Positions 1 to 64,000 of a stretch of 64,000 bases of DNA are shown here, piece after piece (position 1 is the stretch's first letter; each line of letters starts with the position of its first letter). The notes beneath the pieces are model-generated. The model worked only from the letters and a program-made list of their open reading frames with translations. It was not told the origin of the DNA and made no database searches. The position numbers and the translations under genes are program-made. The DNA comes from Elusimicrobiales bacterium (GTDB lineage Bacteria > Elusimicrobiota > Elusimicrobia > Elusimicrobiales > UBA9959), in contig JAQTZB010000004.1 of the NCBI GenBank assembly GCA_028688015.1, forward strand, positions 62,001 to 126,000, written 5' to 3'.

Positions 1-1
1 C

Positions 2-76
2 GGCGTGTACATTGCTTTCATCCAGACCAAGGGCAAAACGTCGAGCAAAAGCTTTAAGGTGGCTCTGGAGCGCTGA
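2..76 (+). CDS. C-terminal end of a secreted protein, FlgD-like terminal domain (partial)
   Basis: An open frame enters from the left edge and stops at TGA 74-76. The last 24 residues, beginning GVYIAFIQTKGK and ending in a basic KVALER tail, look like the final beta strands of a FlgD-type Ig-like domain (typically SGVYxYxxxxG...GKxxxxK). Such domains often end surface proteins in phyla that also carry PorV. The gene ends just before the PorV-family gene, on the same strand. Only 24 residues are visible, so the family is a guess from pattern. Confidence 0.5.
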   Translation, partial: GVYIAFIQTKGKTSSKSFKVALER

Positions 77-101
77 TAATTTTATGAAGAGGAGACCGTA
101 C

Positions 102-1067
102 ATGGACTTCAGCCGCGCGGCTTTACTGCCGGCGCTGCTGCTCGCCGCCCTGGCGGGCCCGGTCCCCGCGGCGGGCGCGGGCTTCGACGCAGGCTCGGCC
201 GGCACCTCCTCCGGGCAGTTCCTCAAGATAGCCGCCGGCGCGCGCGGGGCCGCCCTGGGCGAGGCCTATTCGGCCCTCGCCGACGACGCCTTCGCGCTGG
301 ACTGGAACCCGGCCGGCCTGATCAACATCAAAAAGAACTCCATGGTGATGATGCACTCGCCGTATCTGTCCGGCTCTTTCGTGGATTATTTCGCCTACGG
401 CGAGACCGCGGGCGAGGTCGGCTCCTGGGGCGTTTCTTTCAAATACATGAATTACGGCAAGATCGACCGCACCGATTCCAGCGGCATCGTGCTGGGCGAC
501 TTCGCCCCCTACGACACCGCCGTCGGCGTGGGCTTCGCCTGCTACATCACCGGCTTCAACAAGGAGCCGGAGGAGCGTTTCGTGCTGGGCGCCACCGGCA
601 AGTTCGTCAAATCCAAGATCATTTCCGACGACAACACGGTCTCCGCGGACATCGGCCTTAACATGCCCTACATGTTCGACAACCGCTTTCGCATGAGCCT
701 GGTGGCCCAGAACATCATGGGCACGCTGCGCTACGACAAGGAGGAAGCGCCGCTGCCGCTGATCCTGCGCTTCGGCACTCTGACCCGGCTCTCGGAGTAT
801 CTGGACCTCACCGCCGACCTCGTGGCCGCGCGCGACGGGATCCCCTTCGCGGCGGTCGGCGCCGAGGTGAAGGTGCCGGTCTACAAGGACCTGGACTTCG
901 CGCTGCGGGCCGGCGCCAACACGCGCGCCGTGACCGACCTGGGCGGCCTGCGCAACGTCTCGCTGGGCGGCGGCGTGCGCTTCACCGACTACCGCCTGGA
1001 CTACGCCTTCTCCCCCTTCGGCGACCTCGGCACGGTGCACCGCATCTCGGCCGGCCTCACTTTCTAA
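102..1067 (+). CDS. PorV/PorQ-family outer-membrane protein
   Basis: This 321-residue exported beta-barrel-like protein has a signal peptide (MDFSRAALL..., Ala/Leu-rich core, cleavage near AGAG). The family signature follows directly: SSGQFLKIAAGARGAALGE, then AYSALADDAFALDWNPAGL. The remainder alternates short hydrophobic and polar strands, as in a FadL/PorV-type barrel, and ends in an aromatic residue (SAGLTF), typical of outer-membrane insertion. ATG 102 is chosen because GAGGAG lies just upstream; ATG 84 is in frame but has a weaker context. In Bacteroidota PorV works with type IX secretion, but many phyla carry the family without a known T9SS, so its role here is open. Transcription ends at the hairpin at 1085-1110. 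Confidence 0.85.
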   Translation: MDFSRAALLPALLLAALAGPVPAAGAGFDAGSAGTSSGQFLKIAAGARGAALGEAYSALADDAFALDWNPAGLINIKKNSMVMMHSPYLSGSFVDYFAYGETAGEVGSWGVSFKYMNYGKIDRTDSSGIVLGDFAPYDTAVGVGFACYITGFNKEPEERFVLGATGKFVKSKIISDDNTVSADIGLNMPYMFDNRFRMSLVAQNIMGTLRYDKEEAPLPLILRFGTLTRLSEYLDLTADLVAARDGIPFAAVGAEVKVPVYKDLDFALRAGANTRAVTDLGGLRNVSLGGGVRFTDYRLDYAFSPFGDLGTVHRISAGLTF

Positions 1068-1084
1068 CTTCCCGCCAGCGATAA

Positions 1085-1110
1085 AAAAAGCCCGGCTGCC
1101 CGGGCTTTTT
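1085..1110. terminator. Bidirectional intrinsic terminator
   Basis: AAAAAGCCCGG, a CTGC loop region, then CCGGGCTTTTT. The A-tract and T-tract flank an 11-bp stem, so it can serve both the plus-strand PorV gene ending at 1067 and the minus-strand transporter ending at 1129. Confidence 0.85.
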
Positions 1111-1128
1111 CCATTTCCGCGCGGCGGC

Positions 1129-2373
1129 TCAGGCCCGCTCTCGCCGTTCGACAGTGAGCGGGAAGGACATAGCCAGCCATGCGCCGGAAAATATCACGCC
1201 GAGGGCCGGGTAGAAGCCCGGGGCTACGGTGCCCAGCGCCTGCAGGCCCGACACCCAGAGAGCCGTCAGCCCCTTGGCGAAGCGGTAGGTAAAGGCCTCG
1301 GCCACCTGTTTGGCGCGGTAGCGCGTGTCGTAGGAGAACGGTATGTAGAGCGTCTCCTTCGAGGCCCGGAAGATGGAGTAGTCCATCCCCTTGAACAGCA
1401 GGAAGGCGGCCGACGCCAGCCCGAGGGCCGGGGCGAAGAACAGCAGCAGGCACGACAGGATATGCACCGCCGGGATGGCCGTCAGGATGGCGCGGCGCGG
1501 GATGTAGCGCAGCAGCAGCGGCGTGGCGAGGAACTGCATGGCGAAGGAGAACACGTTCACGTACATCCAGAAGTTGCCCAGGTAGGCGGTGCGCTGGTCC
1601 TTCAGGGGCATGAACTCCTGCACCAGCTGCGTGAAGCGGAAGTCCAGAGCGGTGGCCACCACCTGCGCCGAGAAGATGATGAAGGCTATCAACAGCACGG
1701 TGCGGTTCTCGCGCAGGATGCTCAGGTGCAGGTGCCCCTTCCTGCCCCCCGCCTCCTCGGCCGAAGGCGCGGGCTCGCCCGCGCTGTTGTAGCTCAGCCA
1801 GGACAGCGCCGCGGCGGGCAGGATTATCGCGGCGGAGAAGAGCACGAAATTTTCCGTGCCTATCCCCATCACGTAGCGCGCCAGCAGCCAGCCGCCGGTC
1901 AGCGACCCCAGCGCGCCGAGGCCGGCCACGGGCCCGTTGAAAACCTTGCCCTCCTCGTCTTTAAGCACGCTGTTGATGAAGGACCAGTACTGCTCGGAGA
2001 TTATAACGACGTAGGATTCCTTGAAGACCAGCAGCAGGAAAGCCAGCCAACGGCCAGCGGTATCGAGCAGGGCCCAGGCCAGCGTCATGAAGGCCGCGCT
2101 GGCCAGCATGGAGACGGCCATGGCCTTCTTGGCCCCCACCGCGGAGAGCAGGCGGCCGTAGGCGTAGATCATGGCGGCCATCATGAAGGGCACGCAGGCT
2201 ATGGCGTAAGGCTTGGCGGCCGCGCCGAACTTCTCTATGAAGATGGATTCGGCGGGCGAGCGGATGAACTCGTAGCCGCAGAACAGGAACATCGCCGACA
2301 GGCCCGCCAGGAAAACGGCCGAAGCCACGTGCCGGCCGCGCTCGGTCCGAAGTGCCGCGAGTAGTGTGCTCAT
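1129..2373 (-). CDS. MFS-fold membrane transporter resembling TLC nucleotide (ATP/ADP) translocases
   Basis: A 414-residue polytopic inner-membrane protein with about twelve hydrophobic segments. The segment VIISEQYWSFINSVLKDEEG, followed by FNGPVAGLGALGSLTGGW, recalls the conserved core of the TLC/Npt family (ADP/ATP and NTP/NDP exchangers) and related MFS proteins. It is shorter than the roughly 500 residues usual for Npt proteins, so it could transport something else. ATG 2373 is taken because it begins just before the first membrane segment. The frame is open to 2508, but that extension (MEAPPRFFRR...) is basic, Arg-rich and not membrane-like. It is a single-gene unit sharing the terminator at 1085-1110. 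Confidence 0.55.
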   Translation of the reverse strand: MSTLLAALRTERGRHVASAVFLAGLSAMFLFCGYEFIRSPAESIFIEKFGAAAKPYAIACVPFMMAAMIYAYGRLLSAVGAKKAMAVSMLASAAFMTLAWALLDTAGRWLAFLLLVFKESYVVIISEQYWSFINSVLKDEEGKVFNGPVAGLGALGSLTGGWLLARYVMGIGTENFVLFSAAIILPAAALSWLSYNSAGEPAPSAEEAGGRKGHLHLSILRENRTVLLIAFIIFSAQVVATALDFRFTQLVQEFMPLKDQRTAYLGNFWMYVNVFSFAMQFLATPLLLRYIPRRAILTAIPAVHILSCLLLFFAPALGLASAAFLLFKGMDYSIFRASKETLYIPFSYDTRYRAKQVAEAFTYRFAKGLTALWVSGLQALGTVAPGFYPALGVIFSGAWLAMSFPLTVERRERA

Positions 2374-2608
2374 GGTATGACAATTATCCCAAATATGAAG
2401 TGCCGAGGGAACACCCGCGACGCGGAGGATGAGTCTTTTCAGATGAAAATACAGGTTTTCAGTTGAAAGTTTCCTCCTCCGGCGGAAGAAGCGCGGCGGG
2501 GCTTCCATCAGGGGAACCGCGCGGCCGCCGCGCGCCGCAGGTTGGCATAAAAATTGCTCCGCTTAAGGCAACGGAGACAGATTTCGCGGTTTAGATCATG
2601 GAGACAAT

Positions 2609-3187
2609 ATGAACAAAAAGCAGATCCTCATAGCGGTTTTAGCGGCGGCACTGGCGCAGGCCTCGCTGGCGGGCGCCCGGGCGGCCAGCTTCGATTTTGA
2701 CGGCAGGGGCGGCGCCGCGGTGTCCCTGAGCGGGCTCGCGGAAACGGCGGCCGAAGGCCTGCCGGAACCGGTCCTGGAGCGGGCCGACGAGACCCTGCGC
2801 GGCGCGCTGGCCGCGCCCACGACTTCCGCCCTGGCCCTGGCTTCCTTCAGCTACGACGAAAGCTCCAAAGAGTTCAAGCTGCGGTTCGACACCGAGCACT
2901 CTGTAAACTACTGGGGCTGCCGGATAGAGATCAGCGTGGAACTAATGCGCGACGGCCTCTTCGACGCTTCCCTGGGAGTGCGGACCTACGAGTTCCCCCT
3001 GAACTGGAACCTCGGCAACCCCGCCATCACCTTCAAGGAAGCTGACTTCGCTCCCGCGAAGGAAGAGGGGCGCGCCAAGACTAAAAAGCTGTACGTGAAA
3101 TGGGGCTTCAGGGTGGTCAAGAGCACGTTCTACAACAAAGACTACGTGGACATGGGACACAGCGCCTCGCTGCAGGTCCCCAAGTAA
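2609..3187 (+). CDS. Secreted protein of unknown function
   Basis: 192 residues. A clear signal peptide (MNKKQILIAVLAAALAQASLAG, cleavage near ARAAS) is followed by a low-complexity Ala/Glu/Leu stretch and, from about residue 80, a beta-rich domain with conserved-looking aromatics (NYWGCRIEISVEL, YEFPLNWNLGNP, LYVKWGFRVV). It has one cysteine after the signal, at WGC. GGAGAC lies 7 nt upstream of the ATG. I do not recognise the family. The gene stands alone between a divergent transporter and a convergent aminopeptidase. Confidence 0.75.
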   Translation: MNKKQILIAVLAAALAQASLAGARAASFDFDGRGGAAVSLSGLAETAAEGLPEPVLERADETLRGALAAPTTSALALASFSYDESSKEFKLRFDTEHSVNYWGCRIEISVELMRDGLFDASLGVRTYEFPLNWNLGNPAITFKEADFAPAKEEGRAKTKKLYVKWGFRVVKSTFYNKDYVDMGHSASLQVPK

Positions 3188-3200
3188 ATCCCAAAAACAG

Positions 3201-3228
3201 AACTCCCCGGCTTGCCGCCGGGGAGTTT
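3201..3228. terminator. Intrinsic terminator hairpin
   Basis: AACTCCCCGGC, loop TTGCC, then GCCGGGGAGTTT, between two convergent genes (ends 3187 and 3252). The stem is strong with short A/T flanks, so it probably serves both directions. Confidence 0.75.
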
Positions 3229-3251
3229 CGCTTTGCACCGGCCGCCGGCGC

Positions 3252-4457
3252 CTAGTATTTGAACTGCCCCTTCTCGTAGAGCGTGATCCGGCGCCCGCTC
3301 TTCAGCGTCGCGGTCACCTTCTTGTCCTCGGTGTTGATCATGTCCCAGTGCACGGCCGAGTCGTTGTAGCCCAGGCCGGCCTTTATAGGGCCGGTCAGCT
3401 TGGCCGGGTTCCCGGTATAGGTATCGGTATAGGCGTTGCCTATGGCCACATGGCAGTTGCCGTGTTTGCCGCCGTGGTTCTCGTCGAACAGGATATCCGC
3501 CATGAAGCGGTCGATCTTGGAAAAGCGCTTGTCGGTCAGCGAGTACTCGCCCAGCTGCGAGGCGCCCTTGTCGGTGGCCATGATCTTCTTGACATAATCC
3601 TCGCCCTTGGCGGCGGAGACCTTAACTGCGCGGCCGTCCTTGAACTCCAGCCTTATCTTCTCTATGTAGTTGCCGCCGCGGAAGGTCGGGAGGTTGGCGT
3701 AGTAAACGCCCTTCGTGCCGCGCCAGTCCGGCGAGGTGAAGATCTCGAAGCTGGGGATATTGTGGCCGCTGACGCCCAGGAACTTGCGCTTCTCTCCCAG
3801 TTTCACCTCAAAGTCCATGGAGGCGGATTCGGTGCGGATGGTGTCTATGCCCAGGCCGTTGATCCACTTCTTTATGGCCATGGTGTCCTTGTAGATCTGC
3901 CCCCATTTTTTTGCGGGGCTGGGCTCGTTCAGGTAGCAGGCCTTGGCTATCTGCGCGGCGTAGTCCTTTATGGAGAGCTTGGCCTGCTTCGCCAGCTCCG
4001 CCGTGGGGTAGGTGCACAGGGTCCAGGAGAACTTGCCCTTCTCTTCGCGCTCGTCACGGATACGGAACAGCGGCTTGCGAGCTATGGCCACCTGGGACTG
4101 GCGCTTCGTGTCTATGCCTTTCAGGTTGGTCAGCGAGGCCGGCGCGTTGATGTAGACGTAGCCGTTGAGGTGCTCGTAGAGGTCCTTGTCCCAGGAACCC
4201 AGGAAGGCGCGCTGCTTCTCGTCGGAAAACTCGTAGAAGCCGCGCTCCAGGGCGGGGCTCGCCAGGAAGTTGAAGACGACGTTGAACTTGCGCTGCACCA
4301 GCTTGCGGTAGACTATCTCGCCCAGTTCGCGGGCTTCCAGGTCGCAGCGCAGCAGGATGGTATCGTACTTCTTGAAGGGCTGCTTGCGGGCGGTGGTCAG
4401 CCCCCAGACCAGCGCGTCGGCGTATTTCTCGAGCTGCGTTTTGGAAAATACTCCCAT
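3252..4457 (-). CDS. M29-family metallo-aminopeptidase
   Basis: 401 residues, the usual length for the AmpS/PepS/AmpT group (peptidase family M29), cytosolic two-metal aminopeptidases that release N-terminal residues. The expected ligands are all present with family spacing: E238 (in FEIFTSPD), E304 (GEYSL), H336 and Y343 (HVAIGNAY), and H370 with D372 (HWDMI). The 66-residue gap between the two glutamates and the 7-residue His-Tyr gap match the family. There is no signal peptide. The Shine-Dalgarno GGAGG lies 5 nt before ATG 4457. It is transcribed alone, divergent from the small secreted protein at 4560. Confidence 0.9.
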   Translation of the reverse strand: MGVFSKTQLEKYADALVWGLTTARKQPFKKYDTILLRCDLEARELGEIVYRKLVQRKFNVVFNFLASPALERGFYEFSDEKQRAFLGSWDKDLYEHLNGYVYINAPASLTNLKGIDTKRQSQVAIARKPLFRIRDEREEKGKFSWTLCTYPTAELAKQAKLSIKDYAAQIAKACYLNEPSPAKKWGQIYKDTMAIKKWINGLGIDTIRTESASMDFEVKLGEKRKFLGVSGHNIPSFEIFTSPDWRGTKGVYYANLPTFRGGNYIEKIRLEFKDGRAVKVSAAKGEDYVKKIMATDKGASQLGEYSLTDKRFSKIDRFMADILFDENHGGKHGNCHVAIGNAYTDTYTGNPAKLTGPIKAGLGYNDSAVHWDMINTEDKKVTATLKSGRRITLYEKGQFKY

Positions 4458-4559
4458 GTAGGCCTCCGGAGAACAGTTTTAGCGTCCGTAAAATTATATT
4501 TTATTGCCGGCGCGGCGGAAAGGCCGGGATTTTGTATTATGTGAAAACCGGGAGGGACT

Positions 4560-5114
4560 ATGACTTTAAAATTCCTGTTCGCCCTCATTTTCGCGGCGCC
4601 TTCTTTCGCCGCAGCGCCGCAAACAGGGACGGCCGCGCCGCAAGCCGGCATTACCCGGGCCGAGGCTGAAGCCATCGCCAGGGCCATCGCCGAACCCGCT
4701 GTCTTCGTGGCGCGCTTCGGCACGGCCGCCGCGCTGGCCCACGCCAGGCTGGCGCAGCAGCTGCGGGAGCGCTTTCCCCGCCGCGAACCGCCGGACCAGG
4801 GCTTGGTGAGGGTCTGCATGCGCCTGACGCTGCGCGTGAACAACGCCTGGCTCAACACCATCTCAGGCACGCGCATTTATCCCGGGCAGGAGGATTTCGA
4901 CCGCTTCGCCGCGGCGGCGCGCCTGGCGCTGAAGAAATACGCGGACGGCCTGGACAAGGAGCACAAGTGGGGCCCGGTGGACGACAAGGCCGCCCAGGAC
5001 ATAGTGGACCGCGAGCTGCGCCGCGGCCTGAACCGCCTGCCGGTGTACCGCGGCCGCGGCCTGCCGCCCGAGCCGCCCCCCTCCGCGGAAGAGAACGCGG
5101 CCCTGCCCCGCTGA
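4560..5114 (+). CDS. Small secreted protein of unknown function
   Basis: 184 residues. A short signal peptide (MTLKFLFALIFAAPSFAAA) is followed by an Ala-rich linker and an alpha-helical region (ITRAEAEAIARAIAEPAVFVAR, RLAQQLRERFP). A middle segment, CMRLTLRVNNAWLNTISGTRI, has the only cysteine. The C-terminus is Pro/Arg-rich. GGGAGG lies 5-6 nt upstream of the ATG. I recognise no family. It is followed after 90 bp by the DUF4105-like gene on the same strand. Confidence 0.7.
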   Translation: MTLKFLFALIFAAPSFAAAPQTGTAAPQAGITRAEAEAIARAIAEPAVFVARFGTAAALAHARLAQQLRERFPRREPPDQGLVRVCMRLTLRVNNAWLNTISGTRIYPGQEDFDRFAAAARLALKKYADGLDKEHKWGPVDDKAAQDIVDRELRRGLNRLPVYRGRGLPPEPPPSAEENAALPR

Positions 5115-5132
5115 CAGGGCAGGGACCCAGCC

Positions 5133-5181
5133 AAAGGGCCTAGACGGGCCTGGGAACAATGCTTCCGGAAAGGGGGCCCTT
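5133..5181. other. Imperfect inverted repeat in the gap before the DUF4105-like gene
   Basis: CCAAAGGGCC is mirrored by GGGCCCTTGG with one bulge, enclosing an inner GGAA/TTCC hairpin. It lies between two same-strand genes, with no U-tract after it. It may attenuate or stabilise the transcript. Confidence 0.35.
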
Positions 5182-5204
5182 GGCACCTGCTATAGGAGCG
5201 CCGC

Positions 5205-6329
5205 ATGCGCTATCCTATAGACATGCTAAAGACCTTTTTACTGACCATCGCCTTCGCAGTGCCCGCCGCAGCCCAGACCGCGGATTTTTCAGCCCTCCAG
5301 AATTTCGACGCTTCGCAGATCCAGGAAATCCAGCTTCCCGACCTCCAGCTGCCCTCTGATAAGAGCTGGGGCGTGAACTATATCCTCAAGGGCGTGGTCT
5401 CCGTCACCGAGGCCGGCCCCCTGCTCAATACCATAGACGGCCGCCTCTTCAAGCTGGACCTGAGCGCCAGGAAAGCCGCTAAATTCGACGGCAAGACCGT
5501 GCTGGTGGAAGCCCAGGCCAAGCAGGCCGACGACTTGGCCCTGCTGAAGGTAATGGAAATTTCGGAGTACGAGCCCCAAGCCGGAGAAGTGGTCCCGCCC
5601 CCCTACCAGCCGCGCCGCCGCACCGCCACCCTGCTGGAGAACAAGGACGGCCGCATGGTGATGGGGAATGTCCGCATGTCCTCCTCAGAGGTCCCCGCCG
5701 TCAACTCCTACGAGTGGACCACAATGACGATAAAGCCGGAGCTCATCAAGAACATTTACTTCATCAAGAAGCCCTTCAAACCGGAGATAGTGGCCGCGCA
5801 CTCCTTCTTCGTCTTCACCTTCGAGAAAGGGGGCCTGACCGACGCCAGCGGCAAGCAGCCCATGGCGCTGGCCCTGAGCATAGAGGGCAAGACCCGCGTG
5901 GGCCAGAGCTTCTCCCCCCTCACCGGGCTCAAGCGGTCCTTCGGCATCAACTGGTCTCTCTCCACCTGGGAAGAATACGCCGCCCGCACCATCCACGAGG
6001 AGAAAGGCCATCTGGTGCCTTACCCGGTGCTGCTCTCCCACGCCGAGAAAGCCGCCCTGCTGCGCGAATCCCTGACGCAGGCCGCGGTGGACCGCGAAGG
6101 CGAGTTCTACCACACCATCAAGAACAACTGCACCAACAACCTGCTCATCCTGCTCAACCGCGTGCTGCCCAAGGAGCGGCAGATAAAGCTCTGGACCATC
6201 CCGTACATGATCTACAATGTCAAGGCCACCATGCCCCTGATGGTTATCACCAACCTGCAGAAGCGCGGCATCCTGGGCGCAGAGTTCACCGACATCAACG
6301 CCCAGACCCTGCACACGCGCCTGCCTTAA
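5205..6329 (+). CDS. DUF4105 (Lnb-like) periplasmic protein
   Basis: 374 residues with a signal peptide (MLKTFLLTIAFAVPAAAQ, preceded by MRYPID). Residues about 80-145 form an OB-like stretch (KFDGKTVLVEAQAKQADDLALLKV). The C-terminal half carries the DUF4105 pattern: IEGKTRVGQSFSPLTGLKRS, HTIKNNCTNNLLILLNR, with a conserved Asn-Asn-Cys-Thr. DUF4105 is the N-terminal periplasmic domain of Lnb-like proteins and is thought to be a papain/NlpC-like hydrolase fold; the NNC cysteine would be the nucleophile. AGGAG lies 7 nt before ATG 5205, which decides the start. The protein probably acts in the periplasm on peptide or lipoprotein substrates; this last point is inference. Confidence 0.65.
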   Translation: MRYPIDMLKTFLLTIAFAVPAAAQTADFSALQNFDASQIQEIQLPDLQLPSDKSWGVNYILKGVVSVTEAGPLLNTIDGRLFKLDLSARKAAKFDGKTVLVEAQAKQADDLALLKVMEISEYEPQAGEVVPPPYQPRRRTATLLENKDGRMVMGNVRMSSSEVPAVNSYEWTTMTIKPELIKNIYFIKKPFKPEIVAAHSFFVFTFEKGGLTDASGKQPMALALSIEGKTRVGQSFSPLTGLKRSFGINWSLSTWEEYAARTIHEEKGHLVPYPVLLSHAEKAALLRESLTQAAVDREGEFYHTIKNNCTNNLLILLNRVLPKERQIKLWTIPYMIYNVKATMPLMVITNLQKRGILGAEFTDINAQTLHTRLP

Positions 6330-6337
6330 GTTCTCGA

Positions 6338-6384
6338 CGCGCAAAAGAAAAGGCCCGGTCTCCCGGGCCATTTTCTTTTGCGCG
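6338..6384. terminator. Bidirectional intrinsic terminator
   Basis: A 21-nt left arm (CGCGCAAAAGAAAA then GGCCCGG), loop TCTC, and a complementary right arm with one bulged A. It lies between the convergent ends at 6329 (+) and 6391 (-), and A/T tracts on both sides make it bidirectional. Confidence 0.85.
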
Positions 6385-6390
6385 CGGCGC

Positions 6391-9033
6391 TTACACCTTC
6401 ACGCGCTTGTCGATGACTTTGCGGATCTTGCCGGTGCGCTGGATGCGCTCTATAGCATTGGGCTTGAGGACCTCGATGACGGGCTTATCCAGCCACTTCA
6501 TGCGCACGCTCTCGTGCAGGTCCTCGCAGTGCCGCTCCAGTTCGCGCCACAGCAGGTCGCCCAGCTCGCCGGCGCGCGCCAGCGCGGCAGGATCCTTGAC
6601 CTCGGCGCGGATGGCCAGCGTGTCGCGGTGGCCCTTCTTGGCTATCGCCACCTGGAAGTTGAAGGAGAGGTCCGGCACCTTGCCGATGGCCTCCTGGATG
6701 TCGTTGACGAACAGATGCGCGCCGCCTACATGGATGCGGTCGTCGCAGCGGCCGAGGATCTCGAACAGGCGCTCACGGCGGCCGCAGGCGCAGGACTTCA
6801 TCAGCCAGCGGCCCAGGTCACCCACGCGGTAGCGGATTATGGGCATGTGCTTCTTGGACAGCCCGGTCACTACCAGCTCGCCTATCTCCCCGTCCTTGAC
6901 GGGACGCAGGGTATCCTGATCAACGAACTCAATGAACTGACTGGAAGTGAACAAGTGGTGGTGGCCCTTCACGCAGTGCGGACACTGAAAGCCCACCACG
7001 CCGGCGTCGGCGGTGGCGTAGCCGGCCGAGCGCACCTTGACTCCGGGGAAGACGCCCTCGAAAAACTTGACCATCTCTTCGCCCACGTATTCTCCTCCGT
7101 AGAAGATATGCTTCAGCGGCACCTTGAATTTGCCCTGGCCGGCCCGGATGAACTCCGCCATCTTCACCAGGAAGGACGGCAGGCCCACCACGGCCGTCAC
7201 CTGGAAATCCTGCAGGTAGCCCGCGATGTTCTCCAGCGGCAGGTTACTGCCTACCGGCACCGAGATGGCCTTGGTGTAGGAAATGGCCTTCTCGACGGAG
7301 AGCCAGCTGGACCAGAGGTTCCCGGCCACGAAGAGGTTGGCTATCACGTCGCCGTCGCCGAGCCCGGCCGCCTCCATGGAATAGGCGAGCGTGCGGCAGG
7401 TGTGGTCGTACTCGTGCTGGTCGTAAAAGACGTATTTAGGCTGCCCGGTGGAGCCGCCGCTGGCGAAAAAGATGCCTCGCTGCACCTTGCTGGTCAGCAG
7501 GTCCGCGCTGTCTGGCGGCGTGTTCTCCAGCACATGGTGCTTCTCCAGGAAGGGCACCTGCCGGAAATCCTCCAGTGAAACTATCCGCGGCACGCCCTTG
7601 AAGTGGCGCCCGTAGAAAGGGCTGCGGCTGCGGGCGTGGTCCACCAGCTCGCTCAGGCGGTCCAGCTGCGAGGGCCGCTCCTCTATGGGCAGCCAGTTCA
7701 CCAGCGACATCATGGGGAAGATCCCGTCGTGCGGCGAGCCGTTGGACTCCTCGAGCATCTTGCCCAGGCGCACCACGCGCGCTATGCCGGCGGGCCCGAG
7801 CGTCTCCATCACCTTCTTGCGCTCTATCGAGCCGCCCACGCCCACGGTCTGGATATAGCCGCGCAGCGGCAATATCAGGTCGCGCACAGCCTCCAGGGTC
7901 TCCACGGTCTTGACGTAGAGCACGCGGTTGAGCGGCGAGACGCGGTAAACCGGGGCCTTCTCATAGATCACCGTCCAGTCGGTTTTGGGGGCCGAACTGA
8001 CGAAAGAAGCGTTGCCCAGCGCGGCGTCCACCCGGGCCAGCTGGCGGGCCTTGTTGATCTCCACCATCTCGTCGGGCGACAGCCTGCCGGGCGGCAGCTC
8101 GGCCGCCAGCTGCGCGAAATGTTTCTTGGCGCAACTCAGGAACTCGGCGGCGTATTCCTTATGTTTTTTGGCCGGCGCTATCAGGTAAAGCGTATGGAGC
8201 GACGAGCAGGCCGCCTGGTCCCACAGCGAGGCGTCCAGCGCGGCGCGGCGGGCCACGTTGTCCATGCCCTCGTGCTTCACGCAGCTCTCGAAGACCACGC
8301 CCACGCTGGTCTTGGGGCCGAAGCCCTCCACGCGCACGTCGATGGGCGCGATCTTCCTGTAGGCCTGCACGGCGTCGTAGCCGCCCCAGACGAACACGGC
8401 GTTGACGTGCTTCAGCGCGGCCTCTTCCAGCCCCTGCGTGCCGCCTTTCCAGCTCAGCACGGCGGCGGACTTGGCCAGCACGCCCTTGGTGTCGACTTCC
8501 TTCAGCGCGTCCATGAAGAGATTGATGAAGTTGGAGCCGGACGAGGAGATCTTTACTATGTTGACGTTCTTGGTCAGGAAACCGATCACCATGGAGTCCA
8601 GGATGCCCAGGAACACGTTGCCCGCGCCCACGTGCAGCACCACACCCTTGGGCATGGCGCGGATAAGGCCCTCGTAGCCGCGGCGCTCCACCGACGCCTC
8701 CAGCGCGTACGGGAGGAACAGCTCCATGTTCAGGCGCTTGTTCAGGGCCTGCTTGCCCAGCAGTTCGGGGATCACGTCCAGGCTCTTCTCAATTACCGGG
8801 GGAGAGAAAGAGATGTGGTCCTTCAGGTGGGCCAGCGCCGCCTTGCGGTAGGGAGTGCCCTTCTCGAAGAGTTTCCCGGCCCGGGCCAGCGTCTCGATGA
8901 TATACTCGCGCGGCACGCTGCGCAGCAGCTCGCGCGCGGCCTGCGCCTGCAGGCCTATCTTCTCAAGCTCAGCCGGGGTCCAGCCGGCCTTGTCGGAGAC
9001 CTTGCCGAATAAATAGGTGTTGTGTATTTTCAT
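6391..9033 (-). CDS. LuxC-like acyl reductase fused to PaaK-like adenylate-forming domain
   Basis: 880 residues in two halves. Residues about 1-440 match LuxC (fatty acyl-CoA/acyl-protein reductase, aldehyde-dehydrogenase-like): an NAD(P)H-binding stretch MPKGVVLHVGAGNVFLG and the acyl-accepting cysteine C276 in DQAACSS. Residues about 455-880 match PaaK-type acid-CoA ligases: RSPFYG near 469, P-loop-like SGGSTGQPK near 525, GEIGELVVTG, RYRVGDLG, a CACG motif, and GRCDDRIHVGG. LuxC would reduce an activated acyl group to an aldehyde; the PaaK half would activate a carboxylic acid as acyl-AMP. ATG 9033 overlaps the luxE-like TGA by 4 bp (ATGA), implying translational coupling. The fusion itself is unusual to me. 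No luciferase is nearby, so the role is not light production. Confidence 0.85.
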   Translation of the reverse strand: MKIHNTYLFGKVSDKAGWTPAELEKIGLQAQAARELLRSVPREYIIETLARAGKLFEKGTPYRKAALAHLKDHISFSPPVIEKSLDVIPELLGKQALNKRLNMELFLPYALEASVERRGYEGLIRAMPKGVVLHVGAGNVFLGILDSMVIGFLTKNVNIVKISSSGSNFINLFMDALKEVDTKGVLAKSAAVLSWKGGTQGLEEAALKHVNAVFVWGGYDAVQAYRKIAPIDVRVEGFGPKTSVGVVFESCVKHEGMDNVARRAALDASLWDQAACSSLHTLYLIAPAKKHKEYAAEFLSCAKKHFAQLAAELPPGRLSPDEMVEINKARQLARVDAALGNASFVSSAPKTDWTVIYEKAPVYRVSPLNRVLYVKTVETLEAVRDLILPLRGYIQTVGVGGSIERKKVMETLGPAGIARVVRLGKMLEESNGSPHDGIFPMMSLVNWLPIEERPSQLDRLSELVDHARSRSPFYGRHFKGVPRIVSLEDFRQVPFLEKHHVLENTPPDSADLLTSKVQRGIFFASGGSTGQPKYVFYDQHEYDHTCRTLAYSMEAAGLGDGDVIANLFVAGNLWSSWLSVEKAISYTKAISVPVGSNLPLENIAGYLQDFQVTAVVGLPSFLVKMAEFIRAGQGKFKVPLKHIFYGGEYVGEEMVKFFEGVFPGVKVRSAGYATADAGVVGFQCPHCVKGHHHLFTSSQFIEFVDQDTLRPVKDGEIGELVVTGLSKKHMPIIRYRVGDLGRWLMKSCACGRRERLFEILGRCDDRIHVGGAHLFVNDIQEAIGKVPDLSFNFQVAIAKKGHRDTLAIRAEVKDPAALARAGELGDLLWRELERHCEDLHESVRMKWLDKPVIEVLKPNAIERIQRTGKIRKVIDKRVKV

Positions 9034-10199
9034 AGCATCGTCGACGCGGAGATGGCACAGCCCTTTAGTTTTGTAACTCCGGCGCGGCCCTTGATCTCCA
9101 GCACCGGGCCCGGCAGGCCGCAGGCGCACTTGGGGCGCACCAGGCCGAAATCGGACGAGAGCACCGACAGCGACGGGTAGCTGGCCAGGTAAGGCGTGAT
9201 GAACTGCAGCAGCCCGGTCTCGCCGAAGCCCAGCGGCTCGAGCGTGCCGGGGTGGCGCGCGATCACGCGGCCGTAATTGGGGATATGGAAGTTGCCCAGC
9301 CGGCAGTCCACGTACGGCACGCCGTGCTCCACCATGCCGAACAGGTCGCGCACATTGGCCACGGGCACGCCCAGGTTGTCGGCGAGGATGCGGCGGTACA
9401 CCTGCTTGTCCAGCGCCTCGTCGGCCAGGGTCTTCCAGCCGCCGCCGGTGACCACGGAGGACTCCTTATTCAGGCGGGGATAGCGCCCGTAGCGCTTCTT
9501 GAATTCCTCGGTCAATTTCAGCGCGAAGGCCGGGAAACCCACCAGCCGCACCAGCGAGCCCGCGGCCTCGAAGCGCTTCAGCGCTTCCACCGCGCCGTCT
9601 ATGTCGAAATAGAAATCCTTCTTCTCTTTGCTCCAACGGAAGGTGTAGAAGATCTCCCCTTTCTTGGTGAAGCCGGTGAGCAGTTTGTCCGTCCAGGCGG
9701 TGCCCAGGTCTTTGGCCACCTCGGGGTCGTAGGTGAAACAGATATAATCGTGGGCGCGTTCCAGGTCCGTCAGGCCCAGCCCCTCGAAAACTTTCCAGGC
9801 CATGCGGCGCACCCGCATCAGCGAGCCCTTGTCCAGCTGCATGCGGGAGCGCTGTCCCGACGTGCCGCTGGACTTGAGTTCAAGCGCTATCTGGGAATAA
9901 GGCAGCGTGGTCAGGTCGCGCTCCTTCAGCGCGGCCACGAACAGGAACGGGATCTTCGCCACGTCCCGCTCGGTCTTCACCGAGGCCGGGGAGAACTTCT
10001 CGGCCCTGTAGAGCGCCTTCAGCACGGGCGCGCGGCGCCCCTGGAAGTCCAGCGCGGCGCGCATGGCGGCCAGGAAGGCGCGCGAGGTTTTGGGCGAGTA
10101 GTCGAAGGCCGCCGTCTCGAACAGCGCGTCCATAGGGGCGCGGCTCTTCAGCGGCTTGTAAAAGGGCGGCAGCTTGTCTTCTACTGAAAGGTCGGCCAC
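9030..10199 (-). CDS. LuxE-like acyl-protein synthetase
   Basis: 389 residues, close to Vibrio LuxE (about 370-380). LuxE activates a fatty acid with ATP and carries it on a C-terminal cysteine before passing it to LuxC. Visible here: ALELKSSGTSGQRSRM (adenylation loop), VTGGGWK, DLFGMVEHG, and a C-terminal LKGCAISAS in which C381 is the likely acyl carrier. A CxC pair (CACG) precedes it. The start is GTG 10199, supported by an AGGGGGAG Shine-Dalgarno in the 10-bp gap after the GNAT gene. It is the middle gene of a three-gene unit and would deliver acyl groups to the LuxC half of the next product. Confidence 0.85.
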   Translation of the reverse strand: MADLSVEDKLPPFYKPLKSRAPMDALFETAAFDYSPKTSRAFLAAMRAALDFQGRRAPVLKALYRAEKFSPASVKTERDVAKIPFLFVAALKERDLTTLPYSQIALELKSSGTSGQRSRMQLDKGSLMRVRRMAWKVFEGLGLTDLERAHDYICFTYDPEVAKDLGTAWTDKLLTGFTKKGEIFYTFRWSKEKKDFYFDIDGAVEALKRFEAAGSLVRLVGFPAFALKLTEEFKKRYGRYPRLNKESSVVTGGGWKTLADEALDKQVYRRILADNLGVPVANVRDLFGMVEHGVPYVDCRLGNFHIPNYGRVIARHPGTLEPLGFGETGLLQFITPYLASYPSLSVLSSDFGLVRPKCACGLPGPVLEIKGRAGVTKLKGCAISASTML

Positions 10200-10209
10200 G
10201 GGTCTCCCC

Positions 10210-11409
10210 CTATTTCTGCTCGGTCTCGAACACCAGCTCTATGTAGTTCTCGCGCCAGAGCTTCAGGTATTCCTTCAGGAAGTTCCGGTAGAGCGAGATG
10301 ATCTTGACGTTGCGGAAGTCCAGGATGTCGAAAGTGCGCGAGAACACCACGCAGTCGTAGCGCTTGTCCTCCATGCGCTTGGCGCAAGGGAAGTAGGCGC
10401 TGGGGATAAAGCGCGCGTCCAGCGCGTCGCGCTGCAGCTCCGGCGAGTAGGCCTCGATGATGACCTCGACGTAGGCCATGTCCAGCTGGCTGACCTTCTG
10501 CGCCACGCTCTCGAGCACCACGGCGAAGCTTTTCTCGTTGGTCACCCCGCCGACCACCACGCTGTACTTGTCCTTCTGACTGTAGGTCAGGTAAACCTCG
10601 GTGCCCTGGTCAGGGGTGATCAGGATCAGGTTGGGCTCATGAAAAGGCATGAAGATGCGCTCGAAGAAGCTGTTGCTCCTGGTCTTCTTCCAGCGGTTCT
10701 TGATGAACTCCGTCGCGGTGATGGTCTCGAAGTTCAGCAGCGGTATTTTCTGCTTGTGGTCGCTGTACATTCCCCGCACGTCGCTCACCTGCGCGGGCTC
10801 CAGGGCCTTCACCTGGCCGCGCACTATCTCGTAGAAAGGCGCTATCTCGGGAATGATGACGGGCGTGGTCCGGCGGCGCTGCATGGCCCGCTCGGTGAAG
10901 TAGCCGGTCAGGCAATGCGTCTCGTTGTCGTGCACCTTGTGGGTGTTGGGGAAGATGCCCAGCTTGATGAAGCCCAGACTCTCGGTCAGCTTCTGCGGGG
11001 CGTGATTGGCGGTGCGGGTGGTGGCGTAAACCAGGTCCACGAGGTCCTTGGTTATCGTAATGTCGTCGAGCACCAGTTTCATCATGGTGAAGGCCAGGTC
11101 GTGCTTGCGGAACTCCTGGCTGACCACGGCGCCGAAGGCCTTGGAATTGCGGTAGAACAGGTCCACGGCGTAGACCAGGCTGCCGATGATGCGGCCCTGG
11201 CATTCGGCCACCAGCCAGTAATACTCGTCGTCCTCTATGGCTCGGCGCATCTTGTCTTTGTCGGCGATGATCGGGATCGGGTAGGAAGCGCCGTAGACTT
11301 CCGCGTACAGCATCTGTATGCGGCGCATGTCGGTAACCCGGGCCAGCCGGATGTTGATATCCTGCTTGCCTTCGGTTTTTATGATCTTTTCTATTTTTTT
11401 GAGCGCCAT
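10210..11409 (-). CDS. GNAT-family N-acyltransferase-like protein
   Basis: 399 residues. The N-terminal 170 residues carry a GNAT fold pattern: INIRLARVTDMRRIQMLYAE, YYWLVAECQGRIIGSLVYAV, then a segment ending LTESLGFIKLGIFP in which an Asn/Leu-Gly-Phe turn is typical of motif B. Residues 180-399 are a second region rich in beta strands (EVYLTYSQKDKYSVVVGGV, YVEVIIEAYSPELQRDALDA) that could be another GNAT-like half. It is the first gene of the luxE-luxC-like unit, so it may transfer an acyl group made or processed by those enzymes. ATG 11409 has no Shine-Dalgarno but has TATATT at -13 to -8, suggesting a leaderless mRNA. An in-frame GTG at 11475 is possible but runs through that promoter-like sequence. 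Confidence 0.7.
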   Translation of the reverse strand: MALKKIEKIIKTEGKQDINIRLARVTDMRRIQMLYAEVYGASYPIPIIADKDKMRRAIEDDEYYWLVAECQGRIIGSLVYAVDLFYRNSKAFGAVVSQEFRKHDLAFTMMKLVLDDITITKDLVDLVYATTRTANHAPQKLTESLGFIKLGIFPNTHKVHDNETHCLTGYFTERAMQRRRTTPVIIPEIAPFYEIVRGQVKALEPAQVSDVRGMYSDHKQKIPLLNFETITATEFIKNRWKKTRSNSFFERIFMPFHEPNLILITPDQGTEVYLTYSQKDKYSVVVGGVTNEKSFAVVLESVAQKVSQLDMAYVEVIIEAYSPELQRDALDARFIPSAYFPCAKRMEDKRYDCVVFSRTFDILDFRNVKIISLYRNFLKEYLKLWRENYIELVFETEQK

Positions 11410-11416
11410 ATAATAT

Positions 11417-11422
11417 AATATA
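11417..11422 (-). promoter_or_regulatory. -10-like box of the GNAT-luxE-luxC cluster
   Basis: TATATT read on the minus strand lies at -13 to -8 from ATG 11409 within an AT-rich island. There is no Shine-Dalgarno between box and ATG, consistent with a leaderless transcript. Confidence 0.5.
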
Positions 11423-11480
11423 GTAAAAATCAGGGGCGTTCCGTAATGACTCCGGTCAGCAGGCCCCTGCGGCACAAATA

Positions 11481-12386
11481 ATGAAAAAAAACCTACTTTT
11501 ACTGATCTTGGCGGCGGGCCTGTCCGGCTGCGCCTCCTTCAACTCCGGCGACATACTGGTAGAGAGGGAAACCGCCCGCGCTATGCTCGACGACAAGGAG
11601 CTGGTGCCGTTCGCGGCGCTGGAGGTCTCCTGGCAGAACTTCCCCTACCGGGCGGCCACCGATTCCATAGGCGAGGGCTCCATCACCAACCCCAAGAAGC
11701 TCAAGCCGGTGCAGGTGAACGCCGAGGACGCCGACGCTTTCGCCCGCAGGGCGCGCGATATCTTCGCCAAGGCCGGCCTCTATGACCGGGCGCGCGGGCG
11801 GGGTACGCTGCGCCTGGAACTAACCAGCTTCGGCCGCTGGACCTACTCCGACCTGTGGCGCTCCTTCCTGGTAGACACCGGCTTTATCTTCATCCTGCCC
11901 GCCTCGCTGCACGTCAACTACTACCTTACCGCGGATTTCGCCGCCGCACCGGGCCCGGTGCGGGTGGAGACGGAGGCCCGCAACAAGACCACCTTCCACC
12001 TGTTCATGGCCCCGCTCTACCCTTTCCTCTCTCCGGGATCGCGCGAAAAAGGCCTGCTCAAGCAGATGTTGTGGCGCTCCGCCACCGACGTCTACGCCAG
12101 GCTGAAGGCGGCCGGGCCCGCCGCGGACCTGCCGCCCAAGCAGGCGCCCAAGGACGAGAAGCCCCCGCTGGGCGGGCCCCCGGTGCAGCCGGACCGCACC
12201 TGGCTGCCCGGCGAGCTCCCCGCCGCCGGGGAAGCTCCCGTTCCTGCCCCTGTAAAACCGGACCAGACCTGGGCCGTGGGCCAGCCGCTGCCTGCGGAAG
12301 TGCAGCCCGCCCCCGCGCCGCAGCCCCAGGCCGCGCCCGCCCCCGCCGCCGCGCCGCCCGCGGCCGACGAGACCCCGGACGATTGA
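11481..12386 (+). CDS. Lipoprotein of unknown function with Pro/Ala-rich tail
   Basis: 301 residues. MKKNLLLLILAAGLSGCASF is a textbook lipoprotein signal with lipobox LSGC (Cys 17). A folded domain of about 190 residues (LRLELTSFGRWTYSDLWRSF, TGFIFILPASLHVNYYLTADF) follows. From about residue 200 to the end the sequence is Pro/Ala/Gln-rich and contains two similar PDxTW motifs (PDRTWLPGE, PDQTWAVGQ). The tail may span the periplasm or bind the cell wall. It is divergent from the GNAT gene across a 71-bp AT-rich promoter region and ends at a strong terminator. The family is not recognised. Confidence 0.75.
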   Translation: MKKNLLLLILAAGLSGCASFNSGDILVERETARAMLDDKELVPFAALEVSWQNFPYRAATDSIGEGSITNPKKLKPVQVNAEDADAFARRARDIFAKAGLYDRARGRGTLRLELTSFGRWTYSDLWRSFLVDTGFIFILPASLHVNYYLTADFAAAPGPVRVETEARNKTTFHLFMAPLYPFLSPGSREKGLLKQMLWRSATDVYARLKAAGPAADLPPKQAPKDEKPPLGGPPVQPDRTWLPGELPAAGEAPVPAPVKPDQTWAVGQPLPAEVQPAPAPQPQAAPAPAAAPPAADETPDD

Positions 12387-12407
12387 CCCCCCCCCTTAAC
12401 CGCCAAT

Positions 12408-12435
12408 AAAAAACCCCGCCGAAGCGGGGTTTTTT
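12408..12435. terminator. Bidirectional intrinsic terminator
   Basis: AAAAAACCCCGC, tetraloop CGAA, GCGGGGTTTTTT. It is a perfect 12-bp arm between convergent genes ending at 12386 and 12451. Confidence 0.9.
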
Positions 12436-12450
12436 ATCGGCTTACGGGCC

Positions 12451-12978
12451 TCAGTTAGAGCCCTTGGACTCAGGCTTGGCCTCGGGCTTGGCTTCGGGCT
12501 TGGCTTCGGGCTTGGCTTCGGGCTTGGCTTCGGCCTTATCCGCCGCGGGCTTGGCCTCTTCGGCGGGCTTGGCCTCGGGCTCGGGCAGGTTGCCCAGCGC
12601 GTCCTTGGCGTCCTGCGCGAAGAAGCTCTCCGGGTTGTCCTTCAGGAACTGCTTCAGGGCGGAGCGGCCGCCCTCGGTGTCGCCGCCGACCACCAGTTCC
12701 ACGGCCGCTGTCAACTGCTTCTGCTCTTCGGCCAGCCTTTTCTCGGCTTTCTCGGAGACGCCGCCCTTCCAGTAGAGCGCGTTGGCGTCATCGCCCTTTT
12801 TGGCGCCGCGCACGGCCGCCACGGAGCTCACGCGGGTCTTGGACTCCAGCTTTTTGGAGATCTTGGCCTTTAGCCCCCTGAGCATGTCGTTATACCAGCC
12901 TTTCCAGTTCTTGCCTTCTTCGGCCCGCAGCGTGCCCGCCGCGAAGACCAGCGCCAGCACTATCAATAATTTTTTCAT
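12451..12978 (-). CDS. Small exported protein with EAKP-repeat tail
   Basis: 175 residues. A signal peptide (MKKLLIVLALVFAAGTLRAE) is followed by a charged helical domain (KNWKGWYNDMLRGLKAKISK, KRLAEEQKQLTAAVELVVGG) with a short TPR-like helix pair (GRSALKQFLKDNPESFFAQD). The last 45 residues are Glu/Ala/Lys/Pro repeats (EAKPEAKP...). Such tails often extend through the periplasm or peptidoglycan. GGAGGAT lies 8 nt before ATG 12978. It starts 19 bp after the large NHL/TPR protein and is probably co-transcribed and functionally linked with it. No specific family is recognised. Confidence 0.75.
   Translation of the reverse strand: MKKLLIVLALVFAAGTLRAEEGKNWKGWYNDMLRGLKAKISKKLESKTRVSSVAAVRGAKKGDDANALYWKGGVSEKAEKRLAEEQKQLTAAVELVVGGDTEGGRSALKQFLKDNPESFFAQDAKDALGNLPEPEAKPAEEAKPAADKAEAKPEAKPEAKPEAKPEAKPESKGSN
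12474..12535 (-). repeat. Tandem 12-bp coding repeat (EAKP)
   Basis: About five near-identical 12-bp units of the form GCTTCGGGCTTG on the plus strand, encoding EAKP on the minus strand. Near identity at the DNA level implies recent slippage expansion, so the tail length is likely to vary between strains. Confidence 0.85.
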
Positions 12979-12997
12979 ACCAGTATCCTCCGTAACC

Positions 12998-15900
12998 CTA
13001 CTTGGACAGCATCTTGGCCATATCGCCAAGCCCCTCTTCCAGCTTTACGGCCTTGTCGGCGAACATCTTCACGTCGTCCTTCTTGCCCAGCTTGGCGGAC
13101 ACCCGGGCCAGGTTCAGCCAGACCTGCCCGTCGAAAGGATCGGCCTTGGTCGCCTTGAAGTAGAACTCCTTCGCCTCGTCGTATTTGCCTTCGGTGAAGC
13201 GCAGGTTGCCCATGTTGTTCAGCGCGGCCGCGTTGAACGGCTCCTTCGCCAGGACCTTGCCGAAACACCCGGACGCCTCGCTGTAAGCCTTGTATTCGGC
13301 GTGGTAGATACCCAGCGTCAGGTTGGCCTCTATATCGTCGGGGGTTTCCCTCAGGATATTGCCGTAGTACCGCTTCAGATGGTCGTAGCGGGCGGCAGTC
13401 AGGGCGGCGATGGCGTCCTTGACGCGGGCGGTCAGGCCGGCCGAAACGTATTTATCCGTTTCGGTATCCGGCAGGGTGACCGGCTCGAACTCGTCGCGCG
13501 CGGTGCGCACGTCCACCACCTTCACGTCGGCCGCCGATTTGCGGTACAGGTCGGCCTCGTACACGATGGCGTCGTAGAAGCTCTTGCCCACCATGGTTAC
13601 CTCGACGCCCACCCAGAAGGTATTGTTGTACTTGATCAGGGATTCCTCGGGCAGGCCGACCGCGTTGGCGTCGGTCTCGCCGGTGTCGAACATCACAGCG
13701 ATGTGGCCGGGGTAATCCAGCAGCGCAGCGTGCAGGCCGGCCGACTCGAACAGCGTGGCGAACAGGGCGGTCAGGTCGTCGCAGTCGCCGCTCTTAAGCT
13801 TCAGCGTCTTGCGCGGGAACTGCACAGTGTCGAGCGCCAGACTCGCCGTGGACTTGACCGAGGCGTAGGAACTCACCGGGTCGGCCTGGTAGCCGACGCC
13901 GAGGTCGCCCAGTGCTTCCCAGAACAGCAGGCCCGTCAGCAGCTTCCCGTTGACATTCTCTCCGGCGTCTCCGATCTTCTTCTCCTCGCCCTGCGCGAAC
14001 GCCTTGAATTCCCCGACGGGGGTATCCTTGACGGTTATGAAGTTGGCCAGCCGCGCCGTGTTGTCCCAGACTATCGCGTCCCTGGAGAGCACCTTCATCG
14101 GCTTGTTCATCGTGAAGGTCTTTTCCTCGCCGTCCTTGTAGTAGGTCAGCGTCATCTTGCACTGGATCGGGGTGTCCTCGGTGATGTTGAGCACGCGGTT
14201 GCTGAACGTGGCGTAGACCGGGACTTCGACCCTGGCGCCGGCTTTCACGTCGCCCACTTCGTTGCTGCTGGCAGATTCCATGATCTCGCTGGAGAAGAAG
14301 GAGAGGACCACGTTGGAGAAGTCGCTGTCGGTGTTGTTCTGCACCGTCACGACGCCGATGGGCTTTTTCTTCTCCGACAGTGAGCTGTGCTGCTTGTAGT
14401 TGGCCGAGAAGATGTACTCCAGCTTGGGGGCTATGATCTCCAGCGGGGCGGCGTTCTTGCGCGGGCCCGCGGGCTCGGCGGAGGCCGCGGCGGCGGGAGC
14501 CGGCGCGGCGGGGCCCTTATAATCCGCTTCCACGGGCGCGGAGAGACCGCCCTGGATGCCGCTGACGGACACACCGGCGGCGGCGTAATAATACTTGGTA
14601 TTGGGGGCCGGCGGGGCGTCCTCGAAGGCCGCTTCCTTCGGGGCGGCTATCTCCACAAGGTCGCCGGGGCTGGTGCCGCGGAAAACCTTGAAACCGCTGG
14701 TCCAGGCGTTGGTCTTGGCCTGCCAGGAAAGCTTCACGCTCTTTTCGCCCGCGACGGCCGCGACCGCGGCCGGCGCCTCGGGCAGGTAGCTGATGTCGAA
14801 AGCCACCAGGCGGCCGGTCTCCAGGTCGGAGATGTAAACCTTGTCGTTGCGGAAAGCCAGGAACTGCGGCGCCCACAGCTCGCGCTCGCCGCGGCCCTTG
14901 GCGAAGAAGCTGGCCGTGAAGGCGCCGTTCTCGTCGAAGATCTTGACGTTGAACGCGCCCTTGTCGAGGATGTAGAAGAAGCCCTTGCCGTCGGTGGACA
15001 GCGAGGCCGGCTCCCGCAGCGCGCCCGAGTCGTCCCACAGGCGCAGGAACTTGCCCATCGCGTCGGTGACTATGACTTTCTTGAGCACGGAGTCCAGGAT
15101 ATAGACGTTCTTGTTCTCATCGCAGGCAACCGCCACCGGGCTCATCAGCGTGATATTGCCGATCTGGGGGCCTTTCGCGAACATGAACATGCCGTCGCCG
15201 GTGAAGGCCTTCAGCATCTTGTTCTTGGTGTCGGCCACGTAGATATTGCCCTTGGAGTTGACCGCCACGCCGGAGGGGGCGCGGAACTGGCCCTCCCCGG
15301 AGCCGCTCTCACCGAACATATTGTTGTAAGTGCCGTCGGGATTAAAGATCTGGATCCTGTCGTTGCCGGTATCGGCCACGTAGATCAGCCCCTTGGAGTC
15401 CACAAAAATATCCCTGGGAGCGCGCACCTGGCCCTGCAGCTTGCCTTCCTTGACCAGCGTTTTCTTGGAAGTTCCCTCTATCAGGGCGAGCTCCTTCGCC
15501 TCCGGCAGCCAGGCCACGACCTTGCCGTCCGGGGTAACCGTGAACACGTCGGCCTTGTAATTCATTTTGGCCACGGGGCCCTTCACCGCGAAGCGGTCCA
15601 GCAGCGTGGCCTGAGACAGTTCGGGGGAGCCCTCGCCGGCCCCTTCAACTTTGAGCAGCACCACTTTCTTGTTCTCCTCGTCGCAGAGGTAGAAGACTCC
15701 GTCGGCGCTGATGGCGATGTCGCGCAGGTTCTTGAATTCGCTCTTGCCCTTGCCCTTGGTGCCGAACTTGGCTACTTCGACACCGGCCTCGTTGAGCTCG
15801 TAAACCTTGCCTTCCTTGGAATTGATAACGTAGAGGAAGCCGAACTTGTCCACGGCCACGCCGTTGTTGGCCATCGGGTACTCTTTCAGCAGCTTGCCGG

Positions 15901-16489
15901 TGCGGTCATAGCGCTGCACTATCGCCTTGGCCGGGTCGGAGACCAAAACATCGCCCGCGCGGGAGAGCACGATCTTGGCCGGGTTCAGCTTGGTGACGCC
16001 GTCGCTCTTGGCGGTGGGAAAGCCGTAGAGGTAGATGCCGTCGGCGTTGAAGACGTCGATGCGGCTGGCGCCGGTGTTGGAAACGTAGAGGCGGCCGTCG
16101 GGTCCGAAGGCGATGCCTTTGGGGCCGTCGAACTGGCCGGGCGCGTCGCCGGAGCTGCCGAAGGAGAAAAGCATTTTGCCGTCGGCGTCGAAGACGGCGA
16201 TGCGGGAGTTGCCGGTGTCGGCCACGTAGAGGTTGCCGCCGCCATAGACAGCGGCCTCCGGGGCCTTCAGCGCCCCGTCTATCTTCTTGAGCTGCTTGCC
16301 CTCCGCGTCGAAGACGAAGACGGAGTTGACCTTGGTGTCGGTTACGTAGACCCTGCTGCCGTTCAGCGCGACGGCCGCCGGCTTCATGAAGGCCGGGCTC
16401 TGCAGCATGGACTTGAATTCTATTTTTTCGTAGGCGGCCGCCGCGGTCGCCAGCGTGAAAAGAATAGCGGAAAAGATAGCGCGTTTCAT
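12998..16489 (-). CDS. Exported NHL-repeat, FN3, transglutaminase-like and TPR protein
   Basis: 1163 residues. A signal peptide (MKRAIFSAILFTLATAAAAY) is followed by two sets of NHL beta-propeller repeats (about 30-290 and 370-580) marked by recurrent YVADTGNxRIxVF motifs. An FN3 domain lies near 585-675 (KSVKLSWQAKTNAWTSGFKV), then a Pro/Ala linker and a beta domain. The transglutaminase-like domain holds C903 (SGDCDDLT), H929 and D935 (GHIAVMFD), a full Cys-His-Asp triad. At least three TPR units close the protein (NLTLGIYHAEYKAYSEASGC, NNMGNLRFTEGKYDEAKEFY). GGGGAGG precedes ATG 16489. It likely sits in the periplasm or at the surface as a protein-binding scaffold with a protease- or transglutaminase-like site. 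A small EAKP-tailed gene follows 19 bp downstream. Confidence 0.8.
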   Translation of the reverse strand: MKRAIFSAILFTLATAAAAYEKIEFKSMLQSPAFMKPAAVALNGSRVYVTDTKVNSVFVFDAEGKQLKKIDGALKAPEAAVYGGGNLYVADTGNSRIAVFDADGKMLFSFGSSGDAPGQFDGPKGIAFGPDGRLYVSNTGASRIDVFNADGIYLYGFPTAKSDGVTKLNPAKIVLSRAGDVLVSDPAKAIVQRYDRTGKLLKEYPMANNGVAVDKFGFLYVINSKEGKVYELNEAGVEVAKFGTKGKGKSEFKNLRDIAISADGVFYLCDEENKKVVLLKVEGAGEGSPELSQATLLDRFAVKGPVAKMNYKADVFTVTPDGKVVAWLPEAKELALIEGTSKKTLVKEGKLQGQVRAPRDIFVDSKGLIYVADTGNDRIQIFNPDGTYNNMFGESGSGEGQFRAPSGVAVNSKGNIYVADTKNKMLKAFTGDGMFMFAKGPQIGNITLMSPVAVACDENKNVYILDSVLKKVIVTDAMGKFLRLWDDSGALREPASLSTDGKGFFYILDKGAFNVKIFDENGAFTASFFAKGRGERELWAPQFLAFRNDKVYISDLETGRLVAFDISYLPEAPAAVAAVAGEKSVKLSWQAKTNAWTSGFKVFRGTSPGDLVEIAAPKEAAFEDAPPAPNTKYYYAAAGVSVSGIQGGLSAPVEADYKGPAAPAPAAAASAEPAGPRKNAAPLEIIAPKLEYIFSANYKQHSSLSEKKKPIGVVTVQNNTDSDFSNVVLSFFSSEIMESASSNEVGDVKAGARVEVPVYATFSNRVLNITEDTPIQCKMTLTYYKDGEEKTFTMNKPMKVLSRDAIVWDNTARLANFITVKDTPVGEFKAFAQGEEKKIGDAGENVNGKLLTGLLFWEALGDLGVGYQADPVSSYASVKSTASLALDTVQFPRKTLKLKSGDCDDLTALFATLFESAGLHAALLDYPGHIAVMFDTGETDANAVGLPEESLIKYNNTFWVGVEVTMVGKSFYDAIVYEADLYRKSAADVKVVDVRTARDEFEPVTLPDTETDKYVSAGLTARVKDAIAALTAARYDHLKRYYGNILRETPDDIEANLTLGIYHAEYKAYSEASGCFGKVLAKEPFNAAALNNMGNLRFTEGKYDEAKEFYFKATKADPFDGQVWLNLARVSAKLGKKDDVKMFADKAVKLEEGLGDMAKMLSK

Positions 16490-16602
16490 TTTACTGCCTC
16501 CCCTTGCAGGTTACTATGCACTTAATTCTATTAAATTTTCCCTCCATGTGTGAACCTTCTTTTATTATTAATTTTCCTTATACCGCTTTTAGCAAATCTA
16601 CC

Positions 16603-16632
16603 TTGCCTGAACGGCCGGTAATTGTTTACGAT
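16603..16632 (+). promoter_or_regulatory. Candidate promoter of the sdhCAB operon
   Basis: TTGCCT (16603-16608), an 18-nt spacer and TACGAT (16627-16632). It lies in the AT-rich 179-bp gap between the divergent NHL gene and sdhC. A start about 7 nt later would give a leader of roughly 30 nt that includes the CGGAG ribosome site. Confidence 0.45.
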
Positions 16633-16668
16633 ACACACTATCCCGCGAAAAACCGGAGTCTTTATATT

Positions 16669-17352
16669 ATGGATATAACGTTCCTCAAGCGCTTTATCAC
16701 TACCTCCATCGGCAGGAAGGCCGTCATGGCCGTTTCGGGCCTGCTGCTGGGCGGTTTCATGGTGGTGCACCTGGCCGAGAACCTGCTGCTGTTCGGGGGC
16801 GAGGCCGCCTACAACGGCTGGGTGGACCTGCTGCTGTCCAACCCGGTCACGCCCTTCCTCGAGGTCGGCCTGCTGTTCATCTTCATCGCCCACATCATAA
16901 CCGGCGTCTGGGTACGCATAGAGGACTTCCTGAACGCCCCGCGCGGCTACGAAGCCCGCAAGTGGCAGGGCGGCCGGACGATCGGCTCGGCCACCATGCT
17001 CTACACAGCCGCCGCCATCCTGGCCTACCTGGCCTACCACCTGCTGACCTTCCGCTTCGTGGACCACTCCATGGGCTTCTACCAGATGGTCACCGCCGCC
17101 TTCCGCAGCCCGGCCTTCGTGGTGATCTACATAGCCGGCTCCGCGGCGCTGGCGCTGCACCTCAGCCACGGCATGCAGAGCGCCTTCCAGACGCTGGGGC
17201 TCAGCCACCCCAAGTACACGCCCTTCATCAAGATCGGCGGCATCCTGGTGGCCGTTTCCATGGTCGGCTTCGCGCTGATCTCGGTGTATTTCCTGCTGAA
17301 CATAGACCTCAAGACCGCCGAGGCGGGCTACCAGGTGACGGTCATAAGGTAA
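16669..17352 (+). CDS. sdhC: Succinate dehydrogenase/fumarate reductase cytochrome b558 subunit
   Basis: 227 residues with five membrane segments, the single-subunit diheme anchor type (b558 family, as in Bacillus Sdh or Wolinella Frd). Histidines suitable as heme ligands sit in helices: MVVHLAEN, IFIAHIITGV, LAYHLLTF, LALHLSHGM. This subunit binds heme b and quinone and anchors the flavoprotein and iron-sulfur subunits to the inner membrane. ATG 16669 is preceded by CGGAG about 11 nt upstream and begins where the family begins (MDITFLKRFITTSIGRKAVM). It starts the C-A-B operon with 12 bp to the next gene. Sequence alone does not settle the direction, succinate oxidation or fumarate reduction. 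Confidence 0.88.
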   Translation: MDITFLKRFITTSIGRKAVMAVSGLLLGGFMVVHLAENLLLFGGEAAYNGWVDLLLSNPVTPFLEVGLLFIFIAHIITGVWVRIEDFLNAPRGYEARKWQGGRTIGSATMLYTAAAILAYLAYHLLTFRFVDHSMGFYQMVTAAFRSPAFVVIYIAGSAALALHLSHGMQSAFQTLGLSHPKYTPFIKIGGILVAVSMVGFALISVYFLLNIDLKTAEAGYQVTVIR

Positions 17353-17364
17353 CGGGGAGGAACA

Positions 17365-19278
17365 ATGAAACTCGACGCCAACATACCCGCCGGTCCGATA
17401 GAGAAGAAATGGGATTCCCACAAATTCAACCTGAAGCTGGTCAACCCCAATAACCGCCGCAAGTACGACGTGCTGATAGTGGGCTCCGGCCTGGCCGGCG
17501 CCAGCGCCGCCGCCTCGCTGGGCGAGCTGGGCTACAACGTGAAGGTCTTCACCCTGCACGACTCCCCCCGCCGCGCGCACTCCATAGCCGCGCAGGGCGG
17601 CATCAACGCGGCCAAGAACTATCCCAACGACGGCGACTCGGTCTGGCGCCTGTTCCACGACACGGTGAAGGGCGGCGACTACCGCGCCCGCGAGGCCAAC
17701 GTCTACCGCCTGGCGCAGATCTCGAACCAGATCATAGACCACTGCGCGGCCATCGGCGTGCCGTTCGCCCGCGAGTACGGCGGGCAGCTGGCCAACCGCT
17801 CTTTCGGCGGCGCGCAGCTCAGCCGCACGTTCTACGCGCGCGGCCAGACGGGCCAGCAGCTGCTGCTGGGCGCCTACTCCGCCATGATGCGCCAGGTGGC
17901 GGCCGGCACGGTCACCGTGCTGCCGCGCCGCGAGATGGTGGACGTGGTGCTGAAGGGCGGCCGCGCGCGCGGCCTCACCGTGCGCAACCTGGTAACCGGC
18001 GACCTGGAGGCCTACTCCGGCCACGCCGTGCTGCTGTGCACCGGCGGCTACGCCAACGCGTTCTACCTGTCCACCAACGCGGCCACCTGCAACGTCAGCG
18101 CCGCCTGGGCCGCCTACAAGCGCGGCGCCGGGTTCGCCAACCCGTGCTTCACGCAGATCCACCCCACCTGCATCCCGCGCTCGGGCGACCACCAGAGCAA
18201 GCTGACGCTGATGAGCGAAAGTCTGCGCAACGACGGGCGCGTCTGGGTGCCCAAGGCCAAGGGCGACAAGCGCCCGCCCCACGAGATCCCCGACGAGGAG
18301 AGGGATTATTTCCTCGAGCGCCGCTACCCGGCGTTCGGCAACCTGGTGCCGCGCGACATAGCCAGCCGCGCCGCCAAGACCGTGGTGGACTCCGGCTGCG
18401 GCGTGGGCCCCAACGGCCAGAGCGTCTACCTGGATTTCCGCGACTCCATCAAGCGCAAGGGCGAGGACAAGATCCGCGCCGAGTACGGCAACCTCTTCGA
18501 CATGTACTACCAGATCACCGACGAGAACGGCTACAAGGCCCCGATGCGCATCTACCCGGCGCCGCACTACACCATGGGCGGCCTGTGGGTGGACTACAAC
18601 CTGATGACCACCATCCCGGGCCTGTTCGCGCTGGGCGAGGCCAACTTCTCCGACCATGGCGCCAACCGCCTGGGCGCCTCGGCGCTGATGCAGGGCCTGG
18701 CCGACGGCTTCTTCATCGCCCCGTCCACGGTGGCCGGCTACCTGGGCGCTACCAAGTTCGACTCCGCGACGACGCTGGACAAGGAGTTCGGCGAGTCTGC
18801 GGCCTACGTGCAGGAGCGCGTCAACCGGCTGCTGGCCGTGAAGGGCCAGAAGACGCCGACCGAGCTGCACCGCCAGCTGGGCAACGTGATGTGGAACGAC
18901 GTGGGCATGGCGCGCAACGAGGCGGCGCTCAAGAAGGCCCTGAAGAAGATCCCGGAGATCCGCGAGGAGTTCTGGAAGAACGTGAAGGTAGCGGGCGCCG
19001 ACAAGGATCTGAACCAGACGCTGGAGAAGGCCTGGAAGGTGGCCGACTTCCTGGAGTTCGCGGAGCTGTTCGTGCGCGACGCGCTGGAGCGCAAGGAATC
19101 CTGCGGCGGACATTTCCGCGAGGAATCCTGCACCTCCGAGGGCGAGGCCAAGCGCGACGACGCCAATTTCTCGCACGCCGCGGTCTGGGAATACCAGGGC
19201 GAGGGCAAGGAAGCGCAACTGCACAAGGAAAAACTGGAATTCGAGCATATCAAGATGGCGGAAAGGAGCTATAAATAA
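17365..19278 (+). CDS. sdhA: Succinate dehydrogenase/fumarate reductase flavoprotein subunit
   Basis: 637 residues, matching the long b558-type flavoproteins. The FAD-binding motif is [20 protein letters not shown] (residues 35-54). H72 in [15 protein letters not shown] is the expected covalent FAD-linking histidine. Substrate-site segments are [18 protein letters not shown] and [14 protein letters not shown]. It catalyses succinate/fumarate interconversion at the cytoplasmic face of the membrane. GGGAGG lies just upstream of ATG 17365. A long antisense reading frame covers this gene but is a composition artefact. Confidence 0.95.
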
Positions 19279-19279
19279 C

Positions 19280-20047
19280 ATGACCAGCTCTAAGAACTTC
19301 TCTATCACCGTGCGCGTCTGGCGGCAGGCAGGGCCGCGCGAGCCGGGCAAGATGGTCTCCTACGGCGTGAAGGACGTCTCGCCGGACATGTCCCTCCTGG
19401 AGATGCTCGACGTCCTGAACGACGAACTGCTGAAGAAGGGCGAGCTCCCGATAGCGTTCGAGAGCGACTGCCGCGAGGGCATCTGCGGCTGTTGCGGCCT
19501 GGTGGTCAACGGGGACGTGCACGGCCCGGACGAGCATTCCACGGTGTGCCAGCTGCACATGCGCCGCTTCCGCGACGGCGACGTGGTGACGGTGGAGCCT
19601 TGGCGGGTGAAGGCTTTCCCCGTGCTCAAGGACCTGGTGGTGGACCGCGGGGCGCTGGACCGCATCATGCAGGCCGGCGGCTACGTGTCCATCAACGCCG
19701 GGGCGGCGCCCGAGGCCAACTCGATACCGGTGGAGAAGGACAAGGCGGAAGAGGCGATGGACGCGGCGGCCTGCATAGGCTGCGGCGCGTGCGTGGCTTC
19801 GTGCCCCAACGGGGCGGCGATGCTTTTTACGGGGGCCAAGATCTCGCAGCTGGCGCTGCTGCCGCAGGGCGGTCCGGAGCGGGCCAAGCGGGCGCTGGAG
19901 ATGGTGGCGGCGATGGACAAGGAAGGGTTCGGGAACTGCACTAACGAGTACGAGTGCGAGGCGGTGTGTCCGAAGGACGTGAAGGTGGCCAACATCGCCC
20001 GGATGAACCGCGAGTTCCTGCTCGCAAACCTGGTCTCTAAGCGGTAA
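19280..20047 (+). CDS. sdhB: Succinate dehydrogenase/fumarate reductase iron-sulfur subunit
   Basis: 255 residues. All three cluster motifs are present. The 2Fe-2S site is C64, C69, C72 and C90 (CREGICGCCG, then HSTVC). The 4Fe-4S site is C165, C168, C171 (CIGCGAC) with C175 (SCPNGA) in that segment. The 3Fe-4S site is C220, C226 and C230 (NCTNEYECEAVCPK). It passes electrons between the flavin and the quinone site. ATG 19280 lies one base after the sdhA stop, with AAAGGAG about 12 nt upstream inside sdhA. It completes the C-A-B operon; fumarase follows beyond a structured 195-bp gap. Confidence 0.95.
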   Translation: MTSSKNFSITVRVWRQAGPREPGKMVSYGVKDVSPDMSLLEMLDVLNDELLKKGELPIAFESDCREGICGCCGLVVNGDVHGPDEHSTVCQLHMRRFRDGDVVTVEPWRVKAFPVLKDLVVDRGALDRIMQAGGYVSINAGAAPEANSIPVEKDKAEEAMDAAACIGCGACVASCPNGAAMLFTGAKISQLALLPQGGPERAKRALEMVAAMDKEGFGNCTNEYECEAVCPKDVKVANIARMNREFLLANLVSKR

Positions 20048-20074
20048 GAAATCTTTAGTATCCCCGGAACGCCA

Positions 20075-20186
20075 CAGGGGGAGGCCCGCAAAACGCGCTC
20101 GCGCACACCGTGCGCTCGCTCCGCGATTCGGCCCTCGCGCTTATGCAAGCTCGGGCCTCACGAGGGTTTTGCTTAGCCTCCCCCTG
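20075..20186. repeat. Structured intergenic element A, copy 1
   Basis: The outer helix is CAGGGGGAGGC (20075-20085) with GCCTCCCCCTG (20176-20186), then GCAAAAC (20088-20094) with GTTTTGC (20166-20172). Inside are hairpin 1, GCGCAC-ACC-GTGCGC (20101-20115), and hairpin 2, GGCCC...GGGCC (20130-20157) with a TC/TC internal loop. The second copy at 37144-37261 has the same plan with compensating changes. It lies between sdhB and fumarase on the coding strand. No U-tract follows, so it is not an ordinary terminator. Confidence 0.85.
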
Positions 20187-20242
20187 CGTCGTCCCGGAGG
20201 CGCATCTCCGCCCCCAAAAGTAAAATATAAAGGGAATAATGT

Positions 20243-21859
20243 ATGACCGAATTTAAGTATACGGAGATGTTCCAGTTCGACAAGCCAAAGGCGAAGTTCC
20301 GGCTGGTCTCGAAAGAGGGCGTGACGGTGTCGAGGGACGGGGGAAGGGAGATACTGGAAATAGAGCCGGAGGCGCTGACGCGGCTGGCGCGCGAAGCCAT
20401 CCGGGACGTATCCTTCCTCCTGCGGCGCTCTCACAACCAACAGGTGGCGGCCATCTTCTCCGATCCCGAGGCGTCAAAGAACGACAAGTTCGTGGCTTAC
20501 TGCATGCTGGAGAACGCGGCGATCTCGGCCAATTTCGAGCTGCCTTTCTGCCAGGACACGGGCACGGCGACGGTGGTGGCCAAGAAGGGTGAGCAGGTGT
20601 GGACGCGCTGCGACGACGAGGAGCTGCTGTCGAAGGGGATCTGGGAAGCCTACACGGGCGAGAACCTGCGCTATTCGCAGACGCTGGCGGTGGACATGTA
20701 CCGCGAGAAGAACTCGGGGAACAATCTGCCGGCGCAGATAGATATTTACGCCAAGCCCGGCATGGCCTACGAGTTTTTGTTCGTCACCAAGGGCGGCGGC
20801 TCGGCCAACAAGACGGCGCTGTTCCAGGAGACCAAAGCCACGCTTACGCCGGAGCGGCTAAAGCCTTTTCTCGTGGAGAAGATGAAGGCCCTCGGCACGG
20901 CGGCCTGCCCCCCCTACCATATCGCTTTCGTGATCGGCGGCACTTCGGCGGAGATGTGCCTGAAGACGGTGAAGCTGGCCTCGGCCGGCTATTTGGACGG
21001 GCTGCCGGGCGACCCCGGCGAGACCGGCAGGGCCTTCCGCGACAAGAAACTGGAGGGAGAGCTGCTGGATGCTTCCCGCAGCCTGGGCTTCGGGGCGCAG
21101 TTCGGCGGCAAGTGCTTCGCGCACGACGTGCGCGTGGTGCGCCTGCCGCGCCACGGCGCGTCCGCGCCCATAGGCCTGGGGGTCTCCTGCTCGGCCGACC
21201 GCAACGTGCTGGCCCGCATAGACCGCGAGGGGCTGTGGCTGGAGGAGCTGGACCGCGAGCCCGGTACGCTCATCCCCAAAGAGATGCGGGCCATGTTCAC
21301 CTCCTGCTCGAGCTGCGTGAGCGTGGACCTGAACAGGCCCATGCCGGAGATCCTGGCGCAGCTCGCGAAGCAGCCCGTCGGCACGCGGCTGTCGCTGACC
21401 GGCCGCATCGTAGTGGCGCGCGACCTGGCGCACGCTAAATTCAAGGAGCTCGTGGACGCAGGCAAACCGCTGCCGGACTACCTGCTCAAGCACCCGGTCT
21501 ATTACGCCGGCCCGGCCAAGACTCCGGCCGGCAAGCCGTCGGGCTCTTTCGGGCCCACCACCGCCGGCCGCATGGATTCCTACGTGGACCTGCTGCAGTC
21601 CCGGGGCGCGTCGCTGGTCATGATCGCCAAGGGCAACCGTTCCAAGGCCGTCACCGAAGCCTGTAAAAAATACGGCGGCTTCTATCTGGGCTCGCCCGGC
21701 GGCCCGGCGGCGCTGCTGGCCGAGCGCAATATCCGCAAGGTGGAAACGCTGGATTACCCGGAGCTCGGCATGGAAGCCGTCTGGGCCATAGACGTGGAGG
21801 ACTTCCCCGCTTTCGTGCTGGTAGACGACAAGGGCGGCGATTTCTTTAGTAAAACTTAA
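20243..21859 (+). CDS. fumA: Class I (iron-sulfur) fumarate hydratase, single-chain type
   Basis: 538 residues, the full-length FumA/FumB form with alpha and beta parts in one chain. It interconverts fumarate and malate in the cytosol. The three 4Fe-4S ligands are C103 (PFCQDTG), C222 ([13 protein letters not shown]) and C316 (VSCSADRN), nearly the spacing of E. coli FumA. The C-terminal beta part includes [19 protein letters not shown] and [20 protein letters not shown] lies about 10 nt before ATG 20243. It follows sdhCAB on the same strand, so the locus supplies consecutive dicarboxylate steps. The structured element A in the intervening gap may tune its expression. Oxygen sensitivity is expected for this class. 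Confidence 0.93.
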
Positions 21860-21904
21860 GCGCCATTTGAGCGCCGGAGTATTGCCTAGCGGCGCTATTA
21901 TTTA

Positions 21905-21910
21905 TATATT
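21905..21910 (+). promoter_or_regulatory. -10-like box for the ankyrin lipoprotein gene
   Basis: TATATT at -13 to -8 from ATG 21918, with no Shine-Dalgarno between; suggests a leaderless mRNA. Confidence 0.45.
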
Positions 21911-21917
21911 TATTCGC

Positions 21918-22601
21918 ATGACGCGCGTCAAACACGCCGTAGTCTTTCTTTTTGCCGCGGCGGCTTTTTTCCAGGCCGGCTGCGAGATACCCTTAGGTAC
22001 GCCCGAGGAGCGGATGTTCAAGTCCGCCAAGAACGATTACGAGCGCAACATGCGCCGCCTGCTGGACCAGGGCATCAGCCCCAACATCACCGACTCGGCC
22101 GGTTGGACGCCCGTAATGTGGGCCGCCGCCAAGGACAACGTCGACACGCTGAAACTGCTGCTGGACCGCGGCGGGTACCTGGAGGCGCGCAACAAAAAGG
22201 GCGAGACGGCGCTGCACATCGCCGCGCGCTGGAGCCGCCTGGACACCGTTCGTTTCCTGGTCTCCCGCGGCGCCAGGACCGAGGCGCTGGACCGCCTGGC
22301 CTGGCCGCCCATGATGTGGGCCGCCATGCAGGGCCGCACGGACGTCGTAACCGCCCTGGCCGAGAGCGGCGCGAACATAGAATTCAAGGACACCAACGGC
22401 AACACCCCCCTGATGATGGCGGCCAACCGCGGCCGCGAGGCCACGGTAAAGGAACTGCTCCGCCTCGGGGTCAACCCGGCCAAGGTGAACAAGTCCGGCC
22501 AGACGGCCGCCGACGTCGCCAGACAGGCGAATTACCCGCAGCTGGCGGACATCATCGAAGGCAGGCAGCCCGCCCCGCTGCCGTCCGGAAAACGCAGGTA
22601 G
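21918..22601 (+). CDS. Ankyrin-repeat lipoprotein
   Basis: 227 residues. The signal sequence ends in lipobox FQAGC (Cys about 20), so the protein is probably lipid-anchored in the envelope. About five ankyrin repeats follow (for example DSAGWTPVMWAAAKDNVDTL, NKKGETALHIAARWSRLDTV, DTNGNTPLMMAANRGREATV), ending QTAADVARQANYPQLADIIE. Ankyrin repeats mediate protein binding, and periplasmic examples can protect or chaperone enzymes. ATG 21918 is chosen because the lipoprotein signal starts there. The gene lies 21 bp before rtcB on the same strand, though no functional link is evident. Confidence 0.85.
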   Translation: MTRVKHAVVFLFAAAAFFQAGCEIPLGTPEERMFKSAKNDYERNMRRLLDQGISPNITDSAGWTPVMWAAAKDNVDTLKLLLDRGGYLEARNKKGETALHIAARWSRLDTVRFLVSRGARTEALDRLAWPPMMWAAMQGRTDVVTALAESGANIEFKDTNGNTPLMMAANRGREATVKELLRLGVNPAKVNKSGQTAADVARQANYPQLADIIEGRQPAPLPSGKRR

Positions 22602-22622
22602 CCCCCGCCGCGCCCCCCTTCC

Positions 22623-24065
22623 ATGACTAACCGCATGCGCCGCCTGGACGAGTACAGGCTGGAGCTGCCGCCTTCCTTCAAGCCGGGCATGAACGGCCCC
22701 GCGGTGATCTACGCCGACACCGAACTGGAAAAGCTCATCGAGCCCGGCGCCCTGGAGCAGGCCGCCAACACAGCCACCCTGCCGGGCCTCGCCGGCAGCG
22801 CGCTGGCCATGCCCGACATCCATACCGGCTACGGCTTCCCGATAGGCGGCGTAGCCGCCTACGACGCGCGCGACGGCATCATCTCGCCGGGCGGCGTGGG
22901 CTACGACATCAACTGCGGCGTGCGCCTGCTGGCCTCCGCGCTGGAAGTGAAAACACTCGGCAAACAGCTGGAAGACCTGGCGCACAAACTCTGGGCGGGC
23001 ATCCCCGCCGGCGTCGGCGCCGGGGGCGGCCTGCGGGTGAACCGGCGCGACCAGGACTCCCCCCTGATAGACGGCGCGGCCTGGGCGGTGAAGAACGGCC
23101 TGGGCCGGCAGGAGGACCTGGAGCGCGCGGAATCTGGCGGCGCCCTGCCCGGTGCGGACCCGCGCGCGCTGAGTCCGCGGGCGCTGGAGCGCGGCCGGGA
23201 CCAGTTGGGCACGCTCGGCTCCGGCAACCATTTCCTGGAAGTGCAGGAGGTCACGGACGTCTACGACGAGGCTGCCGCGGGAGCCTTCGGGATCTTCAAA
23301 GGGCAGCTCACCGTGATGCTGCATACCGGCTCGCGCGGCCTGGGCCACCAGGTCTGCACGGATTACATCGGGGTCATGCGGGACGCGGCGCGGCGCTACG
23401 GCATAGCGCTGGCGGACCCGCAGCTGGCGGCGGCGCCTTTCCGCAGCAGCGAAGGCCAGCGGTATTTCGGCGCGATGCAGGCCGCGGCCAATTACGCGTG
23501 GGCCAACCGCCAGGCCCTCACCGGCCTCACCCGCGAGATCTTCGAAAAAGCTTTCGGCCTCGGCGAGAACGCCCTCGGCCTGCGGCTGGTCTACGACGTG
23601 GCGCACAATATCGCCAAGCTGGAGGAACACGAGGCAGGCGGGAAGGCAGTAAAACTGGTGGTGCACCGCAAGGGCGCCACGCGCGCCTTCGGCCCGGGCC
23701 ACCCGGAGCTGCCTGCCGCCTACGCCGCCTCCGGGCAGCCGGTCATCATACCGGGCGACATGGGACGCTGCTCTTACCTGCTGGCAGGCGCTGCCGGGGC
23801 CATGGCCGAAACCTTCGGCTCCACCTGCCACGGCGCGGGGCGCCTGTTGAGCCGGGGCGAAGCCCTGCGCCGCGGCCGCGGCCGCCGCATCGCGGACGAG
23901 CTGGCCGCCAAAGGCGTCTGGGTGCGCTCTTCGGGGTGCGGGACACTGGCTGAGGAGATGCCGGAGGCCTACAAGGACGTGACCGCCGTGGTGCGCGTGG
24001 TGACGGGCGCCGGCCTGGCAAAAAAGGTGGCCCGGTTCCGGCCGCTGATAGTTATAAAAGGTTAA
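22623..24065 (+). CDS. rtcB: RtcB-family RNA-splicing ligase
   Basis: 480 residues. RtcB joins RNA 2',3'-cyclic phosphate (or 3'-phosphate) ends to 5'-OH ends using GTP and Mn2+. The family landmarks are present: DIHTGYGFPIGGVAAYD, the metal motif GYDINCGVR (D95, C98), LGSGNHFLEVQ, MLHTGSRGLGHQV, VAHNIAKLE, and VVHRKGATRAFGPG. The guanylation-site histidine lies in TCHGAGRLLSR. The length is typical. There is no archease gene beside it. RtcB acts in RNA repair after stress cleavage in bacteria; that it does so here is inference. Confidence 0.94.
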   Translation: MTNRMRRLDEYRLELPPSFKPGMNGPAVIYADTELEKLIEPGALEQAANTATLPGLAGSALAMPDIHTGYGFPIGGVAAYDARDGIISPGGVGYDINCGVRLLASALEVKTLGKQLEDLAHKLWAGIPAGVGAGGGLRVNRRDQDSPLIDGAAWAVKNGLGRQEDLERAESGGALPGADPRALSPRALERGRDQLGTLGSGNHFLEVQEVTDVYDEAAAGAFGIFKGQLTVMLHTGSRGLGHQVCTDYIGVMRDAARRYGIALADPQLAAAPFRSSEGQRYFGAMQAAANYAWANRQALTGLTREIFEKAFGLGENALGLRLVYDVAHNIAKLEEHEAGGKAVKLVVHRKGATRAFGPGHPELPAAYAASGQPVIIPGDMGRCSYLLAGAAGAMAETFGSTCHGAGRLLSRGEALRRGRGRRIADELAAKGVWVRSSGCGTLAEEMPEAYKDVTAVVRVVTGAGLAKKVARFRPLIVIKG

Positions 24066-24081
24066 AAAGCCCGCCGGACGC

Positions 24082-24969
24082 CTACTCTTTGAAAGCGGCC
24101 AGCCGGTACTGCCTGCCGGCCTCTTTCAGTTCGGCGGCCGCCTCGGCTTTCCGGCCGAGCGCGCGCAGCGTATAGCCGCGGTACTCCAGCCTGCGCGCCT
24201 TCAGCGCAGGGCGCGCCTCTAGGCCGCCCCAGCGGTCGAACGCGGCCAGCGCCTTGGCGAGGTATCTGGCGCCGGCTGCGGCGTCGCCGCCGCGCTGGTA
24301 GAAATCGCCCAGCCGGTAAAGGATGATCGGGTAGGAATCCATCTGCTCGGCGCCCAGCCCGGCGTGGATAGGCGGCTCGCCCTGGTAGCCGGCCAGCATC
24401 TTCAGCGCGGTCAGGTAGTAGATCTCCGCCTTCTTCCGCTCGCCCAGCATTTCGCTCAGGCGCCCCAGGTCTGACACGGCGGCGGCCAGTTTGGTCAGAT
24501 CCCCCCTTTTTCCCGACTCCTTGTACTCCAGGTCCCTGGCCTCTCTTATGAACGGCTCTGCCTTTTTAGGCTGCCCCCGGTCCAGGTAGAGGCGCCCCAG
24601 GCCGCTGAGGCCTGCCGTACCGAGTTCCCTGTGCATTATTTTGTACTCGGCCATGCCCTCCAGGTAGTACCTCTCGGCCTGCCTGAAATCGCGGCGGGCG
24701 TGATAGGCGGCGCCCAGGGAGATCATGGCCGTGTACTGCTGCGACCAGCCGTGCTGCATGGTCCTGGCCCCCTCGGCCGCCTGCGCGAACAGCTCGCAGG
24801 CCTCGTCCAGGCGGCCGTGCAGCTGCGCGTAAACGGCGCGGTTGTAAGGCCCGTAGAAGGGCTCCATGAGGGCCTTCTCCTCCAGGTAATCGGAGTCGGC
24901 GCGCGCGGCGGCCGCGCAGCAGAGCAGCAGCAGGGTTAAGAGCGTCTTGGTAATCAGGCCGGTTCGCAT
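24082..24969 (-). CDS. Exported TPR-repeat protein
   Basis: 295 residues. The signal peptide is MRTGLITKTLLTLLLLCCAAAARADS. Six or so TPR-like helix pairs follow (YNRAVYAQLHGRLDEACELF, GAAYHARRDFRQAERYYLEG, LGRLYLDRGQPKKAEPFIRE, YRLGDFYQRGGDAAAGARYL, YRGYTLRALGRKAEAAAELK). These repeats are protein-binding scaffolds. GAGGG lies about 11 nt before ATG 24969 and a TATTATAG-like box precedes it. It converges on rtcB with 16 bp between ends and no clear terminator, and diverges from the membrane protein at 25123. The partner is unknown. Confidence 0.8.
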   Translation of the reverse strand: MRTGLITKTLLTLLLLCCAAAARADSDYLEEKALMEPFYGPYNRAVYAQLHGRLDEACELFAQAAEGARTMQHGWSQQYTAMISLGAAYHARRDFRQAERYYLEGMAEYKIMHRELGTAGLSGLGRLYLDRGQPKKAEPFIREARDLEYKESGKRGDLTKLAAAVSDLGRLSEMLGERKKAEIYYLTALKMLAGYQGEPPIHAGLGAEQMDSYPIILYRLGDFYQRGGDAAAGARYLAKALAAFDRWGGLEARPALKARRLEYRGYTLRALGRKAEAAAELKEAGRQYRLAAFKE

Positions 24970-25122
24970 AGTTGTAAAGTTCCCTCTATAATAACAAAAT
25001 GCGGGCGCGCTTCAGCGTCTTTTGGCGGCGCGCGTGGCGCTGAGCGGGAATTCTCCGGCAAGGACTTTTTTGTTAACATATACGGGAGCCGCGCGCCCTG
25101 CACGCCGGCCGATAACCCCTAT

Positions 25123-26835
25123 ATGATAAAAAAGCTCGTACTGTTGACGTTCCTGGCGCTCCTGTCCGTCCCGCTGGTTTTCAAAGGCATGTCCTGGTAC
25201 ACCCCGGACGCGGCCCGCGCCGAGATGGTCGCGCCGCCCGGGTTCCTGACGCCCGAGGTGGTGGACGGCATGCGCAACGCCAGGGAATACGTCTACAAAG
25301 ACGCCAAGGGCAACATAGGAGCTTCCCCCGCCCTGCGCAGCGACGACTTCGCGGCCAAGGAGCGCATCGAGGTAGACTACAAAAGGCTGGGCGCCGGGCT
25401 CTACTTTTACAATTACCTGCGGCATTATTATCTGTGCGCCGGAGATCCCGACGAGACCGGCGTCATGGCGGCCTTCGCCACGATGAAGCCTGCGAAGCTG
25501 GATTTCAACCCGCATTACTACGTTTACGGGAACCTGTACATCTTCCCGATGGCGGCTTACATCAAGGCCGCCGGGCTCCTGAAGCAGCTGAACCTTACCA
25601 GCGACATGTCGTACTACTTCTCAAACCCCGGGGAAATGGGGAAGATCTACATCGCGGCCCGCTCTTACGGGGCCGTGGTCGGCCTGGTCGCCCTGGCGGT
25701 GCTGGGCCTGTTCATACTGCGCACCACCGGCTCGCTGGCGCTGGCGGGCCTTGCGTTGGGTTTTATTCTTTCCAGCCCCATCCTGGTCCTGATCTCCAAA
25801 CTGATAAAGCCGCATTTCGCCGTGATGCTGCCGGCGACCGGGGTGCTCATTATGACCCACGAGTACCTGCGCCTGCGGTCCGCCAAGTATCTCTACTGGG
25901 CCATGGCCATGTGCGGCCTGGCCGGGAGCATGGTGATCAATACCTCGGTCATCCTGCTCCTGCCGCTGCTGGCCTGCCGGCTGACCGACTACAAGCGGGT
26001 ATTTAAAGGCCTGCTTATCTTTGCCGTGGTCATGCTGGCCTGTTCCCCTTATTGGTGGGTAAACCTGACGGAAACGCTGGCGGACTACAAGATAGTGGCC
26101 GCGATGGCCAAGGGCAGCACCATTTACGGACTGATAAATTTCTGGTACCTGGCCAAATACGGCCTGGGGCCCGCCGCGGCGGCGCTGTTCGTTTTCAGCG
26201 CGGCGGCGGCGCTGCTGCGCTACCGCAAGCTGTCGGATTTCCAGAAAGTGCTGCTAAAATTCCTGCTGGCCACCACCCTCCTCTCCAGCGGCGCGATAGC
26301 CATCCCCAGCACGTCCCGGTGGGTGCTCTTCATGCTGCCCCTGTACCTGTATTTCAGCGTCATAGTGCTGAACGAACACAGGCGCTTTATCCCGGTGTTC
26401 GCCTGCCTGCTGCCGTTTGCGGTCTGGAACGCCGCCAGATACGCGACCTACTGCACCAGCGACGCCAGGCCCCAAACCTCCACCCGCATGCAGGCCGGCG
26501 CTTGGGTGAACTCCGCCATCCCTGGCGCCAGCATCGGCACGCTCTACGACCTAGTCCCCTGGAGTTTCCCGCCGATACGCCTGGCCGACCACCGCCTGCT
26601 GGTGTATAACGGCATCCAGCACCTCTTCGCCGACAAGACCCCCCCCGACTACATGCTCCTGATCGGGCCGCAGGAAGCTTACTTCACCCCCGAGCACCGG
26701 CTCGAATTCTCCCGCCGCTACGCGCTGGAGAAGGAATTCAGCCACGTCCCCGAACTCATGACCGAGAGCTGGCGCCTCAACGAGGCCAACCTCACGGTCA
26801 AGGCCTACCGCAGGACCGCCGTGAAGCCCGGCTGA
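25123..26835 (+). CDS. Polytopic membrane protein, GT-C (GT39/PMT-like) glycosyltransferase candidate
   Basis: 570 residues with one N-terminal and about nine further hydrophobic segments. A long extracytoplasmic loop (residues about 25-180) follows the first helix, and a soluble C-terminal domain (about 440-570) follows the last, the layout of PMT/ArnT-type GT-C enzymes that use lipid-linked sugars. The loop has acidic pairs (DPDETG) but not the classical DE motif right after helix 1, so the call is by architecture only. No Shine-Dalgarno is visible before ATG 25123. It ends at the strong hairpin 26855-26897. Confidence 0.5.
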   Translation: MIKKLVLLTFLALLSVPLVFKGMSWYTPDAARAEMVAPPGFLTPEVVDGMRNAREYVYKDAKGNIGASPALRSDDFAAKERIEVDYKRLGAGLYFYNYLRHYYLCAGDPDETGVMAAFATMKPAKLDFNPHYYVYGNLYIFPMAAYIKAAGLLKQLNLTSDMSYYFSNPGEMGKIYIAARSYGAVVGLVALAVLGLFILRTTGSLALAGLALGFILSSPILVLISKLIKPHFAVMLPATGVLIMTHEYLRLRSAKYLYWAMAMCGLAGSMVINTSVILLLPLLACRLTDYKRVFKGLLIFAVVMLACSPYWWVNLTETLADYKIVAAMAKGSTIYGLINFWYLAKYGLGPAAAALFVFSAAAALLRYRKLSDFQKVLLKFLLATTLLSSGAIAIPSTSRWVLFMLPLYLYFSVIVLNEHRRFIPVFACLLPFAVWNAARYATYCTSDARPQTSTRMQAGAWVNSAIPGASIGTLYDLVPWSFPPIRLADHRLLVYNGIQHLFADKTPPDYMLLIGPQEAYFTPEHRLEFSRRYALEKEFSHVPELMTESWRLNEANLTVKAYRRTAVKPG

Positions 26836-26854
26836 TAACCGGCGGAGCCGGCCT

Positions 26855-26897
26855 GGAAAGCGGGGCGCCCGGGTTTCCCCCGGGCGCCCCGCTTTCC
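26855..26897. terminator. Long perfect hairpin, bidirectional terminator
   Basis: GGAAAGCGGGGCGCCCGGG (26855-26873), a 5-nt loop, and a perfect 19-nt complement (26879-26897). It sits between convergent ends 26835 and 26919. The U-tract is short, but the stem is very stable. Confidence 0.7.
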
Positions 26898-26918
26898 GCT
26901 GCCAACGTTCCGTCGCGC

Positions 26919-27869
26919 TCAACTGCGCGGCGCGGCCGCCGCGTGCTGCCGCCGCACCAGTGACGTCACCCACCAGGCGCCGGCCAGGGCCAGGGCGAGG
27001 CCCAGCAGCTGGTAAGGCTGTATCTTTTCTATGCCGAAGAGGTGGGAGAACAGCGCGGTCAGCACCGGGTAGGACAGCACTATCGCAGTGGCTTTGGAGA
27101 GGTCCATGTTCAGGATGGCCCTGTACCAGAGCACGTTGTTGAGGGCTGTAAGCACCAGCCCCCAGGCCAGGATAATGCCCAGGAGTTCCAGGCTCGGCTC
27201 GAAGGCCGCCACCGGAGTGAAGAAGCCCAGCAGGAACACCGGCAGGATGCCCAGCGTGGCGAACAGCGTGCGCGCCGAGGCAACGAAGACGTGGCCCAGG
27301 TCTTTGGGCAGTTTCTTGCTGAACAGGTGGGAGACCTGGTACATCAGCGGCACGGCCAGCATGAGGAGGTCCCCGGTCCAGCGCACCGTGAAGCGCTCCT
27401 TGAAGGCTATCAGCAGCGTACCCGACAGCACCAGCGCCGTGCCGAACAGCTGGCTGGCCGAAATTTTTTCCTTCAGGAACAGCCGGGATAAAATAATGGT
27501 ATAGACCGCCTCTATCTGTCCAAGTATGGCCGCGTTGGCCGGCGTGGTGTAGCGCAGGGCCAGCACCAGCACGGCTATGGGCAGCGCGCTGCCGAAGAAG
27601 CCCACGGCGAACAGCCGCGGCCACAAATCCCGGCGGAAATAGACCGGGAACATTTTATTTTTAAGCGCCCAGGGAAGGAAGCAGGCGAAGCCGAGCGCCG
27701 AACCGGCAAGGGCGAACAGCGGCGGCGAGACGCGTCCGGCCGCGAGGTACCCCATGATGGGCATGAAGGAATTTATGCAGACGGTCAGCCAGATGGCGCC
27801 CAGCGGAGTAATTGTAATTGTTGAAAACATAGGCGCAGTTATCGGCGGTTTCCCCGCTATTTCCCCCAT
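26919..27869 (-). CDS. EamA/DMT-family transporter
   Basis: 316 residues with ten hydrophobic segments in two EamA repeats. A conserved family segment is ALRYTTPANAAILGQIEAVY, then TIILSRLFLKEKISASQLFG at the end of repeat 1. In repeat 2 it is MDLSKATAIVLSYPVLTALF, then GIEKIQPYQLLGLALALAGA. DMT transporters export metabolites or amino acids; the substrate cannot be read from sequence. The start is uncertain: ATG 27869 gives 316 residues and ATG 27830 gives 303, and neither has a good ribosome site. It is a single-gene unit. Confidence 0.85.
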   Translation of the reverse strand: MGEIAGKPPITAPMFSTITITPLGAIWLTVCINSFMPIMGYLAAGRVSPPLFALAGSALGFACFLPWALKNKMFPVYFRRDLWPRLFAVGFFGSALPIAVLVLALRYTTPANAAILGQIEAVYTIILSRLFLKEKISASQLFGTALVLSGTLLIAFKERFTVRWTGDLLMLAVPLMYQVSHLFSKKLPKDLGHVFVASARTLFATLGILPVFLLGFFTPVAAFEPSLELLGIILAWGLVLTALNNVLWYRAILNMDLSKATAIVLSYPVLTALFSHLFGIEKIQPYQLLGLALALAGAWWVTSLVRRQHAAAAPRS

Positions 27870-27912
27870 CCGCCGGACGCGTTCTTAGGAATTCCTGTAG
27901 GAGCGGCGCGGG

Positions 27913-29781
27913 TTACAGCAGCCCCTCCATCTCGTCCATCACGTCGTTCATTTCCCGCATCGCCGCCCTGAACGGCGCTGAGGTGGTCATGTCCACCCCG
28001 GCGTCCTTGAGCAGGTCTATCGGCTCCTTCACGGAGCCCGAGGAGAGCATCTTTAGGTAGGCGTCGCGCTTAGCCGGGGAAGCTCCCGCCTTGTACTCGG
28101 CCACGATGCCCTCGGTGAGCGCCGACGACGCTATGATGCTGGTCGCGTACTGGTACATGTAGAAATTCATGTATAAGTGCGGGACGTAGGCCCACTCGAT
28201 GCCGTAGAGGTCGTCTATCCTGCAGACGCCCTGCGCGTCGCCGTAATAGGTCTTGAGCAGCCCGCGGTACAGTTTCGTCAGGTTCTCGCCGGTCAGCGGC
28301 TCGCCTTTTTCCGCGGTCTCGTTTATCAGCAGCTCGAACTCGGCGAACAGCGTCTGGCGGAACAGCGTCTGGCGCAGGTTGTCCAGGCGGTCGCCCAGCA
28401 GCGCCAGCTTCTCCTCCTTAGTCTTCGCCTGCGCCAGGTTATAGCGGTACAGCAGGTTCTCGTTGAGCGTAGAGGCGACCTCGGCCACGAAGGTCTCGTA
28501 GTCGCTGGTGACGTAGGGCTGGTGGCGCGCGCTGAGCAGCGAGTGCATGGAGTGGCCGCTCTCGTGCGCCAGCGTCGAAACCTCCTCGTAGATGCCGGTG
28601 AAGTTCTGCAGCTGGTACGGGTGCACGCCGTAGACGCCGGTGCTGTACGCGCCGGACTTCTTGCCGGCGCTGGGCAGGAAGTCCACCCAGCGCTCGTCGA
28701 AACTCTTCTTCATGTCGGCCTCATACTGCGGCCCCAGCGGCGCCACGGCCTTGAGCACCGCGTCGCGCGCCTCCTCCGGGCTGTATTTCCGGTCGAGCGA
28801 CCCCACCAGCGGGGCGTAGAGGTCCTCGTAGCCGAGCTGCCTGACGCCCAGCATCCGCTGCCGCAGCTTCAGGTAGCGGTGCAGAGTAGGGAGGTTCGCG
28901 TGCACGTCCGCGATCAGCTGCCGGTAGACGGCCTCGGGCACGTTCGCGCCGAACAGCGCTGACTCCAGGCAGCTCCTGAACTTGCGGACGCCTTTGCGGA
29001 AGATGTGCGTGTTGATCTCGGCGTTCAGCGTGGTGCCGAGCGTGGTCTCGAAGGCGGAATAGGTCTTCCAGAAGGCCTGGAACACCTTGCGGCGGTCTTC
29101 AGGGTCGGAGGCCGCGCGGTACTGAGTGTAGCCCTGCGCGTCCAGCCGCACCTCCTTGCCGTCGGCCAGCTTAACCGCCGGGTAAGGGAGGTCGGCGTTC
29201 GTGAAGGCAGAGTGGAAGCCCTCCGGCACCCCGGTCAGCAGACCGGCCTGGGCGTAAACCTTCTCCTCCGGCGCGCTCAGGGTATGCGGCGCCCAGCGCA
29301 GCACATCGTCGAGCCACGGCTTGTAGGGCGCGAGCTTCGGCTCCGCGGCGGCGAGGGCGTCGACTTTCTCCTTGCCGGCGGCTATCAGCTCCGGCGACAG
29401 GAAGGCGGCGGCCGCGCCCAGCTTCGTGCCGAGGTCAGAGGCGGCCTGGCTCATCTGGCGGTACTTGCCGCCGCGCGTATCCTCGTCGCTGCGCATGCTC
29501 GCGTACGTCGAGAGCCGGCTCAGCGCCAGGTTGGCGGCCATCAGGTCGTCCAGCGCGGCCAGCAGCGACTGCGGCGAGGCGCACACTTTCCCCTGCCAGG
29601 CGGCCACCTTCGGCAGCGAGGCCTCGACCTCCGCCTTCTGCTTCTCCCACGCGGCGTCGTCGGCGTAGAGGTCGGCGGTGTTCCAGCGGTACTTCTCGGG
29701 CACGTCGGCGCGCTCCAGCCCCCCGGCAGGCAGGCTGAAGCCCATCGACAGCACGGCGCAAAGCATGACGCGTTTGTTCAT
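27913..29781 (-). CDS. pepF: Exported oligoendopeptidase F (M3B family)
   Basis: 622 residues. The zinc site H406-E407-x-x-H410 (ALAHESGHSMHSLLS) and the downstream EVASTLNENLL glutamates are those of M3 thimet-like peptidases. The segment FTGIYEEVSTLAHESGHSM and the C-terminal WAYVPHLYMNFYMYQYATSI are typical of PepF. It cleaves short oligopeptides of about 7-17 residues. GAGGAGA precedes ATG 29781. Unlike classical cytosolic PepF, the product begins MNKRVMLCAVLSMGFSLPAGG, a plausible signal peptide, so it may work in the periplasm on imported or turned-over peptides. An in-frame upstream extension to 29817 has no support. Confidence 0.9.
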   Translation of the reverse strand: MNKRVMLCAVLSMGFSLPAGGLERADVPEKYRWNTADLYADDAAWEKQKAEVEASLPKVAAWQGKVCASPQSLLAALDDLMAANLALSRLSTYASMRSDEDTRGGKYRQMSQAASDLGTKLGAAAAFLSPELIAAGKEKVDALAAAEPKLAPYKPWLDDVLRWAPHTLSAPEEKVYAQAGLLTGVPEGFHSAFTNADLPYPAVKLADGKEVRLDAQGYTQYRAASDPEDRRKVFQAFWKTYSAFETTLGTTLNAEINTHIFRKGVRKFRSCLESALFGANVPEAVYRQLIADVHANLPTLHRYLKLRQRMLGVRQLGYEDLYAPLVGSLDRKYSPEEARDAVLKAVAPLGPQYEADMKKSFDERWVDFLPSAGKKSGAYSTGVYGVHPYQLQNFTGIYEEVSTLAHESGHSMHSLLSARHQPYVTSDYETFVAEVASTLNENLLYRYNLAQAKTKEEKLALLGDRLDNLRQTLFRQTLFAEFELLINETAEKGEPLTGENLTKLYRGLLKTYYGDAQGVCRIDDLYGIEWAYVPHLYMNFYMYQYATSIIASSALTEGIVAEYKAGASPAKRDAYLKMLSSGSVKEPIDLLKDAGVDMTTSAPFRAAMREMNDVMDEMEGLL

Positions 29782-29891
29782 AGGTTCTCCTCGCGGAACA
29801 TGTACCGGCGGCACCATCAGTCAGCGGCCTTGCCGGCCGGCCGATTCAGCAGCGCGGCCCGGGATACCGGTCGAGGTGGTGGGGGCATGGG

Positions 29892-29909
29892 CTAAATTAT
29901 ATAATTTAG
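29892..29909. promoter_or_regulatory. Perfect 18-bp palindrome overlapping a -10-like box
   Basis: CTAAATTATATAATTTAG is its own reverse complement. It contains TATAAT and ends 11 bp before ATG 29921. It could be the -10 region of the metallophosphoesterase gene, a repressor operator, or both. Confidence 0.5.
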
Positions 29910-29920
29910 GGCGACCTACC

Positions 29921-31036
29921 ATGAAAACCTATCACTTCCTGCCCGTCTTCATCCTGCTGGTGATCTCCTACGTCGGGCTGCATTATTACGCCGCCCGCTG
30001 GGCGGCGCGCGGCTTCGCCCTGGCTGCCGCGCCGGCCGCCTGGCTGCGCTGGGCGCTGCTGGCGGCGGCCTTCCTCGGGCCCCTCACCATGTTCCTGAAG
30101 CGGCAGTTCCACGTCCAATGGCTGGAGCCCCTGTACGCGGCCGGCTACGCCTGGATGGGCATAATCCTGATAGCCGCCTTCGTCTTCGCGGCCTCGGACC
30201 TCGCCGCGCTGCTGCTGCGCCGCGCTCCCTGGTTCAACCCCGCCCTTTACGCAAAAGCCACCCTGCTGCTGCTCGCGGCCGTGACCGGCTGGGGCGTCTA
30301 CGGCGGCCAGAAAGTCCCCGTGCTCCGGGAAGTCACGGTGCCGGTAAAGAACTTGCCGTCCGCCCTGGAGGGTTTCCGCATCGCGCAGGTCTCGGACATG
30401 CACGTGGACTCGCGCTGGAAACTGCGCCAGTTCTCGGCTATAGTGGACAGGATAAACTCGGCCAACCCCGACCTGGTGCTGGTCACCGGAGACCTGATAG
30501 ACCCAGGCATCACCTGCAACGCGGACCTGGCCGAACTGGCCGGGAAGATCAAAAGCCGCTACGGCCTCTACGGCGCGCTGGGCAACCACGAATATTACTA
30601 CGGCGTAGAGGCCGCCATGGACTGCTACCGGGCCTTCGGCATCAAGCTGCTGCGCAACGACGCCGCCGACCTGGGCCCGCTGCGCCTCATCGGCCTGGGG
30701 GACATCCACACCGAGCACCTCACCAAAGAAGACGTGACCGGCATCATGGCCAGACACAAGGACGGCAAATTCACGGTGCTGATGTCCCACCAGCCGGTCT
30801 TCCTGCGCGAGATAGCCGCCTCTGGGGACTACCTGGGCTTCTCTGGGCATACCCATAAGGGCCAGATCTTCCCCTTCCATTTCTTTACTTGGCTATTCTA
30901 CAGTCATTTTTATGGTCTATACACCATAAATAACAGTAATTTCTACGTAACTTCAGGCTCCGGCACCTGGGGCCCTCCCCTGCGCTGGCTGGCCCCGGCC
31001 GAAATCCCGGTAATCATCCTTAAAAACGCGCTTTAA
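29921..31036 (+). CDS. Membrane-anchored metallophosphoesterase (YaeI/YkuE-like)
   Basis: 371 residues. Four hydrophobic helices (residues 1-130) precede a calcineurin-like phosphoesterase domain. All five metal motifs are visible: SDMHVD, VTGDLID, GALGNHEYY, MSHQPVF and GHTHKGQ. Related proteins hydrolyse phosphate esters such as UDP-2,3-diacylglucosamine or other lipid headgroups at the membrane; the substrate here is unknown. ATG 29921 begins directly at the first helix. The short stretch near 30890-30960 is AT-richer than its surroundings but in frame. It is divergent from pepF. Confidence 0.88.
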   Translation: MKTYHFLPVFILLVISYVGLHYYAARWAARGFALAAAPAAWLRWALLAAAFLGPLTMFLKRQFHVQWLEPLYAAGYAWMGIILIAAFVFAASDLAALLLRRAPWFNPALYAKATLLLLAAVTGWGVYGGQKVPVLREVTVPVKNLPSALEGFRIAQVSDMHVDSRWKLRQFSAIVDRINSANPDLVLVTGDLIDPGITCNADLAELAGKIKSRYGLYGALGNHEYYYGVEAAMDCYRAFGIKLLRNDAADLGPLRLIGLGDIHTEHLTKEDVTGIMARHKDGKFTVLMSHQPVFLREIAASGDYLGFSGHTHKGQIFPFHFFTWLFYSHFYGLYTINNSNFYVTSGSGTWGPPLRWLAPAEIPVIILKNAL

Positions 31037-31090
31037 ACTTATAGTTCGCCCGCGCGGTTATCCTTCCGGCCGGTTCAGGCGGGCCCAAAG

Positions 31091-31133
31091 GGCCCACGCC
31101 CGCGGGGCCTATTTAACCGCGGCCCCGTGGGCC
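31091..31133. other. GC-rich hairpin downstream of the metallophosphoesterase gene
   Basis: GGCCCACG (31091-31098) pairs with CGTGGGCC (31126-31133). Inside it CCGCGG (31100-31105) pairs with CCGCGG (31117-31122) around an AT-rich loop. An overlapping GGGCCC-AAA-GGGCCC (31081-31095) could compete. There is no U-tract on either side, so termination is uncertain. Confidence 0.5.
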
Positions 31134-31164
31134 TACCGAACCTTGCCGTTTTTCCTCCCTGTGA

Positions 31165-31174
31165 TAAACTATAG
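31165..31174 (+). promoter_or_regulatory. -10-like motif TAAACTATAG before the HEAT/YiiX-like gene
   Basis: TAAACTATAG lies 24-33 nt upstream of ATG 31198. The identical 10-mer occurs upstream of the phospholipase-D-like gene (40377-40386, minus strand), suggesting a shared promoter element. Confidence 0.4.
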
Positions 31175-31197
31175 ACGTAGCCAACAGGAGGAACTTG

Positions 31198-32385
31198 ATG
31201 AACGGCACTCTCAAAAACCTTACTCTTATCTCGGCGATCTTCTGCTTCACGGCGCAGGCTTTTGCGACGGGCACCGAAGCGGACGCGAACCTCCACCAAT
31301 CCGAAACCTCGGCTTACATCCAGCAGGCCACCCAGGGCGACGAAGCGTCCCGCGAGGCCGCCGTAGACGCGCTGCTGGCCAACGTAGAAACCTACCAGGC
31401 CGCCGCCGCCAGCCCCAACAAGGGCCCCTACGAGGACAACCTGAAGGCCCGCCTGAAGGCCATCGATTCCATCTGGGCGCTGGGCGAGATAGGCGACCCC
31501 CGCCTGATGGCCAAACTGAGCAAATTTTACGGTCAGTCGGACGACGTGCTGAAGATAAACCTCATCATCAGCATCGGCAAGCTCAAGAAAAATTCCAAGG
31601 CCGGCCCGTACATGTTCGATATAGCTGCCGACGCCCGCGAGACCGAGGTGGTCCGCGCCGCGGCCTTCGAGCTCCTCGAGCACATCAAGTATCCCTCTAC
31701 CGTCATCAACCTGCAGCGCTCCGCCACCGGCATCGAGAAAGCCGATCTGATCTATACCGGCGGCATCACCGGCAGCATCAGCGGCTGGTTCAGCCCCGAC
31801 CTGCCCATCGGCCACGCCGGGCTGTTCGTCGGCACCGAGGCCAAGGATGGCAAGCTCAACGTGGTCATAGCGGACTGCGTGCCGGACAATTTCAAGCCGG
31901 GCGGCGTGCGCAATATCTACTCCTGGTACAACTTCACCCACCACTATATGTACCCCTACTACGGCAACCGCACCACGGCGGCGAAACCTACCGCGGCGCA
32001 GCGGGAGCGGATAGCGAAGCTGGGCATAGAGATGGGCAAGAAAGGCCTGCACTACAGCGACACCCACTTCTCCCAGAAGGGCCCGGTGGATTTCGACTGC
32101 GTGGGCTATACCGAGTATCTCTACGAGGCCGTAGGCCTCAACCCCACCGACAACAGCTACGAGACCGGCGCCGGCTGGCCGCTGACCCCGTGGGAGCAGT
32201 TCATATCCGTGAAGCCGGCCGCCGCCAAGCCTGCCGGGGCCATCATAGTTCCTAACCAGAACATAGTGACCCCCAGCCAGGCCATCATCACCAACGGCTT
32301 CAACGCCCTCGGCGGCGCCTTCGGGACCCTCGGCCTGCGCGCCCCGGAAGTGAACACCGACATCCAGCCCGAACTGATCGACTAA
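31198..32385 (+). CDS. Exported HEAT-repeat protein with permuted NlpC/P60 (YiiX-like) domain
   Basis: 395 residues. A signal peptide (MNGTLKNLTLISAIFCFTAQAFA) leads to HEAT-like helices (residues about 40-175: AAVDALLANVETY, SIWALGEIGDPRLMAKLSKF, VRAAAFELLEHI). The C-terminal domain shows the order expected of circularly permuted papain-like YiiX/LRAT-type enzymes: H206 in GHAGLFVGTE comes first, and the candidate nucleophile C301 in FDCVGYTEYLYEA comes about 95 residues later. Such enzymes cleave amide or ester bonds, possibly in cell wall or lipids. AGGAGGAA lies 6 nt before ATG 31198. HEAT repeats fused to this domain are uncommon to my knowledge. Confidence 0.7.
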   Translation: MNGTLKNLTLISAIFCFTAQAFATGTEADANLHQSETSAYIQQATQGDEASREAAVDALLANVETYQAAAASPNKGPYEDNLKARLKAIDSIWALGEIGDPRLMAKLSKFYGQSDDVLKINLIISIGKLKKNSKAGPYMFDIAADARETEVVRAAAFELLEHIKYPSTVINLQRSATGIEKADLIYTGGITGSISGWFSPDLPIGHAGLFVGTEAKDGKLNVVIADCVPDNFKPGGVRNIYSWYNFTHHYMYPYYGNRTTAAKPTAAQRERIAKLGIEMGKKGLHYSDTHFSQKGPVDFDCVGYTEYLYEAVGLNPTDNSYETGAGWPLTPWEQFISVKPAAAKPAGAIIVPNQNIVTPSQAIITNGFNALGGAFGTLGLRAPEVNTDIQPELID

Positions 32386-32403
32386 GCCCGCTCAAGGCAA
32401 ACA

Positions 32404-32427
32404 GAACGCCCCGGCAACGGGGCGTTC
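32404..32427 (+). terminator. Intrinsic terminator
   Basis: GAACGCCCCG, loop GCAA, CGGGGCGTTC, then TTATTTT. It ends the 31198 gene just before the thiamin operon promoter. Confidence 0.85.
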
Positions 32428-32449
32428 TTATTTTGTTAGAATAATATTG

Positions 32450-32550
32450 TCCCTTCGGGGACGCGGGGAGCTTGGTCGCGACCAGGCTGAGAGTTCCGGT
32501 GTTGCCGGAAGACCCTTAAAACTTGAACCGGGTAATACCGGCGGAGGGAA
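32450..32550 (+). ncRNA. TPP riboswitch aptamer (THI element)
   Basis: Hallmark segments are in order: GCTGAGAG (about 32486-32493), GACCCTT, then TTGAACCGGGTAATACCGGC and GGAGGGA. Helix P1 forms between TCCCTTC (32450-32456) and GGAGGGA (32543-32549) with one G-U pair. A TAATAT box at 32442-32447 would start transcription at the aptamer edge. The following gene is thiC. TPP binding should lower expression; see the expression platform at 32535-32606. Confidence 0.95.
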
Positions 32551-32575
32551 AATGAAAGGGTACACGCGCCTAGTG

Positions 32576-32606
32576 CCGACCGCAGCCATGCGGCCGGTAT
32601 TTTTTT
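32576..32606 (+). terminator. Riboswitch-controlled terminator (expression platform)
   Basis: CCGACCGCA and TGCGGCCGG form a stem (32576-32584 with 32589-32597, one mismatch) followed by TATTTTTTT. Its right arm GCCGGTAT (32593-32600) is a perfect 8-nt complement of ATACCGGC (32535-32542) in the aptamer 3' side. Ligand-free RNA can therefore form an antiterminator, and TPP-bound RNA should terminate. Confidence 0.85.
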
Positions 32607-32633
32607 GTCATTTTTCCTCTCATAAAGGACAAA

Positions 32634-33899
32634 ATGACGCAACTCCAGTCAGCCCGCAAGGGCGCACTCACGCCTGAAATAGTAAAAGCCGCCGCGCGCG
32701 AAAAAGCCGAAGCCGGCCTGCTGCTCAGGGAAATGGCCGCCGGCCGGGTCGTGGTGCCGGCCAACATCAACCACAAGGGCCTGTTCCCGGCGGCCATAGG
32801 CCGCGCCTTCAACTGCAAGATCAACGTGAACCTGGGCACCTCCGGCCTGGGCTCGGGGCTCAGGCAGGAACTTAAGAAGCTCGCGCTCGCGGTCGAGCTG
32901 GGCGCCGACGCCGTGATGGACCTGTCCACGGGCGGCGACCTGCCTAAGATAAGGAAAGAGATAATAAAGCGCAGCCCCGTGCCGGTGGGCACGGTGCCGC
33001 TGTACGACGCCCTGAAGCGCGCCGGCGGGGTAAAGAAACTGACGCCGGAGCTGCTGCTCGAGGTCGTAGAAGAGCACGCCGAGGCGGGCGTAGACTTCAT
33101 GACCGTGCACGCGGGGCTCCTGCGCCGGCACCTGCCGCTGGTGAAGGGCCGGACCACCGGTATAGTGTCGCGCGGCGGGGCGGCGCTGGCCCGCTGGATG
33201 GAACTCAATACCGCCGAGAACCCGCTCTACGAGCGCTTCGCCGACCTCTGCGCCATCTTCCGTAAATACGACGTGACCTTCAGCCTGGGCGACGCGCTGC
33301 GCCCGGGGTCGCTCGCCGACGCGTGCGACGCGGCGCAGTTCGCCGAGCTGGACGCGCTGGGCGGCCTTGTGAAGGTCTCGCGCGCGGAGGGCGTGCAGGT
33401 GATGGTGGAAGGCCCCGGCCATGTGCCGCTGGACAAGGTATTCCTGAACGTGGAGCGCGCGCACAAGGTCTGCCATGGCGCGCCGTTCTACGTGCTGGGC
33501 CCGCTCGTCACCGACGTCGCCGCCGGCTACGACCACATCAACTCCGCCATAGGCGGGGCGCTGGCCGCCTGGGCCGGGGCTTCTTTCCTCTGCTATGTCA
33601 CGCCCAAGGAGCACCTGGGCTTGCCGGGGCTGGAGGACGTGCGGCAGGGAATAATAGCGTCGAAGATAGCAGCCCACGCGGCCGACATCGCCCGCGGCCG
33701 GCCCGGCGCCATGGAGCGCGACCACGCCATGTCGCGCGCCCGCTACGCCTTCGACTGGGAGAAACAATTCTCGCTGTCGCTCGACCCTAGCAGGGCGCGC
33801 TGCTGCCGCGGCGACGGCCAGAAAAAGAAGTTCTGCGATATGTGCGGCCCGGAGTTCTGCTCCATGCGGCAGTCGCGCCGGCTGAAGGTAAAAGCATGA
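32634..33899 (+). CDS. thiC: Phosphomethylpyrimidine synthase
   Basis: 421 residues, the shorter bacterial/archaeal ThiC form. A radical-SAM enzyme, it rearranges aminoimidazole ribotide to HMP-phosphate for thiamin. Family signatures: NLGTSGLGSG, DAVMDLSTGGDLPKIRKEII, PVGTVPLYDAL, EGPGHVPL and GPLVTDVAAGYDHINSAIGG. The C-terminal 4Fe-4S ligands are C401, C404 and C409 (CDMCGPEFC). AAAGGAC lies before ATG 32634, downstream of the TPP riboswitch terminator. Its TGA overlaps the thiD ATG (ATGA). Confidence 0.96.
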   Translation: MTQLQSARKGALTPEIVKAAAREKAEAGLLLREMAAGRVVVPANINHKGLFPAAIGRAFNCKINVNLGTSGLGSGLRQELKKLALAVELGADAVMDLSTGGDLPKIRKEIIKRSPVPVGTVPLYDALKRAGGVKKLTPELLLEVVEEHAEAGVDFMTVHAGLLRRHLPLVKGRTTGIVSRGGAALARWMELNTAENPLYERFADLCAIFRKYDVTFSLGDALRPGSLADACDAAQFAELDALGGLVKVSRAEGVQVMVEGPGHVPLDKVFLNVERAHKVCHGAPFYVLGPLVTDVAAGYDHINSAIGGALAAWAGASFLCYVTPKEHLGLPGLEDVRQGIIASKIAAHAADIARGRPGAMERDHAMSRARYAFDWEKQFSLSLDPSRARCCRGDGQKKKFCDMCGPEFCSMRQSRRLKVKA

Positions 33900-34696
33900 C
33901 GGCCCGCGCGCTCACCATAGCCGGCTCGGACCCCGGCGGCGGCGCCGGAATACAGGCGGACCTCAAGACCTTCAGCGCCTTCAGGGTCTACGGCATGTCG
34001 GCGCTTACCGCCGTGACCGTGCAGAACACCCTGGGCGTGCGGAGCGTAATGCCCGTACCGCAGCCGGTAGTGGCGGAGCAGATAGACGCGGTGCTGGAGG
34101 ACATAGGGGCTGGCGCCGTGAAGACCGGCATGCTGGGCTCCGCCCCGGTTATAAGGGCCATCGCCTCCCGCCTCAAGACGTACCGGGTGAAAAACCTGGT
34201 GGTGGACCCGGTGATGTACGCCAAAAGCGGCCACGCCCTGCTGGCCCCGGCCGCGGCCGGCTCGCTCATAAAACACCTGCTGCCGCTGGCGCTGATCGTC
34301 ACGCCCAACGCGCCGGAGGCCGAGAGGCTCTCCGGCCTGAAAGTGCGCGACCTGGCCGGCGCCAGGAATGCCGCCCGGACCATCCACCGTTTAGGCCCGG
34401 CCTGGGTGCTGGTGAAGGGCGGGCACCTGCCCGGGCCTGTCTGCGAGGACCTGCTCTACGACGGGCGCGCCTTTACCGTATTCCGCTCCCCACGCGTGAA
34501 CACCCGCAACACGCACGGCACCGGCTGCACGCTATCGGCCGCCATAGCCTCGGGGTTGGCGCTGGCCCTTCCCCCGCGCGAGGCCGTGGAGGAGGCGGTG
34601 GCCTACGTGGCCGGCGCCATAAAGCACGCGCTGCCGCTGGGGAGCGGCCACGGCCCGCTGAACCACCACTGGAGGACGCATGCAAAAGCTGCCTAG
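33896..34696 (+). CDS. thiD: Hydroxymethylpyrimidine/phosphomethylpyrimidine kinase
   Basis: 266 residues. A ribokinase-fold enzyme, it phosphorylates HMP and HMP-P to HMP-PP. Visible motifs: LTIAGSDPGGGAGIQADLKT at the start, KTGMLGS, VVDPVM, TPNAPEAERLSG, VLVKGGH, and the anion-hole/active-site segment NTHGTGCTLSAAIAS. ATG 33896 overlaps the thiC stop by 4 bp, so the two are translationally coupled. The longer frame back to 33842 only reads through thiC. It overlaps thiE by 17 bp at its end. Confidence 0.95.
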   Translation: MTARALTIAGSDPGGGAGIQADLKTFSAFRVYGMSALTAVTVQNTLGVRSVMPVPQPVVAEQIDAVLEDIGAGAVKTGMLGSAPVIRAIASRLKTYRVKNLVVDPVMYAKSGHALLAPAAAGSLIKHLLPLALIVTPNAPEAERLSGLKVRDLAGARNAARTIHRLGPAWVLVKGGHLPGPVCEDLLYDGRAFTVFRSPRVNTRNTHGTGCTLSAAIASGLALALPPREAVEEAVAYVAGAIKHALPLGSGHGPLNHHWRTHAKAA

Positions 34697-35303
34697 CGGC
34701 CTCTACGTGATCACCGACGAGAAGCTGCTGCGCAGGAAGGACTTTTTGCGCAAGGTGGCCGAAGCCGCGGCCGCGGGGGCGGGTATCATACAGCTGCGCG
34801 AGAAAGCGAGCTCCCTGCGCGACCGGCTGGAGCTGGCGCGGGCAGCCGTGAGTGTTGCGCACGCCCACGGCGCCAAGCTCGTCATAAACGACGACCCGCG
34901 CCTGGCGGCGGAGATAGGCGCCGACGGCGTGCACATAGGCCGCGACGACGCTTCGGTGGAGGAGGCCCGCGGGCTGCTCGGGCCGCGGGCCATCATAGGC
35001 GTGAGCTGCTACGGCGACATAGACCTAGCCGTCAGAATGCAGCGCGCGGGCGCTGACTATGTCTCTTTCGGCGCCTGCTTCAAGTCCCCCACCAAGCCGA
35101 AAGAGGCGCTGGCGCCGCTCTCGGTCTTCGCACGGGCGCGTCAGCGGCTGAAGGTGCCGCTGGTGGCCATAGGCGGTATCACGGCCGCCAACGCGCCGTC
35201 GGTCTACGCCGCCGGGGCCGACCTGGTCTCGGTGGTAAGTTCGGTATTCGCGCGCGGCCGGGTGGCCGCCGCGGTGAAAGAATTCGAAAGGAGAAACAAA
35301 TGA
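34680..35303 (+). CDS. thiE: Thiamin-phosphate synthase
   Basis: 207 residues. It couples HMP-PP with the thiazole phosphate to give thiamin phosphate. The (beta/alpha)8 barrel motifs are clear: LYVITDEKLL, AGIIQLREK, LVINDDPRLAAEIGADGVHI, GVSCY, ADYVSFGACFKSPTKP, VAIGGITAANAP, GADLVSVVSSVF. The start lies 17 bp inside thiD, with GGAGG just upstream of ATG 34680. The stop overlaps the next ATG by 4 bp. Unusually it reads FGACFKS where many homologues have GP(I/V)FxT. Confidence 0.94.
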   Translation: MQKLPSGLYVITDEKLLRRKDFLRKVAEAAAAGAGIIQLREKASSLRDRLELARAAVSVAHAHGAKLVINDDPRLAAEIGADGVHIGRDDASVEEARGLLGPRAIIGVSCYGDIDLAVRMQRAGADYVSFGACFKSPTKPKEALAPLSVFARARQRLKVPLVAIGGITAANAPSVYAAGADLVSVVSSVFARGRVAAAVKEFERRNK

Positions 35304-36370
35304 CGGCTCCAGCTGAACTGCCCCTCGGCAAGATAAACCCCGCCGTGTTCGACGGCCTCATCTACCCCCACCTCGGCGCGCCGTCGCCCGATATCCTGGC
35401 CGGGCCCATGCACGGCGTGGACTGCGGCGTGGTACGCGTGGCCCCTGGCCGCGTGCTGGCCATGACGACCGACCCTTTCTTCATAGTGCCGGAGTACGGC
35501 TGGGAGCGGGCGGCCTGGTTCGCCTTCCATATCCTGGCCTCGGACATCACCACCACCGGCCTGCGGCCCTCGCATTTGGCCGTGGACCTGAACCTCCCCC
35601 TCTCTATCAAGAAAGAGGAACTGGAGTTGATGTGGGAGACCGTGCACCGCGAATGCTTGAAATACGGCGTCAGCGTGGTGACCGGCCACACCGCCCGCTA
35701 CGCCGGCTGCAATTACCCCATGGTGGGCGGCGCGGTGATGACGGCGCTGGGCGACGAGGATAAGTACGTCACCACGCGCATGGCGCGGCCCGGCGACAGG
35801 GTGCTGGTGACCAAGGGCGCCGCGGTGGAGACCTGCGGCCTGTTCGCGGCCGCCTGCCCGCGGCTGGTAGAGGCGGAGCTAGGCGCGGCCGACCTGCGGG
35901 AACTGGAGAAGATGTTCTATAAAATGAGCACCGTCGAAGACGCGCTGGCCGCCGCGGACGGCAATGCTCGCGCCGCCGGCGTGACCTCCATGCACGACGC
36001 CACCGAGTGCGGGATCTGGGGCGGCCTGTATGAAATAGCCCGCGCCTCCGGCACCGGCATGGCCGTTGACAAAAACGCCATACCGCTGGCGCCGGCCGCC
36101 GCACGGCTCTGCGCGCGCTTCGGCATGGACCCTTACGCCGCCATCAGCGAAGGCACACTGATCATCACGGCCAGGCCCGGCTCGGTGCCCGCTCTGCTCT
36201 CCCGCCTCGCCGCAAGGAACCTTCCCGCCGCCGTCGTCGGGGAGGTGACGGAACTGGAGCGCGGCATAAAAGTTACGGAGGACGGCCGCACGCGCGACCT
36301 CGCCCACCCGGTGAACGACCCCTTCTGGCCCGCCTTCGCCGCCGCGCAGGAGCGTGAAAAAGCGCTCTGA
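35300..36370 (+). CDS. AIR-synthase/PurM-fold kinase-like protein (HypE/SelD/ThiL superfamily)
   Basis: 356 residues with the PurM superfamily layout. An N-terminal ATP-binding half (GVDCGVVRV, MTTDPFFIVPEYGWERAAWF, ILASDITTTGLRPSHLAVDL) precedes a C-terminal half (ARPGDRVLVTKGAAVETCGL, MHDATECGIWGGLYEIARAS, ISEGTLIITA). The MHDATECG...GGL motif is closest to HypE-like or uncharacterised AIR-synthase-related proteins, not classical ThiL. Position is telling: it is the last gene of a riboswitch-controlled thiCDE operon, coupled to thiE by ATGA. That is where a thiamin-phosphate kinase would fit. No hydrogenase maturation gene is nearby. Function is inferred from context only. Confidence 0.7.
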   Translation: MTAPAELPLGKINPAVFDGLIYPHLGAPSPDILAGPMHGVDCGVVRVAPGRVLAMTTDPFFIVPEYGWERAAWFAFHILASDITTTGLRPSHLAVDLNLPLSIKKEELELMWETVHRECLKYGVSVVTGHTARYAGCNYPMVGGAVMTALGDEDKYVTTRMARPGDRVLVTKGAAVETCGLFAAACPRLVEAELGAADLRELEKMFYKMSTVEDALAAADGNARAAGVTSMHDATECGIWGGLYEIARASGTGMAVDKNAIPLAPAAARLCARFGMDPYAAISEGTLIITARPGSVPALLSRLAARNLPAAVVGEVTELERGIKVTEDGRTRDLAHPVNDPFWPAFAAAQEREKAL

Positions 36371-36377
36371 CGCGGCC

Positions 36378-36413
36378 AAAAAGAAAGCCCCGCGCTGGCG
36401 GGGCTTTCTTTTT
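36378..36413. terminator. Bidirectional intrinsic terminator of the thi operon
   Basis: AAAAAGAAAGCCCCGC, loop GCTG, GCGGGGCTTTCTTTTT. A perfect 16-bp arm lies between convergent ends 36370 (+) and 36428 (-). Confidence 0.92.
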
Positions 36414-36427
36414 ATGCCGGAGGGGGC

Positions 36428-37027
36428 TCAGCGGTACTTGACCCTGTAAACGTCGAAGGTGGTCCCGCCGATGGTGACGTGCTTGGAGTAGTCGGTGCGG
36501 AAGTCCTTCTTGATCAGGTCGTTGACCTGTCCGCTGACGATCAACTCGTCCTTGCCGGCCACGTCCTCGCCCAGTTTGAAGGCCACGTTGACGGCCGCGC
36601 CGTAGGCGTCGTCGGCGAAGCGCAGGAGCTTGCCGTGGTGGATGCCCACGCAGATATTGTATTTCTTGAAGTCGGGCAGCGGCTTGTTGCGGCGCTTGAG
36701 CCAGCGGTGCATCTCTATGGCGCAGGCCACGGCCGGGCCCGGCTCGGGGAAGGTCAGCATCAGGTTGTCGGCCTTGTTGGACAGCGTCACGCCGCCCATG
36801 CGGTGGACTATCTTTTCCAGCCCGTCGTGGCATTTCACCATGTTGTCCATGAACTCTATGATGCCGTGCTCGTGCGTCTTCCGGGAGAAGCCGGCGGAGT
36901 CGCAGCAGACCACGGTGAGTTCGGCGGCGCAGGCTTTGTGGATGGCGGCGTCTATCTTGGCGGCCGTACGCGGGGTGCGCTTCCTGGCCAGGTCGAAAAA
37001 TTGCTTGGTGGTCATGGGTTTAAGCAT
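36428..37027 (-). CDS. Stand-alone class III nucleotidyl cyclase homology domain, divergent
   Basis: 199 residues, a single cyclase homology domain without sensor or membrane parts. The two metal-binding aspartates are present: D43 in VVCCDSAGFSRKT and D87 in NKADNLMLTF. The later motif is DAYGAAVNVAFKL: Asn 147 is kept, but the transition-state arginine expected four residues on is Lys 151. It may be a weak cyclase, bind nucleotide without turnover, or need a partner. There is no Shine-Dalgarno; TATACT sits at -12 to -7 from ATG 37027. An unusual structured 447-bp gap lies upstream. Confidence 0.7.
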   Translation of the reverse strand: MLKPMTTKQFFDLARKRTPRTAAKIDAAIHKACAAELTVVCCDSAGFSRKTHEHGIIEFMDNMVKCHDGLEKIVHRMGGVTLSNKADNLMLTFPEPGPAVACAIEMHRWLKRRNKPLPDFKKYNICVGIHHGKLLRFADDAYGAAVNVAFKLGEDVAGKDELIVSGQVNDLIKKDFRTDYSKHVTIGGTTFDVYRVKYR

Positions 37028-37033
37028 GAAAAA

Positions 37034-37039
37034 AGTATA
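37034..37039 (-). promoter_or_regulatory. -10-like box of the cyclase-domain gene
   Basis: TATACT on the minus strand at -12 to -7 from ATG 37027, followed only by a T-rich run and no Shine-Dalgarno. Suggests a leaderless mRNA. Confidence 0.5.
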
Positions 37040-37143
37040 ACAAATTCCAAAATACCTTTTTTTACGCTAACACCGCTCGACTCCCAGCCGGGGGACAGCA
37101 GGGAGGGGCAGAACGGAGAGGACGCTCGTGGTTTGGCGGCCTA

Positions 37144-37261
37144 CCGCAGGGGGTAGGAACGCAAAACGCGCTCGGCCACACCGTGGCCTCGCTCCGCATT
37201 CGCCCTCGGCGCTACGCAAGCCTCGGGCTCATGAGGGTTTTGCTAACCCTACCCCCTGCGG
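37144..37261. repeat. Structured intergenic element A, copy 2
   Basis: The outer helix is CCGCAGGGGGTAGG (37144-37157) with CCTACCCCCTGCGG (37248-37261), then GCAAAAC (37161-37167) with GTTTTGC (37237-37243). Hairpin 1 is GGCCAC-ACC-GTGGCC (37174-37188). Hairpin 2 is GCCC-TC-GGC...GCC-TC-GGGC (37202-37228). Relative to copy 1, the outer helix and hairpin 1 differ on both strands so that pairing is kept, while the single-stranded segments are nearly identical. Confidence 0.85.
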
Positions 37262-37310
37262 TCTCCGCTGGTTGCTCGCTTTTAATAGTACTGACACGAA
37301 CAGACAGAGA

Positions 37311-37439
37311 GGGCCGGCCGGGGAGGGGTTCCTGGCGACTTTGGGGAAAGGGGGCCCCGCCTTAAATTCCCAAGGCGGGGGGAAACCGCGCAACGGTTTC
37401 CCTCTGCCCAGGAGCCAGGGGCCCCTCCCCGGCCGGCCC
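37311..37439 (+). ncRNA. Structured element B: candidate RNA with 26-pair outer helix and two hairpins
   Basis: GGGCCGGCCGGGGAGGGG (37311-37328) is a perfect complement of 37422-37439. TT (37329-37330) faces GG (37420-37421), and CCTGGC (37331-37336) pairs with GCCAGG (37414-37419). As plus-strand RNA the TT/GG step forms two U-G pairs, giving 26 continuous pairs; on the minus strand it would be A/C mismatches. Inside lie CCCCGCCTT/AAGGCGGGG (37355-37380) and GGAAACCG/CGGTTTCC (37381-37401). No promoter is certain. It could be an RNA, a DNA cruciform or part of a small mobile unit. Confidence 0.6.
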
Positions 37440-37474
37440 ACCCCGGGGTTATATCGGATTTTTTGGGGGTCTTA

Positions 37475-38560
37475 TTAGTCGGCGAAGTGGAAGAGGTAGC
37501 GGTTGACGGGGCCGGCGGAGAAGCCGGCCATCAGGGCTATGGCCCAGGCCTCGCCGGAGGCGGCGGCGCGGGCCACCTTAAGCACCGGGATGGGCGCGAG
37601 GGCCAGGATGAAGACCCCTGAGTGGAAAGCCAGTTTGGCCGCGTCGGCCGCTATCACCGCGCGGCTCTCCCCCTGGCCCACGTCCCAGCCCAGGCGGGCA
37701 GCGGCTATCTCCACATTGCCCAGGTTGCTGTAATAGAGCAGGCCGCCCAGCACCGCGCCGGCTGTAGCCCTGCTCAAAGCTTTGGCCTTTTCGGAGCCTT
37801 CCAGGCCCCCGTCCTTATAGGCGGCCCAATTCTTCTTGCGCAGGGCGCTCCAGTAGGCCAGCGCGGTATTTACCCGGCCGTCCTTGCCCAGGTCCGCCGG
37901 CCTCTCTATCTTGGCGGCTGCGCGGAAAGGGTTCTCGGGGCGCAGCGCGGGCACGCTGGCGGCGAGCGGTTTGGAGGAGGCCTTAACGGGGCCCGGCTGC
38001 GCGGCGGCGCCCGCGGGCCTTGCGGCGCCCTGGGCGGCGCGTACGGCCGGCAGGGCCGCGGAACCGCCGGCTGAAACGCCGTCGAAGAAGCGGGCCGAGC
38101 CGGCCTGCGTGGCCAGCGCGCCGGAAGCGGAGAGCGTTTCGAGGCGGGCCAGGGAAGCGGGACGGGAAGCCGCGGGGCGGGCCTGCGCCTGGACCGCCGC
38201 GGCCCGGAAGGCCTCGCAGCCGCCGGCCGCGAAGTAGCGCACCTCGGCGCCGAACTCAGGCGTAAAATATTTTTCCGCGGTTTCGATGTCGGAAGACCGC
38301 AGTTCGCACTTCTTATAGCGCCCCAGCAGCGAGGAGACCTTCTCCTTTTTCTCGGCCAGCAGCGCCGCGGCCTCGGGCCCGCGCTCTTCGGCCACGCCCG
38401 CCAGGAACTCGGCCGTCATCGCCGGCGGCAGCTTGAGCGACTGCTCGGGAGTCCAGCGGGCTGCGGCCTCTTTGTAGACCAGGCCCGGCGCGGCAAAAAG
38501 CGGGGAGGCGCAGGCCAGTGCCAGCGCCGCTGCTATAAATATGTTTTTGCGGGGAAACAT
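37475..38560 (-). CDS. Exported protein of unknown function with C-terminal hydrophobic segments
   Basis: 361 residues. The signal peptide is MFPRKNIFIAAALALACASPLFA. An N-terminal helical domain (residues about 25-120) contains two cysteines (YKKCELRSSD and AGGCEAFR). A long Ala/Pro/Ser-rich linker (about 120-215) follows. The C-terminal domain has three hydrophobic stretches (RATAGAVLGGLLYYSNLGNV, HSGVFILALAPIPVLKVARA, AWAIALMAGFSAGPVNRYLF) that may be membrane helices. I recognise no family. TATAGT lies at -11 to -6 from ATG 38560 with no Shine-Dalgarno. Confidence 0.65.
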   Translation of the reverse strand: MFPRKNIFIAAALALACASPLFAAPGLVYKEAAARWTPEQSLKLPPAMTAEFLAGVAEERGPEAAALLAEKKEKVSSLLGRYKKCELRSSDIETAEKYFTPEFGAEVRYFAAGGCEAFRAAAVQAQARPAASRPASLARLETLSASGALATQAGSARFFDGVSAGGSAALPAVRAAQGAARPAGAAAQPGPVKASSKPLAASVPALRPENPFRAAAKIERPADLGKDGRVNTALAYWSALRKKNWAAYKDGGLEGSEKAKALSRATAGAVLGGLLYYSNLGNVEIAAARLGWDVGQGESRAVIAADAAKLAFHSGVFILALAPIPVLKVARAAASGEAWAIALMAGFSAGPVNRYLFHFAD

Positions 38561-38565
38561 TTACA

Positions 38566-38571
38566 ACTATA
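38566..38571 (-). promoter_or_regulatory. -10-like box for the 38560 gene
   Basis: TATAGT on the minus strand at -11 to -6 from ATG 38560; no ribosome site between. Suggests a leaderless mRNA. Confidence 0.45.
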
Positions 38572-38627
38572 GTGTAGCTCACGCGGCGAGGCGGCGGGAG
38601 CGGCCAAGTGCCTACGATGACAAAATA

Positions 38628-38655
38628 AAAGGGCCTACGACCACGTAGGCCCTTT
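38628..38655. terminator. Intrinsic terminator of the phospholipase-D-like gene
   Basis: AAAGGGCCTACG, loop ACCA, CGTAGGCCCTTT, 18 bp beyond the minus-strand stop at 38674. Read on the minus strand it is followed by TTATTTTG. Confidence 0.85.
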
Positions 38656-38673
38656 CCCGCGTCGCGGCAAAAC

Positions 38674-40374
38674 TTACAGTTGGTTAAACATGAACTTGTG
38701 CACCAGGCCCTTGATGGGCATGTAGGGGATCCCCAGGTCTTTAACCTTCCTGGCGTGCTTGGCGGCGGCGATGTCGTTGCGGAAAGCTGCGTCCAGGTCG
38801 GCCACGGCCTGCCGGTCGGAGAAGTTCACGGCGATCTCCATCACGTAGCGCTGCGAGCGCGGCTGCAGGTTGTAGGAGCCGATGACGCCGTAGGCGCCGT
38901 CGACCGTCATGAACTTGGAGTGCAGGCGGTGATGGAGGCCGCCCTCTTTCAGGTAGACGTTGGCGCCGGCCTGCACCAGCTCGGGGAAGCTGCCCAGGAT
39001 CATGGCGCTCATCATCTTGTCGCCTATGGTCTCGAGCGAGTTGGAGAGGATGTTCACTTCCACCCCGCGGGCCCTGGCGTCCAGCAGAGCCTGCTTCATA
39101 GCCGGGGGCAGCACGATGATGGCGTTCTCGATATTGATGCGCGTGCGGGCGGCGTAGACCGCGCGCAGCATGGACAGCAGGATATAAGGCTCCTTGCCGG
39201 GGGCGTTCACGACTATCGCGGCGTCGGCCCCGCCGGCGGCCGCGCCGTCGTAGGCGGCGGCGTCGGCGCGCAGCGCCAGGCCGTCCCCGGCCGCCTGCGC
39301 GTTCCAGGCGCCGGCGAAGAATTTCATCGCGTCCTTAAGGGCGGGGCCCTGCACCAGCACGTCGGTGTCGCGCCACTTCTCCACGCCGGCCATGTGCGAG
39401 TATTCGTTGCCGATGTTCATGCCGCCCAGCACGGCGTACTTGCCGTCGACTATCAGGATCTTGGAATGGAATTCGTAATAATTTTTAGCGGCGGGCTGGT
39501 AGCGCAGCACCGGGATGCCGGCGGCGGCGATCTTGGCCAGGATGCCCTTGTCGTAGAGGCCGGCGGTGTCCTTGTCTATCATCAGCCGCACGTCGAGCCC
39601 CTCGTTCTTTTTGGAGATCAGCAGGTCGGCCGTGTGGTGGCCGGTCTCGTCGTCGTAGAAGGCCCAGGTTGTCAGGTACACGCTTTTTTTAGCGCTCCGG
39701 ATCAGCTCGGCGCGCTTGGAGAACGAGGCCGGGCCGTTGATGAGAGGGACGATCCTGTTGCCGGAGGAAAAGGGAGTCTGCTGAACCGCGCCGAGACCGG
39801 CCAGGAAGGCGCGGGTGTCGGAAACCGGCGCGCCGGGGCGGGTGAGCCCCAGGTGGCGGGCCGTAAGCTCGTCCCAGCCTTCCACGGCCTGCACGCCGGG
39901 CACCTGCCCGGTGGATTCCAGCTCTGCGCCGATGTACATCGAAAGCACGCGGGCCGCTTCTTCGGGCTTCATCTTGGCGCCGGCGGGGAAGAAGCGCGCC
40001 AGGCGCGGGTCGCTCAGCACGCCGACCACCACGGGCTCCAGGACTCCCTCCTTATGGGCGAGGGCCAGCTGGGCGACGATGGCGTCGTCCACGCGGGAGG
40101 GGTGGTTCCAGTTGGAGGTGATCTGTTTTACCATGCGCTCTTTGAAAGCGGCCACCAGCTTGTCCCGGTCCTCGCGGGAAACGGACACGGCGGCCGGGGC
40201 GGAAACTTCGGGGGCGGGGGCGAGGCGGTCGGCAAGCGGCAGCGCGGCGCCGAGCTGGCCGAGGGCTGACTGGCCGTAACTCAGGTCCGCGAAACAGGCG
40301 AGGAAGATGGCGAAGAAGGCGATGAAGAGGGCGTTGAAAATTTTAAGGTCGTAGACGAGGGTTTTATTTACCAT
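38674..40374 (-). CDS. Exported phospholipase-D/cardiolipin-synthase-like protein
   Basis: 566 residues. A hydrophobic N-terminus (ALFIAFFAIFLACFADLSYG) acts as signal peptide or anchor. Residues about 50-150 form a helical domain with no family recognised. Two HKD motifs follow: HSKILIVDGKYAVLGGMNIG and HSKFMTVDGAYGVIGSYNLQ. Both are complete, so the PLD superfamily active site should work. The first is followed by EYSHMAGVEKWRDTDVLVQG, as in cardiolipin synthases. It probably acts on phospholipids from the periplasmic side. TAAACT lies at -12 to -7 from ATG 40374, with no Shine-Dalgarno. Confidence 0.87.
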   Translation of the reverse strand: MVNKTLVYDLKIFNALFIAFFAIFLACFADLSYGQSALGQLGAALPLADRLAPAPEVSAPAAVSVSREDRDKLVAAFKERMVKQITSNWNHPSRVDDAIVAQLALAHKEGVLEPVVVGVLSDPRLARFFPAGAKMKPEEAARVLSMYIGAELESTGQVPGVQAVEGWDELTARHLGLTRPGAPVSDTRAFLAGLGAVQQTPFSSGNRIVPLINGPASFSKRAELIRSAKKSVYLTTWAFYDDETGHHTADLLISKKNEGLDVRLMIDKDTAGLYDKGILAKIAAAGIPVLRYQPAAKNYYEFHSKILIVDGKYAVLGGMNIGNEYSHMAGVEKWRDTDVLVQGPALKDAMKFFAGAWNAQAAGDGLALRADAAAYDGAAAGGADAAIVVNAPGKEPYILLSMLRAVYAARTRINIENAIIVLPPAMKQALLDARARGVEVNILSNSLETIGDKMMSAMILGSFPELVQAGANVYLKEGGLHHRLHSKFMTVDGAYGVIGSYNLQPRSQRYVMEIAVNFSDRQAVADLDAAFRNDIAAAKHARKVKDLGIPYMPIKGLVHKFMFNQL

Positions 40375-40380
40375 GCCTAT

Positions 40381-40386
40381 AGTTTA
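40381..40386 (-). promoter_or_regulatory. -10-like box of the phospholipase-D-like gene
   Basis: TAAACT on the minus strand at -12 to -7 from ATG 40374, within TAAACTATAG (40377-40386), which is identical to the motif at 31165-31174. Suggests a leaderless start. Confidence 0.5.
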
Positions 40387-40436
40387 GCGCCCGCGGCGGC
40401 GCTTTAAAAGGGCCGTTGGGGCCCACAAGCGTGATA

Positions 40437-40471
40437 AAAGGACCTAGCGGAAAGGACAAAGGACCTAGCGG
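40437..40471. repeat. Direct repeat of 14 bp with 21-bp period
   Basis: AAAGGACCTAGCGG occurs at 40437-40450 and again at 40458-40471. The start-to-start distance of 21 bp equals two helical turns. It lies 63 to 97 bp upstream of the phospholipase-D-like ATG, so it may bind a dimeric or tandem regulator. Confidence 0.6.
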
Positions 40472-40483
40472 CGGCGTGAGGTT

Positions 40484-41203
40484 TTACCGGTTTTCGGCGT
40501 TCCCGGACAGCAGGCCGGCGTAATCGCGCAGGGCCCGGCCGGCCGCGCCCAGGGCGCCTTTGAAAGGATACATCGGCGGGTCCTCCTCGAGCTTCTCTAT
40601 CACCAGCAGCCCGTTACCTATGCCCTCGAGGCGGATGAAATCCGCGGCTTCGCCCAGGGCGGCGCGCCAGGCGTCCCAGTGGGCCTCACGGCCGGGGAGG
40701 TTGGCGTCGTCCACCACCGCGTAGCCGCCTACCGCCATGGCCGGGAAAATGTCGTAAAGCGCGGCCTCCGGGTCCCAGCCCTCGTGCGGCGCGTCTATCA
40801 GCGCCAGGTCGAAGGGTCCAAGCGCGCCCAGCAGGCCTTTAGGCAGCGCGTGGGCCAGCAGCAGCCGCGGCCCGTAAAAGCGCGGCCGCAGCGGGGCCAC
40901 CCGGAACTCCACCTTTGCCGGGCAGCCGGAGGTTTCCACCGCCTCACGGGCCATGGCGGAATAGCGCGGCGAGCTGTCTATGGACAGCAGGTAATTCCCT
41001 TCCTGGGCCGCCGTTTCGCGGGCCAGGACCAGCGTAGAGAAGCCGGAGCCGAACTCCAGCGCGCGGCGCGCTTTGAGGGCGCGGGCGAAAGCCGCCACGA
41101 AGCGGCACGAAGAAGGGTCCAGCGCCCAAGGGCCCGGATGCTCCATCCGTGACACGTTGATCTTGTCCATCTCGGCTACCGCCGCGGCTATGTAAGGGTT
41201 CAT
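40484..41203 (-). CDS. Class I SAM-dependent methyltransferase
   Basis: 239 residues. The SAM-binding motif I is ALEFGSGFSTLVLA. Motif II-like YLLSIDSSPRYSAMAREAVE ends strand beta 2, then FDLALIDAPHEGWDPEAALY and GGYAVVDDANLPGRE mark beta 4-5, as in O-methyltransferase/FkbM-like or class-24-type families. It is the last gene of the left minus-strand polysaccharide run, one base after the WbqC-like gene. It probably methylates a sugar residue or an acyl/amino group on the glycan. The exact target is unknown. Confidence 0.75.
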   Translation of the reverse strand: MNPYIAAAVAEMDKINVSRMEHPGPWALDPSSCRFVAAFARALKARRALEFGSGFSTLVLARETAAQEGNYLLSIDSSPRYSAMAREAVETSGCPAKVEFRVAPLRPRFYGPRLLLAHALPKGLLGALGPFDLALIDAPHEGWDPEAALYDIFPAMAVGGYAVVDDANLPGREAHWDAWRAALGEAADFIRLEGIGNGLLVIEKLEEDPPMYPFKGALGAAGRALRDYAGLLSGNAENR

Positions 41204-41204
41204 A

Positions 41205-41879
41205 TTATAACCAGTCCGTTGAGCGCGGCCCGCAGTTCAGCAGCAGGTCCAGCGCCGACATGTCCGGCTCGAAGCCGGGAAAAGCCTGCGGGTACTTCCG
41301 CGGCTCGAACTCCTGCCACGCCAGCTTTATGCCGGCGTAGCTGAAAACATTGGGGTCCAGGTAGGCCCTGGCGCCCGCGCCGGAGAGGTATTCCCCCGCC
41401 CCGGCCGCCGCGCAGAGGCGCGCCAGCCGCGCGCTGGAAGCCTCCTCCACCTTGAATTCCGAAGAGAACCGCACCGGCGTTTTTATGGCGAAGGCTTCCT
41501 TCAAAAAATCCATCGTGGCTATGGCCAGATCGGCCAGCAGCCGGTAGTCGCGCGAGTAGAGCCGCTCCAGGGCCGGCAGGTGCTCCTTAAAAAAAGGCGC
41601 CCTGGCGTAGTTCATCTTGATCGCCTGCAGGTGGTCGCCCAGCCAGGTGCCGCCGCGGTCCAGCTCAACCTCGTTTATCTTCTGCGAGAAGCGGCCCTTG
41701 GACAGCACCGGCGCCGTGAGGTACTGCCAGCCGCGCGGCGTGCGGATGCGGTTGCGGTTCTGGAACTCGCGCTTCTCGTACTGCACGTCGTCGAGGTAAA
41801 TGAACAGGTCCGCCGCCCGCAGCTTGGCGAAGAAGCGCAGGCCCGGCCAGTACTGCAGTTGATGTATGGCTGCTTTCAT
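41205..41879 (-). CDS. WbqC-like family protein
   Basis: 224 residues, the full family length. The opening (MKAAIHQLQYWPGLRFFAKL) and the following FIYLDDVQYEKREFQNRNRI are the WbqC family hallmark, as is the later RYLD/YLDPNVF-type segment (GARAYLDPNVFSYAGIKLAW). WbqC-like genes occur in O-antigen and other surface-glycan loci, usually beside methyltransferase or aminotransferase genes, and probably help decorate sugars. It has no signal peptide. The gene is packed between two methyltransferase genes (gaps of 13 bp and 1 bp), implying a shared modification step. Confidence 0.85.
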   Translation of the reverse strand: MKAAIHQLQYWPGLRFFAKLRAADLFIYLDDVQYEKREFQNRNRIRTPRGWQYLTAPVLSKGRFSQKINEVELDRGGTWLGDHLQAIKMNYARAPFFKEHLPALERLYSRDYRLLADLAIATMDFLKEAFAIKTPVRFSSEFKVEEASSARLARLCAAAGAGEYLSGAGARAYLDPNVFSYAGIKLAWQEFEPRKYPQAFPGFEPDMSALDLLLNCGPRSTDWL

Positions 41880-41892
41880 TTGCAGGCCGCGT

Positions 41893-42726
41893 TCAGCGCG
41901 GCTTCCTCGCGGTTACTATTAGCGCCGAACCGGCGTAAACCCTGCCCAGCGTGGCCAGCCAGACGGCCTGCGCCAGCAGATAGTATAGAACTTTAAGGGC
42001 GGCGGTAAAAAATGTTCCAAGGCCGCCGCCGGAGCCATAGGGGTCGCCGGAAGTGGGCCTGGAGTTGCGCACGGAGACGTCCGTGAAGCCCGCCCGGCCC
42101 AGCAAAGCCCGCAGCGAGCCCGGCGTAAAATTAAAATTGTGGATGACGGAAGGGCGCGCGCCCAGGAACCTGAAAAAGCCGCGCAGCTCCAGCCTGTAGA
42201 GCGTCACGTGGAAAGCCGCGTTGAACTCGCGCAAATACAGCAGGCCGCCCGGTTTGAGCAGGCGCGCGGCTTCGGCGGCCGCAGCCGCCGGCGCGTCCAT
42301 CTGGCTAAACACCTCGAAGGCAGTAACCGCGTCGAAAGCCGCGGCCGGCAGGCCGGCCGCTTCCACCGGAGAAGTCTGCACCTTGAACCCGGCGCCTGCC
42401 GCGCGCGCCGCCAGCCCCGGCTCTATCTCCACGCCTTCGGCGCTCCAGCCGCGCGACGCGGCCGCGGTCAGGAACTCTCCGCCGGCGCAGCCGATATCCA
42501 GCAGGCGCCCCGGCCGTCCGGCCGCCGCGCCCAGCAGGTCCAGCGCCGCCTTGAATATTTTTTTCTTAGAGCTGTTGTAGACCAGCTCTTCCCTGGCCGG
42601 AGCGTAAGCCGGCGCGTGGAAAACCTTTTGAACCCGGTACGCCAGCCCGCAGGCGGCGCATTGCCGCAGCCCCGCCTCCGTTTCGCAAACGCCCCCACCA
42701 CAGGCCTGGCAGGCGGGTAGCGTCAT
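41893..42726 (-). CDS. SAM methyltransferase with N-terminal zinc-ribbon-like motif
   Basis: 277 residues. Four N-terminal cysteines, CQACGG and CAACGL, form a probable zinc knuckle (residues 6-27), as in the C-methyltransferase/UbiE-like sugar methyltransferases of glycan loci. The SAM motif is LLDIGCAGGEFLTAAASRGW; FDAVTAFEVFSQM and LLKPGGLLYLREFN follow. A C-terminal hydrophobic segment (VLYYLLAQAVWLATLGRVYA) may touch the membrane. ATG 42726 overlaps the TGA of the AsnB-GT9 gene by 4 bp. It is likely to modify a sugar made in this locus. Confidence 0.82.
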   Translation of the reverse strand: MTLPACQACGGGVCETEAGLRQCAACGLAYRVQKVFHAPAYAPAREELVYNSSKKKIFKAALDLLGAAAGRPGRLLDIGCAGGEFLTAAASRGWSAEGVEIEPGLAARAAGAGFKVQTSPVEAAGLPAAAFDAVTAFEVFSQMDAPAAAAAEAARLLKPGGLLYLREFNAAFHVTLYRLELRGFFRFLGARPSVIHNFNFTPGSLRALLGRAGFTDVSVRNSRPTSGDPYGSGGGLGTFFTAALKVLYYLLAQAVWLATLGRVYAGSALIVTARKPR

Positions 42727-45653
42727 CCGATCAGTTCCTCGGCAGCGGCCAGCACGTCCTGCGGCGTCACGGCTTCCAGGCAAATCGGGTTGGGGCAGTG
42801 GAATTTATAGCAGGGCGTTTCGCAGCCTGGCATATCTTTGCGCACGATCCGTTTGCGGGCCTCCGGCACCGACGGCGCGAACCGCCAGTGGTCGCCCGGC
42901 CCGAAGATGCAGACCGTTTTGGCGCCCACGGCCGCGGCCAGGTGCATGGGCCCAGTATCGTTGGTTATGAACACGTCCATCAGCCCGTAGAGGGCGGCGT
43001 TCTGGCCCAGCGTGTAAAGCCCCGCCGAGTTAAAGACGCGGTCCGAAACCTTGAGCGCTTCGCAGAGCTCCTTCTCTTCGGCCGAGCCTGTCACAACCAG
43101 CAGCGCCGAAGGATATTTCTGCAGCAGCAGGGCAGCCAGCGCCTTCCACCGATCAAGCGGCCAGCGCCGAGAAGGGCGGAAAGCCCCCGGGTTCAGCCCG
43201 ATCAGCGGCCTGCCGGAAAGGCCCCGGGCGGCCAGGTCTACAGAGAGGCTTTTCTTGTCTTCCAGTGAAGGCTCGTATCCGATCACGAAATCGCGCTGCT
43301 CTATGCCGAGCGGCGGCAGCAGCCGCGCTATCAGTTCCACGGCGTTCTTCTTCTCTATGAACTCCTCGAAAACCGTATGGGTACCGGCGGCCCCGAGGCC
43401 GGCCTGGACGCGGCACGAAGAAAGCGCCGGGGTCACGAACCAGTTTATCAGGCGTGCCTTAAGCAGCCCGCCGAATGAAGAGACCAGGCTGAAGTTGACC
43501 AGCGCGTCGAAACCTTCCCGCCGCAGCGCCAGCAGCACGGTAAAGAATTTAAGCAGCGCCGCCGGCCCGCCCAGGCGGTAGCGGATCGGCACCGAGTGCA
43601 CCCGGTCTATGCCCGGTATGCCGGCAGCCAGTTCCTTGGACCTGTCTATCGTCAGCACCTCGAGCCTGGCGTCCGGATAGGCAGCCTTTAGCACCCGCAC
43701 GGCCGGCGTCATCATCACGATGTCACCGAGCCCGGCCATGTTCACCAGCAGGATCTTCCGGCGGCCGCGCACGCTCCAGGAGCCGCTGATGGCGGCCGGC
43801 GGGTTGCGTTTATTATGCTCGTGCCAGAGCTGGAAGACGGAAGCCGCGTGGATGCGGTCATAAAGATTGCGGCGGCCGGAGGCGTGCTCGGCCAGCATGG
43901 CGGCCACGCCCTCAGGCGACAGCACGCCGGCGGCCTTTACCGCGGCCGGGCTGAGTATCTCCGCGGTAAAGCCTTTCAGGTCGCGCTCCTGCCAGCGGGC
44001 CAGCGGAACCTGGAAGCCGCGCTTGGGCGCGCTCAGCGTGGCGGGCGGCAGGCGGCCCGCCATGGCTTTCTTGAGCAGGTACTTGAGCGAAAGACCGCGC
44101 GTTTTGGCGGCCAGCGGCACGCCGGCCATTAATTCCACCAGGCGCGTGTCGGTAAAGGGCACCCGCAGTTCCAGCGAACTGGCCATCGAGGTCCTATCGG
44201 CGAGGCAGAGCAGGTCGGACGGCAGATAGTTGCCCAGCTCGAAGGGCAGTATGCCGTCCGGACCCGACGGAGAACCGGGCAGGCGCAGCTGCGCCCCGCC
44301 CAGCGCCGCGAACAGGGCCGGCGAATAAAAGCCCTTTTTTTCTTCGGCACCGAGGAAAGAGATCCAGGCGTTATACGCCCCGGGAAAGTCGGCCGCGCCG
44401 GAGCCGAAAAAACGCTTGAGGCGGCCCGGCACGTTGAAAGACGAGCGGCTCTCCGGCAGCAGCGAGAGGGCGCCGCCGGCCAGCCGGCGCAGCGGCCCGG
44501 GCACCCTGAGATAGGCAGGCAGGAAGCGCGCGGCAATATGGCGCGGATACCCGGCGAAAAGTTCGTCCCCGCCTATGCCGGCCAGGGCCACAGTCACGGC
44601 GCGCCGGGCCTCTTTCGCCACAAGGTAGGAGGCTATCGCGGAAGAATCGGCGAAAGGTTCGTCAAAATGGCCAGCCAGTTTCCTGATCACCGCGCCTATG
44701 TCGGGGCTGACCGGGACCTCCAGGTGTTCCGCGCCGAAATAGGCGGCCGTGGCGCGCGCGGCCGCCGTTTCGTCGAACCCCGCGTCTTCTCCGGAGAAGC
44801 CGGCGGTGAAAGTCTTTACCCCCCGCCCGGAGTGCTCGGCCATGAAGGCCAGCAGGCAGGCGGAGTCTACGCCCCCGGACAGCAGCAGCCCCAGCGGCAC
44901 GTCGCTGATCAGCTGCTCCTTTACACTTTTGGACAGCAGCTCGCGGATGTTCTCAAGGTAAAATTCTTCCGGTTGGCCGGCCAGGTCCGGCGGCTTCAGC
45001 TCCCAGTATTTCTCTATGCGGGCCGAGCCCCCGCGGAAAACCAGCAGCGAGGCCGGCTCCAGCTTGTTCACTCCCTTGTAGACGGTCAGCGGCGCAGGGA
45101 TGTAGAGGTAGGTGAAGTAATAATCCAGCGCGGCCGAGTCCAGGTCGCCGCAGAGCCCCGGCACAAGCCGCAGCGCCTTCAGCTCCGAAGCAAAGTAGAG
45201 GCGCCCGCCGGCCAGCGCGTAGTAGAGCGGCTTTATGCCGAACTGGTCGCGCGCCAGCAGCAGCTTGCGCGCGCGCGCGTCCCAGAGCGCGAACGCGAAC
45301 ATGCCGCGCAGCAGCGCCGGGAATTTCTCCCCGTGCTCCTCGTACAGGTGCACCAACACCTCGGTGTCGGTATTTGTGCCGAACTTATGCCCGGCGGCTT
45401 CCAGGTCCCGCCGCAACTCCCGGAAATTGTAAATCTCGCCGTTGAAGACCACGCAGACGGTTTTATCCTCGTTATAGACCGGCTGCGAGCCGGTGGCCAG
45501 GTCTATGACCCGCAGCCGGCGCATGCCGAGGGAGACGGCTTCTCCTTCGGAAAAGAAGCCGTCTTCATCGGGCCCCCGGTGCTCGAGCGAAGCTGCCATG
45601 GCGCGCAGCAGCCCGTCGTTATCGACCCCGGCGAAGCCGCAGATGCCGCACAT
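42723..45653 (-). CDS. Asparagine synthetase B fused to GT9 (heptosyltransferase-like) domain
   Basis: 976 residues. The first ~620 are a complete glutamine-hydrolysing asparagine synthetase: catalytic Cys 2 (MCGICGFAG), HRGPDEDG, VVFNGEIYNFRELR, then the synthetase P-loop LLLSGGVDSACLLAF and GIGGDELFAGYPRH. From about residue 632 a GT9 domain begins (KILLVNMAGLGDIVMMTPAV) with INPGAF-type LIGLNPGAFRPSRRWP and FITNDTGPMHLAAAVGAKTV. AsnB homologues in glycan loci can amidate sugar carboxylates; GT9 enzymes add heptose-like sugars. The join is a single open frame with no frameshift. AGGAAGG lies about 9 nt before ATG 45653. Confidence 0.92.
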   Translation of the reverse strand: MCGICGFAGVDNDGLLRAMAASLEHRGPDEDGFFSEGEAVSLGMRRLRVIDLATGSQPVYNEDKTVCVVFNGEIYNFRELRRDLEAAGHKFGTNTDTEVLVHLYEEHGEKFPALLRGMFAFALWDARARKLLLARDQFGIKPLYYALAGGRLYFASELKALRLVPGLCGDLDSAALDYYFTYLYIPAPLTVYKGVNKLEPASLLVFRGGSARIEKYWELKPPDLAGQPEEFYLENIRELLSKSVKEQLISDVPLGLLLSGGVDSACLLAFMAEHSGRGVKTFTAGFSGEDAGFDETAAARATAAYFGAEHLEVPVSPDIGAVIRKLAGHFDEPFADSSAIASYLVAKEARRAVTVALAGIGGDELFAGYPRHIAARFLPAYLRVPGPLRRLAGGALSLLPESRSSFNVPGRLKRFFGSGAADFPGAYNAWISFLGAEEKKGFYSPALFAALGGAQLRLPGSPSGPDGILPFELGNYLPSDLLCLADRTSMASSLELRVPFTDTRLVELMAGVPLAAKTRGLSLKYLLKKAMAGRLPPATLSAPKRGFQVPLARWQERDLKGFTAEILSPAAVKAAGVLSPEGVAAMLAEHASGRRNLYDRIHAASVFQLWHEHNKRNPPAAISGSWSVRGRRKILLVNMAGLGDIVMMTPAVRVLKAAYPDARLEVLTIDRSKELAAGIPGIDRVHSVPIRYRLGGPAALLKFFTVLLALRREGFDALVNFSLVSSFGGLLKARLINWFVTPALSSCRVQAGLGAAGTHTVFEEFIEKKNAVELIARLLPPLGIEQRDFVIGYEPSLEDKKSLSVDLAARGLSGRPLIGLNPGAFRPSRRWPLDRWKALAALLLQKYPSALLVVTGSAEEKELCEALKVSDRVFNSAGLYTLGQNAALYGLMDVFITNDTGPMHLAAAVGAKTVCIFGPGDHWRFAPSVPEARKRIVRKDMPGCETPCYKFHCPNPICLEAVTPQDVLAAAEELIG

Positions 45654-45732
45654 CAGCGTGGCCTTCCTGAAAATCGCGATACTGGCTTTTTCATTTCAGT
45701 CGTCCTATCCGGCCCCGCAAAGGGCCTCCCCC

Positions 45733-46455
45733 TCAATCAAAAACTGTATCCTCCGAGGGCCCGGGCTTCCAGCCGCAGGCCGCGGGGTCGTGCCGCACTT
45801 TTTTAAGCAGGTAAAAGCTGAAGGTCGAAAACCCGGGGAAGCGCCCGTTGACCAGTTCCAGCAGCGGCCAGGGCAGCGGGTAGAGGTTGGAGCCGGCGCA
45901 GTCGGCTACGCGGAAATTAGGATTGCGGCGCAGGAAAGCCAGCATGGCCGAATGCGCGAAGCTGCGCACGTGCGGCCCGTCTATGGCGCTCGAGAGGGGC
46001 TGCCTGCCCAGCAGCAGCAGCCCCCTGTTGTAGAGGCCTGCGAGGTTGGGCACGCCGAGCAGCAGCCAGCCGCCCGTTTTGACGACGCGGTCCATCTCCG
46101 CGAGCGGCCGATAGATATTTTTCAGGTGTTCGAGCACCTGGTTGCAGATCACCAGGTCGAAGGACTCGTCGGCGAAAGGGAAAGGCGCCCTTTCGATATC
46201 AGCGTCGTAGACGCTTATTTTACTCCGCGCCGCCTCCGCGTAAGCCCGGTTGGTCTCTATGCCTGCGACGTCTTTAAGCGGAACCCCAAGCAGGGCGGCG
46301 TAGACCTCCGTCTTGGCCGCGCGCCCGCAGCCCACGTCCAGCAGCGAAGAGGCCTTTACGCCAGCCAGCAGGCGCATGACCGCCTTGTGCACGCGCAGGC
46401 CTTCCTCCGGGGATTTTATCAGCCAACGACTTAACCGGCTAAGGAGTCCTGTCAT
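45733..46455 (-). CDS. Class I SAM-dependent methyltransferase
   Basis: 240 residues. Motif I is SLLDVGCGRAAKTEVYAALL, followed by GIETNRAYAEAARSKI, FPFADESFDLVICNQVLEHL and VVKTGGWLLLGVPNLAG, all normal for methyltransferase-11-type enzymes. The C-terminal half (PHVRSFAHSAMLAFLRRNPN) resembles those in glycan loci. ATG 46455 overlaps the stop of the GT4 gene by 4 bp. A 79-bp gap separates it from the AsnB-GT9 gene downstream. The substrate is unknown. Confidence 0.85.
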   Translation of the reverse strand: MTGLLSRLSRWLIKSPEEGLRVHKAVMRLLAGVKASSLLDVGCGRAAKTEVYAALLGVPLKDVAGIETNRAYAEAARSKISVYDADIERAPFPFADESFDLVICNQVLEHLKNIYRPLAEMDRVVKTGGWLLLGVPNLAGLYNRGLLLLGRQPLSSAIDGPHVRSFAHSAMLAFLRRNPNFRVADCAGSNLYPLPWPLLELVNGRFPGFSTFSFYLLKKVRHDPAACGWKPGPSEDTVFD

Positions 46456-47582
46456 CCAAGTAATTCTCCGTACAAAGCTTCATGCTGCCCGATCATGCTC
46501 CGGAGCGAAAAGTTAGAGCCGGCGGCCTCGCGCCCGGCCGCGCCAAGGGAAGCGGCCAACGCCCTGTCTCTGGCCAGCCGCTTTATGGCCGCGCCCAGCG
46601 CCGCGCCGTCCCCGGGAGGCACCAGCAGCCCGGTAACCCCGTCCGCCACGCTTTCTTTTATCCCCTCGATAGCGGAAGCCACTACGGGTTTGCCGGCCGC
46701 CATGGCTTCAAGCGCCGCCATGGGGAAGCCCTCCCGCAGCGAGGGCAGCGCCACCACGCCGGCCGCGTTCAGCAGCGGGACGATGTCGGCCACGAAACCG
46801 GCGAAAATAAACCTCGGCCCGAGACCCAGTTCGCGCGCCCGCGCCTTCAGCTCAGCCTCCAGCGGGCCGGTGCCGGCGAGCAGGTACGTTACGCCTGGAC
46901 CCGAGGCCGCCGCGGCGTCCAACAGCGTGAACAGGCCTTTCTCCCGGCTCAGCCGGCAGAAAGCCGCGGCCAAAAAAGTTCCGGGCGGCACGCCGTAAGC
47001 GGCCCGGGCCCGCTCGGCCTCTCCGGGCGCGCAGGCGCAGCGCGCCGGGTCCACCCCGTTATAGATACGGACCACGCGCTCCGGCCGCAGGCCGCGCCTG
47101 GCCAGCAATTTGGCGCGGATATGGTCGGCCACCGCCACGAAGCGGCTGGTGTAGCGGGAAGAAAACCGGTCCAGCGCGGTGTAGGCCGCCCTCCTGAGAA
47201 AGCCCACGTCGTACTCTTCCACTGGGGAGGCTATGGTGGAAACGGCGGCGACGCCGGCGGCGCGGGCCGCCAGCCTGCAGTAGAAATCGGCGCGCGCGCC
47301 CTGGCTGTGCACCACGCCGATCCCGTTAGCGCCGATGATGCCGCGGAGCGCGGCGACGGCGCCGGGGCTGAAGAGGCGGCGCAGGTCCAGGTTCAGCACC
47401 TTCGCCGCGCCGGCGATCTCTTCCAGGAACTGCGCCGAGGCGGTGCCGCCGGTCAGGCAGGCGGCGTACACCTCGAACCGGCTCTTGTCCAAACCGTTAA
47501 TGAGCTGCGCGAAGGCCCGCTCCCCGCCGCCGTAGCGCTCGTTCTCTATGGCGTAGAGGACGCGTATTTTTTGCGCGGTCAT
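46452..47582 (-). CDS. GT4-family glycosyltransferase
   Basis: 376 residues with GT-B fold. N-terminal acceptor-side region: VLYAIENERYGGGERAFAQL and VVHSQGARADFYCRL. C-terminal donor-side region: RIYNGVDPARCA, FCRLSREKGLFTLLDAAA, and the ExxxE-type motif LREGFPMAALEAMAAGKPVV. It transfers a sugar from a nucleotide donor to the growing lipid-linked glycan at the cytoplasmic face. ATG 47582 is preferred to the 270-nt in-frame upstream extension, which is Arg-rich antisense-like sequence. It overlaps the upstream GT4 stop by 4 bp. Confidence 0.9.
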   Translation of the reverse strand: MTAQKIRVLYAIENERYGGGERAFAQLINGLDKSRFEVYAACLTGGTASAQFLEEIAGAAKVLNLDLRRLFSPGAVAALRGIIGANGIGVVHSQGARADFYCRLAARAAGVAAVSTIASPVEEYDVGFLRRAAYTALDRFSSRYTSRFVAVADHIRAKLLARRGLRPERVVRIYNGVDPARCACAPGEAERARAAYGVPPGTFLAAAFCRLSREKGLFTLLDAAAASGPGVTYLLAGTGPLEAELKARARELGLGPRFIFAGFVADIVPLLNAAGVVALPSLREGFPMAALEAMAAGKPVVASAIEGIKESVADGVTGLLVPPGDGAALGAAIKRLARDRALAASLGAAGREAAGSNFSLRSMIGQHEALYGELLG

Positions 47583-48694
47583 GCGGCCCCCTTTCCAGCC
47601 GCCGCGGCGTAGACCGCGGCGTATTTGCGCGTCATGGCTTCGGCGGTAAAATCCGCCCGCACCAGGCCCCTGGCGGCGGCCGCCATCCTCGCGGCGGCGG
47701 CGGGCTCGTCGAGCTGCGCGGCTATCGCGGCGGCCAGGCGCGCTGGATCTTCCGGCGGCACGGCCAGCCCGGTAACTCCGTTTTGCAGGACGTCGGCATG
47801 CCCGGGGATGGCCGTAGCCGCGCATGGCCTGCCGGCCAGCATAGCTTCGCAAAGCGCCAGGCTGAGCCCCTCCCAGCGCGAGCCGGAGGCGTAAACGTCG
47901 CAGGCTTCCAGCAGCCGCGGGATATCCGCGCGGCGGCCGAGAAAGACTACCCGGCCGGCCACGCCCAGGCGGCCAGCCAGCGCCTTCAGGGCCTCCAGGT
48001 CTTCGCCGTCCCCGGCCAGAGCCAGCCGCAGCGCCCTTCCCCGCCCGACAAGCAGCGCCAGGGCTTCTATCAAAGTGTCCTGTCCTTTCTGCCGGGCCAG
48101 CCGGCCGGCGCAGAAGATAATTTTTTCTCCGGGACCGGCGCCAAGTTCGGCGCGCAGTCCGGCGCTATCGCCGGCCGGGGCGGCGGGCTCTATCCCGTTC
48201 TGTATGACCGAAACGCGCCTGAGCAGGCAGCCGGCCGGGGCCGCCTCCTCCATAATCCCCCGGGAGCAGAAGATCACGGCGCGGCAGAGGCAGAAGGTGG
48301 CCCGGTTGAGGAGCCGCCAGTAGACCGGCTCGCTGGAAATAGGGTTCTCCACGGAATGGACCACGCGCAGCCAGGGGACAAGAACACCCAGCAGGCGCAC
48401 GGGCACGGAAAGTTCCGGCATGCTGGTTTTCACGAGGTCCGGCCTGCGCGCGAACAGCTCCCGCAGCAGCCGGGCCCAGGCCGCAAAGTCCAGGAAACGG
48501 CGCGCCCTCAGGAAGACAACTTCGGCGCCGCAGGCCCTGAAGTCGGGCGCCAGCGTTTCGTCGCCCCAGAAGGAGCAGACGGTAAGGAGGAAGACTTCCT
48601 TGTCCAGGTGGCGGGCCAGGCTGAGAATGACCCGCTGCGCCCCGAATGGGGCCAGGTCGTGCAGGAAAAAGAAAACGTGTATTTTGCGCTGCAT
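47579..48694 (-). CDS. GT4-family glycosyltransferase
   Basis: 371 residues. Motifs: HVFFFLHDLAPFGAQRVILS (acceptor side), VIQNGIEPAAPAGDS, FCAGRLARQKGQDTLIEALA, and SRWEGLSLALCEAMLAGRPC with the paired glutamates. GT-B fold, retaining transferases. ATG 48694 is the family-like start; the frame remains open 423 nt upstream but that part reads antisense to the GT-C gene. It opens the left minus-strand run and is divergent from the GT-C gene at 48797. An ATATTAT-AG-ATAATAT inverted repeat (48729-48744) with promoter-like character lies between them. Confidence 0.9.
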   Translation of the reverse strand: MQRKIHVFFFLHDLAPFGAQRVILSLARHLDKEVFLLTVCSFWGDETLAPDFRACGAEVVFLRARRFLDFAAWARLLRELFARRPDLVKTSMPELSVPVRLLGVLVPWLRVVHSVENPISSEPVYWRLLNRATFCLCRAVIFCSRGIMEEAAPAGCLLRRVSVIQNGIEPAAPAGDSAGLRAELGAGPGEKIIFCAGRLARQKGQDTLIEALALLVGRGRALRLALAGDGEDLEALKALAGRLGVAGRVVFLGRRADIPRLLEACDVYASGSRWEGLSLALCEAMLAGRPCAATAIPGHADVLQNGVTGLAVPPEDPARLAAAIAAQLDEPAAAARMAAAARGLVRADFTAEAMTRKYAAVYAAAAGKGAA

Positions 48695-48728
48695 TTGCGG
48701 CCGGCCGCGGGCGCCCGGGACGGCAACG

Positions 48729-48744
48729 ATATTATAGATAATAT
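48729..48744. promoter_or_regulatory. AT-rich inverted repeat between divergent glycan genes
   Basis: ATATTAT, spacer AG, ATAATAT in an otherwise very GC-rich 102-bp gap. On the minus strand it includes TATAAT about 37 nt before ATG 48694. It is a likely promoter and possibly an operator controlling both transcripts. Confidence 0.5.
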
Positions 48745-48796
48745 AGCCGGCCCCGGGCTCGGCGGCGCGGGGCCTATTTGCTACAATCCGTATCTG

Positions 48797-50344
48797 ATGA
48801 CAAGCGGACCCGATCTGCCTGCCGGCGGGCAGGACCTCCGGAGAACCTGGCCCTGGCTGCCCGCGGCTGCCGTTCTCGGCTTCCTGGCCCTGCTGGCCGG
48901 CTTCTACCTGCGCCGGATAAGCGCCGCGCCCCCGCTCATCTACGACGAGGTCTACTATTTCGCCCTGGCCAAGTACCTGCTGGCCGGCTACGGCTACGCC
49001 GACGCCTGCTTCCCCGGCGTGCCCGCCCACCTGCATTACCCGCCGCTGACCTCGCTGTGCACCGCGGCAGCCATTAAACTCTTCGGCGAGAACTTTTTTC
49101 TGCTCCGCGCCCTGCACCTGCTGGCCGGCTTCGCCGCGCTGCTGCCCGCGTACCTGCTGGTCAAAAGAACGGACGGGCGCGGCAAAGCGCTGGCCGTGGT
49201 GCTGCTGACCGCGGCCTCGGCCGGCGTGCTGCCGGCGCTGGCCGTCATCCGCTCCGACCTGCCTTTCCTGCTATTCTCTTATACTTTCCTGCTGTTCGCC
49301 GAGAAACTCCGCAGCGGGGAGGACCGCTCGCCCGCCGGCTACGCCGCGGCCGGGCTTTTCCTGGCGCTGTGCTGCCTGTCGCGGCAGGTGGGCGTGGTCA
49401 TGCTGCTCGTCCTCCCCGCCGCCCTGCTGGCCGGGGCCGGGGGCGCCGCCCGCAAAAAGCTCCTGCTGTTCTCCGCCGTAGGTCTGCTCGCTTACACCGC
49501 TTACTTCTTTGTTTCCGGGGCCGGCTCGAATTATCTGCGCGTGGTATCGGCCGCGGAGGAAAGCTGGCAATTCTCACCGGCCGCTTACCCGTTCATACTG
49601 CTCAAGAACGCCTACGCTATGCTCTTCTACGGTTTCCCCCCGTCGCTGAGCGGCCTGCGCTTCGAAAGCAGGAACTATTTCGCGCTCGCGCTGTCGCTGC
49701 TAACGCTTGGCGGCTTCCTCCTCCGCTTGCGCCGCGGGCCGAAGGCGCCGGAACTGTACTTCGCGGTCTACGGCCTGCTGCTCCTCCTTACCCCTTCCAC
49801 AGAGGCGGTCGCGGTGCGCACCCTGGTCGCGCTGGCCCCGGTTTCCTTCCTTTTCCTGCTGACAAGCCTGGAGGCCGCGCCCTTCCTGCGGGAACGGACG
49901 GCGCCTCTTACCGGCGCCCTGCTGGCGGGATTGCTGGCCGTGCAGGCCTTGGCGCCGGAGTCCCGGCCGGTGCGCGAAGCCGCACGCCTGGCCGCGGGGA
50001 CCGGGGAACTAGTAGCGTGGGCGGCGGCCAATACAAAGCCCGGCGCCGTTTTCCTCAGCAACAACCCTCACGCGCTGCATCTCTACGCCGGCAGGCAAAG
50101 CGCCCGGAGCAGCCATTATTTCCCGGTGCCAGCGCTGCGGCGGCCGGATACCGCACTTGCCTGGCTGGATGACAACAATGTAGATTATATCGTCCCGGAC
50201 AATTTCTGGGAGAGAAGCGCGAAAGAAATTTCCCCCGCGCTGGCCGCCTGCCCGGCCTGCTTCGAGAAACGCTTCGCGGGCGGCGTCTTCACGGCCTACG
50301 CGATAAACAAGCCGGCGCTGCGCGCCAGGCTGGGGGCCAGGTAG
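48797..50344 (+). CDS. GT-C-fold (GT39/PMT-like) membrane glycosyltransferase
   Basis: 515 residues with about ten membrane helices. After the first helix comes LIYDEVYYFALAKYLLAGYG, where the Asp-Glu pair is the expected catalytic/metal motif of PMT/ArnT-type enzymes. A short C-terminal soluble domain ends YIVPDNFWERSAKEI. These enzymes use polyprenyl-phosphate sugars on the outer side of the membrane. TACAAT lies at -15 to -10 from ATG 48797, so the transcript may be nearly leaderless. It begins the central plus-strand block; the GT2 gene follows 8 bp later. Confidence 0.8.
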   Translation: MTSGPDLPAGGQDLRRTWPWLPAAAVLGFLALLAGFYLRRISAAPPLIYDEVYYFALAKYLLAGYGYADACFPGVPAHLHYPPLTSLCTAAAIKLFGENFFLLRALHLLAGFAALLPAYLLVKRTDGRGKALAVVLLTAASAGVLPALAVIRSDLPFLLFSYTFLLFAEKLRSGEDRSPAGYAAAGLFLALCCLSRQVGVVMLLVLPAALLAGAGGAARKKLLLFSAVGLLAYTAYFFVSGAGSNYLRVVSAAEESWQFSPAAYPFILLKNAYAMLFYGFPPSLSGLRFESRNYFALALSLLTLGGFLLRLRRGPKAPELYFAVYGLLLLLTPSTEAVAVRTLVALAPVSFLFLLTSLEAAPFLRERTAPLTGALLAGLLAVQALAPESRPVREAARLAAGTGELVAWAAANTKPGAVFLSNNPHALHLYAGRQSARSSHYFPVPALRRPDTALAWLDDNNVDYIVPDNFWERSAKEISPALAACPACFEKRFAGGVFTAYAINKPALRARLGAR

Positions 50345-50352
50345 CGGCACCA

Positions 50353-51309
50353 ATGGAAAAACCCGAAGTCTCGGTCATCATCATAAGCTACAACACCGCG
50401 GACCTCCTGCGCCGGTGCCTCCGCTCCCTGCCGGCGGGGCTGCCGGGAACGCCCTACGAGGTGTGGGTCGTGGACAACGCCTCGGCCGACGGCAGCGCCG
50501 AAATGGTGCACGCGGAATTCCCCGCAGCCCGCCTGATCCTGAATACGGAGAACCTCGGTTTCGCCAAGGCCAACAACCAGGCGCTGCGGCTGATGACCGG
50601 CGCGTATGCGCTCCTCCTCAACAGCGACGCCATGCTGGAGCCGGGCGCGGGACGCGCGCTTTTGGACTTCATGAAAGCGCGCCCGGCGGCCGGCATGGCC
50701 GGGCCGCTGCTGCTCGACGGGGAAGGCCGCGCGCGGCCCTCCACCTACCCGCTCCCCGGCTTCTGGAACGAGCTGGTGAAAGCGACGAAGTTCTACGCCC
50801 TGCTGCCCGCCGGCGCGGCCGGGCGGCTGCTGCTCGGCTCGTTCTTCGACCACAAGAGCGCCGCCAGGGTGGGCCGCCTGACCGGCGCCTGCGTGCTGGT
50901 GCCGAAAGCAGTAATAGACAAGGTCGGGCTCCTGTGCGAGGATTTCTTTTTCTACGGCGAAGTGCACGACTGGTGCTGGACGATGATAGAGCGGGGGCTG
51001 GAGATCTGGTTCTACCCCGGGGCCGCGGCCGTGCACCTCGGGGGACAAAGTTCCAAAAAGAAGTGGGACAGCGTACGGGCCCTGCTGGTAACGCTGGACG
51101 CCCACGACCGGATGCTCGGCCGCCACAAACAGCGCTGGCTGATAGGCCTGATGTACGCCGCGGCCCTCGCCGGCAACGCGGCAGCGCTGGCCTACCGCGC
51201 CGCCTTCCGGCCGCGGCGGGACGAAACCGAGACGGCGCGCCTGCGCGCCGAGACGCGCTGGTATCTCTCTAAACTCTTCCGGGCGCCGCTGCCGGCGGGC
51301 CGGGACTAA
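50353..51309 (+). CDS. GT2-family glycosyltransferase (rhamnosyltransferase-like)
   Basis: 318 residues, GT-A fold. Motifs: VSVIIISYNTADLLRRCLRS, YEVWVVDNASADGSAEMV, ILNTENLGFAKANNQAL, ALLLNSDAML (DXD equivalent), GRLTGACVLVPKAVID and EDFFFYGEVHDWCWTMIERG. These match the WbbL-like rhamnosyltransferase group in which NxxNxGFAxANN is typical. A hydrophobic patch near residue 265 (LIGLMYAAALAGNAAALAYR) may contact the membrane. It is co-transcribed with the genes on either side (gaps of 8 and 9 bp). Confidence 0.92.
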   Translation: MEKPEVSVIIISYNTADLLRRCLRSLPAGLPGTPYEVWVVDNASADGSAEMVHAEFPAARLILNTENLGFAKANNQALRLMTGAYALLLNSDAMLEPGAGRALLDFMKARPAAGMAGPLLLDGEGRARPSTYPLPGFWNELVKATKFYALLPAGAAGRLLLGSFFDHKSAARVGRLTGACVLVPKAVIDKVGLLCEDFFFYGEVHDWCWTMIERGLEIWFYPGAAAVHLGGQSSKKKWDSVRALLVTLDAHDRMLGRHKQRWLIGLMYAAALAGNAAALAYRAAFRPRRDETETARLRAETRWYLSKLFRAPLPAGRD

Positions 51310-51318
51310 GGATCGCAC

Positions 51319-52044
51319 ATGGATGCTCTCTGGAACAAACTCCTGGCCGCCTACCCGCCCCAGAAACGGGACTGGGACAGCACCTACCCGTGGATCTATT
51401 ATGTCGCGAGGCCGCTCTCTTTCCCCCTGAGCTGGCTCCTGCTGAAGGCGAGCGCCACGGCCAACCACGTTACCGTCTTTACCGCCGCGCTGGGCTTCGC
51501 GTCGGTGCCGCTGCTGGCCGCCGGCACGGCCGGGTACATGGCGCTGGGCGGGCTCTGCCTGGTGCTCTATACGGTCTTCGACTGCGTGGACGGTAACATG
51601 GCCAGGGCCTGCCCGGAAACCGGCTCTCCCGCCGGCCAGTTCTGGGGCGAACTGGTGGGCAACTTCTACCTGGTCTGCTACATCCCGCTGGGCTTTTCGC
51701 TGGGCGGCTATTGGCCGGCGCTGGGCGCGCTGGTCACGGTCTGCAAGCTGCTGGTGGTCAATATCCGCAACAATTTCTGGCAGACCCTGGGCGGGCTGTG
51801 GGAGGGCTCGAAAAAGTCTTCCGGCTTCGTCCCGCACACCGGCAGGTGGTATTACAAGGTCTACAACAACCTGACCGACCCGCAGGCCCATATCTTCCTG
51901 CTGCCCCCGCTGATAATCGCGGGGCGGGCGCGGGAATTCCTGGGCGCCAGCCTGGCTGTAGCCGCGGCCGACCTCGCTTTCATCCTTGTCTTTTACCTGC
52001 TGCGGGCGCGGCGCGTCGGCTCGCGCATGGGCCAGACGCTTTGA
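51319..52044 (+). CDS. CDP-alcohol phosphotransferase-like membrane protein lacking two catalytic aspartates
   Basis: 241 residues with about six hydrophobic segments. The first half of the family motif is exact: D88-C-V-D91-G92-N-M-A95-R96. The second half should read GxxxDxxxD, but here it is G106-QFW-G110-ELV-G114, glycine at both aspartate positions with correct spacing. These aspartates bind metal and act as base in the family, so classical phosphatidyltransfer is doubtful. It may bind a CDP-alcohol without turnover or have a different chemistry. It sits between two GT2 genes, which suggests a role in glycan-lipid assembly. Confidence 0.75.
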   Translation: MDALWNKLLAAYPPQKRDWDSTYPWIYYVARPLSFPLSWLLLKASATANHVTVFTAALGFASVPLLAAGTAGYMALGGLCLVLYTVFDCVDGNMARACPETGSPAGQFWGELVGNFYLVCYIPLGFSLGGYWPALGALVTVCKLLVVNIRNNFWQTLGGLWEGSKKSSGFVPHTGRWYYKVYNNLTDPQAHIFLLPPLIIAGRAREFLGASLAVAAADLAFILVFYLLRARRVGSRMGQTL

Positions 52045-52058
52045 CCCCGCCGAAGACC

Positions 52059-52940
52059 ATGAAGATCTCAGTGATAATACCGACGAGAGACCGCCAGGAA
52101 GTGCTGGCGGAGTGCCTGCGCGGCTACGCGGCGCAGGACTACGGCGGGGAATTTGAACTGCTGGTGGTGGACGACGGGTCCGCGGCCGGCGCGCAGGCGG
52201 AGAAAGCCCCGGCGGGGCTGCCGGTAAAATACCTGCGGCAGCCGGCCAGGGGCCCGGCGGCCGCGCGCAACCTTGGGATCCGCGAGGCCACCGGCGACCT
52301 GCTGCTGTTCACGGGCGACGACATGCTGCCGGAAAAGGGCCTGCTGGCCGCGCACGCGGCGTTTCACGCGGCCCGGCCAGGCAGCGAAACCGCCATGCTG
52401 GGGCGCGCCGCCTGGGACCCGCGCGTGCGGCCCTCGCCGTTCGCGCGCTGGCTCGAGGCCGGGGGCCCGCAGTTCGGCTTCGGTAAATTCTCTCCGGGCC
52501 AGCGCGTGTCTGCCTTCTGGACCGCCAACCTCTCGGTCAAGAAAAGTTTCCTGCTGTCCCACGGGGTCTTCGACGAGGATTTTGCCCACGCCGCCGGAGA
52601 GGACGTGGAGCTGGGCACGAGGCTGCAGGCCGCCGGCCTGGAGATAATCTACAATCCGGAGGCGTCGGTGCGGCACTTCCACCGCGTGACCTTTGCCGCA
52701 TACTGCCGCCGCCAGGAGCTGGCTGGGCGGGCGCACGCCCTGTTCCTGAGCAAGCACCCGGAGCAGGCGGGCCCGGCTGCCGCGGCGGCGCCGCCCTGGA
52801 AGGCCCTCATGGCCTCGGCTTCGCCCGCGCTCAGGTACCTCATAGACCTGTCCGACCGCGCGGGAATAGAGCTGGACCCCAGGTGGTACGACCTGGTCCT
52901 CTCCTATTATTTCCGGCGCGGGCTGCTAGCCGGCGCCTGA
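52059..52940 (+). CDS. GT2-family glycosyltransferase
   Basis: 293 residues, GT-A fold. Motifs: ISVIIPTRDRQEVLAECLRG, FELLVVDDGSAAG, GPAAARNLGIREATGDLLLF, TGDDML (DXD equivalent), WTANLSVKKSFLLSHG and EDVELGTRLQAAG. ATG 52059 follows the preceding stop by 14 bp; the longer frame from 51711 only overlaps the CDP-alcohol-type gene. Its stop meets the end of the minus-strand double methyltransferase gene one base apart (52940/52942), with no room for a terminator. Confidence 0.92.
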   Translation: MKISVIIPTRDRQEVLAECLRGYAAQDYGGEFELLVVDDGSAAGAQAEKAPAGLPVKYLRQPARGPAAARNLGIREATGDLLLFTGDDMLPEKGLLAAHAAFHAARPGSETAMLGRAAWDPRVRPSPFARWLEAGGPQFGFGKFSPGQRVSAFWTANLSVKKSFLLSHGVFDEDFAHAAGEDVELGTRLQAAGLEIIYNPEASVRHFHRVTFAAYCRRQELAGRAHALFLSKHPEQAGPAAAAAPPWKALMASASPALRYLIDLSDRAGIELDPRWYDLVLSYYFRRGLLAGA

Positions 52941-52941
52941 A

Positions 52942-54441
52942 TTATTTTTCTATTAGCCAGAAGTTGTGCAGGCTCAGCCGGTGGAACCTCTCCAGCGGTT
53001 TCTGGAACCGCATGAAAAGTTCTTTCACGCTGTACGCGTACGGCATCCTGCGGTGGGCGATCCAGGGAAAGATACCTTCCAGCAGGTCGTTCCTGCCGCC
53101 TATAACCGAAAATTTTTTAAACCCGGCGCCGCCGAAAACCCGGCGCACGCGACCCGGGGTCATGAACTGCTCCAGCGCCTGCGGGGCCCAGCGGTCGAAC
53201 GGCGCCCACGAATCCTTCCCGTAGAATCCTGCCGCCTCCTCGAACCACTTAACCATCCCGGCGACGTTGCTGTAATTGGGTACGGACAGGAATACAGCAC
53301 CCCCGGCCCTCAGCACCCGCCTGAATTCAGCGGCCGCTCTCGCCTGGTCGGGCACGTGTTCGAAGCTGTCTATGCAGAACACATAGTCGAAAGAGGCATC
53401 TTCGAAAGGCAGCGCCTGGCTGTCCGCCAGCACGATATTGGGCGTCACCTTGCGCGACAGCGCCACCGAAGTTTCGGAGATGTCCGCGCCGGTGTAGTCC
53501 ACGCCCCTGGCCTTGCAGTAGCGGGCGAACCACCCCGAGCCGCACCCTGCGTCCAGGACCTTCTTCCCCGCTAGGCCGACGCCGAGGTCGGCCAGGGTCT
53601 CCGTCAGGTACGGGTGGCCATAATCCGGCGAGCTGCCGATCCCGCCGAAAGGGGAGCTTATCATGCCGGGGTTCCTGTCGTAATAGCCGGCTATCCCGGC
53701 GGCGGCGCCGCGGTCCAGGATGAAGATCTTCCTGACTACGCTCCCGAAATTGGTGAACCGGGGCAGCAGCCGCAGCGGCAGGAAGAGGGCGCGCAGCAGG
53801 CTAGAGCCGGCGGAGGCGGCGCCGCGGTCCCAGACGTCGGGGGCCAGGGCGGCGGTAAGGCGGCCGAGCGCTCCGGCCAGAAAGGAGGAATCGAGGACCA
53901 TGGCCGCGAAATGCAGCAGGTTGTTCTCGTTGGGCACGGTCTTGAAAGGGATCCCGCGCGCGGCGAGTAAAGCCGCTATCTCGCGCTCCTCCGGCAGACC
54001 CTTGCGCCGGTGTTCCTCGAGCCAGCCGGGGATTTCCTTGCCGCCGCGCTTGTAGTAGTTAAAAAGTCTTTCTTCCCAGGGTCCGTAGCTCTCCTTGACC
54101 GGGAAGGAAAGGAACACTTTGCCGCTGCAGACCCGCCAGAGCTCCAGCACCGCCTTCTGCCTGTCCCCGGCGTCCACGTGCTCCAGCGCGTCGCTGCAGA
54201 CGACCACCGGAAAAGCCCCGTCCGGGAAAGGCAGGGCCAGGACCGAGCCGTCTATCGGCGTGAAGTCGGCGGTTTCGGCGGCGGGGCAGGCGCCGAAGCA
54301 GGGATCCACTCCGGTGATCTTCAGCCCCGGCAGATAAGCTCTCAACCCGGCCGCCCCTCCCCCCACTTCCAGCAGGCGGGCCGGCGCCTCGCGCTTCACC
54401 AGCAGCGACAAGGGCAGGTAGCGCAGGAACTGGTTCAGCAT
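52942..54441 (-). CDS. Tandem two-domain SAM methyltransferase
   Basis: 499 residues containing two complete methyltransferase domains. Domain 1 (about 20-150): RLLEVGGGAAGLRAYLPGLK, ITGVDPC, FPVVVCSDALEHVDAGDRQ. Domain 2 (about 270-430): KVLDAGCGSGWFARYCKARG, VDYTGADISE, FDYVFCIDSFEHVPDQARAA. Both keep glycine-rich motif I, so both may bind SAM. It could methylate two positions of a sugar chain or cap the chain, as chain-terminating methyltransferases do in some O-antigen systems. ATG 54441 overlaps the flippase stop by 7 bp. Confidence 0.82.
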   Translation of the reverse strand: MLNQFLRYLPLSLLVKREAPARLLEVGGGAAGLRAYLPGLKITGVDPCFGACPAAETADFTPIDGSVLALPFPDGAFPVVVCSDALEHVDAGDRQKAVLELWRVCSGKVFLSFPVKESYGPWEERLFNYYKRGGKEIPGWLEEHRRKGLPEEREIAALLAARGIPFKTVPNENNLLHFAAMVLDSSFLAGALGRLTAALAPDVWDRGAASAGSSLLRALFLPLRLLPRFTNFGSVVRKIFILDRGAAAGIAGYYDRNPGMISSPFGGIGSSPDYGHPYLTETLADLGVGLAGKKVLDAGCGSGWFARYCKARGVDYTGADISETSVALSRKVTPNIVLADSQALPFEDASFDYVFCIDSFEHVPDQARAAAEFRRVLRAGGAVFLSVPNYSNVAGMVKWFEEAAGFYGKDSWAPFDRWAPQALEQFMTPGRVRRVFGGAGFKKFSVIGGRNDLLEGIFPWIAHRRMPYAYSVKELFMRFQKPLERFHRLSLHNFWLIEK

Positions 54442-56009
54442 TTCCCGCCCCCCAGGCACGCGGCCAGCGGCGCCAGGACGCGCCCGGCCAGGCCGCGGTC
54501 ATAGGCGTCCAGGCAGCCGGCGCGCAGCACCACGGCGGAGTAGGCCGCGGCGAAAACGGCACCCTCGGCCGCCAGCAGCGTCAACGCACCCGGCCGACCA
54601 AGTTGCGGCCAGCGCAGCGAGACCCAGTAATTCAGGCCCAGAAAAACGGAGGCGGGCACGGCGGCGGCCAGCAGCGGCGGCAGCAGCAGGCGCCTGGCCG
54701 CCTCGGCAGTGGATACGCCAAGCAGCGCATGCAGTCTGCCGAAGAAATACAGCGGGCCCAGCACCAGGGAAACCGCCGCGGCCAGCGCGGCTCCGGCGAA
54801 ACCCAGCCACTGGATGAGCGCGGCGCTGAGCAGCAAATTGGAAACGCCGCTGATGATGGCGGCGCGCATCTGGAATTCCGGCCTGCCCTTCGCCGCTCCT
54901 ACGGAAGTGCCGGCCCCGGCGAGCAGGTTCACCAGGTAGCCGCCGCCGAGTATCTGCACCACCAGCGCCGCGCCCTCGTAGCCGGGTCCCATCCAGGCCT
55001 GCATCAGCGGGCGCGCCGCGCTTATAGCGAAGAAGACCAGCGGCACTCCGGTAAGGGCGAGGTATTTGGAGCCGCGCAGGTAAAGCTCGGAAAGCTTCTC
55101 CTGTTCGCTCCGCGCGTCCAAGTCCGCCGCCGCCGGCAGCAGCGCGGACACCAGCAGCAGCGGCAGCTGCCGCACGCTCATGGCTATGGTGGAGCCCAGC
55201 TGGTAGAGGCCCACGGCGCCCACGTTCAGAAAATAGGCGATCAGGAGGCGGTCGGCCTGGAACACCAACAGGTCGGCGATCCGGGAGAACTGCAGCTTGA
55301 AGCCGAAGCCGAACAGCGTCCGGAACATTTCAAGGCTGGCCAGCCGCGGGGACACCCTGAGGCCGGGCAGCAGGCGGTACGCGGCCGCGGCGTTCAGGGC
55401 GCCGGTCACCAGCGCTACCGCGGCGCTGACCAGGATCAGGCCGCGCAGGCCGTGGCCGTTCTCGAGGGAGTAGATAGTTCCGGCTATCAGCGGCAGCGAA
55501 GCCGCCGCGGTAATCGCGTTCGTGATGTCCATGCGCTGCAGGCCGGTCTGTACCGCCTGGAAAGCGCCCGCCGCCCCGGACAGGAAGAAGATCACGACGC
55601 CGGCCCGCAGCACGAACACGGCCTCGGCCCGGGCGCCCGGCGGGAGCCCGAAAAAAGCCGTCAGCGGCTCCATGACCGGGAAGGCCAGCGGGACCAGCAC
55701 TGCCGCCAGCAGCAGGTAGAACGTCGCACCGGTGCTGACCAGGCGGCTGATGCTTCCCAGGTCCTTCCTGGCGTGATAGCCGGAGATGTAGCGGACGAAG
55801 GAGGCGCCCACGCCGAAATCAAGCAGCGCGAAATAGCCGGTGAGCACGCCGGCGAAAGCCCAGACGCCGTAAAGCTCCAGCCCCACCCGCGAAATGATAT
55901 ACGGAGTCAGCAGCAGGCCGACGGCGATGGCCCAGAAGCGCCCCGCGGCGTTGAACAGAGTGTTCTTAATTATTTTTCCCGAAAGGCTTTCTTCCATCGT
56001 TAAGGCCAA
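54435..56009 (-). CDS. Wzx-type polysaccharide flippase (MOP superfamily)
   Basis: 524 residues with about fourteen membrane helices. The N-terminus IIKNTLFNAAGRFWAIAVGL, then YIISRVGLELYGVWAFAGVL, is the classical opening of PST/Wzx oligosaccharide-lipid flippases. It turns lipid-linked glycan units to the periplasmic face. The start is set at TTG 56009 because AGAGG lies 5 nt upstream; the next in-frame ATG (55997) is much farther from it. It follows the ligase/polymerase gene by 9 bp and overlaps the double methyltransferase. Confidence 0.9.
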   Translation of the reverse strand: MALTMEESLSGKIIKNTLFNAAGRFWAIAVGLLLTPYIISRVGLELYGVWAFAGVLTGYFALLDFGVGASFVRYISGYHARKDLGSISRLVSTGATFYLLLAAVLVPLAFPVMEPLTAFFGLPPGARAEAVFVLRAGVVIFFLSGAAGAFQAVQTGLQRMDITNAITAAASLPLIAGTIYSLENGHGLRGLILVSAAVALVTGALNAAAAYRLLPGLRVSPRLASLEMFRTLFGFGFKLQFSRIADLLVFQADRLLIAYFLNVGAVGLYQLGSTIAMSVRQLPLLLVSALLPAAADLDARSEQEKLSELYLRGSKYLALTGVPLVFFAISAARPLMQAWMGPGYEGAALVVQILGGGYLVNLLAGAGTSVGAAKGRPEFQMRAAIISGVSNLLLSAALIQWLGFAGAALAAAVSLVLGPLYFFGRLHALLGVSTAEAARRLLLPPLLAAAVPASVFLGLNYWVSLRWPQLGRPGALTLLAAEGAVFAAAYSAVVLRAGCLDAYDRGLAGRVLAPLAACLGGGKC

Positions 56010-56018
56010 AGCCGCCTC

Positions 56019-57416
56019 TCAACGGCCGGGCGCCGGCCCGGAGGCTTTTTGCCCGGCCGCGACTTTTAGGTACAGCACGCTCAGCAGCGCCGCCAGGAAC
56101 CAGAAAGGCTCCATGATGCGGACGATGATAAAGGTGTTCACGCCCACGGCCTGGAAGAGCAGGCCCACGAGCGAAATGACGAAGCCGAGGGAGAGGGCGC
56201 GGATCAGCGGGGTCTTGTAAGCGCGGTAGACGGTCAGCGCCGTGCGGAAAAGCCGGTAGATCATCCAGATGAAGAGACCGGCGCCGAGCAGGCCGAGTTC
56301 GCCGAGGACCAGGGCGTACTGGGTGTCGCCTATGCCGATCCCGGTCACGCCCCAGCCGAAGATGGGCCGCGCCGGCAGCCGCTGCAGAACGACTCTCTTC
56401 AAAGACCAGATGCGGGCCGCGGCGGACTCCTCCAGTTTCACCTGGCCGCCGAGCGCGGTATCGAAGGAGTGGGTGGCGTAAACGCCGCTATAGGTCATCG
56501 TTATGCGCTCCATAACGCGCGACTTGATAGACGGCGTCAGCCCGAAAGCCAGCGCACCAGCGGCGAGAAACCCTATCAGGAAAAGGCGGCGCTGCCCGGT
56601 GAGCGTGAGCAGGGCCGGCAGCATAGCGGCGAAACCGATATATGAGGCCCTGGAGTAGGTGAACAGGAAAGCCGGAAAGGCGCCGGCAAGCAGCAGGAAG
56701 GACAGCAGCTGCGTCCTGGCCGGCCCCTCGCTGATGAGCCCCAGCAACACGCCGAAAACCAGCAGGTAATAGCCGCCCAGCGAGGCCGGCTCGGACTCCT
56801 CCGGGTTGCCGAAAGGCGCCTCGAACGGGGCCGTGGCGCGGGCCGTTACACCGGACACGTAGTAATAGAAATAAGCGTAGACGGTCACCAGCGCGGCCAC
56901 CACCAGGCCGTACTTCAGCAATTTCTTGATCTCCTCCTCGGAGTCCACGATGTTGACCGTCATGAAGAAAAGCAGGAAATACTCGATGTATTTGAGGACG
57001 TACAGGGAAGAGACCTTCCAGTTGATATCCCCGCGGATGACGCCCAGCGCGGTGGAGACCACGCAAAGCGCGGTATAGAGCAGCACCGGGGTCTGCACCG
57101 GTGTGGCGGTGATAAAAGGCTTGTGCTTGAAGATAGCGGTGCGGGCGAACCACGACATGAAGATGATGGCGATGAAGATGTCGTCGTAGCGCACCACCAG
57201 CGAGCGGGAGGCGTCCACCGCGCCGAAGCCGATCTCGGGCGAGAGGAGCATGGAGAAAAGCAGCAGGACCAGGCTGAGGCGGGGCGAAAAGAAGGCGAAC
57301 AGGGCGGTGGCCGCCGAGGCCGCCAGCATGATCAGCGCATAATTGGCGCCGGCCGCGGCCATGTAACCCAGCCAGCCGGCCGCCGCCAGCGCTACGAGGA
57401 CTATCAGTATCGGCAT
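56019..57416 (-). CDS. O-antigen ligase/polymerase-like membrane protein (Wzy/WaaL family)
   Basis: 465 residues with about eleven membrane helices. A large periplasmic loop (residues about 290-370) ends in the Wzy_C-type segment ARPIFGWGVTGIGIGDTQYA, where the G-x-G pattern is typical of the O-antigen ligase family. LLSPEIGFGAVDASRSLVVRYDDIF is a second common pattern. It polymerises or transfers lipid-linked repeat units. Six bases separate it from the Wzc-like kinase gene, placing it in the Wza-Wzc-Wzx unit. Polymerase or ligase cannot be decided from sequence. Confidence 0.85.
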   Translation of the reverse strand: MPILIVLVALAAAGWLGYMAAAGANYALIMLAASAATALFAFFSPRLSLVLLLFSMLLSPEIGFGAVDASRSLVVRYDDIFIAIIFMSWFARTAIFKHKPFITATPVQTPVLLYTALCVVSTALGVIRGDINWKVSSLYVLKYIEYFLLFFMTVNIVDSEEEIKKLLKYGLVVAALVTVYAYFYYYVSGVTARATAPFEAPFGNPEESEPASLGGYYLLVFGVLLGLISEGPARTQLLSFLLLAGAFPAFLFTYSRASYIGFAAMLPALLTLTGQRRLFLIGFLAAGALAFGLTPSIKSRVMERITMTYSGVYATHSFDTALGGQVKLEESAAARIWSLKRVVLQRLPARPIFGWGVTGIGIGDTQYALVLGELGLLGAGLFIWMIYRLFRTALTVYRAYKTPLIRALSLGFVISLVGLLFQAVGVNTFIIVRIMEPFWFLAALLSVLYLKVAAGQKASGPAPGR

Positions 57417-57422
57417 CAGGGT

Positions 57423-59279
57423 TTAGCGCCGCGCGTAATTCTTATAGTCGCTGTAGTAGTAGCCGTACTGCGGGCCCATCTCGGAGGCGCGCACGCCGTT
57501 GAGCACCACGCCCAGCATGCGGGCGTTCACGCCGCCTATCTGCTCCTTGGCGCGCTTCAGGGCGCCGCGGGCTATTTTGCCGGCCTTGTAGACCAGCACC
57601 ACGCCGTCGGAGGCGTGCTTGGCTATCATCAGCGAGTCGGCGAACAGCAGCACCGGCGGGGCGTCGAAGATTATCAGGTCGAACTCGCCCTTCAGCTCCT
57701 CCATCAGCTCCGTCCAGTTGGCCGAGTCGAGGATGTCTATCACGTTGTCGGGCTGGGTGCCGCAGTTGAGGATCTTGAGGTTCTCTATGCCGGGAAAGCG
57801 CATCAACTGATCGAAGTCCAGGCCGCCCATGATGAAGTCGGCGCTCTCCAGCACGGCGTCACGCCAGTCGGCGCGGCCGGCCAGCACGTCGCTCAGGCCC
57901 GGGTCCTTGCGCGTCCCGAAGATCTGGTTGATCGCCGGGCGGCGCAGGTCTGCGTCTATCAGCAGGGTCTTCAGGCCGGAGTGGGCGCTCGCCAGCGCGA
58001 AATTAACAGCGGTGAGCGTCTTGCCCTCGGCCGCTCCGGCGGAGCTGATCACCAGCGAGATGCTGGCCTTGGTGTTGAGGTTCGACATGATGTTAGTGCG
58101 CAGCGTGTGGTAGGATTCTATGACGCCCGAGGCGTAGCGCTTGTTCACCACCAGCACGCTGCGGAAGGCGTCCACGGTGTAGCGCTCTTTTTTAAAGACC
58201 TGCGTCAGCCAGTTGTCGATGTGCTTCTCGCTGAGGATGTTGGGAATGATGCCCAGCACGGGCAGCTTGAGGAAATTCTCAATGTCCTCGATGGTGGAGA
58301 TGGAGACGTCGAGGTTCTCCAGCAGGAACACCACCACCACGGCGAGGAACAGGCCCAGCACCGAGCCCGCCAGCATGTTCAGCGGGCGGTTGGGCGAGAT
58401 GGGCACGCTCTCGGGCATGGGCCGGTTCACGACACTGACGAAAGAGACCATGGAAGAGACTCCGAGCTTGGCCTCCTCGTGCTGCTTGTTCAGCGTAGTG
58501 TAAAGTTCCTCCTGCATGCGCAGTTCGCGGCTGATGCGGGCCAGCGCCACTTCCTGCGCCGGGATCTCCCCCAGCCTGGCCTCTATCACCTCTATGCGCT
58601 GGTCCACGCTGAGCACGTCGGGATGGTTGGGGGTGTACTTCTCCAGCAGCTGCTTCTTGCGGATCTCCAGGTCGGCCAGCTGGTTGGCCATAGCCGCGCC
58701 CAGCCCCGTCTTGGGGTTGCGCTCCACGAAGCTCTGCTTCTGCCGCTCCAGGGCGCGCAGGTTGTCCTCCACCTCGTTCTTGCGGCCGGAGATGTCCTCC
58801 AGCGTCTTGCGGGCCTGCAGGCTCTTCTGCTCCAGGTCGAAGTCCCGGTAGGCCTCTATCACGGCGGCGGCGATGTCGGCCGCGCGGGCGGGGTCGCCGC
58901 TGAAGGCCGAAAGGGAGATCAGGTTGGATTCCTGCAGGCGCTCCACCTTGTAGGAGCGCGCTATCTCGGCGGTAGACTTGGCCCCGGACGGCAGCCCGAG
59001 GCGGGCCGCGGCGCGCTCGGAGATCTCGGAAGAGGTAATGACCTTCAGTTCCGTGGCCACCGCGCTCCACGGGTCGAAGTCCATCATGTCGGAGCCGGGC
59101 ATCTTGGAATAGGAGGCCGGCGGCTTTATCTTGATGAGCGCCTGGCTGCGGTAGACGGTGGGCTGCAGCCGGGTGTAGAACAGCGCCGAGAACACGGTGA
59201 CGGCGAAGACCAGCAGCGCCACCCACTTGCGGCGGTTGACTATGCGCCAGTAATCGTAGAGGGTAAGTTCGGCTTCCAT
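57423..59279 (-). CDS. Wzc-like polysaccharide co-polymerase and BY-kinase
   Basis: 618 residues. The N-terminal Wzz-type region has a first membrane helix near 15-35 (VALLVFAVTVFSALFYTRL), a long coiled-coil periplasmic part (190-290) and a second helix near 310-335. The cytoplasmic tyrosine-kinase part carries the P-loop SSAGAAEGKTLTAV (about 412-425), Walker A' LLIDADLRRP and Walker B LIIFDAPPVLLF. The C-terminal tyrosine cluster is YGYYYSDYKNY, the autophosphorylation tail. Such proteins control chain length and export in Wzx/Wzy systems. The Wza-like gene ends 2 bp before it. Confidence 0.94.
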   Translation of the reverse strand: MEAELTLYDYWRIVNRRKWVALLVFAVTVFSALFYTRLQPTVYRSQALIKIKPPASYSKMPGSDMMDFDPWSAVATELKVITSSEISERAAARLGLPSGAKSTAEIARSYKVERLQESNLISLSAFSGDPARAADIAAAVIEAYRDFDLEQKSLQARKTLEDISGRKNEVEDNLRALERQKQSFVERNPKTGLGAAMANQLADLEIRKKQLLEKYTPNHPDVLSVDQRIEVIEARLGEIPAQEVALARISRELRMQEELYTTLNKQHEEAKLGVSSMVSFVSVVNRPMPESVPISPNRPLNMLAGSVLGLFLAVVVVFLLENLDVSISTIEDIENFLKLPVLGIIPNILSEKHIDNWLTQVFKKERYTVDAFRSVLVVNKRYASGVIESYHTLRTNIMSNLNTKASISLVISSAGAAEGKTLTAVNFALASAHSGLKTLLIDADLRRPAINQIFGTRKDPGLSDVLAGRADWRDAVLESADFIMGGLDFDQLMRFPGIENLKILNCGTQPDNVIDILDSANWTELMEELKGEFDLIIFDAPPVLLFADSLMIAKHASDGVVLVYKAGKIARGALKRAKEQIGGVNARMLGVVLNGVRASEMGPQYGYYYSDYKNYARR

Positions 59280-59281
59280 AA

Positions 59282-59971
59282 TTACCTGTTATTATTGACC
59301 ACTATGCCCGCGGTTACCGTGAACATGAACAGCGTTATCCACGGGGTGAGGTTGTCGCTCACCCACTTGGCCGCAGCCGAGTAGGGCTTCCGGGGGATGT
59401 AGATTATATCGCCGCTGGCCAGCAGCACGTTCTTCTCCATGTCGCCGGCGAGCACCTTGGCCAGGTCGGCCTGTATCACCTGCTCGGTCACTTTGTCGCC
59501 TTCGCCCTTTACCTTGCGGAAGATGCGCACCTTGGCGTTGCGGGCGTAGTCCTGGTGCCCGCCAGCCTGCGCCAGCAGGTCCAGCAGGCGCATCCCCTCG
59601 CGGTACTCGTAGTAGCCGGGGTTCATCACCTGGCCTATGGCCGCCACGCGGCTAGACGAGAACTTGCGCACGTTCAGGGTGATGGCCGGGTTCGAAACGT
59701 ACTTGGAAAACTTGGCGGTCAATACTTTCTCCAGTTCGTCGGCCTTCATCCCCTGCGCCCTCATCGAGCCCAGCAGCGGGATCTCTATGGTGCCGTCGGG
59801 CTGCACCGTAACTTCCTTGGAAAACTCCTGCGCGGGAAAAACGTTCACATTGATCACGTCGCCGGCCTCAATGTAATAGTCCTTCACGGCGGCCGCAGGC
59901 AGATCGAGGCAGAAAACCGGCAGCGTGTTAAGGAAGGTGAGAAAGGACAGCGCTATCGATATGGTTTTCAT
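59282..59971 (-). CDS. Wza-like polysaccharide export protein
   Basis: 229 residues with a signal peptide (MKTISIALSFLTFLNTLPVF). The PES domain begins YYIEAGDVINVNVFPAQEFS and continues to NPAITLNVRKFSSS; one SLBB domain follows (IGQVMNPGYYEYREGMRLLD). The C-terminus has a single membrane helix (WITLFMFTVTAGIVV), shorter than E. coli Wza but common in GumB/EpsA-like forms. It forms the envelope channel for polysaccharide. TATAAT sits exactly at -12 to -7 from ATG 59971 and no Shine-Dalgarno is present. This may be the promoter of the wza-wzc-wzy-wzx transcript. Confidence 0.92.
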   Translation of the reverse strand: MKTISIALSFLTFLNTLPVFCLDLPAAAVKDYYIEAGDVINVNVFPAQEFSKEVTVQPDGTIEIPLLGSMRAQGMKADELEKVLTAKFSKYVSNPAITLNVRKFSSSRVAAIGQVMNPGYYEYREGMRLLDLLAQAGGHQDYARNAKVRIFRKVKGEGDKVTEQVIQADLAKVLAGDMEKNVLLASGDIIYIPRKPYSAAAKWVSDNLTPWITLFMFTVTAGIVVNNNR

Positions 59972-59977
59972 AGGCTA

Positions 59978-59983
59978 ATTATA
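59978..59983 (-). promoter_or_regulatory. Consensus -10 box directly upstream of the Wza-like gene
   Basis: TATAAT on the minus strand at -12 to -7 from ATG 59971, in an AT-rich 30-bp gap. The placement predicts a leaderless mRNA for the export operon. Confidence 0.6.
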
Positions 59984-60001
59984 TATATTTATCTCCGCGT
60001 T

Positions 60002-60586
60002 TTACTTATTATCTCCCTCCACGGCCTTGGCGAGGCTTTTGACCAGCACCCGCAGCTCCTCCACTTTCTGCTCCAGTTCGCGGTCCGGCGCGCCGCCGGA
60101 AGCGCGCTGCCCGGCCCCGCCCGCGACGGCTCTGGCGCTGAGCAGTTCCACGCGGCGCGACAGCGCGTCCACGCGTTCGGCCAGCCCCTGCTGCTCCGGG
60201 ACGCGGTGGCGGGAGAAGAAACAGGCACGGAAAAGAGTCAGGCACATGACCAGCGAAAACAGCGAAAAGACCACGGCCCCGATAAGCACCAGGTAGTCCA
60301 GCCCGGCCAGGATGCCTCCGAGCGAAAGTATCAGCGCGGCCAGCAGGCCGAAGAGCATGGCTTCCTTGTTCTCGGCCCAGGCCGGGTTGGAAGGCGTCTG
60401 CTTGTCTTCCGCGCGCCATTCCGGCAGCCGGTAGGGGCGGGCGGGGCCTTCGCGCCTCAGCTCGGCGGGCGCGCCGCGCGGCGGGCGGGCCGTGGCTGAA
60501 AACTCCTCTTCGGCCGGGACCGGCAGCGGACCTACCTCGCCCTTCAGGCGGTCCAGCAGGTTCTTCAGGTCCTTGGTGTCGCTCAT
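60002..60586 (-). CDS. Membrane protein with C-terminal coiled coil, unknown function
   Basis: 194 residues. The N-terminal 70 residues are charged and Pro-rich. Two adjacent membrane helices follow (MLFGLLAALILSLGGILAGL and LIGAVVFSLFSLVMCLTLFR). The last 60 residues, with heptad-like LAERVDALSRRVELLS and ELEQKVEELRVLVKSLAKAV, form a short coiled coil. It may tether the cytoplasmic coiled-coil proteins encoded just upstream to the membrane; this is inferred from order. ATG 60586 overlaps the upstream stop by 4 bp. Confidence 0.7.
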   Translation of the reverse strand: MSDTKDLKNLLDRLKGEVGPLPVPAEEEFSATARPPRGAPAELRREGPARPYRLPEWRAEDKQTPSNPAWAENKEAMLFGLLAALILSLGGILAGLDYLVLIGAVVFSLFSLVMCLTLFRACFFSRHRVPEQQGLAERVDALSRRVELLSARAVAGGAGQRASGGAPDRELEQKVEELRVLVKSLAKAVEGDNK

Positions 60587-61284
60587 ATGCCCCCGCCCTT
60601 AACCGGAGCGCGGGACTCGCCCTGGGCCAGCGCCCGCTCGCGGGCCTCCAGGCCCTCGCGGATGCGGTCGAAAGTCCGGATCAGTTCCGCCTTGCGGGCG
60701 TTAAATTCTTCCTCCAGCGCCTTCTCGCGCAGTTTCAGCTGCCGGTTGCCGGCCGCCTGCCTGGCCTCGAACTCCTGCGAGCGGGTCTCCAGCGACTTGT
60801 TCTTCTCCTCCCAGCGGGCCAGCATGTCCAGCTCCTTCTTGTTGACTTTCTCGTAGAGTTCCTGCATCTTGGCTACGTAGCGGGAGTTCAGGTCGCCTTC
60901 GGTCTCGGAAGTTTTCATCTTCAGCGCGCCCAGCGCGTCCTCGCGCTCGGCGAGCGCGGCGCGCAGTTCATCTATGCGCTTCAGGGCCTCGGCGCGGGAC
61001 GCTTCTACCCCGGCCAGTCTGCCCTTCAGGTCCTCGAGCTCTTTGCGCAGGCGGGCCTCGCCGCGCGCGCAGTCTTCGCGGTGCTGGGCCGCCCGTCCGG
61101 CGTACTCGGCCTCATACTCGCTGATGATCTGCCCGAGCGACTTCAGGTCCGGCTCGAACTCCTCCAGCACTGCGTTAAGGTGCACGGAGACCGGGTTCTT
61201 CTCGCTCCACAGCCTGCCGGCCAGTGCCTTAAGCCGGTCCATCAGCTCTACGGGCACGCATTGAATAGCTTTTTCTTTTTCCAT
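60583..61284 (-). CDS. Cytoplasmic coiled-coil protein of unknown function
   Basis: 233 residues. Residues 1-50 are a compact hydrophobic/charged domain (CVPVELMDRLKALAGRLWSE, HLNAVLEEFEPDLKSLGQII). Residues about 60-220 are a continuous charged coiled coil (LRKELEDLKGRLAGVEASRA). It has no signal peptide. GAGGAG precedes ATG 61284. It lies 13 bp downstream of the long coiled-coil gene and is coupled to the membrane-protein gene by ATGA, so the three probably work as one complex. Confidence 0.75.
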   Translation of the reverse strand: MEKEKAIQCVPVELMDRLKALAGRLWSEKNPVSVHLNAVLEEFEPDLKSLGQIISEYEAEYAGRAAQHREDCARGEARLRKELEDLKGRLAGVEASRAEALKRIDELRAALAEREDALGALKMKTSETEGDLNSRYVAKMQELYEKVNKKELDMLARWEEKNKSLETRSQEFEARQAAGNRQLKLREKALEEEFNARKAELIRTFDRIREGLEARERALAQGESRAPVKGGGI

Positions 61285-61297
61285 AAAGCCGCTCCTC

Positions 61298-64000
61298 TTA
61301 CCTGCCCTTCCGGTAGTCCATGATGGCGCGGGTCAGCTCGGCCTTCATCTGCTCCAGCTGCTGCGACTTCAGCGAATAATCCTTCTCCAGGTTCAGCCGG
61401 TGGTCGTTGAGCGCCTGCTCCTTCTCGGAGAGCGCCCGCTTCTGGGCGAAGAGTTCCTCGTTGAACTTGTCGGCGCGGCGGTTGAAATCCTCGTTCATGC
61501 CGTCGAGCTCCAGCTGCTTCTGGCGGAACTGCTTCTCCCTGTCGGCCAGCAGCTTTTCCTTGGCTTCCAGCAGCTCTTCCAGCTGCGCCAGGCGGGCCTC
61601 GCTGCGGGCCTTCTCCTCGGCCGCGGCCTCGCGGAAGCGCTGGTCCTGCTCGCCCACCTGCTTCATCAGCTCGGCGGAGGAGGTCTGGCGGTAGCGCATC
61701 ATCTCGTGCTCCAGGTCCTGCAGCTTTATCTCCGCGCCCTGGATGTAGCGGTCCCGGCGGTCCATCTCTTCCAGCAGGCGGGCCTTCTCGGCATCGTGCT
61801 GCTCTTCCAGCAGGCGGAATTCATCGGCGCGCTCCTTCTTCAACTTGGCCAGCTCTTCGTGGGCGTGGCGCAGCCGCTGCTCGGCCAGTTCCACGGCGGC
61901 GTTGACGGCCCCTGATATGGCTGAGTCGAATTCGCGCACCTGCGCCTCCTGCATGGCCAGTTTCTCGGAGTGGAATTCCTTCTCCGCGGCGAACAGCCGC
62001 CCGGACAGCTCGTCGCGGCTTTTAGTGACGGACGCCAGCTCCTCCCGGGCGAGGCGCAGCTTCTCCTGGGCGGACTCGACCGCGGCCTCCACGGCCGCGT
62101 TCAGCGTCAGGTCCAGCTCGCGGGCCTGCGCCTTCTGCATCTCCAGCTTCTCGTCGTGGAATTTTTTCCCGGCCGCCAGCAGCTGCTCGGCCAGCTCGGC
62201 GGAGCGCGCGTTGGCGGAGGCGGCCGCGGCGCCCATCTTCTCCAGGGCCTCGCGCAGCGCGGAGTTTTCCTCATTCAGGCGCGCAGCCTTCAGGGAAATT
62301 TCCTGTTCCATCGCCTCGCGGCGGTGCCTGAAGTCCATGTCCAGCGCTGACTGGCGGGCGGCGTAGGCGGCGTCCAGCTCCGCGCGGCGGGTTTCGGCCG
62401 CGGCGGAGAAATCGGCTATAAAGCGGGCTTCCACCTCGCCCTGTGAGCGCGACCATTCCGTCTTGAGGGTCGAGATCTCTTTGTCCTTGGCGGCCAGCGC
62501 GGCGGACAGGTCCGACTTGGCGGCAGAGGCGGCTTCCAGTGCTTCGGACAGCGCGGCGGTCTGGGCCAGCACGGCTTCCTTCACCCGGTCGGAGAGCTCT
62601 TTCTCGAACGCCGCCTTGGCGGCCACTATCTCGCCGGTGGTGGCGGCGTCCCGGGCGGCGTTCTCCGCGGCGGCCTTGCGCAGCTCAGAGTTAAGGCTTT
62701 CTATCTCAGCCTGGGCTTCCCGGAAACGCGTCCCGGTAGCGGCCAGCGTATTTTCAAAGCGTGCGCGTTCGGAGGTCCAGTTGGCGCGCTCGGCTTCCAG
62801 CTTAGCGTCGTAATCGGCGCGGGCGGCCTCCAGCAGGGAGGCCCGCTCCTTCTCGAAAACTTCGCGGCGGGCGGCGTACTCGGCCTCCAGGCGGGCGGCC
62901 AGGCGCTCGAATTCCTCTTCACGGGCGCGCAGTTCCCCGGAAAGCGCGCTTATCTTCTCATTATAGGCCCGGCGGTCGGCCTCGTAGGCGGCGGCTTCGG
63001 CCGAGAGGCTGACCTTGCCCGCCTCCAGCAGCCCGCGCTCCTGCCGCAGCCTGGCTTCCAGTTCAGTCCCCAAGGCGGCTTTCCGGGAAGAATACTCGTT
63101 CTCCAGGGCGGCCTCGCGCTCGCGCAGCGCCGCCTCCAGGCGCGCGGCGCGCCCGTCGAAATCCGCCTGCATGCGGGCGCGGTCGGCGTCCCACGCGGCG
63201 GCGGTCTTCTCCAGCCGCGCCTGCAGCTCGCGCACGGTCTCTTCCGTGGCGCGCTTCTCGTTCTCGAGCGCTATCAGCTGCGCCCTGAAAGCGGTTTCCT
63301 TGTCGGCGATCAGCTTCAGCAGCTCGGTATGGTGCGCGTCCTGCTGCGCGGCCAGGCCGTTCTCGATCTCTTTGATCCGGTCCTGCGCGGCCTTGAACTG
63401 GTCCTCGCGCACGCGCTGCTCCTCCAGCAGCCGGCCGCGCTCGGCCTGCCAGGAGGCCTCCAGAGCCGTCACCTGCGCGGCGTGGTCGGAATCGGCGGAG
63501 CGCAGCTTTTCCTCCAGCCCCTGCTCCAGCAGGCTGCGCAGTTTGCGGTAATTCTCCTCGGTTTCGCGCTTTTTGGAGAGATATTCGGCCTCCAGCTCGC
63601 GGCGGCGGCTCTCCACCTTGGCCTCTGACTGGTGCACGCTGCCCTCTAGCAGCTCGATGCGGCTCGTCAGGTCCTTCTCGCGGGCCTTGAACGAGGCCTG
63701 CAGCGCGGTCAGGCGGCCCTGGTGCTCGGCCTCCAGCTCGGCGCGCAGCGTGTCGTATTTCTTCTGGGATTCGGCTATGCGGCCCGCGAACTGGCTCTCC
63801 ACCTCCAGCAGGCGGCCGTTCCAGCGCTCTATCACGGCGCGCTGGTTGCGGTCCAGGTCCTCGAACTTGCTCTGGTACTCGTCCTCCAGGCTTTTGCGCA
63901 GGCTGTCGAGCTTGGCCTCTTTCTTGAGCAGCTGCTGGATATCCAGCTTGCCCTCGCCCAGCAGCGACATGGTGGCTTCGAGCTTGCCGTAAAAATCTTC
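61298..64000 (-). CDS. Very long coiled-coil protein (5' end beyond the window)
   Basis: At least 900 residues in view, almost entirely charged coiled coil rich in Ala, Glu, Arg and Lys with repeats such as LEAEYLSKKRETEENYRKL and KEFHSEKLAMQEAQVREFD. The frame is open to the right edge (EDFYGKLEATM), and the first visible Met (63970) has no ribosome site, so the gene is likely partial. Internal duplications are visible: ELAEQLLAAGKKFHDEKLEM is echoed by ELSGRLFAAEKEFHSEKLAM. It has no signal or membrane segment. It heads a minus-strand run into polysaccharide export genes and may be a filament or spacer scaffold. Similarity to SMC or myosin tails would be composition only. Confidence 0.8.
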   Translation of the reverse strand, partial: EDFYGKLEATMSLLGEGKLDIQQLLKKEAKLDSLRKSLEDEYQSKFEDLDRNQRAVIERWNGRLLEVESQFAGRIAESQKKYDTLRAELEAEHQGRLTALQASFKAREKDLTSRIELLEGSVHQSEAKVESRRRELEAEYLSKKRETEENYRKLRSLLEQGLEEKLRSADSDHAAQVTALEASWQAERGRLLEEQRVREDQFKAAQDRIKEIENGLAAQQDAHHTELLKLIADKETAFRAQLIALENEKRATEETVRELQARLEKTAAAWDADRARMQADFDGRAARLEAALREREAALENEYSSRKAALGTELEARLRQERGLLEAGKVSLSAEAAAYEADRRAYNEKISALSGELRAREEEFERLAARLEAEYAARREVFEKERASLLEAARADYDAKLEAERANWTSERARFENTLAATGTRFREAQAEIESLNSELRKAAAENAARDAATTGEIVAAKAAFEKELSDRVKEAVLAQTAALSEALEAASAAKSDLSAALAAKDKEISTLKTEWSRSQGEVEARFIADFSAAAETRRAELDAAYAARQSALDMDFRHRREAMEQEISLKAARLNEENSALREALEKMGAAAASANARSAELAEQLLAAGKKFHDEKLEMQKAQARELDLTLNAAVEAAVESAQEKLRLAREELASVTKSRDELSGRLFAAEKEFHSEKLAMQEAQVREFDSAISGAVNAAVELAEQRLRHAHEELAKLKKERADEFRLLEEQHDAEKARLLEEMDRRDRYIQGAEIKLQDLEHEMMRYRQTSSAELMKQVGEQDQRFREAAAEEKARSEARLAQLEELLEAKEKLLADREKQFRQKQLELDGMNEDFNRRADKFNEELFAQKRALSEKEQALNDHRLNLEKDYSLKSQQLEQMKAELTRAIMDYRKGR

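Follow-up and report, generated by a model that had tools for sequence, protein, structure and literature searches.

Enzymes of the LuxC, LuxE and PaaK families take part in several described systems. The fatty acid reductase of luminous bacteria consists of LuxC and LuxE (7xc6), which are encoded by adjacent genes and each carry a transfer cysteine, and PaaK and PaaK-like single-domain ligases (4r1l; BagE/FevW; FlxY) share an adenylate-forming fold with its ATP motifs. In the grixazone system, as described in PMC10179220, 3-amino-4-hydroxybenzoate is reduced by two proteins, GriC (AMP-binding) and GriD, via an acyl-AMP. In the flagellin glycosylation islands of enterobacteria and Aeromonas, luxC and luxE occur with genes for an AMP ligase and a 3-oxoacyl-ACP reductase (PMC4875605, PMC7874193). 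Finally, in leupeptin synthesis the peptide acid is formed first and then reduced with ATP and NADH (PMC7714073). The pathway, as described, comprises leupABCD plus a transporter in Klebsiella, four genes within 5.8 kb (CP011636.1, 315353-321183, in K. oxytoca CAV1374; PMC8283571), and is also present in Xenorhabdus, X. bovienii among them, and Photorhabdus; the Xenorhabdus route is described in PMC11212599 as employing separate AMP-dependent ligases and a reductase with no NRPS.

Organization of the locus

The window analysed here, a 64,000-nucleotide stretch of an Elusimicrobia genome, contains genes for a GNAT protein, a LuxE-type protein and a LuxC-PaaK fusion that together form one minus-strand unit (Table 1). 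All three ORFs lie where an earlier note on this DNA had put them. The last 4 bases of the LuxE gene are also the first 4 of the fusion (ATGA); a mechanical ORF list gives a longer product, of 912 aa from GTG 9129, and about 880 aa is the commonest fusion length among relatives of the same family. The hairpin downstream is a weak call, as three such sites were found in the region versus 4.4 expected by chance.

Table 1. Coordinates of the cassette genes and associated features within the window
Feature	Position	Strand	Remarks
GNAT N-acyltransferase	11409-10210	-	399 aa from ATG
LuxE-type acyl-protein synthetase	10199-9030	-	389 aa; GTG start after GGGGGAGA
LuxC-PaaK fusion	9033-6391	-	880 aa, ATG start
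LuxC acyl-thioester reductase domain	7693..8907	-	PF05893, 240 bits over these bases
LuxC C276 codon (acyl-accepting cysteine)	8206..8208	-	motif DQAACSS
PaaK-type adenylate-forming domain with C-terminal lid	6403..7674	-	TIGR02155, 164 bits
LuxE C381 codon	9057..9059	-	motif KGCA; putatively acyl-carrying, by analogy with luminous LuxE
Terminator-like hairpin 3' of the fusion	6352..6369	.	common to convergent gene 5205-6329; weak call
TLC-type transporter ORF	1129-2508

Features of the three proteins

The fusion is recognized by three Pfam families, LuxC (237 bits), AMP-binding (48) and AMP-binding_C_2 (33), each above its cut-off. The closest solved LuxC to the first domain is 7xc6_A (E 6.9e-20), and the closest solved chain to the second is 4r1l_A (E 3.3e-40). 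The cysteine that the earlier note had placed at position 276 of LuxC is present as written and is retained in 122 of 123 aligned relatives, the exception being L048, in a count in which four contigs were entered twice. The ATP-site residues of the PaaK domain (G526/G527/G530, D739 and K869) are nearly invariant among aligned relatives. The closest curated relative of this domain is PaaK itself (TIGR02155), although it misses the equivalog cut-off (164 versus 646 bits); it differs from PaaK, BagE/FevW and FlxY in being fused behind LuxC and scores under each of their curated cut-offs. The fusion could be modelled with low confidence only (mean pLDDT 71, pTM 0.44; nearly all of residues 427-532 below 50), and its model was left out of the interpretation.

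The LuxE protein passes its Pfam cut-off (LuxE, 126 bits) and has LuxE 7xc6_E as its closest solved chain (E 1.3e-19). Its C-terminal GCA cysteine, C381, which had likewise been singled out earlier, is kept in 64/64 aligned LuxE relatives (one contig entered twice). The third protein matches Acetyltransf_1 (27 bits, above cut-off), and its C-terminal half has no Pfam match. Its AlphaFold model (pLDDT 88.9) finds its best fold matches among N-acetyltransferases, including RimI and ArsN; the latter shows sequence likeness at E 0.004 and a fold match at 25% identity. The group that ArsN acylates in amino-acid analogues is their alpha-amine.

LuxC and LuxE thus belong to the families of the luminous reductase but lie far under its equivalog cut-offs (126 versus 750 bits for NF052251 and 93 versus 550 bits for NF052244, respectively), and the locus further departs from the luminous arrangement in the joining of PaaK to LuxC and the presence of the GNAT protein. 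The lack of a luciferase, noted earlier for the cluster, extends to the whole 3.34-Mb assembly (97% complete), in which PF00296 has 0 matches. A luminous-type fatty acid reductase was therefore rejected as a label for the family.

Conservation and the five-gene cassette

The LuxC and PaaK domains lie in a single ORF at 41/41 Elusimicrobiota loci (the window and 40 others), which dispels the concern that the fusion is an assembly artefact. The gene-order search that the earlier note had called for found GNAT>LuxE>fusion kept in 27 of these 41 loci, with LuxE immediately preceding the fusion in 38. This retention, together with dN/dS values of 0.10-0.22 between the window and six relatives of the same genus, argues that the cassette is not a chance assemblage. 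The LuxC gene is near-universal in the family to which the window belongs (43/47). An M29 peptidase gene near the cassette belongs to a wider synteny (11/41 loci).

The three genes are the short form of a widespread five-gene cassette, PaaK-MFS-GNAT-LuxE-LuxC/PaaK, whose two additional genes code for a free-standing PaaK and an MFS exporter; its core (GNAT, LuxE and fusion) is contiguous on one strand in the window. A scan of public genomes left 80 loci for comparison. Among these, the single five-gene order is found in 55, mostly from Streptomyces, LuxE immediately precedes the fusion in 78, a GNAT gene is present in 72 and a free PaaK in 75. Seven loci from Dokdonella, Azonexus and their kindred possess LuxE, the fusion and PaaK and carry, in place of such a GNAT, another protein family, whose member at one locus (L111) combines an RsbW-like ATPase with a GNAT domain. 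The cassette spans at least three phyla (Elusimicrobiota, Actinomycetota and Pseudomonadota). At E 1e-60 a sample of the gammaproteobacterial class gave a match in one of 369 genomes, namely its own centre, and a Salmonella copy of the cassette, likewise four genes within 5.8 kb, had no match among E. coli genomes (near mode). In the genome analysed here, no second full-length PaaK of the cassette kind was found, neither a second PaaK nor a cassette-type MFS is linked in the stretch of the window searched, and the three MFS matches are distant and on other contigs. In agreement with the earlier note, which knew of no such described system, no account of LuxE-LuxC-PaaK was found in the collection of open-licence full text that was searched.

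A proposed pathway

From the gene content, gene order, active-site conservation and spread directly observed, we infer the substrates, the order of steps and the product as follows. It is a tentative proposal, held at somewhat less than even confidence, that the three genes encode a pared-down assembly line of free-standing enzymes, with no NRPS, whose product would be an N-acylated aldehyde of the aminoacyl or short-peptide type. The GNAT protein would transfer an acyl group from acyl-CoA to the alpha-amine of an amino acid. The PaaK domain would adenylate the N-acyl amino acid and couple it to another amino acid to form an N-acyl dipeptide; alternatively, it might yield an activated acyl form only. 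LuxE would then adenylate the C-terminal acid with ATP, load it on C381 and pass it to C276 of LuxC, where the thioester would be reduced to the aldehyde with NAD(P)H. In the five-gene form, which also has an exporter, the second PaaK ligase could form a further amide bond of the kind that acetyl-Leu-Leu-argininal contains. In favour of the proposal count the regular company that LuxE, GNAT and the free PaaK keep with the fusion, the lack of ACP, KS and glycosyltransferase families among the ten ORFs tested at 1129-16489, the lack of condensation domains and luciferase in the genome, the likeness of the GNAT protein to ArsN, and the leupeptin parallels set out below.

The earlier suggestion of a route that activates, reduces and transfers, with an aldehyde or N-acyl product, fits these findings, but was incomplete in missing the five-gene form with its free PaaK and MFS exporter in other phyla. 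As to substrate, that suggestion had named an acyl or aryl acid; judged by the genes present, an amide bond followed or accompanied by acid reduction, the pattern of peptide aldehydes, seems likelier than a fatty or aryl acid route. Against the proposal counts the fact that characterised LuxE and LuxC act on fatty acids and PaaK on aryl acids. Against it also stand the near-universality of the LuxC gene, unlike most specialised metabolites, and a window form without the exporter and second ligase of the cassette. The idea that neighbouring peptidase genes encode the targets of an inhibitor is no more than suggestive.

Alternative explanations

It is unlikely, although the housekeeping role suggested by the near-universal retention of LuxC would favour it, that the cassette serves lipid synthesis, with LuxE/LuxC, whose characterised members work on long-chain acids, forming a long-chain aldehyde, PaaK the CoA thioester of another acid, and GNAT transferring an acyl group to give ether lipids, waxes or N-acyl lipids. 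LuxC and LuxE score far under the long-chain equivalogs, Pfam detected no ACP or lipid-synthesis families in ten ORFs examined in the neighbourhood of the cassette, and the two PaaK proteins and exporter of relatives fit such a role poorly.

The affinity of the fused domain to PaaK would suit an aryl-acid reductase resembling GriC/GriD, in which LuxC reduces an aromatic acid that PaaK or LuxE has adenylated and GNAT then acetylates an aromatic amine. The likeness is one of two-protein acid reduction, by description, whereas the substrate of GriC/GriD is an aryl acid. The domain falls well short of the PaaK cut-off, the same ten ORFs include no aromatic-precursor families, and LuxE together with one or two PaaK proteins would be superfluous; this explanation is quite improbable.

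Sugar or flagellin decoration, with LuxE/LuxC providing a glycan acyl group, is highly improbable despite the shared gene families of the glycosylation islands, as their ACP and glycosyltransferase genes are absent from the ten window ORFs tested (1129-16489; KS was also absent) and the sugar-type genes of the window, from about 40.5 kb, lie some 30 kb from the cassette; a flagellin or O-antigen acyl donor likewise found no support. For a Vibrio RfbN/tetronate precedent no paper was found in open-licence literature. Two further candidates were discarded: the Vfm signal cluster of Dickeya, for which the literature search gave no lead, and solanimycin, where an apparent 'LuxE' text match was an author name in a reference list.

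A possible relationship to leupeptin biosynthesis

The chemistry proposed for the cassette matches that recorded for leupeptin. As described, the leup pathway resembles the cassette in its free-standing AMP-dependent ligases, reductase and transporter. The window, judged on domain content only, appears to share with it the free-standing ligase(s) and acid reductase with no NRPS, and differs in its one PaaK domain and lack of a linked cassette exporter. It is also unlike an NRPS peptide-aldehyde pathway, as the NRPS condensation domain PF00668 has 0 matches in the genome. S. roseus ATCC 31245, named as a leupeptin producer in PMC10548850, carries all five cassette genes in order (locus L119) and has no thioester-reductase domain above the TIGR01746 cut-off. 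The link is circumstantial: the same source classes Streptomyces leupeptin among NRPS products, which counts against it, and one producer carrying the cassette is weak evidence because the fusion is present in 34/295 Streptomyces genomes in a sample centred on S. roseus. Two other species, S. albireticuli and S. noursei, are also reported to be producers; the former has all five genes (L129) and the latter lacks an MFS match (L101), but they provide no test of the link because their names were chosen after the hit list was seen. LeupA has a likeness to an ATP-grasp N-terminus. A further difference from the leup pathway is that the K. oxytoca leupA primer (PMC8283571) translates to MKIAIHN, which differs from every cassette N-terminus inspected.

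It is possible, though doubtful, that the five-gene cassette is an actinobacterial leupeptin-type pathway in which LuxE-LuxC represents the old 'leupeptin acid reductase', the Elusimicrobiota form being a one-ligase version that would make an N-acyl dipeptidyl aldehyde, retained as a core metabolite nearly universal in the family.

Implications

The cassette, in which no gene codes for a PKS or NRPS, has the look of a device for linking small acids, capping them and reducing them to reactive aldehydes, which may be leupeptin-type peptide aldehydes. For leupeptin in S. roseus it offers a concrete candidate gene set, and the LuxC-PaaK fusion with its partners constitutes a defined three-protein system for questions of acid specificity. 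On this view LuxE-LuxC is no longer a curiosity of light organs but the terminal, reductive part of a portable pathway and, were the leupeptin link true, the enzymes of bioluminescence and of peptide-aldehyde synthesis would be branches of one acid-reductase machine.

Organization of the cassette in the window

The GNAT, LuxE and LuxC-PaaK genes of the window form one unit, in which the ATG of LuxC overlaps the LuxE stop by 4 bases and 10 bases separate the end of GNAT from the start of LuxE.

Genes of the cassette in the window
Gene	Position	Strand	Description
GNAT	11409-10210	minus	ORF, first of the three-gene unit
LuxE	10199-9030	minus	ORF, middle of the three-gene unit
LuxC-PaaK	9033-6391	minus	ORF, last of the three-gene unit

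Pfam places a GNAT domain in the first protein, a LuxE domain across most of the second and a LuxC domain at residues 43-447 of the 880-residue fusion (237 bits), behind which lie an AMP-binding domain and then an AMP-binding_C_2 lid. By sequence, LuxC and LuxE have their closest solved relatives in 7xc6, and the PaaK domain in the PaaK structure 4r1l. The structural model of the GNAT protein is confident (pLDDT 88.9, pTM 0.88) and resembles N-acetyltransferases, including RimI and ArsN, across ~160 residues; Pfam assigns nothing to its C-terminal half. The best match by sequence (E 0.004) is again ArsN, an enzyme acting on the alpha-amine of amino-acid analogues. Neither a bacterial-luciferase family protein nor an NRPS condensation domain was found in the window's assembly.

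Elsewhere in the window, an M29 aminopeptidase gene (3252-4457) represents a family that 11 of 41 loci have close to the cassette, probably as general synteny, and a sugar-type gene region includes a single ORF (42723-45653) that reads as an asparagine synthase with a glycosyltransferase family 9 domain after it.

Conservation within the Elusimicrobiota

A survey of the phylum gave LuxC-family matches in 86 of 294 genomes. There were 67 single matches of at least 194 bits, 66 of which lie in open frames of at least 700 residues, the exception being a frame of 444 residues in genome G158. In all 41 loci studied closely (the window and 40 stretches taken from these 67 matches) one ORF holds both LuxC and PaaK domains, so the fusion described in the earlier note is genuine. 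Among the genomes listed, LuxC matches are present in all 23 of the same genus (the window's own counted) and in 43 of 47 of the family (genus included). At least four family members are without one, these being the four among the misses listed, which are apparently sorted by kinship, with 188 further misses outside the list. Against six same-genus relatives, dN/dS is 0.10-0.22 for the cassette genes, indicating that all three are under purifying selection.

Gene order was read by tblastn with cassette proteins of three sources. The order GNAT>LuxE>fusion occurs in 27 of the 41 loci, which bears out the three-gene unit of the earlier note as real and conserved. LuxE immediately precedes the fusion in 38 loci (it is missing from L048, L053 and L054), and GNAT lies somewhere in the stretch in 38 (all except L048, L051 and L034, the last of which stops at a contig edge). 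Four loci read PaaK>HATPase-GNAT>LuxE>fusion>MFS>GNAT and the remaining types are mixtures. In the stretches around the 27 short-type cassettes, tblastn found no match to free PaaK or the cassette MFS. Ahead of the long cassette in some Elusimicrobiota (L037:1880-4263, L061:944-2020) stand a trypsin-like peptidase, in L037, and proteins whose glutaminase matches, at 17 and 18 bits, fall below the threshold of 25.

A tree was built from 103 PaaK domains, with Streptomyces-type loci thinned. The short-type PaaK half forms a separate clade there (29 tips, support 1.0), and free PaaK falls into another clade, also of 29 tips and support 1.0, and a small clade with four tips. Because these clades are apart, the window has the fused ligase without the free one; a further full-length PaaK of this type was not found in its genome. 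Three distant MFS relatives lie on contigs other than the window's, and a TLC-type transporter ORF (1129-2508) lies 4 kb from the cassette.

The two cysteines singled out from the window sequence are likewise retained. Over 123 fusions, including four double-counted contigs, the LuxC acyl cysteine is conserved in 122 and is serine in L048, which also lacks linked LuxE and GNAT; in the PaaK half D739, C748 and C750 are invariant and K869 is lysine in 121. LuxE C381 is invariant, as are C358, C360 and D350, in 64 sequences, one contig being counted twice and many Streptomyces copies excluded since the simple gene caller merged them into longer ORFs. For L105 and L106 the caller gave no fusion ORF.

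The five-gene form in other phyla

The window's cassette is a short form of a wider one. When public genomes were scanned with an alignment built from four cassette fusions, 143 relatives were confirmed and 80 of them kept, four of the contigs being common to the phylum survey. Streptomyces and relatives predominate, accompanied by Massilia, Azonexus, Dokdonella, Lysobacterales and Competibacteraceae. The same-strand order PaaK-MFS-GNAT-LuxE-fusion is found in 55 of these 80 loci, with LuxE in 78, free PaaK in 75, GNAT in 72 and MFS in 61. Among 369 sampled Gammaproteobacteria, the fusion was found at E 1e-60 in the centre genome only.

By tblastn the fusion matched 344 plasmid records, and in five of them 80% or more of the query is covered at a single place; most of the 40 matches listed cover about half. 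The annotation of Streptomyces sp. NBC_00158 gives PaaK, MFS, GNAT, acyl-protein synthase and acyl-CoA reductase consecutively; three consecutive annotated peptidase-inhibitor I36 genes adjoin this cassette (L072:11998-13365). A Salmonella plasmid carries LuxE, LuxC-PaaK and PaaK and, after them, a GNAT stretch called as two ORF pieces, and a second, 99.9% identical, has a GNAT gene annotated at the same place. Within L073:12434-14690, which takes in the split GNAT, the ORFs that come after it resemble an insertion sequence by eye.

LuxE, fusion and PaaK occur without a GNAT match in seven loci, the same seven that carry family #7. The L111 member of this family is an RsbW-like ATPase joined to a GNAT domain; family #12, SpoIIE-like phosphatase in L111, occurs in six of the seven. 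Domains were called with Pfam on the L111 members only. In the cassette stretch of Dokdonella, Azonexus and kin (L111:10784-14208, with the same families in L086, L088, L113, L149 and L157) the RsbW-like anti-sigma ATPase-GNAT accompanies a SpoIIE/RsbU-like phosphatase that has HAMP and Cache domains. The ATPase-GNAT would amount to a partner-switch-like regulator fused to an acetyltransferase.

Predicted chemistry and comparison with leupeptin

In luminous bacteria, LuxE and LuxC are an established carboxylic acid reductase dependent on ATP and NAD(P)H. Here too they would reduce a carboxylic acid at the expense of ATP and NAD(P)H. To this pair the cassette adds an N-acyltransferase and either one PaaK-type ligase or two; relatives also have an exporter. 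Making leupeptin calls for the same activities: N-acyl capping, amide-bond formation, reduction of the acid at the C terminus and export. One amide bond would suit the single PaaK of the window, and two would suit the pair in the long form.

According to the papers concerned, leupeptin is first made as an acid, which leupeptin acid reductase then reduces at the cost of NADH and ATP (PMC7714073), Xenorhabdus uses separate AMP-dependent ligases and a reductase (PMC11212599, credited to Li 2020), and the leup cluster comprises leupABCD with a transporter adjacent (PMC8283571). A further report uses S. roseus ATCC 31245 as a leupeptin producer, and classes Streptomyces leupeptin among NRPS products (PMC10548850). 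This strain (L119) has the five cassette genes in order on the same strand, with one fusion in the genome. Its genome has no thioester-reductase domain above the TIGR01746 cut-off; the best hit (66.5 bits) resembles, by eye, a short-chain reductase adjoining an AMP-binding gene, and these could themselves be an acid reductase. In Streptomyces the fusion is so frequent (34 of 295 genomes, S. roseus, the centre of the sample, counted) that finding it in one producer proves little. The leupA primer translates as MKIAIHN, which matches no cassette N-terminus among those inspected and resembles an ATP-grasp N-terminus; the enterobacterial leup genes may therefore encode different enzymes.

A further LuxE/LuxC set, on a Streptomyces europaeiscabiei plasmid (L075:2944-11402), is annotated with YcaO, MBL-fold and DUF692 proteins and short ORFs; it looks ribosomal-peptide-like, its product possibly a C-terminal peptide aldehyde.

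We found no description of this cassette in the open-licence literature searched. The earlier account of its chemistry was a fair one, and we read the cassette as LuxE/LuxC acid reduction combined with PaaK ligation and N-acylation. That nearly the whole family retains it agrees with a core function no less than with a specialised metabolite.
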